From Strigamia acuminata (taxonomy: Eukaryota; Arthropoda; Chilopoda; Geophilomorpha; Linotaeniidae): a DNA stretch of 64,000 nt. This document shows positions 1 to 64,000 of the stretch, in pieces. Location of the stretch: NCBI GenBank assembly GCA_949358305.1, contig OX442314.1:49918581-49982580 (forward strand). The letters run 5' to 3'. Within the stretch, counting starts at the first letter, position 1. Each line of letters begins with the position of its first letter. The position numbers and the translations under genes were made by a program. The notes under the pieces are model-generated. The model did no database searches. It had not been told where the DNA came from and saw only the letters and a list, made by a program, of their open reading frames with translations.

Positions 1-622
1 GAAGGTGAGGAGCCAACTTTTAAGTTATTGAAGGAAATATATGGAATTATTTATAAACTTATTTTTTTTTATACCAGAAAGGATAGGAAGTAGGAGATTT
101 TGTTCCAGAAACATGGACGTATTACTCACTTGCTTGAAAAAAACATCGATAACGGAGTTATTCAATGTAGTGGAGCAATTCATACAAAAAGTTTCAGGTA
201 AAACTTTTTTCTCAGTCTTTTTTTTTCCGTCAGCTCGTGTCATTGACCAGATAATGATAAAGATTTATTTCATTTTATATGGTGAAGACAACTGTGAATA
301 TACCGAAGAGTGTGGCCACAAACCGGATTCACTTCTTTATTCTTAAAGTGTTCATTAAATTAAGAAAATTTAAATTGAGAAAAGCTTAGTTATTATTGTT
401 TTACTGTATAAGTCTTAGATTAAGCATCCGCGATCTTAGTTTTATATTAGCGAAACCGGGATTGCGACACTTGAGGGCCTGTTAGATTTGAACCAACTAT
501 AAAAATTTATTATTGTGTACAATTTTTACGGGACTCTCATCTTTCTTACTGTTTCTTTCTTCCATTTTTGTAAAAAATGCCGAGAAGAAAGAGCCACATC
601 CCAGTGCGAAAATACCGACAAG

Positions 623-814
623 CAGGGGCGGATCTAGCTTTTCGAGGGCCCGGGGCTTTGAGGTTTTTTCGGGCCCCTTTATCGAAATTTGTAATAGCGA
701 CCTTTCTCCTTTTTTCTTTTCTTTAGCGACCTTTCTTTTTCTTTTTTTTTTTAGTACATTGCCTTGCGTCTTGGGGGCTCAAGCCCCATTAGCCCTACGC
801 TAGATCCGCCCCTG
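623..814. mobile_element. hAT-type MITE with 8-bp target duplication (left copy)
   Basis: The 192-bp element has terminal inverted repeats CAGGGGCGGATCTAGC and GCTAGATCCGCCCCTG. It is flanked by the perfect 8-bp direct repeat CCGACAAG (615-622 and 815-822). An 8-bp target duplication and CAGGGG ends are typical of hAT elements. There is no coding capacity. It is non-autonomous and would depend on a hAT transposase elsewhere. Confidence 0.93.
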
Positions 815-1018
815 CCGACAAGACAGTCAGCCACGTGGAGGTAGAGAGTTAGATTTTACATCCCCTTAAGAAATCAAACATTGCAAACAGTGCAGAAAAC
901 CACGTGAACAAGTCATGTGAACAAATTTAACAAATCTAAAAATAAAAATTCCAATGTAGAGTAAACAATTTTTTTAAAAAAAAGAAAATAGGTTTTTAAC
1001 ATAACTGCCAATTAAAAT

Positions 1019-1290
1019 TTGTCTCGTCATTTGTGTTCTTATTGCTGCACCCAGTCTGGTCACTTAAAAGCTCATTTATTGACACACACTTCTGTCTGTA
1101 ACAGTAGCCTCAAGACACATTTATTAACACACACCAGAGAACGACCATTCAAGTGTGATTTATGTTCTTATTGCTCTACCCAGTCGTCGCACTTGAAATC
1201 TCATTTGTTGACCCACGCCGGAGACAACAAAAACTTGAGTTCTTATTTTATAAAAATACCCCTAGACACATTTTACAGGCAACAGAGTTT
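1019..1290 (+). pseudogene. C2H2 zinc-finger gene fragment (left copy)
   Basis: The reading frame encodes incomplete C2H2 zinc fingers, for example CSYCCTQSGHLKAHLLTHT, with the C-x2-C ... H-x3-H pattern and a degenerate TGEKP-like linker. There is no ATG at the start; the frame opens at TTG. The middle finger has lost its cysteine pair. The frame runs out into an LTR relic. I read it as a truncated relic of a multi-finger gene or transposon. The equivalent stretch in the right copy is 15741-16012. Confidence 0.6.
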
Positions 1291-1310
1291 AAGGCCTATA
1301 AACGGCATTT

Positions 1311-2289
1311 CATACATTAATAAAATATAAAACAAGACACAATATTACCCAAATAATATTGTGTTTTGCAGCAAGTTTTGGCCCAGCAACAGCGTCAACC
1401 AATCGCGCTGCAGCGTGCATTGCTTTGATGATGCTGCTAGGCGTGTGCCTGGGCGGAGCATCCCTTCCCCTCGCGCGTGCCCGGCTCAATTGTTGCACAC
1501 GACCCGAAGGCGGCCGTGTGTGATCTTTGTGCAACTCGTCATCTGCGCAGCTTTTCTGAGCAGATTTAGAAGTGAGCTAAACGGTTTTGGCCCACTCTTC
1601 CCGCACTCTTGATTCCACCTCCAAACTGTTCACAACCGTGTCAAACTTCTGCCAAAACTGCAAAGTGTGATCTGTGATTCTTGGACGAATTGAGTTTCAT
1701 TGCTGGTCTGTACCAACTGTACAGAATAGCGCCTTCCTGCTTGAATTACTACGTGTAATTTAAGCCATTTCTGTGTGTGAATTGACATTGAGCTTGCTCT
1801 GTCAATTTGAAGGCTTTGTGTCGAGTTTAACTCCACAAAGCGATCTGTGTTAAGACGGATTGTTACGTCGAGCTTGCTCCGTAATAATCGAACCGCTGTG
1901 TGCAAGACATATTCTCGTGTTGAGCTTGCTCCGCGAGGATTTTTAGTATATTCAGCAACGTATTTTAGCGTTGAGTTTACTCCGCTAAAATCCCGCGCTC
2001 ACACGACGCCATCGACGCCATTTTGGAGCCAACGGTCAACTGTGAGTGTCCAAGTACAAAGAGAAGCCAGATCGACCCAGTCATTACATTATTATTATTA
2101 TTTCCCCTTTGCATATATCCAGTGTATTTAGAACGATTAAAACAATCTAATTTTTCCTTTTACTCTCCGTGTAAAAATCATTCCCCTAGACAACCATTTA
2201 GCCACAGAGTAGAAGTCCTGTACGGCATCTCACCGACGATTGCTTATTGAATTTATATAATTTAATAAGTAAAAACCCGGATCGCCGCA
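1311..2289 (+). repeat. gypsy-1 5' LTR, missing its first 109 bp
   Basis: It aligns to 13064-14042 of the 3' LTR at an offset of 11753. The terminal TGTGGTGACC and the next ~100 bp are absent because the tandem-duplication junction lies here. The LTR ends in GCCGCA, immediately before the primer binding site. It holds an array of stem-loops (separate entry). Confidence 0.95.
1707..1991 (+). other. Array of stem-loops in the gypsy-1 LTR
   Basis: Two simple hairpins (1707-1725 and 1740-1764) are followed by five related ones: 1780-1807, 1813-1841, 1858-1889, 1911-1940 and 1962-1991. Each of the five has an outer stem of 8-10 bp with a different sequence. Each encloses the same kind of apex, TTGAGCTTGCTC or a variant, which itself pairs (GAGC/GCTC, GAGT/ACTC or GAGTT/AACTC). 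The array recurs in the 3' LTR at +11753. Paired changes across stems argue for selection on structure. Whether it acts in RNA or DNA is not known. Confidence 0.8.
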
Positions 2290-2291
2290 CT

Positions 2292-2309
2292 TGGGGGCCC
2301 GTCCGGGAT
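2292..2309 (+). other. gypsy-1 primer binding site, tRNA-Pro type
   Basis: TGGGGGCCCGTCCGGGAT lies two bases after the LTR end. It matches the complement of the 3' end of eukaryotic tRNA-Pro at 17 of 18 bases as I know that tRNA. The same 18-mer primes gypsy-2. Confidence 0.85.
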
Positions 2310-2381
2310 TGTTTTGATTGTTAAAATCCGATTTTTGCAAAAAGATCCTTTATTTCCATTGTTCTTTTTCAATTTGACAAA

Positions 2382-5276
2382 ATGGCGACGCCAATGCAAA
2401 TTGTAAAACGACAGCGAGGTCGACCAAGCACTCAGAAACGAGCAGCGACGGTTTTGCCGGCTCTCGAGCCTGAAATGCTTGTGGAGAAAATTATTTCCGA
2501 AGAAATAACACCAGTTCCAGATCCGAAACAACTTAAGGATGCTGAAAATGAAGTTGCTAGAGTATTAAGCGCTTCAAGTGCGAGTTCTAACGACCAAGAA
2601 CTCCCGCCACTTCCACTGGAAGAAGTGGAAAATACGTTACGTGAAATGGAAAGTGAATCGTCTCACGAATCACCTCCTCGCATGACCATGCTGGATGCTT
2701 TGAGAAATCAAGCACGCCAGGATGGCGCCCAAATAACGGACGACATGACGGTGGAAGAGATTCATCGCGCCATGATACGACTTCACACTGACCGAGCCGT
2801 TTCAAATTTACAATTTGAAATGGAACGAAAAGAAGCTGAGCTTCAACAACAAAAAGCGGAGGTTGAGCTCCAACATATGGAACTCAATCGACAAAATGAG
2901 GAATTTCTAGCCCAAAAAGCTAGAGAATACAGATTAAAAGGTGAAGTGGAAGATCTTTCTAAAATGAATACTAGAAATGAACTTTCAATTCGCTCACACC
3001 AAGAGGCGCGAAGACAGCTCGAGCTTACCAAAAGTAAGCTGGAGCAGAAAAATAAAGAACTGATTGATTTGGCAGACCACTACCAACGCAATCATAATCA
3101 ACTAGTGAGATATGCTGCTGAATTAGACACACGTGCTAAAACACAGCGTACTCGCGAAAGCAAAATAGCTAAGCGTGAAGACGAGATTTTCCACTCGCTG
3201 GATCAACCCAGTACGAGCGGACAAGTCAAGTCTAGCGGCCCTGCTAAGCGATTACAACCAGAAGAATCGCAAAATCAAATAAATGAGAATGAAATTCTCC
3301 GAGCTGATTTGTTGCGCGCTCAAGAAGAGCTTGCCGAAATGAAAGATCGTTTACAAGCAAGAAATTATACTGACCAATTGGTGCAACCAGAAATGGCTGC
3401 GCCAACTGTCCCTATTTTGACTCCCGAAACAATAACAATTTCTGTTGTTTCAGAGTTAAGTAGCCAATCTGGATTATCGAGTGATGACGACCAACGTTCG
3501 CGTCGTCGCCATCGCTCAAAAAGAAAACATCCTTCAGATTCTGAGGAACGGAGAGCTGATCGCAATCCGCTCCCTGGTAATCGAAACCCTATTTTTCACA
3601 ATAGTGACCGACTGTTGGGAATGGTAGACGATCGAAACAGACAACATGAAACAGGTATTCACGTTGCCCGAACGATACCACTGGCTCAGCAGCAAGATTC
3701 GTCGAAAAGAAGTCGACGAGACACCAATCCAGCACGCGAACCGCCGGACGGACATGAAAGCCCGCCAGGTGGGGGTCAGTATAGAAGAAATCCACCAGAT
3801 GGAGGAAATCCAGATGGACATGGAGATGGACCACCTGGAGGTGGACGTCGACCGCCAGACGATGACGGCGACCCACCCGACCCACCTGAAACACCACATT
3901 TTAACACGCCTTCAAATTCACAATCTGATTCAAGGTCGGATTCTGATGTGAATGCGCAACAAGAACGCGATAATCGACATCGATCTCATCGACGTCGACA
4001 TCGAGGCCATTCTTCTCGGCGTAATACGCATTATTACACTGCTGAAGAAATTGATCGATTATTAGCTGATCGTCGATCTTCTGATCGATCTGACGCTACT
4101 GCCGATAATGCTGACATTGCATTACGACAAAAAATTGCACAATACACTGCCAACAACTGGACTCACGATCTAGTTGATGAAAGGACTATTAGATGGGATC
4201 ACATCAAACCCGCTTTATTCGATGGAGAATGGGAAGCTGGATCCACTCTTTTAGATGAAGTTTTACGAATTTCAAGGTTGAATGGCATTGCATGTCACAC
4301 TGCTTTGAAAAGAGTAGTACCTAAAGCTCTTATAGACCGAGCTGAGAAATGGTTTTATTCTAAACAATTTCAAAATTGGAACCACTTTGTAGAAAAATTC
4401 ATGACTGAGTATGGAGAGTCAAGTGAAGACTTATTACAAATGTGGGATAATCTTTCTCAAAATAAAGGCGAAAGTCTTCGCTCTTATTTAAGAAGGACTG
4501 AGGATTTATTGGTCACTCTCCCTTATACGATGGGAGACGCAGCCATTGATCGTCAATTCCGACGTGGATTGACAGATTATTCAAAGAATGTTCTACTTTC
4601 TGTACGAGCACCTTATCCGGGTGGTTTCGCTGAATTAGCCAAATTTATGCGAGCCAATCAGATAAGGATTGACGAAAATTATAAAGCTTATCTACCAGCT
4701 GATGAAAAAGTTGCGTATGCTAAGCGACAGCAACGGAGAAAGGAGTTGGCAAAAGACACACGTTTTGCTAACACCCCTCTTTTGCAACCCCCAAAACGAG
4801 GAGATTTTTTGGCAGAAACTGCTAAAGAATCAAAAAAGAGATCGGATGGAAAAAATCCTCATCCAACCCCTAAAGCTCACTTAGCCGAAGTGACTGAAAT
4901 GGAGGCTGCTTCTGAACCAGAGAAATCTGACTCGGAACCAGAAAGTGAGGCTGCAGCTGCTTTATTAGCCCGTAATAACGCAGTAGCTCGAAAATTTAGA
5001 CCAAAGATGGCGCCTAAAAACGTTACTTTTGGTTCACCAAAGACAGACGCGCTCAGTAGATCGAAGTCGCCGACCCCTAAAAAGGACGAAGCCAAACGTT
5101 CAAGTTCGCCTTCGCCAAAAGTCGCGAAATCACCTGCTACTGACCCATGTAACATCTGCAAAAAATTGGGACATTGGGCTAAAGAATGTCCTGATAGGAA
5201 ATCGAGCAAAGACAAGATCATTGAGGAGTTCGAAAAATCGATGAAATCAATCGGCGAACTTCTAAAAAACTTGTAA
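2382..5276 (+). CDS. gag: gypsy-1 Gag polyprotein (964 aa)
   Basis: Structural protein of the retrotransposon particle. The ATG at 2382 lies 92 bp downstream of the LTR. Near the N terminus is RQRGRPSTQK (about residues 9-18), an AT-hook-like RGRP core. Residues about 130-250 are Glu/Gln/Arg/Lys-rich with heptad character, a probable coiled coil. A Pro/Gly/Asp-rich stretch (about 440-510) follows. Residues about 600-800 resemble the Retrotrans_gag capsid region. A CCHC zinc knuckle, CNICKKLGHWAKEC, sits near residue 925. At 964 aa it is much longer than typical gypsy Gag proteins (about 300-500 aa). The gypsy-2 Gag (993 aa) has the same layout. The ORF is intact. Confidence 0.93.
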   Translation: MATPMQIVKRQRGRPSTQKRAATVLPALEPEMLVEKIISEEITPVPDPKQLKDAENEVARVLSASSASSNDQELPPLPLEEVENTLREMESESSHESPPRMTMLDALRNQARQDGAQITDDMTVEEIHRAMIRLHTDRAVSNLQFEMERKEAELQQQKAEVELQHMELNRQNEEFLAQKAREYRLKGEVEDLSKMNTRNELSIRSHQEARRQLELTKSKLEQKNKELIDLADHYQRNHNQLVRYAAELDTRAKTQRTRESKIAKREDEIFHSLDQPSTSGQVKSSGPAKRLQPEESQNQINENEILRADLLRAQEELAEMKDRLQARNYTDQLVQPEMAAPTVPILTPETITISVVSELSSQSGLSSDDDQRSRRRHRSKRKHPSDSEERRADRNPLPGNRNPIFHNSDRLLGMVDDRNRQHETGIHVARTIPLAQQQDSSKRSRRDTNPAREPPDGHESPPGGGQYRRNPPDGGNPDGHGDGPPGGGRRPPDDDGDPPDPPETPHFNTPSNSQSDSRSDSDVNAQQERDNRHRSHRRRHRGHSSRRNTHYYTAEEIDRLLADRRSSDRSDATADNADIALRQKIAQYTANNWTHDLVDERTIRWDHIKPALFDGEWEAGSTLLDEVLRISRLNGIACHTALKRVVPKALIDRAEKWFYSKQFQNWNHFVEKFMTEYGESSEDLLQMWDNLSQNKGESLRSYLRRTEDLLVTLPYTMGDAAIDRQFRRGLTDYSKNVLLSVRAPYPGGFAELAKFMRANQIRIDENYKAYLPADEKVAYAKRQQRRKELAKDTRFANTPLLQPPKRGDFLAETAKESKKRSDGKNPHPTPKAHLAEVTEMEAASEPEKSDSEPESEAAAALLARNNAVARKFRPKMAPKNVTFGSPKTDALSRSKSPTPKKDEAKRSSSPSPKVAKSPATDPCNICKKLGHWAKECPDRKSSKDKIIEEFEKSMKSIGELLKNL
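5264..5270 (+). promoter_or_regulatory. -1 ribosomal frameshift slippery site, gag-pol
   Basis: The heptamer A AAA AAC lies in the gag frame two codons before the stop (TTG TAA). A -1 shift here enters exactly the pol frame, which is open from this point. The same heptamer followed by TTG TAG occurs at the gag end of gypsy-2. I did not model a downstream pseudoknot. Confidence 0.85.
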
Positions 5277-8200
5277 GCGCGCATCCAGACGGTCTAGTGG
5301 ATGCGACGCCTACCGCCTCGGAAAATGAACTAACACCATCTCAAATTTTAGATGAATTTTTAAATACACAGATTAAATTAGAATTAGAAAATAATTTAAT
5401 ATTTCCAAAAATTGATATTTCCAGTTTAAGGCTTGTGCTGCAAAATGAAAACATCACTGAGAAATTTTTTAAAGAAAAAGTTCAACAAATAAAAGTTGAT
5501 TGGGAATCTAAAATAAAAGATGCTGTTACTTTACTAGATGGAAAAGCTAGGCCCACACCTGAAATTGTTGAAAGGTCAGATAAAATTGATTTACCTGGTC
5601 TTGACGATTGTATTGAAAAATTAATGGCTACAACATTAGTCACTAATGATTTATTGGACGAATTACCATTGGATCCGCCGATAGAAATTAAGCCACCGCG
5701 ACGTTTTAGATGCAAGTACGCGGACATACCAAACAGCAATGATTTGCCGACAATTCGATTACAGACGGCAAACGGTATGATAACAGGGATGTTAGACTCT
5801 GGAGCTAATCGAAGCTTCATGGCCTACTCCGTAGTAATTTCGCTGAAACTGGAAGATGAAATTCGACCAATTGGACCGGATGTGAGAGTTACGACTGCTT
5901 CCGAAGACGTAGTCCCTGAAGGAACTCTCCTACTTTCTTTTGCGTGGACACACGGGATGTTAAGTCATCCATTCATAATTTTAAGAAATAAATATCCTAT
6001 TATTTTATTAGGATGTGATTTCATGAATCGACTCAACATACAACCAAATCCTAAGACCATGTCTTGGAATTTTGTTAAGTCTTTGAAAGAAGATTTACCT
6101 TTTGTTCCTCAAGCGATTCTTGATCGTTATCAAGAGTTCCTTGATCCACCCGAAGAAATAATGAGACGCGACTTTATTAAAGCAAATCACATGAAAGCTG
6201 GTTCCGCCACTGCATGTCAAGCTAAAGTTGCCGATGAAGAAAATATAGTACAAAGACTTGTTAGCGATGCTAATTTGTCAATGGAAAATAATTTAATGCT
6301 TGAAAAAGTATTAAAGAAACATGAAAAGATTTTATCACGCCGACCAGGTAGAACACACCTCGTTAGGCATGAAATTAAACTGGACACTAAAGTTCCAATT
6401 AGAGTTCCGTTTAAAAGCGTAAATCCACAAAAACGTGAAATTATCCGTCAAATCTGTCAAGATATGTTGGATAATGGGTACGTTGAACAAGCCACTGGAG
6501 ACTATGGGATGCGAATAGTTCTAGTGATGCGTCCGGATTGTGATCCGAGACTCTGCATTGATTTTAGACCACTCAATGCACATACATTATACGATCCTCC
6601 TCAAATGCCGAGCATTGAGGAAATCTTGCGAGAACTCGGAAGATTTGAATGGGTCACAACGATAGATTTGTCAAAAGGCTATTGGCAGATAGAGGTTCAT
6701 CCGAACGACCGTGCTAAAACTGCGTTTTGGAGCCCTTTGGGTCGACTACAATTTCGAGTCATGCCCTTTGGCCTCGTAAATGCGCCGTCAACTTTCCAAA
6801 AGTTGATAGAAAAGATTTTGGGGGACGCCTATCGAAAATTCGCATGGGCATACCTCGATGATATAATTATTATATCAAAAAATTTTGAAGAACACATGAT
6901 TCATCTGGAAGAAATTCTGAGTAAACTTGAAAATGCAAATCTTCATGTTCATCCAGAAAAATCGAAATTTGGCAGAAAAGAATTAACTTTTCTAGGTTAC
7001 AAGTTAAGTGTTCAAGGAGTTAGTGTCGACCCTAAAAAAGTCGCCGCTATTAAAGAAATGCCAGCTCCTTCAAATTTGTAAGAGTTGCAGAGATTTTTGG
7101 GAATGGTGAACTTTTTTCACCGATTACTTAAAAATCTGGCAGTCATGACAGAACCTCTACGTCCTTTACTCAAAAAGGATGTGGAATTTATTTGGTCAGA
7201 AATTCAGCAAGAAGCTTTTGATCAAATAAAAGATGCTTTAACGAATGCAGAGACGATGGCCATGCCTGATTTGACAGAACCATTTATTGTGCATACCGAC
7301 GCTAGCAGGAAAGGACTAGGCGCCGCGCTTATGCAAATGAGAAAAATCGATGATCAAAATATCGAAGTGCCTTGTGTTTATGCCAGCAGAAGTTTGCAAC
7401 CTGCTGAGATAAATTACAGCGCCACAGAATTAGAATGCCTTGCGGTAATCTGGGCATTACGTAAATTTCGACATTATTTGGAATTTACCACATTTATAGT
7501 AAGGACTGACCATCAAGCATTAAAATGGTTGATGCAGTTAGACGAACCTGCCTGAAGGTTGGCACGTTGGCAAATGGAGCTGATGCGCTATTCTTTCGAA
7601 ATACAATACATTAAAGGTCCACTAAATGTTTTAGCGGATGCTTTATCCAGATCACCGATTGACAAACCGGAAAATCCTGAAGATGATGGAGATAATGACG
7701 AATTATTATCTTACTGTCCATCACCTCAACGAAATTGGAAAATGGGAAAATTTCATGAACTTCCTGTCTCCACGCTGGAGGAAAAGGAAGATCACGAATT
7801 CGTCAACTACTGGACTAAAATTTATGACCCCTCTGAGGAATCAGATGACGTCATAAGAGCGCAAATTTCAAGGAAATTTCAAATTCCTTCGTCAAATGTT
7901 TTAATAAAAGCATTTGTCGCCAAAGTCGTAGAGCGTCTTGATTGTGAACCCCCCACAAGGGAAGACATAATCAAGGCCCAAAAAGAAGATAAAGTTTGCC
8001 AATTGATGCGTAATTTTTTAAATTGTAATCAATTTCCGCCTGACGTCACAACGCGACTCCAGAGGAAACAATATAGAAAACACGCAACCACCTTCTTAAT
8101 TGAAGATGACTTGTTAATGCAATTTCATCCCACAATGTCTGATGAATTGGGGGAGGATGGGAGAGCACTCAAAGTTTTTGTACCTCAGACATTGAAGTAT

Positions 8201-9745
8201 AAAATTATTTGGCTAATGCATGGCCACCCACTTTCTGGCCACCCAGGAATTGCAAGGACTCTTTATCGAGCACGCCGAATTTATACCTGGAAAGGCATGA
8301 AATCGGACATTACGAGATTCATTCGACATTGTGAGCGTTGCCAAGCTTGCAAACCTCGAACGAAAGGACAAATTGAAGCAGCGCAAATGGGTCCTTACAG
8401 CCCATTTGACTGTCTAAGTGTTGATTTGACCGGCCCGAAACCTCGGACGCGCAAAAATAACACACATATTTTAGTCATACTTGACGTGGCAACTCATTGG
8501 CCAGAATTATATCCAATGTGTAACCCCACTGCTGGAAAAGTAGCAAATTGTATTTATCACCTTTCCATGAGCATGGGATTCCCTCGTAAAATTATTTCTG
8601 ACAACGGCCCGCAATTTCGTGCCCAAGTCTTTAAAAAATTTTGTGAAAAGTTCAAGATGGTTCCAACACCAACTTCAACGTATCACCCACAAGCTAACCC
8701 GGTTGAAAGGATTAACCGTGACATCAAATATTTGGTTGCAATTTATTCATCTGTTCATTCCAAATGGGACGAATATTTGCGTGAATTTGCATTTAGTTTG
8801 AGAACTACGGTGACGAGAGGAAGAGACTTCTCTCCCGCATTTCTTAACTTTTTTCGCGAACTCAGAGTACCTTGGGATCCAAGAATACCTGAAGGAATTT
8901 TGGTCGTAGATCCAAAAAACCCACATTTATACGTGCAAAAGTTAGAAGCCGTTATCGCCGAAACATATCAACACATGATGTCACACGTGTTAGATTTGCG
9001 TAGACGAGTTAATCTTAAAAAAGAAGGTGAGAAGTTCTCCAATTTTAAATTAAACGATTTAGTTTGGAGAGATTCTCATGTTTTGTCGAGCGCTGCCCGC
9101 GGCATTGCAGCTGGCATCGCTGATAAAAGAACAGGACCTTATGTAATAACCAAAGTATTACAGGGAGGTTCGGTGGAATTGAGAAAGCTAGAAAATAACG
9201 AAATATTTCCAGCTGTCCATTCGTCAGAATTAACTCCGTATTTCCCGAGTTTCGATCAGGAAGTATGGTTAGAAGGCGAAGAAGTCGGTCAAAAGACTGA
9301 AAATATAATTAATACGTTAGATGACGATGAATTAAAGAAAATACCTGTCGATAATTCATCCAAACCACAAATGGAGTCAGACCTCGTGAATAACGACGTT
9401 GAACTTCGTGACAGTTTCAAAAAGCTTGAAATTGCTAAAAAATTAAATAAAAAGGTGTTTTTAGAAAAGAAACAAAAAACATCTGAAATAAAAGACTCAT
9501 CTGACTCAGTCTCCGATGACAATGAAGACGGCGATTTAAATACAATAAATCCCTCGCCGACAAAGAGATATAATCTTCGGACTCGTAAACCGAGAGGAAA
9601 AAACAACATGTGTCTTCTCCCCTCGATAACCTCGAGATCCAGGGATCAGCCGTATGACGTAAGGAGCAGTTCCCCAAGCCATACGCAAACCAATCAAACA
9701 ATAAGATTGGATGACGTCACTAACCGCGACGTTACCCAAACGTAA
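5270..9745 (+). pseudogene. pol: gypsy-1 Pol (PR-RT-RNaseH-INT) with two nonsense codons
   Basis: One frame runs through, interrupted by TAA at 7079-7081 and TGA at 7553-7555. Gypsy-2 has sense codons (Lys and Gly) at these sites, so both look like point mutations. Domains in order: aspartic protease (DSG in MLDSGANRSF), reverse transcriptase with YLDD (about 6858), RNase H (HTDAS, about 7290), integrase HHCC zinc domain (HGHPLSGHPG ... CERCQACK), integrase DDE core (VDLTGP, SDNGPQF, NPVERINRD) and a GPY/F module (RTGPYVI). The first stop separates RT from RNase H; the second falls near the end of RNase H. Without readthrough, no integrase is made from this copy. Confidence 0.93.
9689..9719 (+). 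promoter_or_regulatory. CCAAT and CRE-like boxes upstream of the gypsy-1 third gene
   Basis: A CCAAT box (about 9690), an inverted one (ATTGG, about 9706) and the palindrome TGACGTCA (9712-9719) lie within the last 60 bp of pol, about 150 bp upstream of the third gene's first splice donor. Gypsy-2 has two TGACGTCA boxes in the equivalent place. I infer an internal promoter. The boxes are seen; promoter activity is not shown. Confidence 0.5.
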
Positions 9746-9953
9746 CTTCCGGTATTTGAACTGATCACTTCGCGTCTGAGTTCACTTCGATCTCACACGT
9801 GTGTTAAGTGCTCATCTCCCAAAAAACCAAAAGAAACCGTTGGATTAATTCTCCCGAATCTTCAATTGTAAGTAGCTTTTTCTTTGGAATTTTCCAAGGA
9901 AAAACTAATAAATTAATTTTCGTTTTTCTTTTTCATTTGGATTAGTCGTTCAA

Positions 9954-12788
9954 ATGGAAGAAGGAGAACCGAAAGAAGGAAGCGAAGCCGGTGCCAACAG
10001 CCTCGAATTAGAAACGAATTCGACGCTGCTTGGTTCCGCAAATACTTCGAATACATCCGTGGATGTCACCGAAGAATCCGCCGAAGCGTCCGCCGAAGCT
10101 CAAGCCGCTCTGGCCGACGCTGCAGCCCGTTTGCCAGTCGCGCCGCCCCGACCACAACTTCGAGGAGGCCTATTCGCCGATCCAAACGGCGAAACTCGTG
10201 CACAGAGACACGACCGGGTAAATAATTTAAAATAAAATTACCTTTCAGTCATGAAAAGTAATTAAAAGTACATTTTCACTCGGAAAAAGCGAAAAGTTCG
10301 TTGGTAACGCCTTCGCAAGAAGGCGCCGCCATTATTATCATCAGATGGCGCTGTGTCTCGTTTTTGAGGCGTTGCTACGGTAACGCTCCAACATTGAAAC
10401 ATAGCCGTCGGAAACAACGTTTTTCACGATTTTTCAGATATTTTGAAAAATTTAATGAATCTAAACTGTCGAATGAAATCTCACCCGTGATTTTATTCAC
10501 TGAAAATTCGGAAATAATTATTTTACACGAAAAAATGGATTTTAATTATTTCTTCGAATATTTTACAGATCATCCAGCTTCGGGAGACGCATCTCGAACT
10601 GCACCCCGATGTTCCGACCGCTCCTGGAGTCTGGCGACATGCATTGCCGCCGGAAATCATCAAGTCCAAGGGGAGACTGACGTTTTGGGCGGCCCGACAC
10701 AAATTCTCCAAAGCCTTAAACAAGCGATGGGGAACGAAGTTTCGGATCGCCTATTTAATCGATGGATTTGGCCATCGCGACGCCCTCGAGTGGGCAATGA
10801 AGCGCGACACCTTCGGACCACTGCGAAACGTGTTGCTCGACTTCGCCTTCACAGTGATCGCTCAGGAAACGCGAGACCATCGCCGTTACTTCAACGCTCC
10901 TGCGTGGGAGCGTCGACAGATTTTGGAGGACATTTTCCAACGCTTGGACCAAACCAAAGCCGAGGTTGTGCGCCTCTACCACGAATCTTTCCGTGTAACA
11001 ACGGACGGAAAGAAACGTTGGGTGCCGACATGCCAATCGGAGATGCATCAACTAGCCATGGGCGGATGTTTCCATGCTGATTTCGTGCCAAACCCGTATC
11101 CAGAGCCTGAGCCCCGGGTACAGGTCGCTTCCACCATCCACGTGGTGCCACCGCGCTCCACGTCGAGGTCACGATCATCGAGATCGCCCTACAGTGGCCG
11201 TCGCTCCTCCCCAACACAGTCGTCGGGGGAAGGCGCCATTGGAGGGTTACCTCCACTCCAGAAGGCTCGTCATCGCTCACATCACCGACGTGAGTCGACG
11301 CCGCCAAAAAGACATTCGAAGTCCGTGTCGAGACCCACATCGCGAAGCCGACCTCGAGTACAATCGCGCCAATCTTCCACGAGGAGTTCATTCTCGTCGC
11401 GTGAAGAAAGGTCCACCGCTTCACAGCTTAGCGCTTCCTCCTCCGGCCGGATTGACTGGTCGGACGAGATAGCGAAAGAAGATCGACGCATCGCCGCATT
11501 GCAAGCCGGTCAAGGAGACGTCAACACCTCTTTGCCGTTCGCTTGCCGTCCAGTCACCAGCGACATGCGACCAGACCCATCGGTGCCCGTGCCACAAGTG
11601 ACATCGGTCATCCGTTTTGAGGGATACGTCTCTCAAGAACCATTTCCCGCACAGGAGTGCGCTGATCTCTGGAGGCGATTCTCATCGTTTCCCGAGACAG
11701 CCCAAGCGATGTACCTCGCGCATCTGGACGAATACCAACTCGCTCAGATCCGCGAAGGTGAGAAAGAATGGCAATGGCTTGCGCGAGAGCTTGCGTCGTG
11801 CAAGTCCGACAAGCAACTGCAACGGACGCTGCAGAAGATGAACAGGAAGTTGTCGGAGGGACTTCTTCGAATCCTGTTCCAAGGAGTCTTTCCCGACCCA
11901 CAGATTGCTCTGGCAGCCGCCACTCGATTGTGGACCGTGCCGTTAGGGCTTCCACGAGCCTTGCTGGACGATTGGGAGTCAGTTCGCCCCGATCCTCCAA
12001 CGATGCTCGCCGAATTGACGCAACAAGCCGAGGCGACTGGCGAAACTCCGGCTGGATCCGCCATTCGACTACGGCAAGAATGGGCTACACTGAAGCAGCA
12101 GCGCGCAACGGAACGAGCCACCGCCCGTCCCGCTGGCGCACCACCGTCATCCGCAGCTCCACTCCACGCTGCCATCACGGCAACGTCGAGTGTTTCCCGT
12201 GCAACCGAGGCACCGAGTTGCAACATCTCGTCTCCAATGGAGTGGCTCGACAGCGACGATCGCGAGTTCGTCGTGCCTGTGGCCAGCGGTGCCAGACCAA
12301 AGACGCGCACCCCGGCTTCGCGCAGATCCAGATCCCTCTCGATCTGCAAAAAGTCGCCGCCACCGCCGCCTCCTCCAAAGGATTCGCCGCCGAGAGATAG
12401 GGGATCAAAAATGGCCACCTACCTCACCGCCTATCAACGTTTGCGCTCATTATACGCCTTTTGCTACATAACGATCGCAACGAAAACGATTCTCCAGAAC
12501 AGCGAGGATTTATGCAACCGAGTCCTCGCGTGGCTGGAAAACCACATCAAGGAACAACAGCCGTGGATCCTGCATCAACGCCTGGTGTTCGCCCGAATTA
12601 CGCCTCAAGACCCGCAGGAGTATTTCGAGATGGGTTTTGGACGAAGGGATGGTGTAGACCGCATAAAGCAAGTGTGGCTCCACATCAACCCTGGCTTCCG
12701 GTCAGGACCAAACGCCCGCCGACCTTTGTGCACCGTCACAGAGCACAAAGATCCAAACGATCATTCAACGGACATGTTGCCTAAATAA
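9954..12788 (+). CDS. gypsy-1 third gene (env position), spliced, product unknown, ~827 aa
   Basis: Inferred structure: a 5'UTR intron at 9868-9945 (TTGTAAGT ... GATTAG), coding exon 1 at 9954-10217 (88 codons, acidic, Ala/Glu-rich), a phase-0 intron at 10218-10568 (CGG|gtaaat ... acag|ATC), and exon 2 at 10569-12788. The long frame has no ATG near its 5' end, which supports splicing. The product has an N-terminal globular region, a Ser/Arg-rich stretch with SRSRSSRS-like runs, a helical middle domain, a run of seven prolines and a conserved C-terminal region of about 110 residues (LHINPGFRSGPNARR). I see no signal peptide, transmembrane segment, furin-like site or Cys-rich ectodomain, so it does not look like an envelope. 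Gypsy-2 has a homologue with the same exon layout. I do not recognise the family. Confidence 0.75.
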
Positions 12789-12940
12789 TTAGGGAACATG
12801 CCCATTCATTAAAAATAATTCCTTTTTTATTTACTGTAATAAAAAAGAATAAATATCCTGTTCCATTTTTACTTTGAAACCTTGTGTATTTATTCCTATA
12901 CTTACCTGTCTCTTTTTGGAAAAGAATAAGATTCTTTCTT

Positions 12941-12954
12941 AAAAGGGGGGGAAG
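12941..12954 (+). other. gypsy-1 polypurine tract
   Basis: The purine run AAAAGGGGGGGAAG directly precedes the TG of the 3' LTR, as expected for the plus-strand primer. Confidence 0.9.
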
Positions 12955-14042
12955 TGTGGTGACCTCAAATATTCCTATTTGAGTGCGCACCATATTTCCA
13001 AATTGTCTTATAAACATATTCAACAAGCATATATGTTTTGTTTCAATGTAAATTGAAATAAAACATACATTAATAAAATATAAAACAAGACACAATATTA
13101 CCCAAATAATATTGTGTTTTGCAGCAAGTTTTGGCCCAGCAACAGCGTCAACCAATCGCGCTGCAGCGTGCATTGCTTTGATGATGCTGCTAGGCGTGTG
13201 CCTGGGCGGAGCATCCCTTCCCCTCGCGCGTGCCCGGCTCAATTGTTGCACACGACCCGAAGGCGGCCGTGTGTGATCTTTGTGCAACTCGTCATCTGCG
13301 CAGCTTTTCTGAGCAGATTTAGAAGTGAGCTAAACGGTTTTGGCCCACTCTTCCCGCACTCTTGATTCCACCTCCAAACTGTTCACAACCGTGTCAAACT
13401 TCTGCCAAAACTGCAAAGTGTGATCTGTGATTCTTGGACGAATTGAGTTTCATTGCTGGTCTGTACCAACTGTACAGAATAGCGCCTTCCTGCTTGAATT
13501 ACTACGTGTAATTTAAGCCATTTCTGTGTGTGAATTGACATTGAGCTTGCTCTGTCAATTTGAAGGCTTTGTGTCGAGTTTAACTCCACAAAGCGATCTG
13601 TGTTAAGACGGATTGTTACGTCGAGCTTGCTCCGTAATAATCAAACCGCTGTGTGCAAGACGTATTCTCGTGTTGAGCTTGCTCCGCGAGGATTTTTAGT
13701 ATATTCAGCAACGTATTTTAGCGTTGAGTTTACTCCGCTAAAATCCCGCGCTCACACGACGCCATTGACGCCATTTTGGAGCCAACGGTCAACTGTGAGT
13801 GTCCAAGTACAAAGAGAAGCCAGATCGACCCAGTCATTACATTATTATTATTATTTCCCCTTTGCATATATCCAGTGTATTTAGAACGATTAAAACAATC
13901 TAATTTTTCCTTTTACTCTCCGTGTAAAAATCATTCCCCTAGACAACCATTTAGCCACAGAGTAGAAGTCCTGTACGGCATCTCACCGACGATTGCTTAT
14001 TGAATTTATATAATTTAATAAGTAAAAACCCGGATCGCCGCA
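12955..14042 (+). repeat. gypsy-1 3' LTR (1088 bp)
   Basis: Complete LTR from TGTGGTGACC to GATCGCCGCA (TG...CA). It carries the stem-loop array at 13460-13744 and a strong hairpin at 13033-13066 (ATGTTTT-x-TTTCAAT paired with ATTGAAA-x-AAAACAT around a 4-nt loop). The truncated 5' LTR begins inside the 3' end of that hairpin. AATAAA signals lie near 13056 and 13071. The target duplication cannot be checked because the 5' end is lost. Confidence 0.96.
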
Positions 14043-14139
14043 AGAGAAATCAAGAAGTGTTTTATTTCAACCCAGAATTGTGATGATATGTGGAACTTTT
14101 GTGTAACAGTAACAACAACGATTTCACACGAACACACGC

Positions 14140-15058
14140 GCAGAGAAGACAAGAACTGCTGTCAAGTTAGTTTAACATGCAATGTATCAAATCGGTGTCT
14201 ATGTACCAAAGATTATCTCCTAACTGGCAGATATTGCGTGATACAGGATGGTAATTTGTAACAATTATGCTGTTTTTAGTTTTTTTTAATTTTCATATGT
14301 ATTTATTTATTTGTAGTTAGTACACCACTCATAACATAATTTTTATTCACCATAAAATGACTGTAAATTTATCTTTAAAAACAATTTATTGTCTTTACTA
14401 CAGACAAAATTCGCAGGCTGTTGGAACATGCATGGAACACTCCGAATGTAGTCAGATTTATTCAAGGTGTTTCAATAACGAATGCAGTTGCATTGAAGGT
14501 TACTACGCACTGGATAATGTGCGTGTATTGAATACCGGTAAGTTACAATATAGAAAATATAAGTTTGATACATTCTGAATAAGCAATGAACATTTTCAGG
14601 AACGATAGGCAACAGATGTGAAATGCTAAGGGAGATGCAAGGGGCATTTTACATATTGCAATGAAAACAAGACGTGCCAGTGCATTACTGGGACCATACA
14701 GGCGAGGCAAGGCTGTAACTCTGAAGGTGAGGAGCCAACTTTTAAGTTATTGAAGGAAATATATGGAATTATTTATAAACTTATTTTTTTTTATACCAGA
14801 AAGGATAGGAAGTAGGAGATTTTGTTCCAGAAACATGGACGTATTACTCACTTGCTTGAAAAAAACATCGATAACGGAGTTATTCAATGTAGTGGAGCAA
14901 TTCATACAAAAAGTTTCAGGTAAAACTTTTTTCTCAGTCTTTTTTTTTCCGTCAGCTCGTGTCATTGACCAGATAATGATAAAGATTTATTTCATTTTAT
15001 ATGGTGAAGACAACTGTGAATATACCGAAGAGTGTGGCCACAAACCGGATTCACTTCT
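14140..15058 (+). pseudogene. Cysteine-rich EB/EGF-like multi-exon gene, partial and probably decayed
   Basis: Several exon-like blocks carry the spacing of EB or EGF-like modules (C-x-C ... GY ... C). Block 1 (about 14146-14251) contains CNVSNRCLCTKDYLL and ends at a donor, ATG|gtaatt. Block 2 (about 14403-14537) contains CFNNECSCIEGYY and ends at CCG|gtaagt. Block 3 (about 14600-14727) contains CNENKTCQCITG and ends at AAG|gtgagg. Block 4 (about 14803-14919) ends at CAG|gtaaaa. Donors are all phase 1, as in module-encoding exons. Frames do not join cleanly at blocks 2 and 3, so I call it a pseudogene or badly degraded copy. Block 4 is also present in the left duplication at about 81-197. 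Such proteins are usually secreted. Confidence 0.45.
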
Positions 15059-16032
15059 TTATTCTTAAAGTGTTCATTAAATTAAGAAAATTTAAATTGA
15101 GAAAAGCTTAGTTATTATTGTTTTACTGTATAAGTCTTAGATTAAGCATCCGCGATCTTAGTTTTATATTAGCGAAACCGGGATTGCGACACTTGAGGGC
15201 CTGTTAGATTTGAACCAACTATAAAAATTTATTATTGTGTACAATTTTTACGGGACTCTCATCTTTCTTACTGTTTCTTTCTTCCATTTTTGTAAAAAAT
15301 GCCGAGAAGAAAGAGCCACATCCCAGTGCGAAAATACCGACAAGCAGGGGCGGATCTAGCTTTTCGAGGGCCCGGGGCTTTGAGGTTTTTTCGGGCCCCT
15401 TTATCGAAATTTGTAATAGCGACCTTTCTCCTTTTTTCTTTTCTTTAGCGACCTTTCTTTTTCTTTTTTTTTTTAGTACATTGCCTTGCGTCTTGGGGGC
15501 TCAAGCCCCATTAGCCCTACGCTAGATCCGCCCCTGCCGACAAGACAGTCAGCCACGTGGAGGTAGAGAGTTAGATTTTACATCCCCTTAAGAAATCAAA
15601 CATTGCAAACAGTGCAGAAAACCACGTGAACAAGTCATGTGAACAAATTTAACAAATCTAAAAATAAAAATTCCAATGTAGAGTAAACAATTTTTTTAAA
15701 AAAAAGAAAATAGGTTTTTAACATAACTGCCAATTAAAATTTGTCTCGTCATTTGTGTTCTTATTGCTGCACCCAGTCTGGTCACTTAAAAGCTCATTTA
15801 TTGACACACACTTCTGTCTGTAACAGTAGCCTCAAGACACATTTATTAACACACACCAGAGAACGACCATTCAAGTGTGATTTATGTTCTTATTGCTCTA
15901 CCCAGTCGTCGCACTTGAAATCTCATTTGTTGACCCACGCCGGAGACAACAAAAACTTGAGTTCTTATTTTATAAAAATACCCCTAGACACATTTTACAG
16001 GCAACAGAGTTTAAGGCCTATAAACGGCATTT
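14723..16032. repeat. Right copy of the tandem duplication
   Basis: Same content as 1-1310 at an offset of 14722. It follows on from cysteine-rich exons at 14140-14722 and continues past 16032 into the rest of a decayed LTR 3' end (to about 16095). This copy therefore looks like the original context, and the left copy looks like the end of the preceding duplicated unit. Confidence 0.9.
15345..15536. mobile_element. hAT-type MITE (right copy)
   Basis: Second copy of the 623-814 MITE with the same flanking CCGACAAG repeats. It was carried along by the tandem duplication and is not an independent insertion. A truncated, inverted relative lies at about 60053-60183. Confidence 0.93.
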
Positions 16033-16095
16033 CGATTGCGGTTTGGTTGATAAAAGGTAAGTATTTATCGACCAAATACCTGGATTGCAACACAG
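15973..16095 (+). repeat. Relic of a gypsy-type LTR 3' end
   Basis: CCCCTAGACA, CAGAGTTTAAG, ACGGCATTTC and the terminal CTGGATTGCAACA follow the same order as the last ~120 bp of the gypsy-1 LTR. Related relics lie at 45718-45775 and 59620-59735; the first part is also at 1251-1310. Confidence 0.6.
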
Positions 16096-16206
16096 ACATG
16101 AATTGGCAATCGTTCTTGTGGTATATATAACCACCCCAACACAAATGAACTGGCATACCATTCCGTCTTTAGTCCTTTGACCTTCCTTTTCGAATCTGGT
16201 TTACTA

Positions 16207-16967
16207 ATGGCTTTCAATTCTAACGACGGCAGCTTTCGTACCGACACCGATGATCATACTGAGAACGAGCATGATGTTGAATCCGAACACGTATCTACTA
16301 TTATTTCTGCAGGAACAAGAGTCCGTAGTGTAGTCTGGGAGTATTTCGCCGAAACCGTTACGAAGAAACAAGGAGTCGAGATTCCCATGATGAAATGTAA
16401 TTATTGTAGTTCAATGTTTACTAAAAACGGAAAAGCTACCGTCTTCCCCCGAATAAAACACCATGGTGTTGTATTCGAATACAAAACCATGGTGTTGTAT
16501 TCGTAAAAAAACATGTAAGTTTGCAAAAAAAGGAAAATTGTTAATATGTGTTTATGACTATGATTAAAAAAACAAACAATATCTTGTATGTTTTTATTTT
16601 TTGTGTTTTATTTAAAGTAAAAACAAAAAACAATAAAAATAAACTAAATAAAAACGTACATGTGCTGTATCGTTTGCGTTTTGGAAGCGTACACTGTACG
16701 TATTTCATAGTTTTTAAAAAATTCGAATATAAAACCATGGTGTTGTATTTTAAAACAATAAAAAATTCGAATATAACACCATGGTGTTGTATTCGAATAT
16801 AACACCATGGTGTTATAGCTGAAGTGGTGTTATATTCGAATTTTCGGTCAATGTTTTCAAACTTGCCATTTCGAACAAAACTCGAATACAACACCATGGT
16901 GTTATATTCGGGGGAAGACGGTAGGAGTAGTACAAGTAATATGCTAAATCATATTTCTACTACGTAA
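16207..16967 (+). pseudogene. BED zinc-finger (hAT transposase N-terminal) fragment, split by an insertion
   Basis: The ATG at 16207 opens a frame with acidic residues, then a BED-type finger: W-x-YF ... CNYCSSMF. The frame is broken at 16437 by a 483-bp element. Removing that element and one TA restores the frame through the expected Ser/Thr-rich STSNMLNH segment, up to a stop at 16965. BED fingers sit at the N terminus of hAT transposases. No DDE core follows, so this is a relic. Confidence 0.75.
16439..16921. mobile_element. Fold-back MITE with TA target duplication
   Basis: The 483-bp element has inverted ends beginning CCGTCTTCCCCCGAATA, flanked by TA (16437-16438 and 16922-16923). The ends are followed by the palindrome CACCATGGTG, and the unit GAATAYAACACCATGGTGTT recurs five or more times in both orientations. 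The centre is AT-rich. The TA duplication suggests mobilisation by a Tc1/mariner-type transposase. The insertion site is confirmed by frame repair of the surrounding BED ORF. Confidence 0.85.
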
Positions 16968-18071
16968 ACTGGGACCCGAATACCAAACGATCCTACCGCA
17001 GTCGCAATCGCAACCGTTGTTGACGAATTACATCAAACCCAAACCAAAACGGTTTTCACAACAACGTTTCGCCGAAGTATTACTAAAGTAGATAGTAACT
17101 ACTGACCAGCCTCACCAAATTGTTGACGGTCCTGTAACCAAAGAGCTGGTCCATCTAACTAATAGCGAAGTACGATTGCCAAGTCAAAATGCCATACGAA
17201 CCAGTTTGATGCGTACACTTACGGAGAAGAAAATTCGTGTTAAGGCTTTGTTAGACAAGGCACACGATGGTAACAACAGCCAATGCCCCAAAATGGCTGA
17301 AAATGACAGAAAGTGGTGTGTATAAAACAAATTCATTACATTTCGGCTGGAAAAAATCATTAATATTTACAAATTTCATTCGGTTGCTGAAAAAATTATA
17401 AAAATATATTTTCAGAAAATTATATACAATTCGGAATATTAATTTTAAAAAAAGTTTAAAAAATAAAATATTCTTTGAACGATCCCCACAAATGACCACA
17501 TTTGAGTTTAACCAGCAAATGGACGCGGTCTCCATTTCCCGCTTGACAATATGCACAACTCGTGCTAAAATCTTGTCATTAACTGCGTAAATCAACTCGG
17601 CTTATCCCCCAATGAGACAGGACTTCATCGACCATCAGATAACAGATAGGCAATGCCACTTTTTCTCTTTTTCTTTTTTAATGATAACCGGAGAATGGCT
17701 TTTAAAAGAGCTGAAGATTTATAAGAACGATAAGACCGTGCTTGAAGCCGGATGGTGGGCCGCATCAGAATCGAAGTCTGCATTTATGTATCGAAAAATA
17801 TACACACCAACTCAGGTGACCAAAACAATTTGAACAACTTTTTGGAAATCCCGAATAGGAGGACGGCTAGACCGAGCATACACGCAGTGATAAGCGCTTC
17901 AAAAGGCAAATGAACCGACTAGTGGCCAGTTAATCCAATCTGACTCCGAAAAGCATCTCAAACGCCGCTAAAATAAATGCAAAAAGGATAGAACGTTGTG
18001 ATTCAAATGGGTAAAACATAGGCGTATTTAAACAGGTGATGGTGGAAATACTCGAAGGGTTGCCTTAGATT
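16968..18071. other. Non-coding, mostly decayed repeat sequence
   Basis: I see no supportable gene. Positions about 17600-17850 belong to a dispersed repeat with copies at 44025-44262 and, partly, 59777-59865. They share GACAGGACTTC, GCTGAAGATTTATAA and CCAAAACAATTTGAACAAC. The rest may include the decayed body of the upstream hAT element. Confidence 0.5.
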
Positions 18072-18079
18072 GATAAGGG

Positions 18080-18212
18080 CAGTGCTGGACTGGCCCGGCG
18101 GGCTACCGAGAGTTTCCGCTGTGGCCTGTCGCGGCCTGCTGTCCCGGCTTCATTAATTGAGGCCCGCACACCCAGATTTCCCGGCAATAAATTTGTTCCC
18201 AGTCCAGCCCTG
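18080..18212. mobile_element. Short hAT MITE (133 bp) with 8-bp target duplication
   Basis: Ends CAGTGCTGGACTGG and CCAGTCCAGCCCTG form an inverted repeat. The flanks carry the perfect 8-bp repeat GATAAGGG (18072-18079 and 18213-18220). It is GC-rich inside and non-coding. Confidence 0.92.
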
Positions 18213-18266
18213 GATAAGGGTGACCACTATTTACTCAGAATACAAGTAATAGTGTAACAGGAAGAT

Positions 18267-18600
18267 GTCACATTCATGGAGGAATGCAGGCTTACAATAC
18301 AGTCATGTAAATGCCACATTCGTGGAAGAATGCAGGCTTACAATACAGTCATGTAAATGCCACATTCGTGGAAGAATGCAGGCTTACAATACAGTCATGT
18401 AAATGCCACATTCGTGGAAGAATGCAGGCTTACAATACAGTCATGTAAATGCCACATTCGTGGAAGAATGCAGGCTTACAATACAGTCATGTAAATGCCA
18501 CATTCGTGGGGAAATGCAGGCTTACAATACGGTTAAGTAAATGCCACATTCATGGGTGTTCACACATTGCAACAGCGTGCTTTTCACAAACTTTCATCTT
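18267..18600. repeat. 46-bp tandem repeat array
   Basis: The unit begins GCCACATTCGTGGAAGAATG and contains CAGGCTTACAATACAGTCAT. Six full units start at 18267, 18313, 18359, 18405, 18451 and 18497, then the array decays. The middle units are nearly identical, implying recent expansion. Two-unit versions lie at 49392-49475 and 58378-58460. Confidence 0.93.
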
Positions 18601-19551
18601 CTCACATCCCATGCCACATTCATGGAGGATGCGGGCTTACAATACAATGCAAAACAAATATCAAACATGAAATGTTAAAAAATATAAAAAAAACTGCAGA
18701 AAAAAATTTGAAAATGACCAGAGCTCTCTTCTGATTTCACTGACACAAGTCACGTGCTCAGTTTATCCAGGGGTGACCACGTGGAGGTAGAGAGTTGGAT
18801 TTTATACCCCCTTAAGAAATCAACCATTGCAAACAGTGCAGAACACCACGTGAACAAATCACGTGAACAAATTTAACAAATTTAAAAATAAAAATTCCAA
18901 TTTTTAAAAAAAAAAAAGAAAATACTCCGTAAGTTTAACATAACTGCCAAATTAAAAGTTTAAGAAAAAAATCTGCTAATAGTAGATTTCAATTTTTTTT
19001 AAAAAACCTAAAAATAAAAGCACGATTTCTTATCGACGTTCAGACGATATTTTTAAATAAACAAATTTCAATTTATAGAAATATTTGCTAAATTTGTGTA
19101 ACCTTCAAAAAATAAGCCTAACAGACTCACGTTGTCCCACTAGTTCCTTAACTCAAGAATTCACATCGACAAGGGAAAAAGTCCTGGAATATTAAAAATC
19201 GTTATCGTTTTCATTCCAATACTTCAAATTTTCGTCAAATAATTTCAATTAAATAAGCGATACGGGAGAGAGACACAACGCATGCTTCCATTTTCGTGTT
19301 CAACGTGGATATAGATACGGGGCACACAGGCCGAAAACAAAGGGATTGCTCAAAACAGAACAAATCTTTATATTGTATTAAGGCAGAAAATCACCTCCAT
19401 ACGGTTTTCCAGACAATCAAAATTCGGATTTTCATTTATCTGAAAAACTATGACCAAGCAAAACCATGTAAACATAGTAATCTTATAGATTACAGACGGG
19501 TGTCAACGAAAAATAATTTAAAAAAATAAAAATAAAAATGAAAATATTATT
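18601..19551. repeat. Segmental repeat upstream of the SR-like gene (copy A)
   Basis: Non-coding AT-rich sequence shared with 49440-50460 (copy B) and 58430-59300 (copy C). Shared blocks include CCAGAGCTCTCTTCTG, GTGGAGGTAGAGAGTTGGAT and ACGGGGCACACAGGCCGAAA. Part of it also occurs at 833-1015 and 15555-15737. Copies A and B continue into a tRNA-Gly sequence and an RRM gene. Confidence 0.85.
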
Positions 19552-19623
19552 TGCGATGGCCGGGAATCGAACCCGGATCAACTGCTTGGAAGGCAGCTAT
19601 GCTGACCATTATACCACCATCGC
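19552..19623 (-). tRNA. tRNA-Gly (anticodon UCC)
   Basis: The 72-nt reverse-strand sequence begins GCGATGGTGGTATAATGGTC and folds as a full cloverleaf. The acceptor stem GCGATGG pairs with CCATCGC. The anticodon loop is CTTCCAA (UCC). The T arm contains GGTTCGATTCC and the discriminator base is A. Internal A and B boxes are intact and a T-run follows on the minus strand. It resembles eukaryotic tRNA-Gly-UCC. It looks functional. Confidence 0.95.
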
Positions 19624-19759
19624 ATGCCTAGACACATTGTATTTTCTCATTAAATTGAATTGCAAATTAAACAAAATAATTTTCGTGTTTCCGTTTCGTC
19701 ACTGACCAAGTATAAGAAAACAAAGTGTCTACGTTCACGTTGGACGTGAACGTAGCCAC

Positions 19760-19904
19760 TGCTATAAGAAAAACGTGTACACCCAAAACGTCTTAACGAC
19801 GTGTATGACTGTATAATTTCCGTATATAACTTAGAGGAGAATGTTGTACATAGCCATTATCATCCAGAGCGGTTCGTAGACACTCAATCATTTCATACAT
19901 TACA
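19760..19904 (+). promoter_or_regulatory. Conserved 5' region of the SR-like gene
   Basis: The segment contains CGTCTTAACGACGTG, a TATA-like CCGTATATAAC (about 19820-19830) and CATTATCATCCAGAGCG. The same blocks in the same order precede the second RRM gene (50725-50840) and a decayed copy (42405-42505). That conservation suggests a core promoter and 5'UTR copied with the gene by DNA-level duplication. Confidence 0.6.
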
Positions 19905-21203
19905 ATGTCGCGAATTTTTATCGGTGGATTAGCGCGCGACGTTTGCAACAGAGACATTGAGGATTTCTTGAAGGGATACGAAATCCACGAAATTTATCTT
20001 CGAATTGGCTTTGCTTTCGTGCAATTGGCCAATAATCAAGACGCCGACGAAGCTGTTTCCCGCTTGAATGGCCGCAACTTGCTTGGTCAACCGGCATTGG
20101 TGCAATACCCCCGAAGTCGTGGAAACGAAAGAGAGAATCCACGCAATTTCGATTCCAGAGGAACTTATGATTCTAATCGTAGCGAGGGATCACGAAATTA
20201 TAATTCTAATCGTTGCGAAGAAAAATCACGAAATTATAATTCAAATCGTGGCGATGGGCAACGCAAATTCGATTCGGGAAGTAGTCGTGGTTCGGGCCGG
20301 GAGTTACGCAATTTCGATTCGAGGGATGGACGTGGATTTGACGATTCGAACCGTGGCGGACGAGGATTCGGCGAGAATTCAACGAATTATAATTCTAATC
20401 GTGGCGAGTGTTCACGGAGTTACGACTCTAATCGTGGCGATGGGCAACGCAGATTCGAATCGAGGGATGGACGTGAATCGGGCCAGGAGACGAGTAATTC
20501 TGGTCGTGATTTTCGGGAGAGATTCAGAGTTCACGTGGAGAACTTGGCGGACAGTATCGGTTGGCGAGACTTGAAGGTTTACATGTCGCAAGCTGCGGAA
20601 GTTCTCTACGCGGATGCGCATAAGATTCGGAAGAACGAAGGCGTGGTTGAGTTCGCGACCGAGTGGGATCGGGGAAAGGCGATCGAAAGATTCCACAATA
20701 CCGAATTGCATGGCCGCTATGTGAGATTAATCAGACCGGGTGTGCCTAAGAACCGTGACGATTCGAGACCCGTCAACAATTTCACTCAAACGTCGCACAG
20801 ATCCAGGTCTCCGATGAAATCGCGACCACGTGTTAAATCGTATCGCCAGAGGTCGCCCGTTAAATCGAGATCTCCAAAGAAACGACCTAGACTAGAAGAA
20901 CCTAGTGAATCGGATGTAGTAAGCAAACGACCTAGACTAGATTCAATCTGTGAATCTACTCAATCTGACGTAGTTCCTGAAGAAAGCACGGCAGGTGCAG
21001 TGCAGGAGAAACTCGTCACTGGTGATGATAAATTTGAGAACAGCCAAAAATTTGACGAAGGAATCCACGATGACGAAAAGTTGCGCGACAGCAACGACGA
21101 TGATAAGAAGTTGCACGACAGCAACGATGACGACGAAGAATTGTATGATGGGATGGGCGATGAGGACAAATTGAACGAGAGCTACTTAGACGGTTTGGAA
21201 TGA
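19905..21203 (+). CDS. SR-like splicing factor with two RRMs (432 aa), intronless
   Basis: RRM1 (residues 1-70) has RNP2 IFIGGL and RNP1 GFAFVQL. A spacer of Gly/Arg/Asn repeats (YNSNRGDGQRKFDS-like) follows. RRM2 (about 206-280) carries GWRDLKVYM, close to the SWQDLKD signature of SR proteins with a pseudo-RRM, and NEGVVEFAT. An RS region (SHRSRSPMKSR, about 300-330) and an acidic Asp-rich tail end the protein. The architecture is that of SRSF4/5/6 (fly B52), nuclear proteins binding exonic enhancers. The long repeat spacer and acidic tail are unusual. The single-exon structure suggests a retrogene or divergent paralogue. AATAAA at 21288 is a plausible polyadenylation signal. Confidence 0.85.
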   Translation: MSRIFIGGLARDVCNRDIEDFLKGYEIHEIYLRIGFAFVQLANNQDADEAVSRLNGRNLLGQPALVQYPRSRGNERENPRNFDSRGTYDSNRSEGSRNYNSNRCEEKSRNYNSNRGDGQRKFDSGSSRGSGRELRNFDSRDGRGFDDSNRGGRGFGENSTNYNSNRGECSRSYDSNRGDGQRRFESRDGRESGQETSNSGRDFRERFRVHVENLADSIGWRDLKVYMSQAAEVLYADAHKIRKNEGVVEFATEWDRGKAIERFHNTELHGRYVRLIRPGVPKNRDDSRPVNNFTQTSHRSRSPMKSRPRVKSYRQRSPVKSRSPKKRPRLEEPSESDVVSKRPRLDSICESTQSDVVPEESTAGAVQEKLVTGDDKFENSQKFDEGIHDDEKLRDSNDDDKKLHDSNDDDEELYDGMGDEDKLNESYLDGLE

Positions 21204-21299
21204 ATGTTTAAACGGTATTTCCAACTTAGAACATGTTTTTGTTTTTACGGTATATATATATATATTTTTTTTTTTCTGTCTGTAAAAAATAAAATGATT

Positions 21300-22236
21300 A
21301 TTGAAAATTTATTCAAATCTCTCATTGTATTCAATATTACGAATTAATTTTTCTAAAATAATTAAGTACAAAGTAACTCGATCATTTAACTTGAAATTTA
21401 AAACATCAGATCCAAAAGAATGCAAGATGAAGTGTTGTGTTCTCAAGCTTGTATTTATTACAGATTTCGGTAGTAGTGCGCAAGAACTCCAGCCAGCTGT
21501 ATACTCTTGTCAACTCCAAATTAAACCTCACTCCCATTGGCTTAGTCTAATTATTACTAACTGTAGACTGTTTTTTTTTTTTCATTCATAAAATTAAGTT
21601 TTGTGCTGCGAGGGGCTATGACTAAGTGGGAAATTATTTTTAGGAATTTTTGATTAGTGGAAACATGATCTCCTGATCCCCCTCTATTAGTATACACCCC
21701 TTATTTCTGTGTAACATGAATTCTGAAACACCCTGTATGTTGAAATCCTTAGCAGGGCCTTATTGCCCAGTGCTGAAAGAAAATTCGGTGCCCAGCCTTG
21801 TGTCTTTCAGCATCACCTCAAATTTGAATGACAATAAAATGGTAAAAAGATTTTACAATGTAAAACCAAAGTATTCCAACTATTGATCTACAGTCTGGGA
21901 TGCACAAAACGAAATTAAGTGTAAAGAAACCCCTAAAATCTGAGGAGTATTTTGTTGGGAATTTTTGCCGTTGCATCGGTATCGGTGTCCATACAATTAA
22001 CGCATCTACACGGTAAGATTGAGGATGATACACCGGTAATACGTATTAAATACGTATAATGGCAACAACCTAAAGTTTTCTGCAGTCCTCCTTCTATCAG
22101 TAAGATATTAAATCCCCCTGACTCATCTTTCACTTATTAATAGCATTCCATGCAGGTAATCTCTAGTTCAAACAGGATTTCAATGAGAAGATCGAAGATA
22201 GTACTTGACAGAATTGCAAATTTTTAATGCAAAAGG
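21300..22236. other. Intergenic AT-rich sequence with a Tc1-like scrap
   Basis: No gene is supported. Positions 21716-21806 match the Tc1-like transposase fragments at 46076-46180 and about 54331-54360 (for example AGGGCCTTATTGCCCAGTGC). The AAGG at 22233-22236 is the left target duplication of gypsy-2. Confidence 0.6.
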
Positions 22237-23198
22237 TGCTGCGATCCGGGTTTTTTCACACTTAATTTCTATTAAATCAAGTGGAAACCGCAGGTGAATG
22301 CTTATAAAGACTTTCAATCGGCGGCCGTAAATTATCTAGGGTTAATTTAATTAGAAAGAAATAAAGAGACAGTTTTATTAGATAAAAATCACACTTTATA
22401 TTCTTTATTCGGTTTTATACAATGACTAGTAATGAAAGAAAGTAATACGAAGCGACAATGTCGCGAAATGAATGTAAGAACAATGGAAATGCTTGCAACG
22501 ACTGTTGCAAGCTAAAAGCGTCAGAAATGGCGCTTAACAACACGAATGTTGTTACGAAGGCAAATGTCCTCGTTAAACGACTCACGAACGATGGTCCTGG
22601 CGACGATGGGTCTCGTAAGTCCTTCCGTAACTCGTACGACGGCTCGCTGGCGGTGGTTCACGGTCACGGGCGTCCGACTGGTGTTCGATGGCGGTGGCAA
22701 CAGTTCGCGCTGCTGCGACGGCGATGGTTCACGTCACTTCGGGAAACTTCTTCTTCTCGATAGCTTAATTTAGCAACGGCTAAATCAAGCTGAATTGCTG
22801 GCTTTGTACGTTTCTTGTACAAAGATAGCAGGTGAAACTAATCGTGTCACGGTCCACTGTCAATACGTATTGTCGGAGCAAATATCGCAGTGATGTTGTG
22901 GGTTGTGATGTTGTGATTAGAGTCCCGATTGAAGCTAGGGCGCGAGCCCGGCACGCTTCAATATTGCGCAGATAATCTGCGCAATTAGCTGAAACTGATG
23001 CAACAAAGGATTATTGCCCAATATTGCACCATAACGGTTAATTACCGTTTTCACCCCAGCTAACCTGAGGTGATATGTGCCTAGGGAAGTTTCCTCCCCT
23101 TCGTCACATGATTCGACTTGGCGTGTGCCACAGTCAAATTAATTAGAAGACACAATTAATTTATCTTCTAAGTTGGTGAACTATTTGAGATCACCACA
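22237..23198 (-). repeat. gypsy-2 3' LTR (962 bp) rich in hairpins
   Basis: TG...CA on the minus strand. Perfect or near-perfect inverted repeats include 22452-22464, 22491-22512 (GCTTGCAAC arms), 22535-22554, 22763-22790 (12-bp arms with one wobble), 22802-22824, 22928-22962, 22963-22985 (ATTGCGCAGAT arms) and 23033-23049. The two LTRs differ mainly inside the 22928-22962 hairpin loop. Confidence 0.95.
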
Positions 23199-23215
23199 CA
23201 TCCCCCCATTTAAGA
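23199..23215 (-). other. gypsy-2 polypurine tract
   Basis: On the minus strand, AAATGGGGGGATG lies immediately 5' of the LTR terminal TGTGG. It is slightly interrupted by T residues. Confidence 0.8.
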
Positions 23216-23250
23216 CGAATCTTACATGGAGAGAAATGAACGAATCCAAT

Positions 23251-25898
23251 TTAAGATTCGTCCATGCTCTGACCCTTCTCAGGCATTGACGGGCGCATCA
23301 TGTCCGTGGCGTTGTTCCGCGGATCTGATCGCTCGTTAACGATACACAGGTCGCGACCTGCGTTTGGTCCGGAGACCATTCCAGGGTTGACGTGAAGCCA
23401 AACCTGGAGGATCCTTGCCGAATTGGCTCGGTTGAAAAACCCCATGGCCGCAAACTCTATCGGATCCATCGGCGCCAATCGCGCCTTCAGGAGCCGGTCA
23501 TGGAGAACTGACGGTGGGCTCAACACCCGGATGTGGTCTTCGAGCCACATAAACACTTGCCTTGCCAACTTGTGATTGTTGCTCAGCAAGGTTCGGGTAT
23601 CTGGCGTCAGATAGAAATGCGGATACAACCGCATTAGAGTCTTGAACGCGGACTCTTTCTTCATTGGCTTGACCGTTGACTCCGGCTTGGCTGGCGGCGG
23701 CGGAGGCGGCGGACGTGAGTCTTCAGCCCCGACGTCGTCGAATTGGCTCGGCGAGCCAGCAAAAACCAACGCGGGTGCGGAGGTTGGCGAGGGCAAATTC
23801 CCTCGTCCTTGGGCTCGACCAGCACCTGGGAGCCAGCGGGGCATAATCACCGCTGGAACTCCGGACGGAGTTTGAGAACTTCGCGTGTTCTCCGGCCAAA
23901 ACGAACATCCAGGCGCTTCTTGAGCCGACTGGAAAGCAGCCAACGATGCGGCCGCTGTGGCGCAGGTAGCGGGAGGCGGAATGCTTCGAACCCGCTGCGC
24001 CGTGGCCTTCGCAAATGACCACTCGGTCCTCAACCGAACGGCGGCCTCTTCTTCGGTCTCGCCGTTTGCTACGACCTGCTTAGTCAGCTCTGCCAAGATC
24101 GTAGGCGGGTCGAGCCTGACGTGATACCACAGCTCGACTTTTTCCTCCGACAGGCCCATTGGAGCGGTCCACAGGTAGGTAATGGCCGCCAACGCCTGTC
24201 CTGGCGAAGGAAGAACACCAGGGTACAACACCCTGGTCATCCCCGGAATCAGCTGACGCTGAAAGTCCATCAGACGGGAATCATCAATGGATTTGATGTC
24301 GGAGAGTTCTAGCCTTTCAGCTAGTCTCTGCCAATCCTTCTGCGATTCGGTGATCTGGGCGCTTTGGTAGGCGTCCAGCTTCTTGAGCACTTCTTGCTGC
24401 GCTCTAATGGGCTGCTGCTCGTAGCAAGTCCATTGTGGTCCGAATGACTCACTGAAAAATGGCCGGAGCTGTAGGCTACTAACTCCAGCCGGCAAGCGAG
24501 GAACATATCCATGTTCGGGCAAGCGGCTAGCGTGTCCAGGCACGGGCACGCTAAAGTCGGGAGAGATATCACTGACAACACGACGCATTGCGTATGGAGT
24601 GGCGGGGTTGTCCACTTTGTAAGTGGACGCCGTTCGGCCACTGCGTGCAGACGTGAAGGTCGCGTCCGATTCAACGCTCTGGGAGGACGAGGAATAAGAC
24701 GATTCCGGAGTTCGTCCTCTTTGCGACGGTGGACGATTTGGCGGTACGTCCGTGGTGTAGGGGCGCGATCGCTTCTGCCGTTCCTCTCGATCGCGGCTGG
24801 ATTCTCGTCGCTGTGGTCCAGTGCTTAATCCAGCGGGAGGGAGTCGTCCCACCCTCAAATCCTCGTCTTGCGGCGCTGGATTGATCGGCGTTGGGGCCGG
24901 AATTTCGTCTGCTGGGTAGAACGGAAGAGCAAGACGCGCTTGCTCGTCTGCCTCGAGTTGACGAGTCAGTTGTCGATTTTCATCGACCAGGAGCTGCGCG
25001 GCGGCAGCTCGGAGCGCTTTTGACGGGAAAAACCCCGGAAAGTCATTAAAGCACCCGGCGAGCGCCAATTGATGGAGCTCGGTTTGTGTGGCGGGAAATT
25101 GCGGCTTCCCGTCACGAACGGACTTTCGGTAACGTTGTACGACCTCGCGTTGAGTCGTCTTGAGGTTTTTCCTCAACTGGGTAAGGGCGCCGTAATTAAT
25201 GCGGCCGCCCTTGATCACCTTTCGGCGATTGTAACGCTCTCGCGGCGTTACTGGCCACTGGTTGTGCAGCAAGTCGGAAGCGACTTGTCCTGGAGCGCTG
25301 TCTTCTAAGGTCCAGGTGACTTCATCGACTCCCGGGACGCGAAGTCGGTCGATAAATCGGCCCTTGGCTCCGAGGCCTTGGAGGGAGGCCCCTGAAAACT
25401 CGTGACGCAATTTCCACCACGTTATCCGATCCGTCTTAAGTCTTCGGATCTTTTCGGGCAGCGCCGCCCGAAATATCAGCGGATGCTGTGTCGGTACGTG
25501 ATCCGGGAGCGCGTGAGGCGTCTCCCGATCTCTCTCAATCTAGAGGGAAAAAATAAATAAAAGAGATTAATTTATTTAATAATTTGCAAACAATTTCTCG
25601 TTTGTAATTATTTAAGCTCGACGCTTGTGGCTGTGAACCACTAAGGGATGTCGGTTGCTATGGCAACTCCCTTCGCACATGCTTGAAGCACGTGACTTTT
25701 ATAGCCGCCATTTTTAACTTGTAGCGGCTCGTGTTTGATGTCACAAAACTTGACTTTGCTCAAATTTCGTGACTGAAACACTTGGTAAAAATATTTTTAA
25801 TAAATTACCCGTTGTTGGAGCGTTAATTGGACGGCTCCGTTTGCCTCGTCCATCGGCATTTCATCATCTGGATGAAGATTGACTTCGTCGTCCGCCAT
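23251..25898 (-). CDS. gypsy-2 third gene (env position), spliced, product unknown, ~792 aa
   Basis: Exon 1 runs from ATG at 25898 to 25809 (30 codons, acidic). A phase-0 intron covers 25808-25540 (CGG|gtaatt ... ctctag|ATT) and exon 2 runs 25539-23251. A 5'UTR intron lies at 26002-25937 (ACT|gtaagt ... ttcaag). Exon positions, phases and even the terminal CGG codon of exon 1 match gypsy-1. Shared protein blocks include YVPRLP/YVSQEP, SVPVP near the centre, RLDPPTILAEL/RPDPPTMLAEL, an Ala/Glu-rich region with LRTEW/LRQEW, a proline run, and a C-terminal WLHVNPGMVSGPNAGRDLC. No signal peptide or membrane segment is visible. Function is unknown. It may be a nuclear or particle-associated accessory protein. 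Confidence 0.78.
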
Positions 25899-26124
25899 TC
25901 GCTTGCGTTTCCTCGATAGATCGGGAATTCTTTCGTCTTGAAAGAAATATTATTGCAATTAAATGCCAATAAATTAATTTTTCATTGAGAAAAATTACTT
26001 ACAGTTTGAGAAATCGCTGAAAACTGTGGTTCGATATACTATCCGACGCATCCACTTTGAAAACTCTAGAAAAAGTGGCTAAGTTTGTTGATTGGAGAAA
26101 CGAACTTGTCTTAGAGACGCTGTA

Positions 26125-26188
26125 TGACGTCATTCATTATAACGCCTTATAGACGTCGTCATCGAATAGCGGACTATTGATGACGTCA
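26125..26188 (-). promoter_or_regulatory. Paired CRE-like boxes upstream of the gypsy-2 third gene
   Basis: Two TGACGTCA palindromes (26125-26132 and 26181-26188) lie between the pol stop and the 5'UTR donor of the third gene, in the same relative place as the gypsy-1 box. CREB/ATF-type bZIP factors bind such sites. I infer an internal promoter for a separate third-gene transcript. Confidence 0.5.
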
Positions 26189-26239
26189 CGAGTTCGCTCC
26201 CGTGATCCTTTTGGGAACTTTCAAAAGGTGAAATCAAAG

Positions 26240-29200
26240 TTATTTCTCGCCTCGCGGAACGCGGAGTCGCAAATTGTACTTTGATTTCTTCGAAGAACAA
26301 TCCAGTTTGTTTAGATTGTCATCTGAGTCGTCTTGAGTGTCAGATGAGTTTTCTTTATTTTTTGATGAAGTTTCATCTTCTAAAAATATTTCTTTTTCTA
26401 GATTTTCATCGAGAGAAACATTTTCAAGTCGTTTATCGATTTGGGCGACTTCGTCATTTTTTGGTTTCGATATTTCAATCGATTTCGATTCCGTGTCAAT
26501 AGGAATTTTGGACAATTCTGAGTCATCCAAAGTATTTATGATGTTTTTTGTTTTTTGACCCACTTCTTCCCCTTCCAACCAAATTTCTTGGTTGAACTTA
26601 GGAAAATACGGCTGTAATTCGGTGCCGTGGACTGCTGGATAATTTTTATTATCGGCTAGTCGACGAAGTTGAAAGGCGCCACCTTGCAATCTTTTTACAA
26701 TTACGTATGGCCCCGTTCTCTTCGGAGAAATACCGGCAGAAATTCCTTTTGCGGCATTTGAGAGAATATGTGACTCTCTCCAGACTAAATCATTTTGTCT
26801 AAAATTATCGAATTTTTTGTCTGATTTTTCAGCATCGACTCGACGCCTTAAATCCAAAACATGAGACATCATATGTTGATATGTCTCCGCGATAATTGCT
26901 TCTAATTTCTGCACATACAAGTGCGGATTTTTTGGGTCAATAACCAAAATTCCGTCGGGAATCCTTGGATCCCACGGAATACGTAATTCTCGGAAAAAAT
27001 TCAAGAAAGCAGGAGAGTAATCTCTGCCCCTTGTTACAGTCGTTCGAAGACTGAATGCAAATTCGCGTAGATATTCATCCCATTGGTCGTGAATATCTAA
27101 ATAAATCGAAACCATATATTTAATATCCCTATTTGTTCTTTCCACAGGGTTCGCCTGCGGATGGTATATTGATGTCGTTTTTGGTGACATTCCGAATTTT
27201 TTGCAAAATTCTTTATAGACCAGTGATCGAAATTGTGGTCCATTATCACTTATAATTTGTCTTGGAAAACCAAAAGTTATTGATAAGTGATATATGCAAT
27301 TAGCAACTTTAATTGCGGTCGGATTACACATTGGAAATAATTCCGGCCAATGTGTAGCTATATCAAGTATTACACAAATATGCGTGTTATTCTTTCTAGT
27401 CCTTGGCTTTGGACCAGACAAGTCAACGCTGAGGCAGTCAAAAGGTCCGTAAGGTCCCATTTGAGCAGCCTCCATTTCTGTTTTCGATCTAGGCTTGCAT
27501 GCTTGACATCCTTGGCAATGCTGAATAAAGCGAGTTATGTCGCGTTTCATGCCTTTCCACGTGTACACTCTTCGAGTTCGGTACATAGTTCGTGCTATAC
27601 CTGGGTGACCAGATAAGGGATGTCCGTGCATCAACCAAATGATTTTATAAATCAATTTCTTGGGTACTACAACTTTGAGTGCCCTACCATCCTCTCCTAA
27701 TTCATCGGTGGAGGTAGGATGATAATGAAGTAACATATCGTCTTCAATAAGGTAAGTACTTGCTACTCTTTTGAAATGATTTTTGTTTGGAGCATTGTAC
27801 AGATACTCTGGGTATATTTTATTTACAATAAAATTACGAATTATTTGACAGAATTTATCTTGTTTTTGTGCCTCAATAATGTCGTTCCTCGTTGGAGGAT
27901 CGCAGTCCAATTGCTTAGCAACTTTGGCTGCAAATGCTTTGATTAAAACATTAGTTGTTGGCAACTCGAATTGTTTAGCCATCATAGTTCTTAACTCGAT
28001 ATCAGGTGTCCCTGATGGATCATGAATTTTGTGACAAAAAGCGACAATATTATTGTCTTCTTCATTTACTATGATCGACTTAAGCAACTCGTTCAGTTTT
28101 CCCATTTGCCAACTTCGGCAAGGAGATGGACAATACGACAATAAGTCATCGTTATCACCATCATCTTCTGGGTCGTCAGGTCCACTTACTGGTGCACGAG
28201 ACAATGCGTCTGCGACAACATTTAATGGCCCTTTCACGTACTGAATTTCAAATGAATACGCCATCAGCTCCATTTGCCAACGAGCTAATCTGCCAGACGG
28301 GTCGGCTAACGACATCAACCATTTCAAGGCTTGGTGATCCGTTTGTACAGTAAATGTTGTGTACTCTAAGTATGGGCGAAATTTGCGTAATCCCCATACT
28401 ACTGCGAGACATTCTAACTCTGTCACAGTATAATTCTTTTCAGCGGGTTGCAAGCTTCTGCTTGCATACACGCATGGCATCTCTACATCTTCGCCATCCA
28501 CAATCTTCTTTTGTGTGAGGGCTGCACCCAAACCTTGCCTGCTGGCATCAGTGTGAACAATGAAGGGCGAATATAAATCCGGCATCTTCATTGTTTCAGC
28601 GTTCGTAAGCAGATCTTTGATTGCATCAAACGCTGCCTGATGGTGCAATTCCCAGTCGAAATCTGCATCCTTTTTCAAGAGTGGCCGTAGTGGTTCTGCC
28701 ACTGTGGCCAAATTCTTGATTAGGCGATGGAAGAAATTTACCATGCCTAGAAATCTCTGCAGCTCCTTCAAATTTGTAAGAGCGGGAAATTCAGTGATGG
28801 CGGCGACTTTTTTAGGGTCGACGCTGAGTCCATTGACTCCTACTTTGTATCCCAGGAAGATTAATTCCTTTCTACACAAATGAGTTTTTCCAGGGTGGGC
28901 ATGCAAATTTGCTTCTTGCAGCTTGGCAAAAACTATATCCAAATGTTTGACGTGTTCTTCAAACGATTTGGACACGACGATTATATCGTCCAGGTAAGCC
29001 CAGGCGAACTTACGGTAAGCGTCACCTAAAACTTTTTCCATCAACTCTTGGAAAGTGGTAGGCGCGTTTACAAGTCCGAAAGGCATTACTTTAAACATAA
29101 GCCTTCCCATTGGACTCCAAAAAGCCGTTTTGACTTTGTCTTCCTCACGAAGCTCTATCTGCCAATATCCCTTGGTCAGATCTATCGTACTAACCCACTC

Positions 29201-30061
29201 GAATTCACCGATTTCTCGCATGATTTCCTCAATAGTTGGCATTTGAGGGGGGTTGTACTTAGTATGTGTATTGATTGGTCGAAAATCGATACACAGACGC
29301 GGGTCATTGCCTGGTCGCATGACTAAGACAGGCCGCATCCCATAATCGCCTTCAGCTTTGACGACTATGTCTTTGTCAATCATATCTTGACAAAGCTGTC
29401 TGATAATTTCCCTTTTTTGAGGGTTTATGCTCTTGAAGGGGACGCGGATGGGTTTGTCCGTGTCTAACTCAATCTTGTGTTGAACTAAATGAGTTTTGCC
29501 TGGCTTTTTAGAAATGATCTTTTTATGTTTGATCAACATTTTTTCTAATAATTTAGATTGCTCCAAATTTAAGTTAGCTTCTTCCACTAACTTCTGGATG
29601 AAATTCTCTTCATCAATTTTAGTTTGAGTTACACTTGCAGCATAAGCTTTTGCGAAAGTCACAAATGAGGAATCTGGTTCCTCTAATTTTTCAATATATC
29701 GGTCTAACAACGCTTGCGGAATGTAAGGTAAATCTGCATCCACAGGTTGCAAGAAATTCCACGACATCGTCTGTGGATTAGGTTGGATTCCTAGTTTATT
29801 CATGAAATCGCAACCCAAAAGTACCATTGGATACTTGTTTGGTATCACGATGAACGGATGACGTAATGTGCCATGAGTCCACCGAAATGAAAGATGGATC
29901 GTCCCATCTGGAGTGACTTCTTCACTTGCTGTCGTAACTCGAACTCCTGGTCCGATAGGTCGCATGTACTTTTCAAGACCTAATTGATTGATAACGGAAG
30001 TCGCAAGGAAGCTCTTATTTGCTCCCGAGTCTAACATTTCAGTTATAACTCCTTTCAACGT
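26240..30061 (-). CDS. pol: gypsy-2 Pol, main part (PR-RT-RNaseH-INT)
   Basis: Uninterrupted frame. Aspartic protease MLDSGANKSF, RT with YLDDIIVVSK, RNase H HTDASRQGLG, integrase zinc domain (HGHPLSGHPG ... CQGCQACK), catalytic D, D and E in VDLSGP, SDNGPQF and NPVERTNRD, a GPY/F module (RTGPYVI) and an acidic tail. The sites that are stop codons in gypsy-1 are sense here. The N-terminal part of Pol lies beyond the copia insertion at 37087-37503. As it stands, the frame opens from a start codon inside the copia LTR (30271), giving a 1343-codon chimeric ORF. Confidence 0.95.
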   Translation of the reverse strand, partial: TLKGVITEMLDSGANKSFLATSVINQLGLEKYMRPIGPGVRVTTASEEVTPDGTIHLSFRWTHGTLRHPFIVIPNKYPMVLLGCDFMNKLGIQPNPQTMSWNFLQPVDADLPYIPQALLDRYIEKLEEPDSSFVTFAKAYAASVTQTKIDEENFIQKLVEEANLNLEQSKLLEKMLIKHKKIISKKPGKTHLVQHKIELDTDKPIRVPFKSINPQKREIIRQLCQDMIDKDIVVKAEGDYGMRPVLVMRPGNDPRLCIDFRPINTHTKYNPPQMPTIEEIMREIGEFEWVSTIDLTKGYWQIELREEDKVKTAFWSPMGRLMFKVMPFGLVNAPTTFQELMEKVLGDAYRKFAWAYLDDIIVVSKSFEEHVKHLDIVFAKLQEANLHAHPGKTHLCRKELIFLGYKVGVNGLSVDPKKVAAITEFPALTNLKELQRFLGMVNFFHRLIKNLATVAEPLRPLLKKDADFDWELHHQAAFDAIKDLLTNAETMKMPDLYSPFIVHTDASRQGLGAALTQKKIVDGEDVEMPCVYASRSLQPAEKNYTVTELECLAVVWGLRKFRPYLEYTTFTVQTDHQALKWLMSLADPSGRLARWQMELMAYSFEIQYVKGPLNVVADALSRAPVSGPDDPEDDGDNDDLLSYCPSPCRSWQMGKLNELLKSIIVNEEDNNIVAFCHKIHDPSGTPDIELRTMMAKQFELPTTNVLIKAFAAKVAKQLDCDPPTRNDIIEAQKQDKFCQIIRNFIVNKIYPEYLYNAPNKNHFKRVASTYLIEDDMLLHYHPTSTDELGEDGRALKVVVPKKLIYKIIWLMHGHPLSGHPGIARTMYRTRRVYTWKGMKRDITRFIQHCQGCQACKPRSKTEMEAAQMGPYGPFDCLSVDLSGPKPRTRKNNTHICVILDIATHWPELFPMCNPTAIKVANCIYHLSITFGFPRQIISDNGPQFRSLVYKEFCKKFGMSPKTTSIYHPQANPVERTNRDIKYMVSIYLDIHDQWDEYLREFAFSLRTTVTRGRDYSPAFLNFFRELRIPWDPRIPDGILVIDPKNPHLYVQKLEAIIAETYQHMMSHVLDLRRRVDAEKSDKKFDNFRQNDLVWRESHILSNAAKGISAGISPKRTGPYVIVKRLQGGAFQLRRLADNKNYPAVHGTELQPYFPKFNQEIWLEGEEVGQKTKNIINTLDDSELSKIPIDTESKSIEISKPKNDEVAQIDKRLENVSLDENLEKEIFLEDETSSKNKENSSDTQDDSDDNLNKLDCSSKKSKYNLRLRVPRGEK

Positions 30062-30538
30062 TAAAGCGATTTCCTGGCCAAAACATCGGTTAGAAAGGAG
30101 TTGACGAGTGTCTAAACAGGTGCGCGACACCGACATGCGTGCGCCATGTTTAATATCACATAAAAGTGTACACGCTTCGAGGCTAACAACTGCACTCGAG
30201 AAAAGATAGGATAAATCATTGTTGGATTTCAATGATTTGTCCTTTACATTATAAAATAAAAGCAATGACATTCATAATCGATAACTAAGCAATAATAACA
30301 ATACAGGACTCGCTCTTTTGAGCAGACGATGTTATCAGCGCATGCTGCTAAATGGAAACGTTCAACCGCGGTACAGAACCAGCATTAATAAGAATCGAGA
30401 TCGATTGAACGCGACATCGAGACATTAAATAGCAGCACATTCATTACACATATCCGGAAAGTGTGTAATGTAAATATTCACAAACTATACAATATGGCGA
30501 CAAACAATCAAACACAATATTTCCACCACAACTCAATA
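30062..30538 (-). repeat. copia 3' LTR (477 bp)
   Basis: Matches 36605-37081 at every position I compared. On the minus strand it follows a short polypurine tract (AAAGGGGGATA, complement of about 30539-30549). It reads out into gypsy-2 pol in frame. Confidence 0.95.
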
Positions 30539-30555
30539 TATCCCCCTTTGTTTGG

Positions 30556-33500
30556 TTATTTGCGCCTTACAAATAAATGCTCACACAAGGTGTTAAGTCT
30601 GGGCTTGGGTAACCATTTGGTCATCACATCGGCGACATTCAGGGCCCCTGGAATATGCTTAATAGCAAACGTTCCGCGCTCGAACCAGTCCCTGAGGAAA
30701 TGAAGCTTTACGTCGATATGTTTATTTGCCCTATTCTCTATTCGGTTTTTGGCGTATTGTATCGCGGGCATACTGTCCGCGTACACGCATGGGGTGTTCC
30801 GATTGATGCTGAACATGATGTCAGCATCGTAAAGCCTCTCTAGCCATATAATCTCCTTTACGCCATCGACCACGGCCAGAAATTCACTTTCCATGATCGA
30901 TAACGCAGTCATTGACTGCTTATGGCAGTTCCACATGATCGGAACGCCACCCAAATAGACTATGTGACCCCCAAAGCTTCTCCTTTTGTCTGCATCGAGG
31001 GCAAACGACGCGTCGGTATACACAGTTAGATTATCATTTCGGCAATTGGAAAGATTAATCATATAATCCGACGTATTTGCCAGATATCGCAAAATTTGCA
31101 ATAACATACTAATGTGACGCGTCGAATGTTTCTCATTGTATTGTGAGAGGACAATGACCGAGAACAGGATGTCTGGCCTTGTCCTGCTCGCCAAGAACAA
31201 GAGACTTCCCACTAAGTTGCGATAGGGGAAAGTGGAATCAACCCGCTCTTTTTCCGTCACGCCCTGAATAATCGTTCCTGGCGTCCCAGGCACTCTAATC
31301 CGAAGGCATGAGTCGACCCCATACAACTTACAAAGTTTTTCTATGTATGCCCTTTGATGGATCCTAATTTGGCCCCCAGACCTATCAAAGGCTATGCCTA
31401 ACAAGAGGGTCACGGGACCCAAATCAACCGTGTCAAAGGATTCCCTAATCCATCGAGCAACGCATTCCTCGACGTAGTCATCCTTGGAGAAGAGAACTAT
31501 GTCGTCCACGTAAAAGATAAGAATTGCGTCGTTGTCTAACGCATAAACACAGTTAAGACCCAACAAGGGCACAAATCCCAGTTGGAGTAGACGGTCGTGG
31601 AGGGCTTGGTACCACATCCGTCCACTCTGATGTAGTCCATATAATGACTTCAACAGCATCCAACACTTATGTTGGTTTTCGGCTGTTCTATAGCCCTTGG
31701 GAATCTCCATGAATTGGACCTTATCAAGGTCCCCGTACAAGTACGCGGCCTTGATGTCAAGGTGGACATCTCTCCAACCTTTCAGTATCACCAAGGTACA
31801 GAAAAACACTATAACGAGGACGAAATTGACTACGGGGGAAAATACCTCCGTAAAGTCAATGCCCGGCCTCTGCTTGAAGCCTTGTGCTACCAAGCGAGCC
31901 CGGTAGCGCGCGACTGCACCCGACTGGTCCCTTTTCATTTTATAAATCCATTTTGATCCCAAAAGCAACTCTCCTTCGGGCTTATCAATTTCTTTATAGA
32001 CAGTTCGATCGTCGAAGATATCTGTCTCTTCTTTCATCGCCTTTTCCCAGTCCCGTTTGTTGGTGTGCCTCATTGCCTCCTCGTAGGTATCAGGCTCTAC
32101 GGCACAGAAACCGGCAAAAGGGAGTTCGGGTTCTTCACCCTCTAAGGTTTTGAAGTCAAAAAGATCTGGGTCGTAGTGGTAACCCTCTGCGTCGCACCAT
32201 CGCGCAACGTCAGTCCGACTTCTAAGTTTGTCTTCATTGGGCGAGAAATAAACCACATCAATTTTCCCAGCCGTTGCCCCGGCTTTCCGGACAGACTGGA
32301 CCCGTCTCCACTTAGTCATATCCAGCGGCAGCGACAAAGGATCTTTGACCTTCTTTCCCTTTTTGCCCGAACCACGACGAGCTTGTATCGTAGGAGGAAG
32401 ATCAACCTCCTCATCGTCGTCAGGATAAACATTGAAGTAATTCTCGCCATCGCCGTTATCCCCCTTCGCCCCACCAATTTCTTCAACTGGATTATCCCCA
32501 GCACCAGCATCCCCAACCAAGTCACCTTCAACAGTTTCTATCGCAGGCTGTTGTATCGCTTGTTTTACAAGCGGCCTCAATTCAGGTCTGAAAACAGGCT
32601 TTGGGGTTGTGGGTAAAGGAGGCTTCTCCTTCGGAACCGGGGGTTCAACAGGGGGCGGAATAGGAGGTGGTAGTGCCTCTTGCACTTCCTCAACAATTTC
32701 AGGGATAGGGGCAACGGAATCATCATCATCTCCCTCGGTGTCCGAGGAAGAATCCCCAAAATGTTTGAATTGGCCACCCTGCGGTTGCTTGATGGGCTGT
32801 TGTAGCCGTTTGCCAATCTCATACCAATATGAGTCTTCGAAAATTCGGACATGTTTGGACGCAAAAACTTGATTCCGTACAGGATCCCAAACCCTGTAGC
32901 CCCTAGTTGATATTGCGTATCCAATGAGTGCTCCCGCCCAAGCCCTTCCTTCCAGTTTGCCCTTTCTGACCTGGGACGGGATATGTACAAATGTCTTCGA
33001 CCCAATACACCTGATGTGTCGCAAAGACAATTTCTTGCCGAAAAACACGGTATAGGGCACTTTTCCTCCAAGCCCTTCATGGGGGAATCGGTTCTTTAAG
33101 TAAACTATGGTCGTCGCTAATTCAGCCCAAAGGGGATAGGGGAAATCATTTTCCAACATTAAAGCTCTGACGCCACCGACAATGGTACGGTTTGCACGTT
33201 CTGCAACAGAATTCATTTCCGGGCTATATGTATTCGTACGAATACATTTCAAACCAATTTTGGATGCATAATCATCCCAATTCCGCGAAATAAATTCTCC
33301 TCCATTATCAGTTTTAATGCATTTCACTTTCCGTGATGTCGTTCTTTCGACTTCCGTCAACCAACGTTTAAAATGGCCCAAAACTTCCCCTTTGGTCTTC
33401 ATCGTTATGATCCACATATAACGTGAATAATCATCAACCAATATAAAGTAAAAATTAGCCCCACCCAAGGAAGTCGCTTGTGATGCCCCCCAAACATCCA

Positions 33501-35403
33501 TGTGCACTAAATCTAATACTCCCTTAGTGGAAATGGTAATTATCGGGGGAAAACTCGCCCTAGTGCTCTTAGCACGTGCACATGCGTCACAAGTGGATAA
33601 TTCTTTGTTAGACAAATTAATCCCAAAAACGTCCTCGGATTCGGTTAATTTAATAATGCCTTTAGCATTATGGTGGCCCATTCTGGAATGCCACGTGTCC
33701 ATACTCTGGGATGTTTCTTTATTTTTCATTTTGATCCCAGTATCCCCGCTTTTGTTAACTTTCGCAGTCGCATTAGCTTCGGGAACAATAGCAGGAGGTG
33801 TCTGAACCTCATTCACTGTTTTCTGTAAATTAATCGCCGCAGGCGCATTCGCTTTGGTTGGCTCGCTTACTTGCGTACTCAAATTAGATGCGGATTTTCC
33901 CATATCCGGCTTACAGAAACTTTTTAGTAAAGCTGACTTAAAATCTAAAATGGTTAGTAGCGGTTGTACAAATTTTTCATCCTTCACGGATGATTTGATT
34001 AAATCGAGGACAGCAGCTGTATCCTGTTGCGCAGTTAATGCAGCTGTGTTTACAGAATTAACCTCGACCCGGCAGTTGACTTTGTACAGCCTGTCGCTAG
34101 TCCGAACTGCCGAAATCAAAGGTTCCTCGATTTTATCTTTGAAAATACTCATTTTCCCATCTTTGACAATTGTGCACAACCCAGCCTCATCGGTGCGCCC
34201 GAGCGAAATAAGGTTTTTCCGAAAATTCGGGGCGAAGAATACATTCGTCAAAGTTATTTTCCTCGTTCTTTGTCCATAAAGCGACGTGAGAACGATGTTG
34301 CCCACACCTTCAATCTTCGATTTTCCTTCTCCTTGTAGAACGCTGAAGTTAGACAACGGTTTGAAGTTTGAAAACCAATTCCGGTTGAAGGAAAAGTGAT
34401 CGGTCGCTCCCGTGTCCACGTACCACTGTGAATCGTAGTTTCCGTGCGACACAAGAGATAAGGGCACTGTGGGCTTCTCTTCCGACACCGCAGAATACAA
34501 AGTGTAGGGCTCATCTGTATAGGGGTCCAGTTGTGTGAGATTTGCTCTCTGTGGACCCCCTCTGCCTCGTCCTTTGCCACGGGTGCCTCCACGATTCAAT
34601 TGGGCTGGCGAGCCCGCGCTGGCGGGGAAAGTCCCTTGCTGTTTCGGCGGCGATGGGCACTCTCTGGCGAAGTGTCCCGACCCACCGCAAGTAAAACATG
34701 TTCCACGCGAAGTTCCGGGCGAATTTGGGGTTTTTCCACGAGGTTTCCATTTTCCTTTAGTATAGAAAGCGGTGGTATTGTCTGCCAATACAGGTGGGAC
34801 GCCAAATTCATTGGTCTGTTCATAAAGGCGATTATACTCGCCAAGTAAACGTTCTTTAACGTTTTTCGCTGTGAATTCCGCATCCGACCAGTGATACGCG
34901 GTCTGTTTCACAGCCTCGTATTGTGGGGGCAGAAGATCTAAATATTGGAATGCCTGGAATTCATCGGTGACCTCAATTTTAACGTCCTTCAGTTCGACAA
35001 TTTTGCGGTCGACCCGCCCGGTGAAAACTAGCATTTCCTCATTATCTCTAAGTTTCATGTTGAGGAATTCACGTCGCAACCGAGCACGACGTGCCCTCGT
35101 CGTCGGTTGATAAGCGTCCTTTAGGGCTTCCCAAACTTTAGCAGCGGTGGGGCAGGCAACAGCTATCACTTGCTGCGGCTCGGCGCAACTCATGCAAATA
35201 GTGGACATTGCCTTGTCCTCTCGAGCGTTAAACTCCCGCTTCTCTTTTGCAGTGGCTGTTGCAGCCAGTGGTGGCTCAGAGCCACTAACATGTCCCCAAA
35301 CGCCGTTGTATTTGAGCAATAACTGGACCTGCACGGACCAGGTGGCATAGTTCGTGCCATCGAGCTTTTTAATATCCTTGTAATCGTCGTGTTTTGAAGC
35401 CAT
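30556..35403 (-). CDS. gag-pol: copia Gag-Pol polyprotein (1615 aa)
   Basis: Start chosen at the ATG at 35403 (MASKHDDYKDIKKLDGTNYA), which begins the conserved UBN2/copia Gag; the frame also extends upstream to 35460. Domains in order: Gag with CCHC knuckle CFTCGGSGHFAREC (about residue 255), protease WYVDTGATDHF, GAG-pre-integrase/HHCC (HSRMGHHNAKG ... CDACARAK), integrase core (MDVWG, KTDNGGEF, NSVAERANR), RT with FYVDDIVLFS, and RNase H (YTDASFA ... SIMESEFLAV ... NKHIDVKLHFLRD). Integrase before RT is diagnostic of Ty1/copia. No stop or frameshift is present. Confidence 0.95.
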   Translation of the reverse strand: MASKHDDYKDIKKLDGTNYATWSVQVQLLLKYNGVWGHVSGSEPPLAATATAKEKREFNAREDKAMSTICMSCAEPQQVIAVACPTAAKVWEALKDAYQPTTRARRARLRREFLNMKLRDNEEMLVFTGRVDRKIVELKDVKIEVTDEFQAFQYLDLLPPQYEAVKQTAYHWSDAEFTAKNVKERLLGEYNRLYEQTNEFGVPPVLADNTTAFYTKGKWKPRGKTPNSPGTSRGTCFTCGGSGHFARECPSPPKQQGTFPASAGSPAQLNRGGTRGKGRGRGGPQRANLTQLDPYTDEPYTLYSAVSEEKPTVPLSLVSHGNYDSQWYVDTGATDHFSFNRNWFSNFKPLSNFSVLQGEGKSKIEGVGNIVLTSLYGQRTRKITLTNVFFAPNFRKNLISLGRTDEAGLCTIVKDGKMSIFKDKIEEPLISAVRTSDRLYKVNCRVEVNSVNTAALTAQQDTAAVLDLIKSSVKDEKFVQPLLTILDFKSALLKSFCKPDMGKSASNLSTQVSEPTKANAPAAINLQKTVNEVQTPPAIVPEANATAKVNKSGDTGIKMKNKETSQSMDTWHSRMGHHNAKGIIKLTESEDVFGINLSNKELSTCDACARAKSTRASFPPIITISTKGVLDLVHMDVWGASQATSLGGANFYFILVDDYSRYMWIITMKTKGEVLGHFKRWLTEVERTTSRKVKCIKTDNGGEFISRNWDDYASKIGLKCIRTNTYSPEMNSVAERANRTIVGGVRALMLENDFPYPLWAELATTIVYLKNRFPHEGLGGKVPYTVFFGKKLSLRHIRCIGSKTFVHIPSQVRKGKLEGRAWAGALIGYAISTRGYRVWDPVRNQVFASKHVRIFEDSYWYEIGKRLQQPIKQPQGGQFKHFGDSSSDTEGDDDDSVAPIPEIVEEVQEALPPPIPPPVEPPVPKEKPPLPTTPKPVFRPELRPLVKQAIQQPAIETVEGDLVGDAGAGDNPVEEIGGAKGDNGDGENYFNVYPDDDEEVDLPPTIQARRGSGKKGKKVKDPLSLPLDMTKWRRVQSVRKAGATAGKIDVVYFSPNEDKLRSRTDVARWCDAEGYHYDPDLFDFKTLEGEEPELPFAGFCAVEPDTYEEAMRHTNKRDWEKAMKEETDIFDDRTVYKEIDKPEGELLLGSKWIYKMKRDQSGAVARYRARLVAQGFKQRPGIDFTEVFSPVVNFVLVIVFFCTLVILKGWRDVHLDIKAAYLYGDLDKVQFMEIPKGYRTAENQHKCWMLLKSLYGLHQSGRMWYQALHDRLLQLGFVPLLGLNCVYALDNDAILIFYVDDIVLFSKDDYVEECVARWIRESFDTVDLGPVTLLLGIAFDRSGGQIRIHQRAYIEKLCKLYGVDSCLRIRVPGTPGTIIQGVTEKERVDSTFPYRNLVGSLLFLASRTRPDILFSVIVLSQYNEKHSTRHISMLLQILRYLANTSDYMINLSNCRNDNLTVYTDASFALDADKRRSFGGHIVYLGGVPIMWNCHKQSMTALSIMESEFLAVVDGVKEIIWLERLYDADIMFSINRNTPCVYADSMPAIQYAKNRIENRANKHIDVKLHFLRDWFERGTFAIKHIPGALNVADVMTKWLPKPRLNTLCEHLFVRRK

Positions 35404-35889
35404 CGCGACGACACAAGGAAAATGCACAATAATAATTAGTTGTGCACGGAGAAAACACAATTTCGGAATTTATTCCGCACAAACACTTCACAGGAGCACT
35501 TAATCACACAATGCACAATTGTCTCTAGTCCCAAAAACCAAAAAGGAAGGCGAAAATACAGTTTCAACCCGGGGAATCTCAATAAGTGAGATTGGAAAAC
35601 CTTGACTGGCAATCCACCAACTCTTCCGTCCGACCTCCTGGGGTCGCGGGATGGTTGGGGGCCCTGGATAAGCCCAGCCAAGAATACAGTGCTACGTGCC
35701 CGACTGGACGTAGGGTAGCACCGAATCTAACAAGGGACCAACAACAAAAACTTAAAACTATACAGAGTTTCACGAAAGTATGCAAATAAATCAAAACAGT
35801 CTAGATGTGAAGTTGGCCAATTACAGGATCCTTGCGCCGTAATCGGTTCCCACGGTGTGTTCAACGTCGGCTTCACGTGTCGAATTAAC

Positions 35890-36603
35890 TCACACGCACG
35901 CCGGGGTGCTAATGTGAGGAGAAACCCTCTCAACTGGTGCACCCTGCGTGCAAAACCAGGGTTTCCTCTTGAAATCGTCGTTGCGCACGTCCGCGCCTTC
36001 GTAATTCCACGTCGGGTGTAAATCACGGCTCTTCGTGCTAAATATGGCTGTGTACGTGGACTTACACGTAAACACAGCTCCAAAACGAATATTCACCGTC
36101 GATGGCGATGAAAAACGATCAAAATGGTCGCCACAGAACAAATCTTCGTCCTCGACGATCCTACGACAAATATCGGTCGTTTTGCGTCGAAACTCCGTCG
36201 TGTCGACGTGAATGGGCGTCGTCTCGCTGGCAATACTGATTGCCTCGGCAAAATAACGTCGTGTTGGCGTGTATCGGTTCAGATGCACGTCTGGGCTGCG
36301 ATTCGCTTCACGGCCGAATCCAAAATGGCCGCCGCAGGAGAATTTCACAACGACGTCGGAAAAAGTGCTTATTTCGCACAGAAAAATTTCGAAATAAAGC
36401 TGCTTACACACTAAAATGTCCGTAGTAATGTCCGCACACGTTGCCGATCGTTTCCAATCGATTTGGCGAAGAAAATCCGTCTGCGTCGGTCGGTTCGCGT
36501 TTGCGGCGAAGTCGGGCGACGTCTTGGCTTCGTCTCGCGTCCAAAAAGGTCGGAAATCCTTTACAAACTGGTCAGGCCGTCGAGAACCATCCTCTGCTAC
36601 CAT
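35890..36603 (-). CDS. Long ORF in the copia leader (237 aa), starting at the primer site
   Basis: On the minus strand an ATG at 36603 sits at the LTR/primer-site border, so the frame reads through the primer site. It stays open for 237 codons, ending 486 bp upstream of Gag-Pol. The predicted protein is Arg/Thr/Phe-rich with no motif I recognise. A frame this long by chance in a 1.2-kb leader is unlikely but possible. It could encode a leader protein, affect Gag translation, or be chance. Confidence 0.3.
   Translation of the reverse strand: MVAEDGSRRPDQFVKDFRPFWTRDEAKTSPDFAANANRPTQTDFLRQIDWKRSATCADITTDILVCKQLYFEIFLCEISTFSDVVVKFSCGGHFGFGREANRSPDVHLNRYTPTRRYFAEAISIASETTPIHVDTTEFRRKTTDICRRIVEDEDLFCGDHFDRFSSPSTVNIRFGAVFTCKSTYTAIFSTKSRDLHPTWNYEGADVRNDDFKRKPWFCTQGAPVERVSPHISTPACV
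36584..36601 (-). other. copia primer binding site, initiator tRNA-Met type
   Basis: The minus-strand sequence TGGTAGCAGAGGATGGTT complements the 3' end of eukaryotic initiator tRNA-Met (CCA end included) at all 18 positions as I know that tRNA. It lies three bases from the LTR. Confidence 0.88.
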
Positions 36604-36604
36604 A

Positions 36605-37081
36605 TAAAGCGATTTCCTGGCCAAAACATCGGTTAGAAAGGAGTTGACGAGTGTCTAAACAGGTGCGCGACACCGACATGCGTGCGCCATGTTTAATATC
36701 ACATAAAAGTGTACACGCTTCGAGGCTAACAACTGCACTCGAGAAAAGATAGGATAAATCATTGTTGGATTTCAATGATTTGTCCTTTACATTATAAAAT
36801 AAAAGCAATGACATTCATAATCGATAACTAAGCAATAATAACAATACAGGACTCGCTCTTTTGAGCAGACGATGTTATCAGCGCATGCTGCTAAATGGAA
36901 ACGTTCAACCGCGGTACAGAACCAGCATTAATAAGAATCGAGATCGATTGAACGCGACATCGAGACATTAAATAGCAGCACATTCATTACACATATCCGG
37001 AAAGTGTGTAATGTAAATATTCACAAACTATACAATATGGCGACAAACAATCAAACACAATATTTCCACCACAACTCAATA
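36605..37081 (-). repeat. copia 5' LTR (477 bp)
   Basis: Promoter-bearing LTR of the nested copia element, matching 30062-30538. Its insertion interrupts gypsy-2 Pol upstream of the protease active site. Confidence 0.95.
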
Positions 37082-37086
37082 AACGT

Positions 37087-37503
37087 TTCTAATTTTAACG
37101 TTGGGAGATCTTGGCTGTTGGGAATACCAGCCACTTTGCACTCAAACTTGCGCAATTTAGAAGGTATTGCAATTGGAGGTTCCAATGGTAATTCATCTAA
37201 TAACTCATTGCTTTCAAGAGTTGTAGCTGCAAATAACTTTATGCATTCCTCAATTCCAGGTGTTTCTGGAACTGAGCTTGGTCTATCGACTTCTGTCTGA
37301 ATATTGGAATCATCTTTTGTCAGATTTTCACTGACAACCTCCTTTTTTAATTCTGGAGATTTGATCTTTTTTATATCTTCTGGAAGAATTACTTCATCCA
37401 AAATAGTTTCAACTTTTTCCAATAATTTCAGAACTTCATTTTCCGATTCCGATTTCGGAGGGGACGCAGGATCCACTAGACCTGATGGATCTGCGTCTAC
37501 AAG
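37087..37503 (-). pseudogene. pol: gypsy-2 Pol, N-terminal part cut off by the copia insertion
   Basis: Continuous in the -1 frame from the gag slippery site. It aligns to the start of gypsy-1 Pol (LDELPLEPPI versus LDELPLDPPI; IPNSQDLPT versus IPNSNDLPT). The frame ends at the copia border and resumes at 30061, so the split is a single clean insertion. Confidence 0.9.
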
Positions 37504-40478
37504 TTTTTTGCAAATAAATCCATCAAAACTTTTACTGCTTTTTCAAACTCAGCTGGTGTCACTGGTTTGTCTTTCTTTGTAGCAGTGGGGCAATCTCTTT
37601 GCCAATGTCCCAACTTTTTACATAAGTTGCAGGGATCAGTAGAAGGTGACTTCTTTTTCGTACCTGCTGGTGAGGCAGAACGAGAACGGGTGTCTGAGCG
37701 ACGCTCAGGTGATGCTGCAGGTGATTTTGAATTTCTATCTTTATTCACCTTGTCAGTATTGAATGAAACTGTTTTGGGCTTCATTCGTGGCTTCCATTTG
37801 CCAGCAACTGTATTATTTTTAGCTAATAATGCAGCTGTTTTGGCCAATAAAGCCAATGTTTCATCTTCTCCTTCTCCCTCTTCTTCAGCTTCTTCAGCGT
37901 CAGAGGTCGGACTTTCAGCTCCTGCTACATTTGCACGTAACTTCGGAACGGAATGAGGATTGTTTACCTCTTTTTTAGAAGAATCTTTTTTCGACTTCTT
38001 CTCTTCCATTTCGTCTAGTATATCTTCGTAACTAGGGGGAAGCATCAATTGCAAACCATTGCAGGTTTCGTGATTTATCTCAGCCAGCTTTTTCTCTCGC
38101 TGTAGGAAAGCTGACCTTTCAGCGTCAGTCAAGTATGCTTTATACTTTTCTTCAATACGAAGTTGATTGACTTCCATAAATTCATTTAATTCTGAGAATT
38201 TCCCAGGGTCTGGTGCGTTAGACATCATTAGAATATTTTTTGAATATTCGTTGAGACCAGCACGAAACTGATCGTCGGCAGTTGCATCGGTTACTTCATG
38301 AGGCACCCTGCCAAGCAGATTCTCTGCCCTAAGCATGTACGAATGTAAGCTTTCGCCTTTTCGTTGCTTTAAGCTTCTCCAAAGCATTTTGATGTCTTCG
38401 CTTGATTCGCCAAACTTAAACATAAATTTAGTAACGAAGTCATCCCACTTCGTGAAGTTTCGACGACGAAACCATTCTTTGACGTCTCCGACTAGCATTT
38501 TTGGTACTAGATGGTCTAGAGCGCTTTCACAACCGAAATTGTGCTCTTTGCCTAATTCAAACACTTCTAGTAAGAAATTCGACCCTGCTCGCCAGGATCC
38601 ATTATAGGCACGAGGAATTACTCGATCCCATCGAATGAATCTATCCTCAGTCGCTCTATGAGTCCACTTGTCGGATGTGAACTCGCTGATTTTTTGCAAA
38701 ATGACTTTATCTCTTCTGTCCTTTTGCTGATTGCCGACATTCTGTCGTAGAAGTTGGTCAATCTCAGCTTTCGTGTAAAAAGCTTGGTTCGGGCTTCTGC
38801 CACGCGTTCTATGACGCGAGCGCCCTCTCACTCTTGGGTGAGAGGAGTCAGTATCAGACGCTGACTCGTGATTCGCAAAATTTGGCGGTGGATCGGGGTC
38901 AGGAGGATCGTTGTCGTTTGGCGGACGACGATCTCCATCTGGTGGTCCCCTTCTACCATGATTGCCATTCGAATTGTGGCTACCTGAGTGGCCACCGCCA
39001 TGTCCATGTGGGTCGTCCCCTCCAGGCGGATCTCCGTCTGGTGGACCTCCACGATATCTTGGTCCGTCTCGAATGTCTTCGGGACATCCACGTTTGGACG
39101 AGCCATCTCGCGGATTATCATGTGCTCGGCCATGATCACGTGATTCCTCACGCTGTTTATTCTTATCAGCCAACATTCCGATTAATCGGTCACTGTTGCT
39201 AAAGAATTGGTCCGTGTTCTGGGAGGCCTTCGGCGGATGATATTCGGTCGGCTCCGGTTGTCGTTTTCGCTTCTTTCGGCCATGGCGGCTGCCACGGCTG
39301 CTACGACTACTTCGTGAGTCATCACTGTCGGTCCAACTGGACTGGCGACTGAGCTTCGACTCAGTTGAATTCAAATTAATCAACGAAGGTGATTTCGGAG
39401 TACCTTTTTGCAAAACTGGGTTTGGTTTTGCAAACATCGAATCACTTGAGGTAGCTTGCACACGTTGCACAACTTCCTCGAATTCTTCCTGTGCTTTTAA
39501 TAAATCGGCACGAAGAATTTCGTTTTCACGAGCTTGGGCTGCTAAGTCGGCACGCAATAATTGCTCTGCAGTGCTCAGACTTCTAGCATTTTGACCAGCA
39601 TCAATTACTGACCGCTGTTGAGCGAGAAATAGTTCGTTTTCTCGCTGAGCTAATCTCTTAGCTCTGGCTGCCTGTTCTACTGAACATTGTTCCAGCTGTT
39701 GAGAAGAAGGGTTAACTTGCTTCTGTTTAGCTCGTGAATTTAATTCGGCAGTCATGAGATTGGAATTTGCAATTCTCAAATTCTCATTAGCAGTCTCTAA
39801 ATCTTTCTGGGCTTGATTTAGCTGCTGTTGCATCTTTTGATGCTCTTCGTCAGTTATTAGCCATGAAGCCTTTTCCTGCTCGAAGTTTAGCAACTGCACA
39901 TGATCGTGTGCGCGTTGTCGCTTAAGTTCTGCATTTTGCTGTTGTAACTCAGCATGTTGCCTTTCGAACTCAATTTGTAAGCTAGTCTTGAGCGTTTCGA
40001 CTGCTTTTTGGCTACGTTTTTCAACCATTGCCTCATGGAGTTCTTCCACCGTCATCTCATCGATGACCTCTACTCCGGCGAGCTTAGCTTGCTCACGAAG
40101 TGCGTCTATCATTGTGACACGCACCGGAGAAGAAGAAACCTCCGAGTCGGGCGGTTCTCTACCTTGCAGCAGCAAAGGTGAGGAGTGCATCGAATGTTCG
40201 GCACTGGATGATTGAACTTGTGTTGACGCATTCAAATCATCTTTATGTTGCTTGGAATAGCCGCTTCCAGTCGGAATATTTAAATTCGACTGGCCGTTAA
40301 ACGGTTGCGACGTTTGGTCTTCCAAACATGGCGTGCCGTCGTTCACGCTCACAGTTTGATCCATTGCTTCAAACTGTTCTTCAATCGCTGGAACTTCAGG
40401 ATCCACGACTTGTAATTCAATCGCCAATCGTTTCTTCGCTGGTCGTCCTCGTGGTCTCTTTTCACTTGGTGTCGCCAT
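37497..40478 (-). CDS. gag: gypsy-2 Gag polyprotein (993 aa)
   Basis: The ATG at 40478 opens the frame. The N terminus has KRPRGRPAKKR (about residues 7-17), a good AT-hook match. A long Gln/Glu/Arg-rich coiled coil (about 150-350) is followed by a Ser/Arg patch (SSRSSRGSR), a Pro/Gly/Asp-rich stretch, a capsid-like region (KWTHRATEDRFIRWDRV onward) and the CCHC knuckle CNLCKKLGHWQRDC. It shares this layout with gypsy-1 Gag at moderate identity. The ORF is intact. Confidence 0.94.
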   Translation of the reverse strand: MATPSEKRPRGRPAKKRLAIELQVVDPEVPAIEEQFEAMDQTVSVNDGTPCLEDQTSQPFNGQSNLNIPTGSGYSKQHKDDLNASTQVQSSSAEHSMHSSPLLLQGREPPDSEVSSSPVRVTMIDALREQAKLAGVEVIDEMTVEELHEAMVEKRSQKAVETLKTSLQIEFERQHAELQQQNAELKRQRAHDHVQLLNFEQEKASWLITDEEHQKMQQQLNQAQKDLETANENLRIANSNLMTAELNSRAKQKQVNPSSQQLEQCSVEQAARAKRLAQRENELFLAQQRSVIDAGQNARSLSTAEQLLRADLAAQARENEILRADLLKAQEEFEEVVQRVQATSSDSMFAKPNPVLQKGTPKSPSLINLNSTESKLSRQSSWTDSDDSRSSRSSRGSRHGRKKRKRQPEPTEYHPPKASQNTDQFFSNSDRLIGMLADKNKQREESRDHGRAHDNPRDGSSKRGCPEDIRDGPRYRGGPPDGDPPGGDDPHGHGGGHSGSHNSNGNHGRRGPPDGDRRPPNDNDPPDPDPPPNFANHESASDTDSSHPRVRGRSRHRTRGRSPNQAFYTKAEIDQLLRQNVGNQQKDRRDKVILQKISEFTSDKWTHRATEDRFIRWDRVIPRAYNGSWRAGSNFLLEVFELGKEHNFGCESALDHLVPKMLVGDVKEWFRRRNFTKWDDFVTKFMFKFGESSEDIKMLWRSLKQRKGESLHSYMLRAENLLGRVPHEVTDATADDQFRAGLNEYSKNILMMSNAPDPGKFSELNEFMEVNQLRIEEKYKAYLTDAERSAFLQREKKLAEINHETCNGLQLMLPPSYEDILDEMEEKKSKKDSSKKEVNNPHSVPKLRANVAGAESPTSDAEEAEEEGEGEDETLALLAKTAALLAKNNTVAGKWKPRMKPKTVSFNTDKVNKDRNSKSPAASPERRSDTRSRSASPAGTKKKSPSTDPCNLCKKLGHWQRDCPTATKKDKPVTPAEFEKAVKVLMDLFAKNL
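37503..37509 (-). promoter_or_regulatory. gypsy-2 -1 frameshift slippery site
   Basis: The complement of GTTTTTT is A AAA AAC, in the gag frame, followed by TTG TAG. Position and sequence match gypsy-1 exactly except for the last base of the stop. Confidence 0.85.
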
Positions 40479-41215
40479 TTGTTAAATTTGCATAAGTTTA
40501 AATCAATACAAATCTACCAAACAAATTTCCAAAGTCCTGGATACAAGTGGATGAATAAAGTTGAGATGGTGGTGAAATTCAAAGATGGCGTTGGAGCAAA
40601 GTAAAAGCACAACCACACGTTTTAGAGGTAAAAGGTACACTGGTCTTTATTCAATTATTTACACAAAAGGAAAAAGTAAAGAATGCAGATGACACGCTCT
40701 GAGCACCAATGGAAACGGTGCACACAAATTTGGAAAAACCCCACCAATTAAAAGATTAACGTGGGGACAAGAACCTTGTACAAACTAGAACAGGTCAATA
40801 CACTCAAATGACAAATGGTAATTAATAATAAAAGTGTTACATCTTCAAATCAAAACATAATATTGAAGCCTAAATATGAGAAACAATAAAATCAGCAAAT
40901 CAATGTTAAATTCAAATCAAATATCAAAATCAATAATGTTATTATACAACACCTCAAAGCAATGTAAAAAATGGCAAATAAAATTACCCAATCACCAATA
41001 TAGAAAGGAATAACAAATCAAGGTGGAAAATAGAAATACAAATGGCAATTTAAATAATGGTTTATTTAACCCGTAAAATCACCCGATTTTCACACCATTT
41101 TTCAATGAAGACAGAGAAAGGATAGATAAGAAAGACAAGCAAGATAAAAATGGCGGGTAAATTTTAACTGACAAAAATTTATACAATTGATAAATATCCC
41201 GGACGGGCCCCCACG
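40479..41215 (-). other. gypsy-2 leader with tRNA-Pro primer site
   Basis: The primer site is the complement of 41196-41213, the same 18-mer as in gypsy-1. The remaining 700 bp before gag is T-rich on the minus strand and non-coding. It includes an AATAAA. This leader is about eight times longer than the 92-bp leader of gypsy-1, so it may hold packaging signals or inserted sequence. Confidence 0.8.
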
Positions 41216-42175
41216 TGCTGCGATCCGGGTTTTTTCACACTTAATTTCTATTAAATCAAGTGGAAACCGCAGGTGAATGCTTATAAAGACTTACAATCGG
41301 CGGCCGTAAATTATCTAGGGTTAATTTAATTAGAAAGAAATAAAGAGACAGTTTTATTAGATAAAAATCACACTTTATATTCTTTATTCGGTTTTATACA
41401 ATGACTAGTAATGAAAGAAAGTAATACGAAGCGACAATGTCGCGAAATGAATGTAAGAACAATGGAAATGCTTGCAACGACTGTTGCAAGCTAAAAGCGT
41501 CAGAAATGGCGCTTAACAACACGAATGTTGTTACGAAGGCAAATGTCCTCGTTAAACGACTCACGAACGATGGTCCTGGCGACGATGGGTCTCGTAAGTC
41601 CTTCCGTAACTCGTACGACGGCTCGCTGGCGGTGGTTCACGGTCACGGGCGTCCGACTGGCGTTCGATGGCGGTGGCAACAGTTCGCGCTGCTGCGACGG
41701 CGATGGTTCACGTCACTTCGGGAAACTTCTTCTTCTCGATAGCTTAATTTAGCAACGGCTAAATCAAGCTGAATTGCTGGCTTTGTACGTTTCTTGTACA
41801 AAGATAGCAGGTGAAACTAATCGTGTCACGGTCCACTGTCAATACGTATTGTCGGAGCAAATATCGCAGTGATGTTGTGGGTTGTGATGTTGTGATTAGA
41901 GTCTCGATTGAAGCCGATTGAAGCCCGGCACGCTTCAATATTGCGCAGATAATCTGCGCAATTAGCTGAAACTGATGCAACAAAGGATTATTGCCCAATA
42001 TTGCACCATAACGGTTAATTACCGTTTTCACCCCAGCTAACCTGAGGTGATATGTGCCTAGGGAAGTTTCCTCCCCTTCGTCACATGATTCGACTTGGCG
42101 TGTGCCACAGTCAAATTAATTAGAAGACACAATTAATTTATCTTCTAAGTTGGTGAACTATTTGAGATCACCACA
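41216..42175 (-). repeat. gypsy-2 5' LTR (960 bp)
   Basis: Near-identical to 22237-23198. Differences are one base each at the equivalents of 22314 and 22682, and a rearranged loop where a GATTGAAGCC unit is duplicated in this copy. Confidence 0.95.
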
Positions 42176-42404
42176 AAGGACACAGGAATAGACAAATTAA
42201 ATCAACCTAGATTTACTTGGAAAATAGGAACTAACATCAACGTGTTTCAAGTATTTTTGAGCATTTTTCACGAACTTTCAATTATGTTCTACAAGTATAA
42301 CTGTTGAAATATGATATTCTTACGTGCGCCGACCGAGTAGGGAGCTAGGGGTAGCGAGTGCGCCGACCTAGTAGTACCATACAAATGGCGGGAAAAACGA
42401 AAGA

Positions 42405-43065
42405 CGGTGCAGTCGAAAGCGTCTTAGCGACGTATAGAAATGTAGTTTCCGTATACAACTTAGAGCAGAACGTCGTGGATAACCATTATCATCCAGAGCG
42501 ATTGACACATTGACAAAAATTAGCACGTGGCGCGTGACGTTAAAAACATGCACAATGAGGATTTATTTGTTTATTTACTTATTTATTCATTTCTAGATAT
42601 TCGAGATGTCGACAAAGCAATTTCGTGATCGTGTTTTAGTTCTAGTCACCACGACCAGTCGGACCAGAATCAAAATTGCGTGACCTCTAACCAGATCCGC
42701 GATCACCACGGTCGTCGATCCGGTAAGAGGTCGCGCAATTTTGATTTTGGTCGTGTTTTTCGGGAGAAATTCAGAGTTATTGGAGTTACCAATTCGGAGA
42801 AAGAAACAAGTGGTTGATTTCGCGTCCGAGTGGGATCGGGGAAAAACGATCGAAAGATTAATCAGACCGAATGTGCAGAAATTTTACACAAACGTCGTAC
42901 AGATTCAGGTCTCCGATTAAATCGCGATCACGTGTTAAATCAGACTAGATTCTATTAGAGAATCTACTGGATCTGATGTAGTACCTCAAGAAAGCAAAAG
43001 AAACTCGTTACTGGTGATGAGAAATTTGATAACCACCAAAAATTGGACGCTAAATTGGGTTATTG
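42405..43065 (+). pseudogene. Decayed copy of the SR-like gene
   Basis: The promoter-like blocks (42405-42505) and scattered RRM2 and RS segments (GTCCGAGTGGGATCGGGGAA at about 42822, CAGGTCTCCGAT at about 42906, AAAGCAAAAGAAACTCG) match the gene at 19905. RRM1 is gone and the frames are broken. It supports repeated DNA-level duplication of this locus. Confidence 0.7.
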
Positions 43066-43518
43066 CTAAAATAAAATCGCTGATATGAAGTATTCGCTGG
43101 CACACTTAGCACCAGGTTCTAAGAGACCAAGATTCATTGAACCCTTTATCTCGAATTATCATTATCTGTCACTCTTATTAAATATCCAATGATGGTAAAT
43201 TTCGGGTCACCAAAAGATTGCCCCACCCAACTTTAGTACTTTGCCATCATTAGATTAGATGCATTGTCAGCACTTTTGGAAATATTTTGTGAAGTGACAG
43301 ATTTTTTGTTCACCCTGTATATCCTGTTGTTCTGTTCATCCATTATCAGTTTTGATGTAGATCATCTTTATTTCTACATCTTACATAATTTGACATAATT
43401 TTAATTTGAGAAAACAGTCTAATTCTAACACCGACCGGTGAATCTTCAGTTTTAATTACATTTCTAATTTATTATAATGAACTAGTTTTCTGGAGACTCA
43501 GATTTTCTACCACTGAAA
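43066..43518. other. Intergenic, nothing supportable
   Basis: AT-rich sequence between two relics. No ORF, RNA gene or repeat that I can name. Confidence 0.5.
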
Positions 43519-43690
43519 ATGGCATCTTTAAACCCACGTTTTGGAGAAGACAAGAACTGTTTTGCTTCGAGTGATGGGCACGTAAAGTGTGAAAAACCCG
43601 ATTTCAGAGTCCAACTTCAACTGCAGTGTCCCGGCTCATTACGGGGAAGCTGCGAAAAGGTGGACTGTAAAAATATCTTTAAAAACAATT
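43519..43690 (+). pseudogene. Cysteine-rich exon-like fragment
   Basis: The frame contains EDKNCFASSDGHVKCEKP and CPGSLRGSCEKVDC. The start (GAAGACAAGAACTG) also begins the first cysteine-rich exon at 14150, suggesting a related gene family. It has six or more cysteines in about 45 residues. The flanking sequence gives no clear exon partners. Confidence 0.35.
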
Positions 43691-44024
43691 TAGATATATA
43701 CACTATAATTGTTTATTATTATATGCTTATTTCTAATGTAAACATTGATTTTGTATGTTTTAAGAGGATTACCGTAGTTGTATGATATTTATTTCTATTT
43801 CCATGTTTTAGTTTTTACCATTATGTGTATCGGGTTTTGTTTCGACCCATTTTTCATTGCTTATGTTTTTTAAGTGCCAAGTAGCACTCACCATTAAATG
43901 ATGCCTTGTTTTCATCATGCCTGCCTCTTATTTTCATCAAGTTTCTACACATACTTGGAATTTATGCAAGTCACGGTCCAGATCAACCACCAGGCTAATT
44001 AACTAACAGAACAACTGGATTGTA

Positions 44025-44262
44025 GTCCCCCAACGAGACAGGACTTCGTCGACCATCAGATAGCAGATTGGAAAAGCCACTTTTTTTTTTAACAATAACG
44101 GGGGAATAGCTATTAAAAGAGCTGAAGATTTATAAAAACGATAAGACCGTGCTTGAAGCCGGATGGTCGGCCGCACCAGAAGTCTGCATTTATGTATCGA
44201 AAAATATTCACCCCAACTCGGTGACCAAAACAATTTGAACAACATTTTGGAAACTCAGCAAA
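44025..44262. repeat. Copy of a dispersed repeat (also 17600-17850)
   Basis: High similarity over about 240 bp, with small deletions. It includes CGATAAGACCGTGCTTGAAG. No reading frame is conserved between copies. Family unknown. Confidence 0.7.
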
Positions 44263-44499
44263 AGGACAATCAGTCCCATTGGTCGAGCCAGTTTACTACT
44301 AACTCCAGACTGTATACTACTACTAAGAGAAGTAGTTTTAATTTTTATTTATTTTTGTGATTGTTATGACTACTTTAGTTAATGTAATTTTGATTTTTCT
44401 TATCTACAATCTAAATCCTCCTATTTTGGATGGAACATTCTTTTGAATTGTTCATGTCACCGGTAATGGGGTGTAATCCTGTAATAAACCATCAAACAT

Positions 44500-44656
44500 T
44501 TTTAGAATGTCTACTTTTTCCATAAGTATTTTGAAAAAGTATTTTGCAAAAAGTATTTTAAAATACTATTCTATATTGTATTTTCAAAATACATATTACA
44601 AGATACTTTATTTAGTATTTTCAAAATACTTTGTTAAACTATTTTGCCCAACACTG
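44500..44656. mobile_element. hAT MITE relic
   Basis: The right end, read in reverse, is CAGTGTTGGGCAAAATAG, a start typical of widespread hAT MITEs. The body alternates AAGTATTTT and AAAATACTT motifs. The left end and target duplication are not clear. Confidence 0.6.
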
Positions 44657-45717
44657 CTCATTATATGCTCTTTGGTGATCCTAATTTATTCTCAATAGAT
44701 TATTTTTCACTACTGTTGCGTACCCGTCCTAATGTCTTATTTGAATGGAAATTATGAATGCTCTAATTTAAATGTATATACAGTTTTATTTGCAGTAATA
44801 AGCTGAAATTGGCAAACTGGCAAATGACTTGTTCAGTACTTACAAACTGAAATCAGTGAAATTAGCCCTTTTGTGAACTTTAGATAGCGCCCAAGGAGCC
44901 CCGTCGACTTGTCCGGAGCTCACCATCGCCGCACGAACACAAACACTCGTCGTGCACCACCGCCATATATTGTCGGCAAGCCACCGAGAGTTGCTCCGGA
45001 GCTTGCAGCCATCACCGTCGTACGTGCGAGCGAAGTTTTTACCGGCGAATCCTCGCCATTTTTGTACAGTCTAAAGCCCCTCTCTCTAATGATTCGCCAG
45101 ATAGAAGTAAGAATTTAATTAATTGTGAATGTTTTTAAAGTTTTTTATTATAACTTTAGATGTTTTCGTGCAGGAAACTGCACTGTTTTTAATTTAATCT
45201 AATGTGAAGTAAATAAATCTTGTGAGATGTGAGCAATGCATTAAAAAAATAATAATTTACTGGGCCAAATCATGAATAAATGATAAAGTATAGTCAACAG
45301 TCGTTGATTGAAAATTCCCTGGGATTGTTTGTTTTAAATTAAAAATTTTGTTTTTGTTTTTATTTTGTAAGGGCTTGTTGAACTCATACTGATATGAAAG
45401 GGCCAAATGTAAGTGGGAGGCCTAATTAAGCTGTGACAAGTTTAATCCCCAACACAAACTTCATTAACGTGACTATATCCTCTCATGCAATGCTTAAATT
45501 GTGGGTTGATTTCCCCCGCAACAAAAAGTCGTTGTAGTGCAGATATGTGCGCGCTCTCTTTATTTTCCTTTCCATTACTTAATTTTAGTCCTAATTCCTC
45601 TTTAATGTAAGCATAAATTATCATTAATCTATTATCCAATCATTTATAATTACCACGAATAAAGTTCTTTGTGTTTTTATTATATTTAACCATTTTTGTA
45701 TTTATTTCATTTAATCC
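44657..45717. other. Intergenic sequence with short ORFs only
   Basis: A GC-richer island at 44885-45100 has a 69-codon frame (44909-45118, + strand, Pro/Arg-rich) ending near a donor-like GAAGTAAGA. A 65-codon frame (45442-45639, - strand) has no recognisable motif. I cannot support either as a gene. Confidence 0.4.
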
Positions 45718-45775
45718 CCTAGACACTTTTACAGGCCAACAGAGTTTAAGTCTTGAAACGGCATCTCAATCGCGC
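45718..45775 (+). repeat. gypsy-type LTR relic
   Basis: CCCCTAGACACTTTTACAGG, CAGAGTTTAAG and ACGGCATCTCAAT recur in the order seen in the gypsy-1 LTR 3' part and at 15973 and 59620. Confidence 0.6.
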
Positions 45776-46019
45776 CACAGCTCTCGAACTATGATGATGC
45801 CAGCCAGCGTATGGTTTGGCTGACTCTAGCTTTGATCTTTCATGATATTTGATAAAGTGATATCCATGTTTAACTTAGTAACATGCGCAGGCCAATTGGC
45901 GACTCAGCCTGCGTCATGCCAAAGGTTAAATTTCCTTCATTTATGAATAATTTGAATATTAATATTTAAATCCCTCCAACATTTAATTCCAGAAAAGCAG
46001 TGGTCGGCTTGGTGTTAAT

Positions 46020-46275
46020 GTGTGGGCACAGGTGTCTCAGATAAGACTTGGGCAGATTTGCCGACTCGCTGGATTTATGAATTCTGATTTGTATGTTGAA
46101 ATCCTTAGCAGGGCCTTATTGCCCAGTGCTGAAAGAAAATTCGGTGCCCAGCCTTGGGTCTTTCAGCACGACAGAGCACCTCCACAAGGCCAAAATATTG
46201 GATCCCAACAAAACTGTCGCAATACAGTGCTGGCAATATGGTGGAAGACATCGAGCAGTTAAGAATGGTCACTGA
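46020..46275 (+). pseudogene. Tc1-like transposase relic
   Basis: The frame shows MNSDLYVEILSRALLPSA and WVFQHDRAPPQ, resembling the segment of Tc1/mariner transposases around the second catalytic Asp. No first Asp, third acidic residue or inverted repeats are present. Related scraps lie at 21716-21806 and 54330-54425. Confidence 0.7.
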
Positions 46276-47564
46276 AACGACCAAGGATATGACCGTCGTA
46301 TATGTAAATATTATTATAACCATAATTCAGCATTTACTCACATTTTGGGAGGTCGATGCTCCACCAGAAAGTGTTTATGACCCTTGAAATGTGTCTTTTT
46401 AAATTTTTCTTAGTGTTTTTAGTGTTTTTTTTTAGTTGTCAGTGCAAAAGCACATTAGTTTCAGCTGATTTTTGCTGATTAATATGCGATTAATGCGGCT
46501 GCTCACGGAGGCCTTGGTGGATCGGACATCATTTATTGATGATTGTGTGATTTAATTCTTTTGTCCAGATGTGGTCAGTTTTTTTCCAGGTTCTCTAGTC
46601 TGAGCCATTTAGATAATTAGGAGCTTCCCAAAAAGATTCGGGTTTCCTTTCACACGTTTCCACTACTGTGTCCTGTGAAGCCAACAATGCACACATCAGG
46701 CGGTTTAGATACTGTATTTTGTTTGTTGTTAACGGCCTAGTGCATAGAAAATTAGTGCTAGTCTCCCACCTTTTCCCAGCATATATTGACCAATTTATTT
46801 TATTTCTTACATTTGAGTTGAGTTATTGTTACGTAATTTTAAACAATGCTTTTTTTTTATCACATTCTATACATGTAAGTTACCAAATGAGAACTGCAAG
46901 ATATCCTGTTGAAAATTAGTGACGATGATACCATACCACCAGAGTCCCAAACTATCCCGACACTAAAGCAGAAATATCAATCTCGACCAAACCTCTCGTC
47001 TTGCGACTCATAATTGTGTATTTAGCATTAGATAGATAGATAGATCTATTAGAAATCTATATACAGTACACTATAGGGTATAATACGGTGAATTAAAAAA
47101 AATATTCCACAGATTTTGCGGATATCCGTTTACAGACGAGGAGCACAGGCTTCGAGTGGAAATCAGGCGAAACGAGGACGGGAGAAGCGAGAACATTTTT
47201 TTGACATCTACGCGAAACGAGGACGGGAGAAGATAGATAGCGCAATGTAGAAAGTACATGCGCCAAGTACTTTTTGGTCTGCGATTTTGATCGCAATTTT
47301 GATCGCAGCCAATCAGGTGTGACCTGACGTCATTTTGATGTGGGAAGCAGCAACCGCCGTCAGTAAGAATCTAAATACCGGTAACGGGCAAACTCCGCAT
47401 TACCAACTACCAATAAAGATGTACTGAATAGAGTGGTCAAGAAATGGCAGTCATCAGGTTGGTCAAGAGCTACATGTGGGTTTTATTATACATATTTTTA
47501 CACAGGGGTCGTGACACTCGAGTTGCACAGCTGGTTACTTCGAGCTAGGTCCCCCTATTATGAC
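46276..47564. other. Intergenic, no gene supported
   Basis: Contains a short direct repeat of GAAACGAGGACGGGAGAAG (47167 and 47213, 46 bp apart) and a TGACGTCA-like box near 47324. I see no gene. Confidence 0.5.
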
Positions 47565-47690
47565 GTTGTGCGCAGGTCAGTGTGCGCAAAATTGTTGCCT
47601 TTTTCCTCCAAGTGGCGCAAACTGTATTTAAATATGCAGTATGCAGTCAGTTCTCAAGCAGAGAACATTTATTATTTTTAATATTTATAA
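47565..47690. repeat. Dispersed repeat shared with 63472-63600
   Basis: Both copies run GTGCGCAGRTCAGTG, CGCAAAATTGTTGCCTTTTT, GTGCAGTCAGTT or its equivalent, and CAAGCAGAGAA. The first is followed by an AT-rich run of TTTATTA units (47680-47765). Confidence 0.7.
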
Positions 47691-47825
47691 TTTATTTATT
47701 ATTTATTATTTATTTATTATTTATTATTTATTTATTATTATTATTTATTATTTGATATTTATTATTTTTGATAACCTGAATAGGTAAATTAAAGCGTTAT
47801 TATTTTTCTTTATTAATTAAGTGTT

Positions 47826-48376
47826 TGTGACCGTCAGGCCACCTGAGTGACCTGCGGCACTGCCACACACCGCCGTGCGGCCCCAAAGGTCAACCCCTCT
47901 GTGGGTAATTGACCTAGCCCGGGGAGGAGAGAGTGAAGTGGTGTGGTGAGGACAGAGTAGAGTGTGAGACACGGCCTGAGAAGGACGTGTCTGCACACAG
48001 AGAGGAGAAGGTATTCATCTTGGGAGGGACAAGAAGTGTCCCAGGTTGGACTCTGCACTCCTCGCCATTCACCACGATGATACTCAGTACATCGGTTCCC
48101 ACCGTTGTGCAGCCTCCATGAGTGGACGCGTGGGTCGTAGGTAAGTAGGACACGAATGTATAGTCGAACCGGCCACGCCATCCATTGGGTTCCCACCCAG
48201 TGTATGGCGGGTCGGTTGCCGGTGCGGCGTGCCCTTGTGGCACCACCGCAGCGGGTAACTGGATTCCCCCATACCCCTAGACAACGCAATAAAGGCCAAC
48301 CAACCAATATTGTGGGGATTCTTGTTATTACGTGAAGTATGCGTCCCAAACTGGTGTTAACAGTCCCCTGTCTACA
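47826..48376 (+). repeat. LTR-like repeat, copy 1
   Basis: Begins TGTGACCGTCAGGCC and ends near CCTGTCTACA. It contains a GCAATAAAGGCC polyadenylation-like box at about 48288. The inverted copy at 62331-62973 shows the same ends; diverged copies lie at 53935-54290 and, split, at 54890-55100 plus 56820-56996. TG...CA ends and AATAAA suggest a solo LTR. I found no clear target duplication. Confidence 0.65.
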
Positions 48377-49387
48377 CTAGCGAAGACCATACCAGTCACA
48401 TGTTTTAATAAACATTTCCATTCTTTTCTTCTTGTTAAACTTTATTTGTGATGCTCTTTTTATTTTCTACCTTAAAATTCGCCACTTTGCCACACATGCG
48501 TCATCAAATCAAAAGACAGCAACTGACGCCGCCGAATATTTAATTTAATTTGGACAAATGTCGACCTTAGTAGTTAATAATTATAATTTAAATTTTATGC
48601 AAGTTGGTTATAATAACTACTTAATGTAATTATATATTCAACCAATAGATGTCCCCGTTTTGATGAAACAAGCGCCTCCATTTTACTATATCTCTAATTC
48701 ACAGTTCACTTTTTCCCCCTGTTAAACTTATCTCACATATCGAAGTTTAACTAGATTGGCTAAGTAAGTTAATTACTTGCACCGGATCGTCATCGTCACA
48801 CGTGGAAGTTCCACAAAAGGAGTAACCTCTTAAGCTTAAGACGTAGTTCTACGTCAAAATGTTTTTGCTTAAAAAAGTAAGTGCAGTGGTTGTAGGAGCG
48901 CCTAATGAACAACAAAAACTCAAGCTGACCCCGTTGGAACCGCAACTTTATCGCGTGCGGATGACCAATGTGCAAAGGTGTGCAAATTGAGAGCGAAATT
49001 GGCCAACTTTACCCCGCGATAGAAATTTCGCAACTGCAGTCCATCAGGTAGTCGTTACAGCAAGGGAAATTTTTATGTTTACAACCAGGCAAAGAATCCT
49101 GGATTTTTGACTTCACTATGGATTATAATATGAAAATCTATGACAAAAAGTCTTTAAATGACATTAAATTTTATCTACAAACACTCAATGTTTAAAAATG
49201 ATGGCAGTTGCTGTGTTCAAGAGTGGACGAGTGGACTCTTGGACAATTTAATTTAGTTAAAAGGTCACTTACACTGTGTTTGTTGTTAATATACATGAAA
49301 TTATCTTTTCACGATTTGCGCAATATCGACGCAGAAATTCTTGTTATAACAAGTCTTGTTAACGCCACTGTTAACTCAACAAAGTTT
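48377..49387. other. Intergenic, no gene supported
   Basis: AT-rich with no frame or RNA structure I can defend. Confidence 0.5.
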
Positions 49388-50464
49388 TGTTAATGCCACA
49401 TTCAAAGAGTAATGTGGGCTTACAATACAAAGTCATGTAAATGCCACATTCATGGATGATGCGGGCTTACAATACAATGCAAAACAAATATCAAACATAA
49501 GAAATTTAAAAGATGTAAAGATAATTGTGGAAAGAAATTTGAAAATGACCAGAGCTCTCTTCTGGTTTCACTGACACAAGCCATGTGCTCATTTTATCCA
49601 GGGGTGACTACGTGGAGGTAGAGAGTTGGATTTTACACCCCCACAAACAAAGCAACCATTGCAAACCGTCCAGAAAACCACAGTAACAAATCACGTGAAA
49701 AAAATTAACAAATTGAAAAATAAAAATTCCAATGTAGGGTAAACATTTTTTTTTACAAAAAAGAAAATAGGTTCTTAACATAACTGCCAAATTAAAAGTT
49801 AAAAAAAAAAATCTGCTAAAGTAGTAAAAGTAAAAGTAATCGTGGTTTTATTTTTAGGTTTTAAAATTAAAAAACCTAAAAATAAAACCACGATTTCTTA
49901 ACGACGTTCATACGATATTTTTAAATAAACAAATTTCAATTTGGAGAAATATTTGCTAAATTTGTGCGTTTGACGTATATTGTAGTATAATCTTCAAAAA
50001 ATAAGCCTAACAGACTCACGTTGTCCCACCAGTTCCTTAACTCAACATTTTCGAGTCGCTATTAATAATTGCCCGCGCCTTCGTTCTGGAATATTAAAAA
50101 TCATTATCGTTTTCATTTAAATACTTCAAATTTCCGTCGAATATTTTAAATTAAATTAGCGGTACCCGAGAGAAACACTCAGTGCATCTGCTTCCATCTT
50201 CGTGTTCAACGTGGATATAGATACGGGGCACACAGGCCGAAAACAAGGGATATTGCTCAAAAGAGAACAAATCTTTATATTGTATTAAGGCAGAAAATCA
50301 ACTCCAAGTAAACGTACACGGTTTTCCAAACAATCAAAATTCAGCTTTTCATTTATCTGGAAAACTATGACCAAGTAAAACCATGTAAACATAGTAATCT
50401 TACAGATTACAGACGGGTGTCAACGAAAAAAAATTAAAAAATAAAAATAATTAAATAAATTATT
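49388..50464. repeat. Segmental repeat upstream of the second RRM gene (copy B)
   Basis: Collinear with 18530-19551, including two units of the 46-bp repeat, the TAGAGAGTTGGATTTTACAC block and the ACGGGGCACACAGGCCGAAA block. It differs by many substitutions and by a newly formed palindrome at 49838-49895. Confidence 0.85.
49838..49895. repeat. Perfect 25-bp palindrome absent from sister copies
   Basis: Arms 49838-49862 and 49871-49895 are exact reverse complements (AATCGTGGTTTTATTTTTAG...) around an 8-nt loop. Copies A and C have only the right arm. The left arm therefore looks like an in-place inverted copy, as made by template switching. Confidence 0.92.
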
Positions 50465-50545
50465 TGCGATGGCCGGGAATCGAACCAGGATCAACTGCTT
50501 GGAAGGCAGCTATGCTCACCATTAAGTCCATTATACCACCATCGC
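50465..50545 (-). pseudogene. tRNA-Gly(UCC) pseudogene
   Basis: Same sequence as the tRNA at 19552-19623 except for a 9-nt insertion in the D loop (a local duplication around CCATTA) and a C-to-A change in the T arm. The insertion breaks the A box, so transcription and folding are probably impaired. Confidence 0.88.
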
Positions 50546-50840
50546 GTGTTAAGCAAATCCACGTGGGTTTAATTTAGACTAACACAAAAAGAAGCTTAAT
50601 AATTGCCAAAAGACATTGTATTTTCTCATTAAATTGAATTGCAGATTAAACAAAATACTTTTCGTGTCTCCGTTTTGTCAATGACCAAGTATTAGAAAAA
50701 CGTGTGACTGACATTGCACCCGAAAACGTCTTAGCGACGTGTAGGAATGTAGTTTCCGTATATAACATAGATGAGAATGTCGAACATACCCATTATCATC
50801 CAGAGCGATTCGTAGACACTCAATCTTTTCATACATTACG

Positions 50841-51683
50841 ATGTCGCGAATTTTTATCGGTGGATTAGCGCGCGACGTTTGCAACAGGGACATTGAGGAT
50901 TTCTTGAAGGGATACGAAATCCACGAAATTTATCTTCGAATTGGCTTTGCTTTCGTGCAATTGGCCAATAATCGAGACGCCTTCGAAGCTGTTTCCCGCT
51001 TGAATGGCCACAACTTGCTTGGTCAACCGGCATTGGTGCAATTCGCCCGAAGTCGTGGAAACGAAAGAGACAAACCACGCAATTTCGATCCGAGACGAAC
51101 TTGTGATTCTAATGGTGGCGGCGAGGAATCAAGAAATAATCGTTGCGAAGAAGGATCACGAAATTATAATTCTAATCGTGGCGATGGGCAACGCAAATTC
51201 GATTCGGGAAATAGTTGTGGATCGGACCGGGAGTCATGCAATTTCGATTCGAGGGATGGTCGTGGATTTAACGATTCCAATCGTGGCAAATATAAAGGCA
51301 ATAACAGGTTTCAACCCTACGATAAGGAAGAAACGCATATGCAGCAACCGAATCAAGATCACGAAACGCTCCGTAGATTGAAAAATGGCTCTACTGTTCC
51401 CATAACAGTCACTGCAAACTTTTTAATGCACCATTTCAAATGCACAGGCATTAAAGCAACCACGCCAGATAGAAAAATATATCTGATTCCACAACATGCA
51501 GCAAATGGGGATAACGATGCAATCGATGAATTTTCATTTCTCCTGGAGGACTGGAAAAAAATAAAAGATGGGACAAGAATTCCAGTAAGCCTGGAGCTGG
51601 ATTTCAATGATCCACCAACTCTTAGAGTTAGCATGGAGAAGCACTCGGATGAGAATAGAAAGACAGTTTTTCTCCTTAAATAG
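50841..51683 (+). CDS. RRM gene with a foreign C terminus (280 aa)
   Basis: Residues 1-150 match the first RRM and repeat spacer of the SR-like gene at 19905 (MSRIFIGGLARDVCN). From about residue 153 the sequence changes to an unrelated region of about 127 residues with RLKNGSTVPITVTANFL, FSFLLEDWKKIKDG and PPTLRVSMEKH. I do not recognise it. RRM2 and the RS domain are missing. The frame stays open and ends at TAG with AATAAA 30 bp on (51712). The join lies near a CAG|GT-like site (about 51308), so it could be an exon fusion. It may be a functional chimera or a chance fusion in a decaying copy. Confidence 0.65.
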   Translation: MSRIFIGGLARDVCNRDIEDFLKGYEIHEIYLRIGFAFVQLANNRDAFEAVSRLNGHNLLGQPALVQFARSRGNERDKPRNFDPRRTCDSNGGGEESRNNRCEEGSRNYNSNRGDGQRKFDSGNSCGSDRESCNFDSRDGRGFNDSNRGKYKGNNRFQPYDKEETHMQQPNQDHETLRRLKNGSTVPITVTANFLMHHFKCTGIKATTPDRKIYLIPQHAANGDNDAIDEFSFLLEDWKKIKDGTRIPVSLELDFNDPPTLRVSMEKHSDENRKTVFLLK

Positions 51684-52494
51684 TTGAATTCATTAGCATA
51701 CATGTATTTTTAATAAAATAATAAAACTAAAATAAATTACTTGTAATCAATTAAGTCAATATTAGAGGGTGTTGGTATATGAATTTTCAATGTTGTATTA
51801 TATGCAGAAAAGTAGCTTTATATCCGAAACGAATTATTGGATCGATTTGAAACTTACAGTTTTAAGCATTTTTTGAACAGACTGCTAGCCGAAAAATAGC
51901 GACATCTCGAAAACGGCTTATCAGATCGGTTTGAAACTAGGAAATTCGGTAGATTCGAGGGTGATTTACCCTATGCACCATAAATGGTGCTGTGCCAGTG
52001 AATATTTGACGTTTGGGACATGTTTTACGTTTTAACAATAGGTACCGTCCTGCCTCTAGATGGGCGAATCGAATGTTCTGCCAACTTCAGCCCGGTACCG
52101 TATTAATCTCCTGTTTAGCCTCCACCGGATTACTCCGCCTCGCGCGGCAGAAACGCATTTCCTGCCTCCACCACCACCAAACGAAGAATTTGCTCCACTC
52201 CGGGCTCCATTCGGCCCACCTTGGGCCCCACTAGCCGCCTATTCGACGAAAATCCGTACCGCTGTAATATCTCTTCCGAGTGCCGCTCGACGCAAAAACC
52301 AAATTTAATTCACTCGCCGTTTCCTTCTCCCCTCTTTCGATCTGCTTCGCCTGCCACTTCGACGCCTCGTATCCACGACCCAAGTCCAAAAAAACCTTTA
52401 AACTCAACGCATCGTTTCACAATCCCTGACGACGCAGCCGAATCATATTTGTTGCACTTTTGTCCGACACGACTATCCGGAGGAGATAATTAGC
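51684..52494. other. Mostly non-coding, with a proline-rich frame
   Basis: Positions 52060-52308 carry a Pro/Ala-rich frame without recognised motifs. It lies just upstream of a gypsy integrase relic and may belong to the same dead element. Confidence 0.4.
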
Positions 52495-52900
52495 GACTTG
52501 GGGACACAATTTATGTCAGTGGAGTTCGGGCGCTACACGGGTGAGAACGACTTCCTAGTGGTCACCTAGCCCACACTATCATCAAAGCAATGGCGAGGCC
52601 AAGCGTTTCGTGGCGACAGTGAAGATGATGTTGGAACTTGGAAAAGAACGAGAATTTGCATAAGGCACTTCTATGCTACCAGAGTACCCCGGAGCCGACC
52701 AACTTTAGCCCGGCGCAGTTGCTGATGTCGAGGCAGCTGAAGACGGGTCTTCCCATCCTCCTGGCGGGGTTGCAACCGAAAATCCCGAGGCATCGCGGAT
52801 TTAGACGACGGGATGAGGCAAAGTAGCAGCGACAGAGTGCGGATTATGATAGGCGACAACGGGTGAGCCAGCGTCGCGTGTTGAGGAGATGTGGATCACC
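52495..52900 (+). pseudogene. Ty3/gypsy integrase relic
   Basis: Frames broken by shifts show pieces of an integrase: DLGTQFMSVEF, an HQSNGEAKR-like motif and ALLCYQSTPEPTNFSPAQLL, typical of the region around the second Asp and Glu of gypsy integrases. It is unlike either intact gypsy element here, so it belongs to a different family. Confidence 0.75.
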
Positions 52901-53323
52901 AACACCAAAGTGAACGGCGAAATAGCCGGAACCGCGGAAACTCCGAGGTTGTATCTCGCTGCTCGTTGTATCTCGTTGATTATGGCCTGATTATACCCTA
53001 TGCTATTGAAAATTTTTATTGGAATTTACTCTTTTTATTTAATGCAATATAAAACTTATTCAATGCAAATTGTTGTGCGCCTTGGCACAAATAAATTACA
53101 ACCCGGAAAATTAAATAAAACATTTAATCACAAAAACCCGTTAAAAAAACCTTTAAAGTTGACCATAAATTTCTAAATAAATAATATCTCTATTATAGTG
53201 AATATTATCGACAAAATTCTGGTGGTTTGGTCTATTTTTTTGTGGTTGCTGCAGGAGAGGTCACAGATAACCCACAGATCTTTAACAGAGTCTGAATGAA
53301 TTTATTCCGTCGCTACCAGCTGT
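52901..53323. other. Intergenic, nothing supportable
   Basis: AT-rich; no feature recognised. Confidence 0.5.
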
Positions 53324-53329
53324 TCAAAG

Positions 53330-53735
53330 CATCTCTTGTAATATACTTCTGCTGTTGGCTACCGTTTGTGTCTTTTTATTTGAGAATTGCACTTTAACCT
53401 GGCAAACGTAGGCGATATGCGAGACGCGCGATATTTGAAATTTTCCATTCTTTTTTGGGCTGTGACTAAGTGGGAAAATTTTTTTGCACACACTGCTGCC
53501 TTCATGTGTACCCATAGATAGAAGTCAAGGAGGGTCAGATTACTGCGCTGGCCAATGTGTATACAGGTCCACCCCGGCATATATCAATTACAGCCAAACC
53601 ACTGTTTGAGGTGGGCACGCGAAACAGTAGAAAAGTGTGGTGGCACTCCATCATGCTGGAACCAAAGACGCTGCATTATGTTCATCGGAACAAATGGTCA
53701 AAAAAGTCTTTCAAAGTATTTTGCAGATAGATGGG
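53330..53735 (-). pseudogene. Tc1/mariner-superfamily transposase relic
   Basis: On the minus strand, broken frames give RLWFQHDGVPPHFS, then LTLLDFYLWVHMKAAVC. This is the arthropod DDE pattern WFQxDGAPxH ... SPDLTPLDFxLWGxxK. Stops and frameshifts separate the pieces. Confidence 0.8.
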
Positions 53736-53934
53736 ATATATAAGTAGCACCACTTAGACATGGGAGAAGGATGTAGGGTCCTATCAGGTTATTGCCTATA
53801 ATTCCAGCCCAGACATAATTTACTGAAAACTGCTAGAATGAGGCATATGTCTATACTTTTTGTTACATTTTTTAAAGATGATTAAAGGATAGTTTGAAAC
53901 GTTGATTAGCAGTGAGTACTAGCCACGGTGGCTA

Positions 53935-54290
53935 CGTGATTACGGTGTGCGTGGCAACGGGTGACAGCCTGTGGGAGATAGCGCTGGGCGCGATGGCCAG
54001 CACTGCGGGTTTGCCTCCAATTTTCTTTCAGCAACCGGCTGCATGGGCTGTAGGTGAGTACAGCAGAATGTTATGTGGCTAACCGACCACGTCATCCATG
54101 GGTATCCCTCCCTGTGTATGACTGGTCGGTTGCTGGTGTGGCGTGCCTTCTCGGCACCGCCAACACAGGTGTTGGGAGCCACCGACCCCTAGACAACGGA
54201 TTAAAGGCCAACAACCAACAATCTGGAGTCCCCGTCCCTATCATTTAAGTGAGGTTACGTCCCACCGATGCTATTTAGTCCCCAGGCTGC
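53935..54290 (+). repeat. LTR-like repeat, diverged copy
   Basis: Shares TGACTGGTCGGTTGCTGGTG, CCCCTAGACAACG and ATTAAAGGCCAAC with the repeat at 47826-48376, in the same order. Confidence 0.6.
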
Positions 54291-54329
54291 CATGAAAAAG
54301 CCATAACCCGTTACAACGGTTGCTAAATG

Positions 54330-54425
54330 AAATTCTGTACCCAGCCTTGGGTCTTTCAACACGAAAGCCACACACGACCAAAAAATTAGATCCCAACAAA
54401 ACTATCGCAATAAAGCTATCGGCAA
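54330..54425 (+). pseudogene. Tc1-like transposase scrap
   Basis: CCCAGCCTTGGGTCTTTCA and GATCCCAACAAAACTATCGC match 46148-46215. Too short for more. Confidence 0.6.
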
Positions 54426-54889
54426 GGATAACACAGTGCTGCATGTTTTACATGGTTGCCTTTTTACCTTTTATTCTCTTTTATTCTTTTTTTTTAAATT
54501 AAGTTGAGCAATCCACTTTTGGATCCACACTGGTTCAATGTGTGCCCCGATATCCTTGCTTTTTCAAAGTTTTATTGTACACTTCTATCCCCCTTTTTCA
54601 ATTTATGATTGTGTTTGCCAGGTGTTTATTATGATAATTCTTATACTGACCGATTAATCTCAAGTTTTACTTACATTTCTAATTCATTGTATTGAACTAG
54701 TTTTCTGGAGATAGCTCTCCTGCCAGGAACGTTGCTGTTTTACCTCAGCCACTAGACAACTGGGTTTCCAACTCGATGGAAGAGAGGTCTGCCCCGCGAA
54801 ATCTTTTGGACAGACATCTTCGCATGAATGCGTAGACTCTGATGACTCTGGCTGTTTTCACTTTGAAACCAGCTTTCTCTTGTGTGTGC

Positions 54890-55100
54890 TGCTAGGCACG
54901 CTACACCGGCGTCCAACCCGTCACACACAGAATCTAAGTCCCATGGGTGACCTGGTCAGTCGGGTCGGACGAACATTCTGCTGACTTACTTGTACGACCC
55001 ATGTAGCCGCTCATGGAGGTTGCAGCAGCCACATCTTCCTGCTACTGGGCGTCACAGTGGTAAATGGTGAGAGGAGCAGAGTCAGCAGTTGTCTCTGCTG
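54890..55100 (-). repeat. LTR-like repeat, first half of a split copy
   Basis: CTTACTTGTACGACCCATG, CGCTCATGGAGGTTG and TGGTAAATGGTGAG align to 62560-62660. The remainder of the family consensus appears at 56820-56996, so about 1.7 kb, including the IFT172-like exon and the MULE-like element, lies between the halves. Confidence 0.5.
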
Positions 55101-55289
55101 ATATTTAAGACCGTGTTAGTTTGATCTACTGTAAGCTGATTGGTCAATTGATTGGTGACACATATATGTAAATAATATCCCCATCTGACTGATTGCAATT
55201 ACTTCTCATTGAAGAGCAAAGCTCTCTTCGTGTGCGACTGCGACCATGCTTTACGCAATTCTTCTTGTCATTGTGGCAATGTTTTCGGT

Positions 55290-55497
55290 TCGTGTTATTT
55301 TATTTAGTTGTTTTTTATTTTATTTATTTATTTATTTAGTTGTTTTTTATTTTATTTATTTATTTATTTAGTTGTTTTTTATTTTATTTATTTATTTATT
55401 TAGTTGTTTTTTATTTTATTTATTTATTTATTTAGTTGTTTTTTATTTTATTTATTTATTTAGTTGTTTTTTTATTTTATTGATTTATTTATTTAGT
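55290..55497. repeat. 32-bp T-rich tandem repeat
   Basis: TAGTTG recurs at 55307, 55339, 55371, 55403 and 55435 (32 bp apart) and at 55463 (28 bp). Between them are TTTTTTATTTTATTTATT runs. Confidence 0.9.
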
Positions 55498-55689
55498 GTC
55501 ATTTTTGTCAGCAATTATATAATTTCGGTTTTTCGCAGTGTGGTTTCCTGGAGTGAACGACGGCAGCTATTGAGCGGCTCGCTGGAGCTCTTGAGTGTCT
55601 CATGGCAGCACTCGACCGGCTCGCGGCAGCTCTCCAGCGACTGCCTGAGCAACAACTACCGCCCGAGCAGCAACCACCGGGAGATGAGC

Positions 55690-55796
55690 GGTACGACAAA
55701 AAAGTTATTTGTAACAAATTTGTACAACAAAGTGCAATTACATGTCTCGTGTGGACTTTAGATGGACATTTAGTGTTTGGACTTGCCGATGGAAAA
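55690..55796 (+). pseudogene. Exon resembling intraflagellar transport protein IFT172
   Basis: The frame DKKVICNKFVQQSAITCL followed by VFGLADGK resembles the early WD40-repeat region of IFT172, a ciliary transport protein, as I know that family. It ends at a donor-like AAA|gtaaat. Upstream, the frame continues into unrelated Leu/Gln/Pro-rich sequence with no clear acceptor. No neighbouring IFT172 exons are visible within several kb. It is either an isolated exon of a gene with long introns or a fragment captured among repeats. Confidence 0.55.
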
Positions 55797-55826
55797 GTAA
55801 ATAATAAGAATAAAAATAAAAATAAC

Positions 55827-56748
55827 CGGGTAGGGTCATTTCCTCGAATCCCGTTTCCTCGAATTCTTTTTTTTTTGCGTTTTTTGAAATCTGCGAAAAC
55901 GGGGCTCGTTTCATCGAATTATAAATAATGCGGTACGTTTCATCGAATTTTCGGCATGCTATGTACGTCGTCGATACGTGCGTTCTAGGCTGTCAGACGT
56001 GCGTTCTACGGGCAATTGTTGTATATATAACACTGCAGTAAATCATTTCTAATTCAGTTTGCTACAGACGCCCAACAATTTCTACTAATAACAATGGCCA
56101 TCGAAATGGGTGAGACAATCCGAAGAAAACCTGCTCTGTGCTTTCGAGGTTTTGTTTACATCATAGACGTGAAGAAGCCCGATCGCATCTATTGGAAATG
56201 CGAAAATTATTATAAGCCTTGTGGCGGACGAATAACCACTAATTCGAATGTATTGCGACCGGAAAGGATTGGTGATCCGACTGCACACACCCACGAAGCC
56301 GATCCCTCGCGTAAGGATGTCATCAGACTGAAGCAAACTCTGAAAAACCGCGCTGTTTTAACGAAGGAGAAGCCTTGCCAGATGATAGAATCCACTTTAG
56401 CCCGTGAGAGTCAGGCTGTGCGCTTGGCTGTGCCTAGTAACCGCGCACTAACACAGACGATTAAGCGATCGAGACGAGGACTACTGCCCAAAGACCCAAA
56501 GAAATTGGCGCATTTGGATTACATGTGGGACTCAATTAGGCCATTCACTGATACGCTTGATATTTACTTGTTTTATTTTTCGGTTTTTGGTAAATTTTCG
56601 GTGTTTAATTTTTTTTTTTTGGAATTTTTTTTTTGGATTTTTTTTTCTTTCTTTGTACCGTTTCATCTAAACTTTTACAAAAACGGTACGTTTCCTCGAA
56701 AAAAAACGGGATTCGAGGAAACGGGATTCGAGGAAATGACCCGACTTC
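55827..56748 (+). mobile_element. MULE-like DNA transposon with a 9-bp target duplication
   Basis: Inverted ends share GGGTCATTTCCTCGAATCCC and the following GTTTCCTCGAAT. They are flanked by AAAAATAAC on both sides (55818-55826 and 56749-56757). A 9-bp duplication and long inverted repeats fit Mutator-like elements. Subterminal GTTTCATCGAATT motifs repeat inside. It carries one FLYWCH gene and no transposase core, so it is non-autonomous. Confidence 0.8.
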
Positions 56749-56756
56749 AAAAATAA
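56094..56756 (+). CDS. FLYWCH zinc-finger protein inside the MULE-like element
   Basis: The ATG at 56094 follows a TATA-like TGTATATATAAC (about 56020). Residues about 15-68 form a FLYWCH finger: F-x-Y ... WKCENYYKPCGGRI ... HTHEAD. A Lys/Arg-rich helical stretch follows (to about residue 150). After that the frame runs into T-rich sequence (Phe-rich) and the terminal repeat, so the last ~60 residues are probably not a real domain. FLYWCH domains accompany MULE transposases, and this looks like the retained N-terminal DNA-binding part. Confidence 0.7.
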   Translation: MAIEMGETIRRKPALCFRGFVYIIDVKKPDRIYWKCENYYKPCGGRITTNSNVLRPERIGDPTAHTHEADPSRKDVIRLKQTLKNRAVLTKEKPCQMIESTLARESQAVRLAVPSNRALTQTIKRSRRGLLPKDPKKLAHLDYMWDSIRPFTDTLDIYLFYFSVFGKFSVFNFFFLEFFFWIFFSFFVPFHLNFYKNGTFPRKKTGFEETGFEEMTRLQK

Positions 56757-56819
56757 CGTCACAGACATTATTTGGTTTTTAGGTGAGAGTTGCTGATATA
56801 AAAACCTAAGGTAGCTCAC

Positions 56820-56996
56820 CCTGGCATGTCTTTACCCTCGGCTCTCTCAGCAACGTCTCTCTATCACCACACCACTCAGCTTCCTCCTCCCTTGCTAGGC
56901 CGGTCCACTTCTGCAATAGGGGGACGACTTGGGGCCACCAGGCGATGTGTAGAGTGATGTAAGGCCACTAGGGTGGCCAAACGATCACAATGTCAG
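56820..56996 (-). repeat. LTR-like repeat, second half of the split copy
   Basis: CACCACACCACTC, CTTGGGGCCACCA and GGCCACTAGGGTGGCC correspond to the end of the family copy at 62840-62970. Confidence 0.5.
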
Positions 56997-57342
56997 TATC
57001 TGATCAACTAGTCTATTTTGACACATAGAAGACATGAGCAGAAAGCATCTTTCTTATCCTATTTGTTTAATATGCAATATAAGTGTAAGAATAACTTTAT
57101 GACATTACTTTATACCTATGTGGAAGTCAGTAGTCCAAATAATTTTGTATTTAGTTTATTTAAAACTAAATTAACATTTACCAAACTTTTAATTGTTTTT
57201 TTGTGCTTACTTTTGTACAATCAGTTTTATTAAATTTAGTTCAAGATTGATCACAAGTAAAAAAAAAATTCGTATATTCTACATTTCGACCGATACCCGG
57301 CAGCTACATAACGTAACGTAATGGCGATCGTTCAAACATCTC

Positions 57343-57369
57343 AACCGATTCTATATTTAAGAATCGGTT
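57343..57369. other. Hairpin enclosing a TATA-like sequence
   Basis: AACCGATTCT and AGAATCGGTT are perfect 10-bp arms around ATATTTA. It lies 29 bp upstream of the ATG at 57398 of a possible small gene. Confidence 0.7.
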
Positions 57370-57397
57370 CGCCTGACACAATTAGTTATAAATTAAA

Positions 57398-57945
57398 ATG
57401 GATTGGAAACATCGAATTGATGGTAAGAAAACCAACGTTATGTAATGATTTGCACATTTTTAATTTTTAATATTTAAAATGACTTTGTTGGGCTGAACAC
57501 ATTCATCAAAGCAAACGACGAGGAGGAACAGGAGCACTGGTCTCTACCATGTGGTCTGAACCTGTTAGGTGGAGTAATAACGTTATTATTACTGACGTTA
57601 TTAATTGCGATTGTAAGTATTGTATTTTTAAATTTTTAAAGTATAATTTATTTCAGTTATTTTGTTGTTAGAATTTATACGAAGCAGCAGCCATAGTTTG
57701 CATTGCCTTACAAATTTTTATCTTTGCGTGTCGAAAACGACGAGGAGGAACAGGAGCACCGGTCTCTACCATGTGGTCTGAACTATTAGGTGGAGTAATA
57801 ACGTTATTACTGACGTTATTAATTGCGATTGTAAGTATTGTATTTTTAAATTTTTAAAGTATAATTTATTTCAGTTATTTTGTTGTTAGAATTTATATGA
57901 AGCAACAGCCATGGCTTGCATTGGCCTTATACTGTAAGGAAAGTT
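57398..57945 (+). CDS. Putative small membrane-protein gene with a tandemly duplicated exon
   Basis: The ATG at 57398 starts a 25-nt exon ending at ATG|gtaaga. A 222-bp tandem duplication follows (57513-57734 and 57735-57930). The cleaner exon, 57672-57830 (ttag|AAT ... ATT|gtaagt, phase 0 at both ends), encodes 53 residues with two hydrophobic segments: YEAAAIVCIALQIFIFAC and LLGGVITLLLTLLIAI, separated by a basic KRRGG. The left copy is frameshifted. A third acceptor at 57890 starts NLYEATAMACIGLIL. Phase from the first exon does not fit, so the full model is uncertain. Confidence 0.4.
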
Positions 57946-58339
57946 TGAGTTATGACTTTTCCACTACACTTATACGTGTATCGGGAGTTTTTATAACGGA
58001 AAAGTCACTGCTGCAAACTGTGTATTACCTGATAAGACTATTTCCTGTGTATGTCTAACGAAAGCTATATATTAAAGAATTCTTTGTTGTGCAAAATAGT
58101 GCAAGCATTGCACCCGCTTATAAATCGAATAATCTGTGTAAAGAATTTTGCTTGAGTAAAAATCTTTTTTTCTGAGCTCCGTTTAAAATTTTAAAATCAG
58201 AAAAAGGAGTTTTGTTTTTATTTATTTAAAAAACTTGAAGGGCTGAATGAAAATGATACTGTGTGTCAGCAGGATGCATTGAAAATAGCAGCAAATTCAC
58301 CATCTGTGTTTTTCCAGATTTAATCAGTGGTTGACAACA

Positions 58340-59300
58340 ATAGTCTTGTTAATGCCACTGTTAACTCAACAGTCTTGTTAATGCCACATTCAAGGAGTAT
58401 TGTGGGCTTACTACACAAAATCATGTAAATGCCACATTCATGGAGGATGCGGACTTACAATACAAATGTTAAAAAATATAAAGAAAATTGTGAAAAGAAA
58501 TTATCAAATGACCAGAGCTCTCTATTGGTTTCACTGACCCAAGTCGTGTACTCAGTTTATCCAGGGGTGACCATGTGGAGGTAGAGAGTTGGATTTTACA
58601 CCCCCGCGAACAAATCAACCATTGTAAAGCAAATCAACCATTGTAAAGTGGGTAGAAAACCACGTTAACAAATTACGTAAACTAATTTAACAAATTTAAA
58701 AATAAAAATTCCAATGTAGGGTAAACAGTTTATTTTTAAAAAAAAGAAAATAGGTTTTGAACATGATAACTGCCAATTTATAAAAGTATAAAATAAAAAA
58801 ATAAAAAATCTGCTAAAAGTAGATTAAATTTTTTTAAAAAAACCTAAAAATAAAACCACGATTTCCTAACGATGTTCATAAGATATTTTTAAATTTCAAA
58901 TTTCAATTTGTAGAAATATTTGTTAAATTTGTGTGTTTGACCTATATTGTAGTGTAACGATGGTGCAACTCTCGTGTAATCATCAAAAAATAAGCCTTTC
59001 AGTCCCTTACACGTTGTCCCAGCAACAATTCACATCGAAATGAGAAAGGTTGTTCTTTTCGAGTCGCTATTAACAATAGCTCGCGCCTTAGTTCTGGAAT
59101 ATTAAAATCGTTACCGTTATCATTTAAAAACTTCAAATATTCGTCGAATAATTTAAATTAAATTAGCAGAACCAGCCAGAAACTCACAAGTCACCGCAAG
59201 CTTCCATCTTGGGATTCAACTTGGATATGGATACGGGCACACAAGCCGATAACAAGGGATATTGCTCAAAAGAGAACAAATCTTTATAATGTACTGACAG
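58340..59300. repeat. Segmental repeat copy C
   Basis: Collinear with copies A and B over the 46-bp units and the TAGAGAGTTGGATTTTACAC and CACAAGCCGATAACAAGG blocks. It ends before the tRNA position; no tRNA or RRM gene follows. Confidence 0.8.
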
Positions 59301-59619
59301 TAAGGTAGCGCAGAGGGGCAATCATCTAATAACTACTGACGAGAAGTGAAATATGAGCGGCCGACATGCAATCATATGAGTTGAATTCGAAACAACCTAT
59401 TAAAGTGTCAGATGTGCAAGTAAAGATTACCAATGTTTGATATTTTCATTTTTTTTTTTACACACTATGGTTTAATAATTTCTCTTCATCTTTTATGATT
59501 TCTTTATCCTCGAGCAAATCCAGTTCAAATTTTTCTGTTTAACTTTACCGTGTAATTTCCACTAATAAAGTTCATTTTCTCGTTTTTATTCAATCCAAAC
59601 TTGTATTTATTTTCCAAAC

Positions 59620-59735
59620 ATCCCTAGACATTTTTTTACAGGCCAATCGAGTTTAAGCCCCACAGTGGCATCTCAATTGTGAGTTATTTGATCAAAAAAT
59701 AAGTATTTAATCAGGTAAATTCCCGGATCGCAACA
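59620..59735 (+). repeat. gypsy-type LTR 3'-end relic
   Basis: CCCTAGACATTT, CGAGTTTAAGCCC, GTGGCATCTCAATTG and CCCGGATCGCAACA in order. Confidence 0.65.
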
Positions 59736-60052
59736 GCCTTGTGTCTTGGGGGCCCTGGGTTCAAGCCCTATTAGAATAGAAGTGTGCATTTATGTGTCTA
59801 AAAATATACACACCAACTCAGGTGACCAAAACAATTTGAACAACTTTTGGGAAACTCAGCAATTTCCGCCATACATGACGATGAGATTACAAAGACGAAA
59901 TTTGTGCGCACCAAATTGGAGAATTTTCTTCCCCTAATTATTTGATTTGGTTTGATGTGTGCGAAACCTAAATAAAATAAAAACACACAATTCCTTAAGT
60001 GGTGACTTATTTCTTTATACAATAAAAGTAAAAACATTTTAGGGTCACCACA

Positions 60053-60183
60053 AGGCAATGTACTAAAAAAAAAAAAAAAAAAAGAAAAAAGAAAAAAAAT
60101 GAAGGTCACCATTAAAATTTTTGATACAGAGGCCCCAGAAAAACCTCAAGCCCAGGGCCGCCGAAAAGCTAGATCCGCCCGTG
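60053..60183. mobile_element. Truncated, inverted relative of the 192-bp hAT MITE
   Basis: In reverse it reads CACGGGCGGATCTAGCTTTT ... CCTGGGCTTGAGG, then GTACATTGCCTTG, matching 623-770. One end is missing. Confidence 0.75.
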
Positions 60184-61727
60184 GATGCGGCCGACCATTC
60201 AGCTTTACGCACGGTCTAATCGTTCTTGTGATTCTTCAACTCTTTTAAAAACCATTCTCCGGTTTCGTTAAAAAGAAAAAAGTGGAATTGCCTATTTGCT
60301 AGTCCTGAATTTGAAGGCACCAGGAGCAGTTTGGACGATATCATTTTTTTTATAGCCAAAAAAACCTTAATTTCTGACCACACCTGTTGCAGATCAGCGA
60401 GGAAAAACTGACTTGAGAAATGTATTTATAGCTGTAGTAATTTAAGTTGTTAATAAATTGTTTTTGCTTTAATGCTTAATTTTTAAGTAGCTAATTGATT
60501 TGCAGTAATTGCCTTCTGTGCACAAAGCAGTTGTTAGCTGCTCATCTTTTGTTTTCTTTTAAGACAGGGTGTTGTGCTGGAGCTATTTACTTTGTTCAAT
60601 TTTCTCATTGGCCACTTCAAATAGGCTTATTATTTGCTGTGCTATCTGCTCATTTGTGCCAATTTAAGTTATCTTTAGCATCAACTGATTTAATGTAAGT
60701 TTTTTTTGTTTACTTCTAAGTTTTTTTAAATGCCCAGGTTTTAATTTGAATGTTGCTAATTGTGTGAATTTGTTGATTATTCTTTCAAAAGGCCATGTAC
60801 TGTGGAAACACATTGGGAACAGCATCTATTGTTTTTCATTTTTATTTTGTATGTTATTTGTTACAAACAATGTGTTGCTTTCACATGCTGGTGAATCTTT
60901 ATTGTTATCGTTAGATTTTCTCAAAACTTTGAAGAGTAAACATCATTTATTTCTTTTTCCTCTGTATTCTTTCCTCTGCTCGCAACAATGAGTGAGTAGA
61001 TCCACAACAATCCTTCCCAAATGTAATTGTCGGAGGGGATCCATGTTTGCCACAATGACGACTGCCTCTTTTAATCTGAGAATTCAACAGTGGCCATCTG
61101 TACTACGCCAGTTAATCATTTCGACTATACGATCTAAAAGCACCTGTTGAGCTGCAACTGAGCTCTTTTCCATCACCGGGGGAAAAATCTTCACACCTGA
61201 CAGAATTTTCATTAAGTCCGAGCCATTTGATTTTTTCCAACCAGAAGTTTGGCAGAAGAATTTTTTTCTAAAGAACTAAAAACATGTTCTAACGTTTTTG
61301 TAAGAGAAGAGTGGTCTCTGACGAGTGGTCTCAAGAGGAGCTTAAGGATTTATGGGCTAATTGGAAGACTTTTTATGATATTCAACTTGTGAGTTGAGGT
61401 TTTAGTTTAGATGAATTTTTAATGAGTTTTTGGGTTTGATTTTGCAGGTCGGAGTATCCACTTAATCAGCGTTCATTCCATGTCCGATCATAAACTCAAG
61501 GTTTTATTAGTCGATTTCGGTTTAATCGTAGGACACTTGCAATGTTATTTGTGGTTAAAAAGTTCCATATTTATCTAATGGGTCCAATTTTGTGATTTTA
61601 CAAACCACAAACCTCTCCTTGGAATTTTAGGGACGGACAGACCTATTGCGGTCATTCCTCCGTTGCTGATGTTGGCAGCTTGTAGTTTTAAGAAGCATTA
61701 AATTTTTCATGCAATTAGAAGGAGTAT
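60184..61727 (+). other. Region with possible unassigned exons
   Basis: At 60564-60696 an acceptor-like TTTTAAG is followed by an open block containing YFVQFSHWPLQIGLLFAVL, hydrophobic, ending at AAT|gtaagt. At 61319-61388 a block with DEWSQEELKDLWANWKTFYD ends at CTT|gtgagt, before a short intron-like stretch ending TTTTGCAG at 61447. I cannot join them or name a family. Confidence 0.3.
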
Positions 61728-61740
61728 TTATTCTGGACGA

Positions 61741-62330
61741 ATGCCCAAAATAGAAAAGAAATGCTTGGACATTGTACCTTTTTTAGTTAAGGGCGTGTAT
61801 TTGCCTGCCACACGCGAGTGGGTGTGCTGCAATGGGTGCCGTGTCATCCATAAGGGACAAGAAGAGTGTGTTCTATTCGACCCCCTTATCTTGAGTCCCG
61901 AAAATACACCATCCGGCTGGAACGTGGAACCAATGCAAATTTTTAAGAAAGCTTCATCCACTATTCACCGAGAGTGTCGAGAAGGTAGATAACAGTACTG
62001 TAGCAGTTAATACACTGTTGGCGCTCCAGGCTCCAGTTGTAAAGACATCGAAAGTATTTGTACAACCACCAGTCATCGCGACCCCGACTGTTATACGACG
62101 CCACCGGAAGCCCCAGTTAAGCCGTTTCCATCCTCGGTCCTTACTATCTGGCCCAAACCCAAGTCTCCTGTGTCTAAACCAAAAATGTTATTGGTCACTC
62201 CTTTTGTACCACCCCTTGGTTTAACCCAGATTGACACCGCCAAAGCGCAAATCTGGCATTATTTGCCAATGGTAACCGAAGCAGCTCGCAACATCAGTCA
62301 GGACCTTGTGACTGCTATGGTCTCTCCCAG
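61741..62330 (+). CDS. Unassigned protein-coding block, interrupted by an LTR-like repeat
   Basis: The frame at 61741-61992 encodes a Cys-containing segment (WVCCNGCRVIHKGQEEC). Frames at 62018-62224 and 62170-62379 continue with Pro/Val-rich and helical text (TEAARNISQDLVTAMVS). After the repeat at 62331-62973, frames resume at 62974-63272 (MKWILDKRQVETFETLHFIW). Several stops and shifts are needed, so this is likely a decayed gene or retroelement. No family is recognised. Confidence 0.3.
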
Positions 62331-62973
62331 TGTAGTCAGGGGACTGAGAACACCTGGTAAGGACGCATACTTCACGTAAAATGACGGAGACTTCCCACAA
62401 TATTGGTTGGTTGGCCTTTATTGCGTTGTCTAGGGGTATGGGGAAACCCGTCACCCGCTGCAGTGGTGCCACGAAGGCACACCGCACCGGCAACCGACCC
62501 GCCACACACTGGGTGGGAACCCAATGCGTGGCGTGGTCGGTTCGATTTAACATTCGTGTCGTACTTACTTACGACCCACGCGTCCACTCATGGAGGCTGT
62601 ACAACGGTGGGAGCCGCCGTACTGAGTATCATCGTGGTGAATGGTGAGGAGTACAGAGTCAAACCGGGACACAGCGTGTCCCTCCCAGATGAACACCTTC
62701 TTCTCTCGGGGAGCTAACCCAGAGCACGTCCCTCTCAGGCCGTGCCAGCGCTACTCTCACACACGACCGTCCTGGTCGGTGTCCGGGCTCTCTCTCTCGT
62801 GTGCAGACACGTCCTTCTCAGTCCGTGTCTCACACTCTACTCATCTCTCCTCACCACACCATCCACTCCCTCCTCCCCGGGCTAGGTCAATTACCCACAG
62901 AGGGGTTGACCTTTGGGGCCGCATTGTGGTGTGTGGCAGTGCCGCAGGTCACCTAGGTGGCCTGGCGGTCACA
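62331..62973 (-). repeat. LTR-like repeat, copy 2 (inverted relative to copy 1)
   Basis: On the minus strand it runs from TGTGACCGCCAGGCC to CCTGACTACA, with AATAAAGGCC inside. It is about 100 bp longer than copy 1 because of extra sequence near 62700-62790 (GTCCTGGTCGGTGTCC). Confidence 0.7.
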
Positions 62974-63471
62974 ACCTCAATGCCAAAAAGGATCCCGCAC
63001 ACCAAGTGCCAATAGTAATAATGAAATGGATTCTCGACAAGCGCCAAGTTGAAACTTTCGAAACGCTCCATTTTATCTGGACCCACATCTTGCTCACAGT
63101 TAATTCAGGAGTTGACCCAGAAATACCCTCTACCGAAAAGGTCCATGAAGCGGACTTTAATTCCAAAGCCAGTCTACTTAAAAGTCACCTTCCCATGAAA
63201 AGCTTGAAACCTAAGCGAACCGGGGCAGCAACTTCCTGTTCCTCGACAGATCGGGCAGCGATCATGAACTGAACACCTTGGAACAAGGTTTAGCTGCACT
63301 CCGAGAGTCCCCTACTCCTGATTCAAATTCGCTCGGAGGTCCATTCCATATTGTGATTTAGGAAAGCGAGGATAAACAATCCAAATAGTCGATGTTTCAG
63401 ATCATGTTAGGTGACGGGATTACCTCAGTCACACCAACTAGAAGTAATCACCGTTCAGAATCTTCAGAGAA

Positions 63472-63600
63472 ATGTGCGCAGATCAGTGCGCGCAAAATTG
63501 TTGCCTTTTTTCCCTCAAGTGACGCAAGCTCTATTCAAGTAGCCTTGCAGTGTTGTGCAGTCAGTTTTCAAGCAGAGAAAATCTATTATTTTTTATGCTG
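63472..63600. repeat. Second copy of the 47565-47690 repeat
   Basis: Shared order of CGCAAAATTGTTGCC, GTGCAGTCAGTTTTCAAGCA and GAGAAAATCTATTATT. Confidence 0.7.
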
Positions 63601-63881
63601 ATGTTGTACTACTAGAAAAAGACTCAAGTACCAAGAACCAGTTTCGTGCTACAAAACTGGATGGACTCCACGGAATGATGAAATGACATCATTGAATATC
63701 AAATGATAAAATTCAACCTGGATCTTGGAACTATTTTTTACCTAGCAACAGTTGTTTACAATATTTCTTCACAAGCCTAATTACTCCCAAAACTGTTCTA
63801 TTACCATAGAAAGAGTTTAATGTTTGATTTATTTTATTCTGCCCATTCATGGCATAAAAACATTTTTGTTTGGTTTTGCAG

Positions 63882-64000
63882 GCAGGAATTTTTCATAGGA
63901 ACATGTGCACAGTCAGAGGTTGACAATGACAATGCACGGCACTGCGCCTCTATCATTCAACGGTCGTTGCTTGACCACTACAAAGTGTTATTAGTTGACA
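63882..64000 (+). CDS. Possible exon running off the window
   Basis: An acceptor TTTGGTTTTGCAG (63869-63881) precedes an open block containing FFIGTCAQSEVDNDN and SIIQRSLLDHYKVLLVD, open to the last base. The composition looks protein-like, but I do not recognise it. Confidence 0.35.

Follow-up and report, generated by a model that had tools for sequence, protein, structure and literature searches.

Two Ty3/gypsy elements with a third gene downstream of pol

We analysed a stretch of 64,000 nucleotides from the centipede Strigamia acuminata (contig OX442314.1; "the window" throughout), which holds two LTR retrotransposons, element 1 on the forward strand and element 2 on the reverse strand. 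On contig C157 of the assembly, COX1 is open under the invertebrate mitochondrial code, which marks the host as an invertebrate, apparently arthropod-like. Each element carries an additional gene, here called gene 3, between pol and the 3' LTR. The carrier elements comprise the following features.

1311-2289, forward: 5' LTR of element 1, its first ~110 bp missing, 99.7% identical to 13064-14042 (blastn self-comparison)
2292-2309, forward: primer binding site (PBS) of element 1, TGGGGGCCCGTCCGGGAT, adjoining the LTR end
2382-5276, forward: gag of element 1, 964 aa, matching PF03732 (5e-9) and PF00098 (2e-4), both above the cut-off
5297-9745, forward: pol of element 1, a single frame with two in-frame stops (ORFs 5297-7081, 7085-7555 and 7559-9745)
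12955-14042, forward: 3' LTR of element 1, starting near 12955 (TGTGGTGA) after the polypurine tract
22236-23198, reverse: 3' LTR of element 2 (LTR self-comparison)
26240-30271, reverse: pol of element 2, 1343 aa, open; reverse transcriptase, RNase H and integrase above the cut-off, protease (PF13975) below it
37497-40478, reverse: gag of element 2, 993 aa, 42% identical to element 1 gag over 436 aligned columns
41215-42175, reverse: 5' LTR of element 2, 98.9% identical to 22236-23198

Elements 1 and 2 belong to one Ty3/gypsy lineage: they have LTRs, a PBS, a gag with a CCHC motif and the domain order protease, reverse transcriptase, RNase H and integrase (pol domains were scanned in element 2). 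The PBS-like sequence after the 5' LTR, which we take to be tRNA-Pro-like, is the same in both, and their pol genes share 68% DNA identity over 5780-9346. The zinc knuckle scores above the Pfam cut-off in element 1 gag and just below it in element 2 gag. LTR identity is 99.7% within element 1 and 98.9% within element 2, so both elements inserted fairly recently.

Several neighbouring features deserve mention in their own right. Identical 1311-base stretches lie on both sides of element 1 (1-1311 and 14723-16033), and the truncation of its 5' LTR coincides exactly with the end of the first of them; the duplicated flanks reflect either a local duplication or an assembly artefact. Element 2 is split by a nested Copia element, the two LTRs of which (30062-30538 and 36605-37081) are identical. 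In the 1634-aa ORF of this Copia element (30556-35460, reverse), the integrase and reverse transcriptase regions lie on either side of a methyl-CpG-binding domain (PF01429, E 1.8e-10, residues 1050-1105), possibly a chromatin-targeting module. A diverged repeat, with related DNA near 49440-51290 and 58340-59290, holds a 432-aa ORF (19905-21203) that matches the RRM model (PF00076, 9.8e-17).

Gene 3 has the same organization in both elements.

9868-9945, forward: intron 1 of element 1, in the 5'UTR, GTAAGT...GATTAG
9954-10217, forward: exon 1 coding sequence of element 1, acidic, from the ATG at 9954 to CGG|GT
10218-10568, forward: intron 2 of element 1, phase 0
10569-12788, forward: exon 2 of element 1, 739 aa plus stop
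10569-11090, forward: N-terminal conserved region of exon 2, without a Pfam match
11091-11564, forward: arginine/serine-rich (RS) linker of exon 2, defined by composition
11565-12092, forward: middle conserved region of exon 2
12360-12380, forward: seven-proline run of exon 2, from sequence and alignment with element 2
12411-12785, forward: C-terminal domain with WLHxNPGxxSGPNAxR, 49% identical to element 2
25937-26002, reverse: intron 1 of element 2
25809-25898, reverse: exon 1 coding sequence of element 2, from the ATG at 25898 to CGG|GT
25540-25808, reverse: intron 2 of element 2
23251-25539, reverse: exon 2 of element 2 (ORF)

The first-pass annotation of this DNA had described this structure (a 5'UTR intron, an acidic exon 1, a phase-0 intron and a long exon), and it proved exact to the base in both elements, as did the predicted products of 827 aa (element 1) and 792 aa (element 2). 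The exon 1 products carry net charges of -9 and -7, respectively. Arginine/serine-rich and proline-rich linkers connect three conserved regions (N-terminal, middle and C-terminal), and a global alignment places both the proline run and the WLHxNPGxxSGPNAxR stretch in each product. BLASTP aligns the exon 2 products over 494 columns at 31% identity (E 7e-46), and the global alignment gives 37%, so that, as had been claimed, the gene has been retained in two families despite considerable divergence. The reported absence of a signal peptide and of membrane segments is supported in both products by hydropathy, judged solely by Kyte-Doolittle averaging: the 19-residue peak is 1.09 in element 1 and 0.88 in element 2, and the N termini are hydrophilic. 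The products contain 10 and 5 cysteines, respectively, per ~800 aa.

Genomic copies that have lost the introns

Splicing of gene 3, at first a prediction, can be read from the genome itself. Copies from which the introns have been exactly removed exist for both introns and in both families, and because of these copies we regard both introns as really spliced. Among aligned members of the element-1 family, L056 lacks both introns, L063 lacks intron 1 only and L064 lacks intron 2 only, all exactly. A whole-genome pattern search for this family found the spliced intron 2 junction at nine loci (reversed control, 0) and the unspliced intron 2 acceptor at 84; the spliced intron 1 junction occurs at three loci genome-wide. 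For the element-2 family, spliced junctions were found at three loci for intron 2 and at one for intron 1 (exact, at C1:48167513). In addition, open frames of 821-827 aa, consistent in length with fused exons, occur in five of the 150 element-2 rows that were scored; at two of the five loci the search had found the spliced intron 2 junction.

The losses appear to have recurred. In a tree of 47 distinct gene 3 sequences, taken without inspection of branch support, a Fitch count gives four changes for the four spliced tips; L056 sits on a long branch. Locus L036 was dropped from this tree as the same as L030 in the aligned columns. Since the spliced L036 is identical to the unspliced L030 over ~1.85 kb of these columns, its intron 2 loss is also separate. 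Thus five of the nine intron 2 losses in the element-1 family can be placed, and by their sequences all five look independent. Exact and repeated loss of a GT-AG interval is the outcome expected from reverse transcription of spliced RNA. Introns should be lost with each copying of a spliced RNA, yet both families keep both of them, which implies that unspliced RNA dominates packaging or that intron-free copies fare worse.

Locus L056 (G000:C1:46097200-46101400) has also lost most of the RS linker in frame, with the N-terminal, middle and C-terminal regions still joined. We considered a third intron for this gap (~11114-11636) and rejected it in favour of an in-frame deletion, as there is no GT-AG at the breakpoints, short microhomology is present and the frame stays open.

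Constraint on gene 3 and the search for relatives

Selection on gene 3 had been called probable, and within the element-1 family dN/dS is indeed well below 1, also with CpG-prone sites masked. Our sample consisted of the window copy and 27 of the 34 loci L039-L072 (28 sequences, 378 pairs), after exclusion of L047 (interrupted), L057 (first part missing), L067-L069 (degenerate, and left out of the counts as well) and L071-L072 (other family). Pooled dN/dS was 0.33 for exon 1, 0.12 for the N-terminal region, 0.20 for the RS linker, 0.14 for the middle region, 0.26 for the proline-rich linker and 0.08 for the C-terminal domain, compared with 0.36 for the end of pol in the same 28 sequences; as the pairs have branches in common, these figures are descriptive and not independent tests. 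Read in its two wrong frames, exon 2 of these sequences yields dN/dS-like ratios of 1.5 and 2.1. At non-CpG sites the zero-fold/fourfold ratio is 0.10-0.33 for gene 3 and 0.17 for the end of pol (27 sequences, L061 also being excluded). An overlapping second frame below the C-terminal domain (12416-12785, exon 2 frame +2) is open in many copies; given its dN/dS-like ratio of 2.1, it is probably a passenger.

Exon 2 is open from start to end in 18 of the 28 element-1-family sequences, L056 included, and not open in the other 10 (scored by anchor motifs). In the element-2 family, counting by hand gave 126 of 150 scored rows whose open frame is no shorter than 700 aa, and in two of these 126 the match contains a TAG; the 150 were drawn from 1150 first-look candidates, and the list is biased to well-kept copies. 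Judging from these sequences, gene 3 is almost certainly a genuine protein-coding gene that has two spliceosomal introns, is under purifying selection and is kept in two well-diverged families. The 1150 first-look candidate places for the element-2-family C-terminal domain include many scored rows with identical scores, and the family looks like a recent, large expansion. In one of its copies (G000:C1:26202644-26203030) the gene 3 frame stays open for 1271 aa, far longer than in the rest.

If gene 3 is not an envelope, as the first-pass annotation held, then protein, profile and solved-structure searches should return neither an envelope nor a gag, and none was found. Eight members had no Pfam match above the cut-off, including the GDSL and DEDDy enzyme domains known from bdelloid third ORFs. 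There was no credible relative in PHROGs, and neither a credible relative nor an envelope among the sequences of solved structures (PDB). A scan of IMG/VR returned 158 pattern matches, none of them confirmed. No credible relative emerged among 5.8 billion proteins from public genomes and metagenomes, a result that does not extend to absence from other animals. Here the queries were exon 2 of element 1, the eight-member alignment and the C-terminal domain alone; for the first two, the best 8000 candidates by common words were scored.

Individual candidates were discarded on inspection. A Bcl-2-like match of the C-terminal domain (PF00452, E 0.013-0.1) lies below the cut-off and occurs in one of eight members (element 1); we treat it as chance. 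The PDB entry 7rdr (3e-11) is a tandem repeat protein in which no single stretch passes. A gag duplicate is rejected, as gene 3 has no Retrotrans_gag match and resembles neither element's gag in BLASTP or profile comparisons. An envelope is likewise rejected, with no membrane segment by hydropathy and no envelope family match; having no signal peptide or membrane anchor by hydropathy, the product is not expected to act as a retroviral envelope. The predicted protein thus appears neither envelope-like in its build nor gag-like in its sequence.

Expression, proposed role and known systems

Candidate control sequences lie just upstream of intron 1 and within intron 2.

9655-9662, forward: CRE-like site TGACGTAA, element 1; TGACGTMA here in 26 of 28 aligned sequences
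9712-9719, forward: CRE-like site TGACGTCA, element 1, 57 bp downstream of the first
10371-10384, forward: X-box-like GTTGCTACGGTAAC, intron 2 of element 1, kept in 26 of 26 aligned intron-bearing sequences
25654-25667, reverse: X-box-like GTTGCCATAGCAAC, intron 2 of element 2 (motif match)
26125-26132, no strand assigned: second CRE-like site of element 2, 56 bp from the first
26181-26188, no strand assigned: CRE-like site TGACGTCA, a palindrome, element 2

The TGACGTMA pairs occupy a matching place in the two elements, with spacings of 57 and 56 bp. At 9712-9719, TGACGTCA is present in 21 of the 28 aligned sequences, TGACGTCG in six and neither in one. The window contains six occurrences of TGACGTCA, against 0.92 expected, and no TGACGTMA site in its LTRs; both the CRE-like and the X-box-like motifs were picked after the sequences had been seen. 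Because TGACGTCA also occurs at 7846 and 8041 (element 1 pol) and at 47325 (outside the elements), the motif alone is not specific. The X-box-like sequences GTTGCTACGGTAAC and GTTGCCATAGCAAC mark a motif found in the window only in intron 2 of the two elements, one of the two sites being counted on both strands.

Among copies of the element-1 family, intron 2 diverges less than fourfold sites. With CpG-prone sites removed (and L056, L061 and L064 also excluded) its divergence is 4.8%, about half the 10.7% of exon 2 fourfold sites; the case for a special conservation of intron 2 is weakened by this removal. Homology of intron 2 between the families is not significant over the whole intron, the score being reached by 40 of 200 shuffles. 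A short block, TTTCAGTCAYGAAA, stands ~25-31 bases into intron 2 (10243-10256 in element 1) in elements 1 and 2, L066 and L072 but not in L071, and from its sequence looks like a second 3' splice site.

From their position, the paired CRE-like sites suggest that gene 3 may form its own transcription unit and likely has its own promoter; a control element in intron 2 would be a guess. It is also quite possible, if a little hard to reconcile with those pairs at the expected promoter place in both elements, that gene 3 lacks its own promoter and depends on translation of a spliced or bicistronic LTR-driven RNA. This alternative concerns expression only and is compatible with any function. In its favour, pol joins exon 0 without a break in all three of the intron-free copies that were read (L056, 8295-9867; L063, 9040-9867; L064, 8792-10217). 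The pol sequence must therefore have been part of the spliced RNAs or of template-switching products, and an internal promoter is not required. However, translation below a long gag-pol RNA needs a further mechanism, and we saw by eye no consensus splice donor between the LTR end and the gag ATG of element 1, which leaves a splice from the leader to gene 3 without an obvious start.

As to function, we favour a soluble accessory factor, regulatory or part of an RNP. Such a factor, made from its own transcription unit with paired CRE-like promoter sites followed by a 5'UTR intron, would act in trans in the cell, most likely in the nucleus or in an RNP. The arginine/serine-rich linker and the conserved N-terminal, middle and C-terminal regions could then support expression, processing or packaging of the element's RNA, a use closer to that of Tas-type regulators in complex retroviruses than to that of Env. 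The in-frame absence of most of the RS linker from L056 speaks against such a factor. Taken whole, from the facts of the gene to an accessory factor acting in trans, we offer this reading tentatively, as one that could well prove wrong in its mechanism.

Other roles compete with it. The product of gene 3 could be structural or associated with the particle, serving as a second nucleoprotein or a capsid-like component whose basic RS linker binds RNA. A long, multidomain product with a basic low-complexity linker between conserved blocks would suit this role, as would purifying selection similar to or stronger than that at the end of pol, but we think it unlikely, given the lack of similarity to the elements' own gag (BLASTP, profile) and of any gag, capsid, zinc-knuckle or other Pfam match above the cut-off. 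Viral accessory genes that counter host silencing are known, and gene 3, as a conserved accessory orphan of a highly amplified family, might similarly act against piRNA, chromatin or RNA-surveillance pathways; with no pointer to this in the sequence, we rate it as rather improbable. Insect errantivirus env is made from spliced RNA, and gene 3 shares that trait and the env position, yet an envelope gene rewritten with loss of its membrane parts is very improbable in view of the low hydropathy peaks and few cysteines given above, the absence of a Pfam match above the cut-off, the introns within the gene's own UTR and coding sequence, and the constraint on every protein region.

A bolder extension of the accessory-factor reading is that the lineage evolved regulation like that of complex retroviruses without an envelope. 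Gene 3 would be an independent unit under CREB/RFX-type host factors, its introns would be kept for their control elements despite repeated reverse transcription of spliced RNAs, and its product would be a new trans-acting class that licenses expression of the element. We consider this doubtful; if true, it would place complex-retrovirus-like regulation in an envelope-less invertebrate Ty3/gypsy element. Apart from any mechanism, gene 3 matters as a third gene that by all indications is real, spliced and selected, not envelope-like, and an orphan in every sequence search made. With candidate places numbering more than a thousand in a single genome, and with intron-free copies occurring naturally, it makes a usable study system, suited to two questions: the role of non-envelope accessory genes and the survival of introns in an element that passes through RNA.

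Among known systems, the env of Drosophila gypsy (an errantivirus) also lies downstream of pol and is spliced. It encodes a membrane glycoprotein, whereas hydropathy shows neither a membrane nor a signal segment in the gene 3 product. The foamy virus Tas gene is likewise an accessory gene beyond pol. Foamy viruses also have Env, unlike the elements described here, and the likeness to Tas drawn here is one of place and promoter. Tas has an internal promoter (PMC8670036, PMC4929722), and that of gene 3 is a predicted one. In an ostracod gypsy element, pol ends in an extension that is possibly what remains of env (PMC7998251). Plant Retand elements, as described in PMC11963269, have a long stretch from pol to the 3' LTR that holds a conserved accessory ORF, for which a regulatory role is proposed; by that description the TRP28 ORFs of Retand are antisense, which sets them apart from gene 3, sense and spliced.

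The closest parallel comes from bdelloid rotifers. The third gene of an LTR retrotransposon is usually taken for env from its position, as PMC5408684 points out, and the bdelloid LTR retrotransposons TelKA, Juno and Vesta covered there have a family-specific ORF downstream of pol that is often not an envelope. These third ORFs are typically separate transcriptional units with spliced messages, and encode GDSL esterases, DEDDy exonucleases, or coiled-coil, TM or paramyxovirus-like env proteins (same source). The word "intron" does not occur in the main text of that paper. Gene 3 resembles the bdelloid ORF3 in its place downstream of pol and in being, as many of them are, no envelope, and it fits the description of a non-envelope ORF3: an intact, conserved ORF between pol and the 3' LTR that is not Env. 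It differs in having no Pfam match above the cut-off and in the introns within its own 5'UTR and coding sequence. Our searches of open-licence papers returned none whose title or abstract opening describes gene 3. The earlier statement that no gypsy accessory gene of this architecture is known stands with one qualification. Non-envelope third genes are already known as a category in LTR retrotransposons (PMC5408684, PMC11963269), and what is new is the protein family of gene 3 and its architecture.
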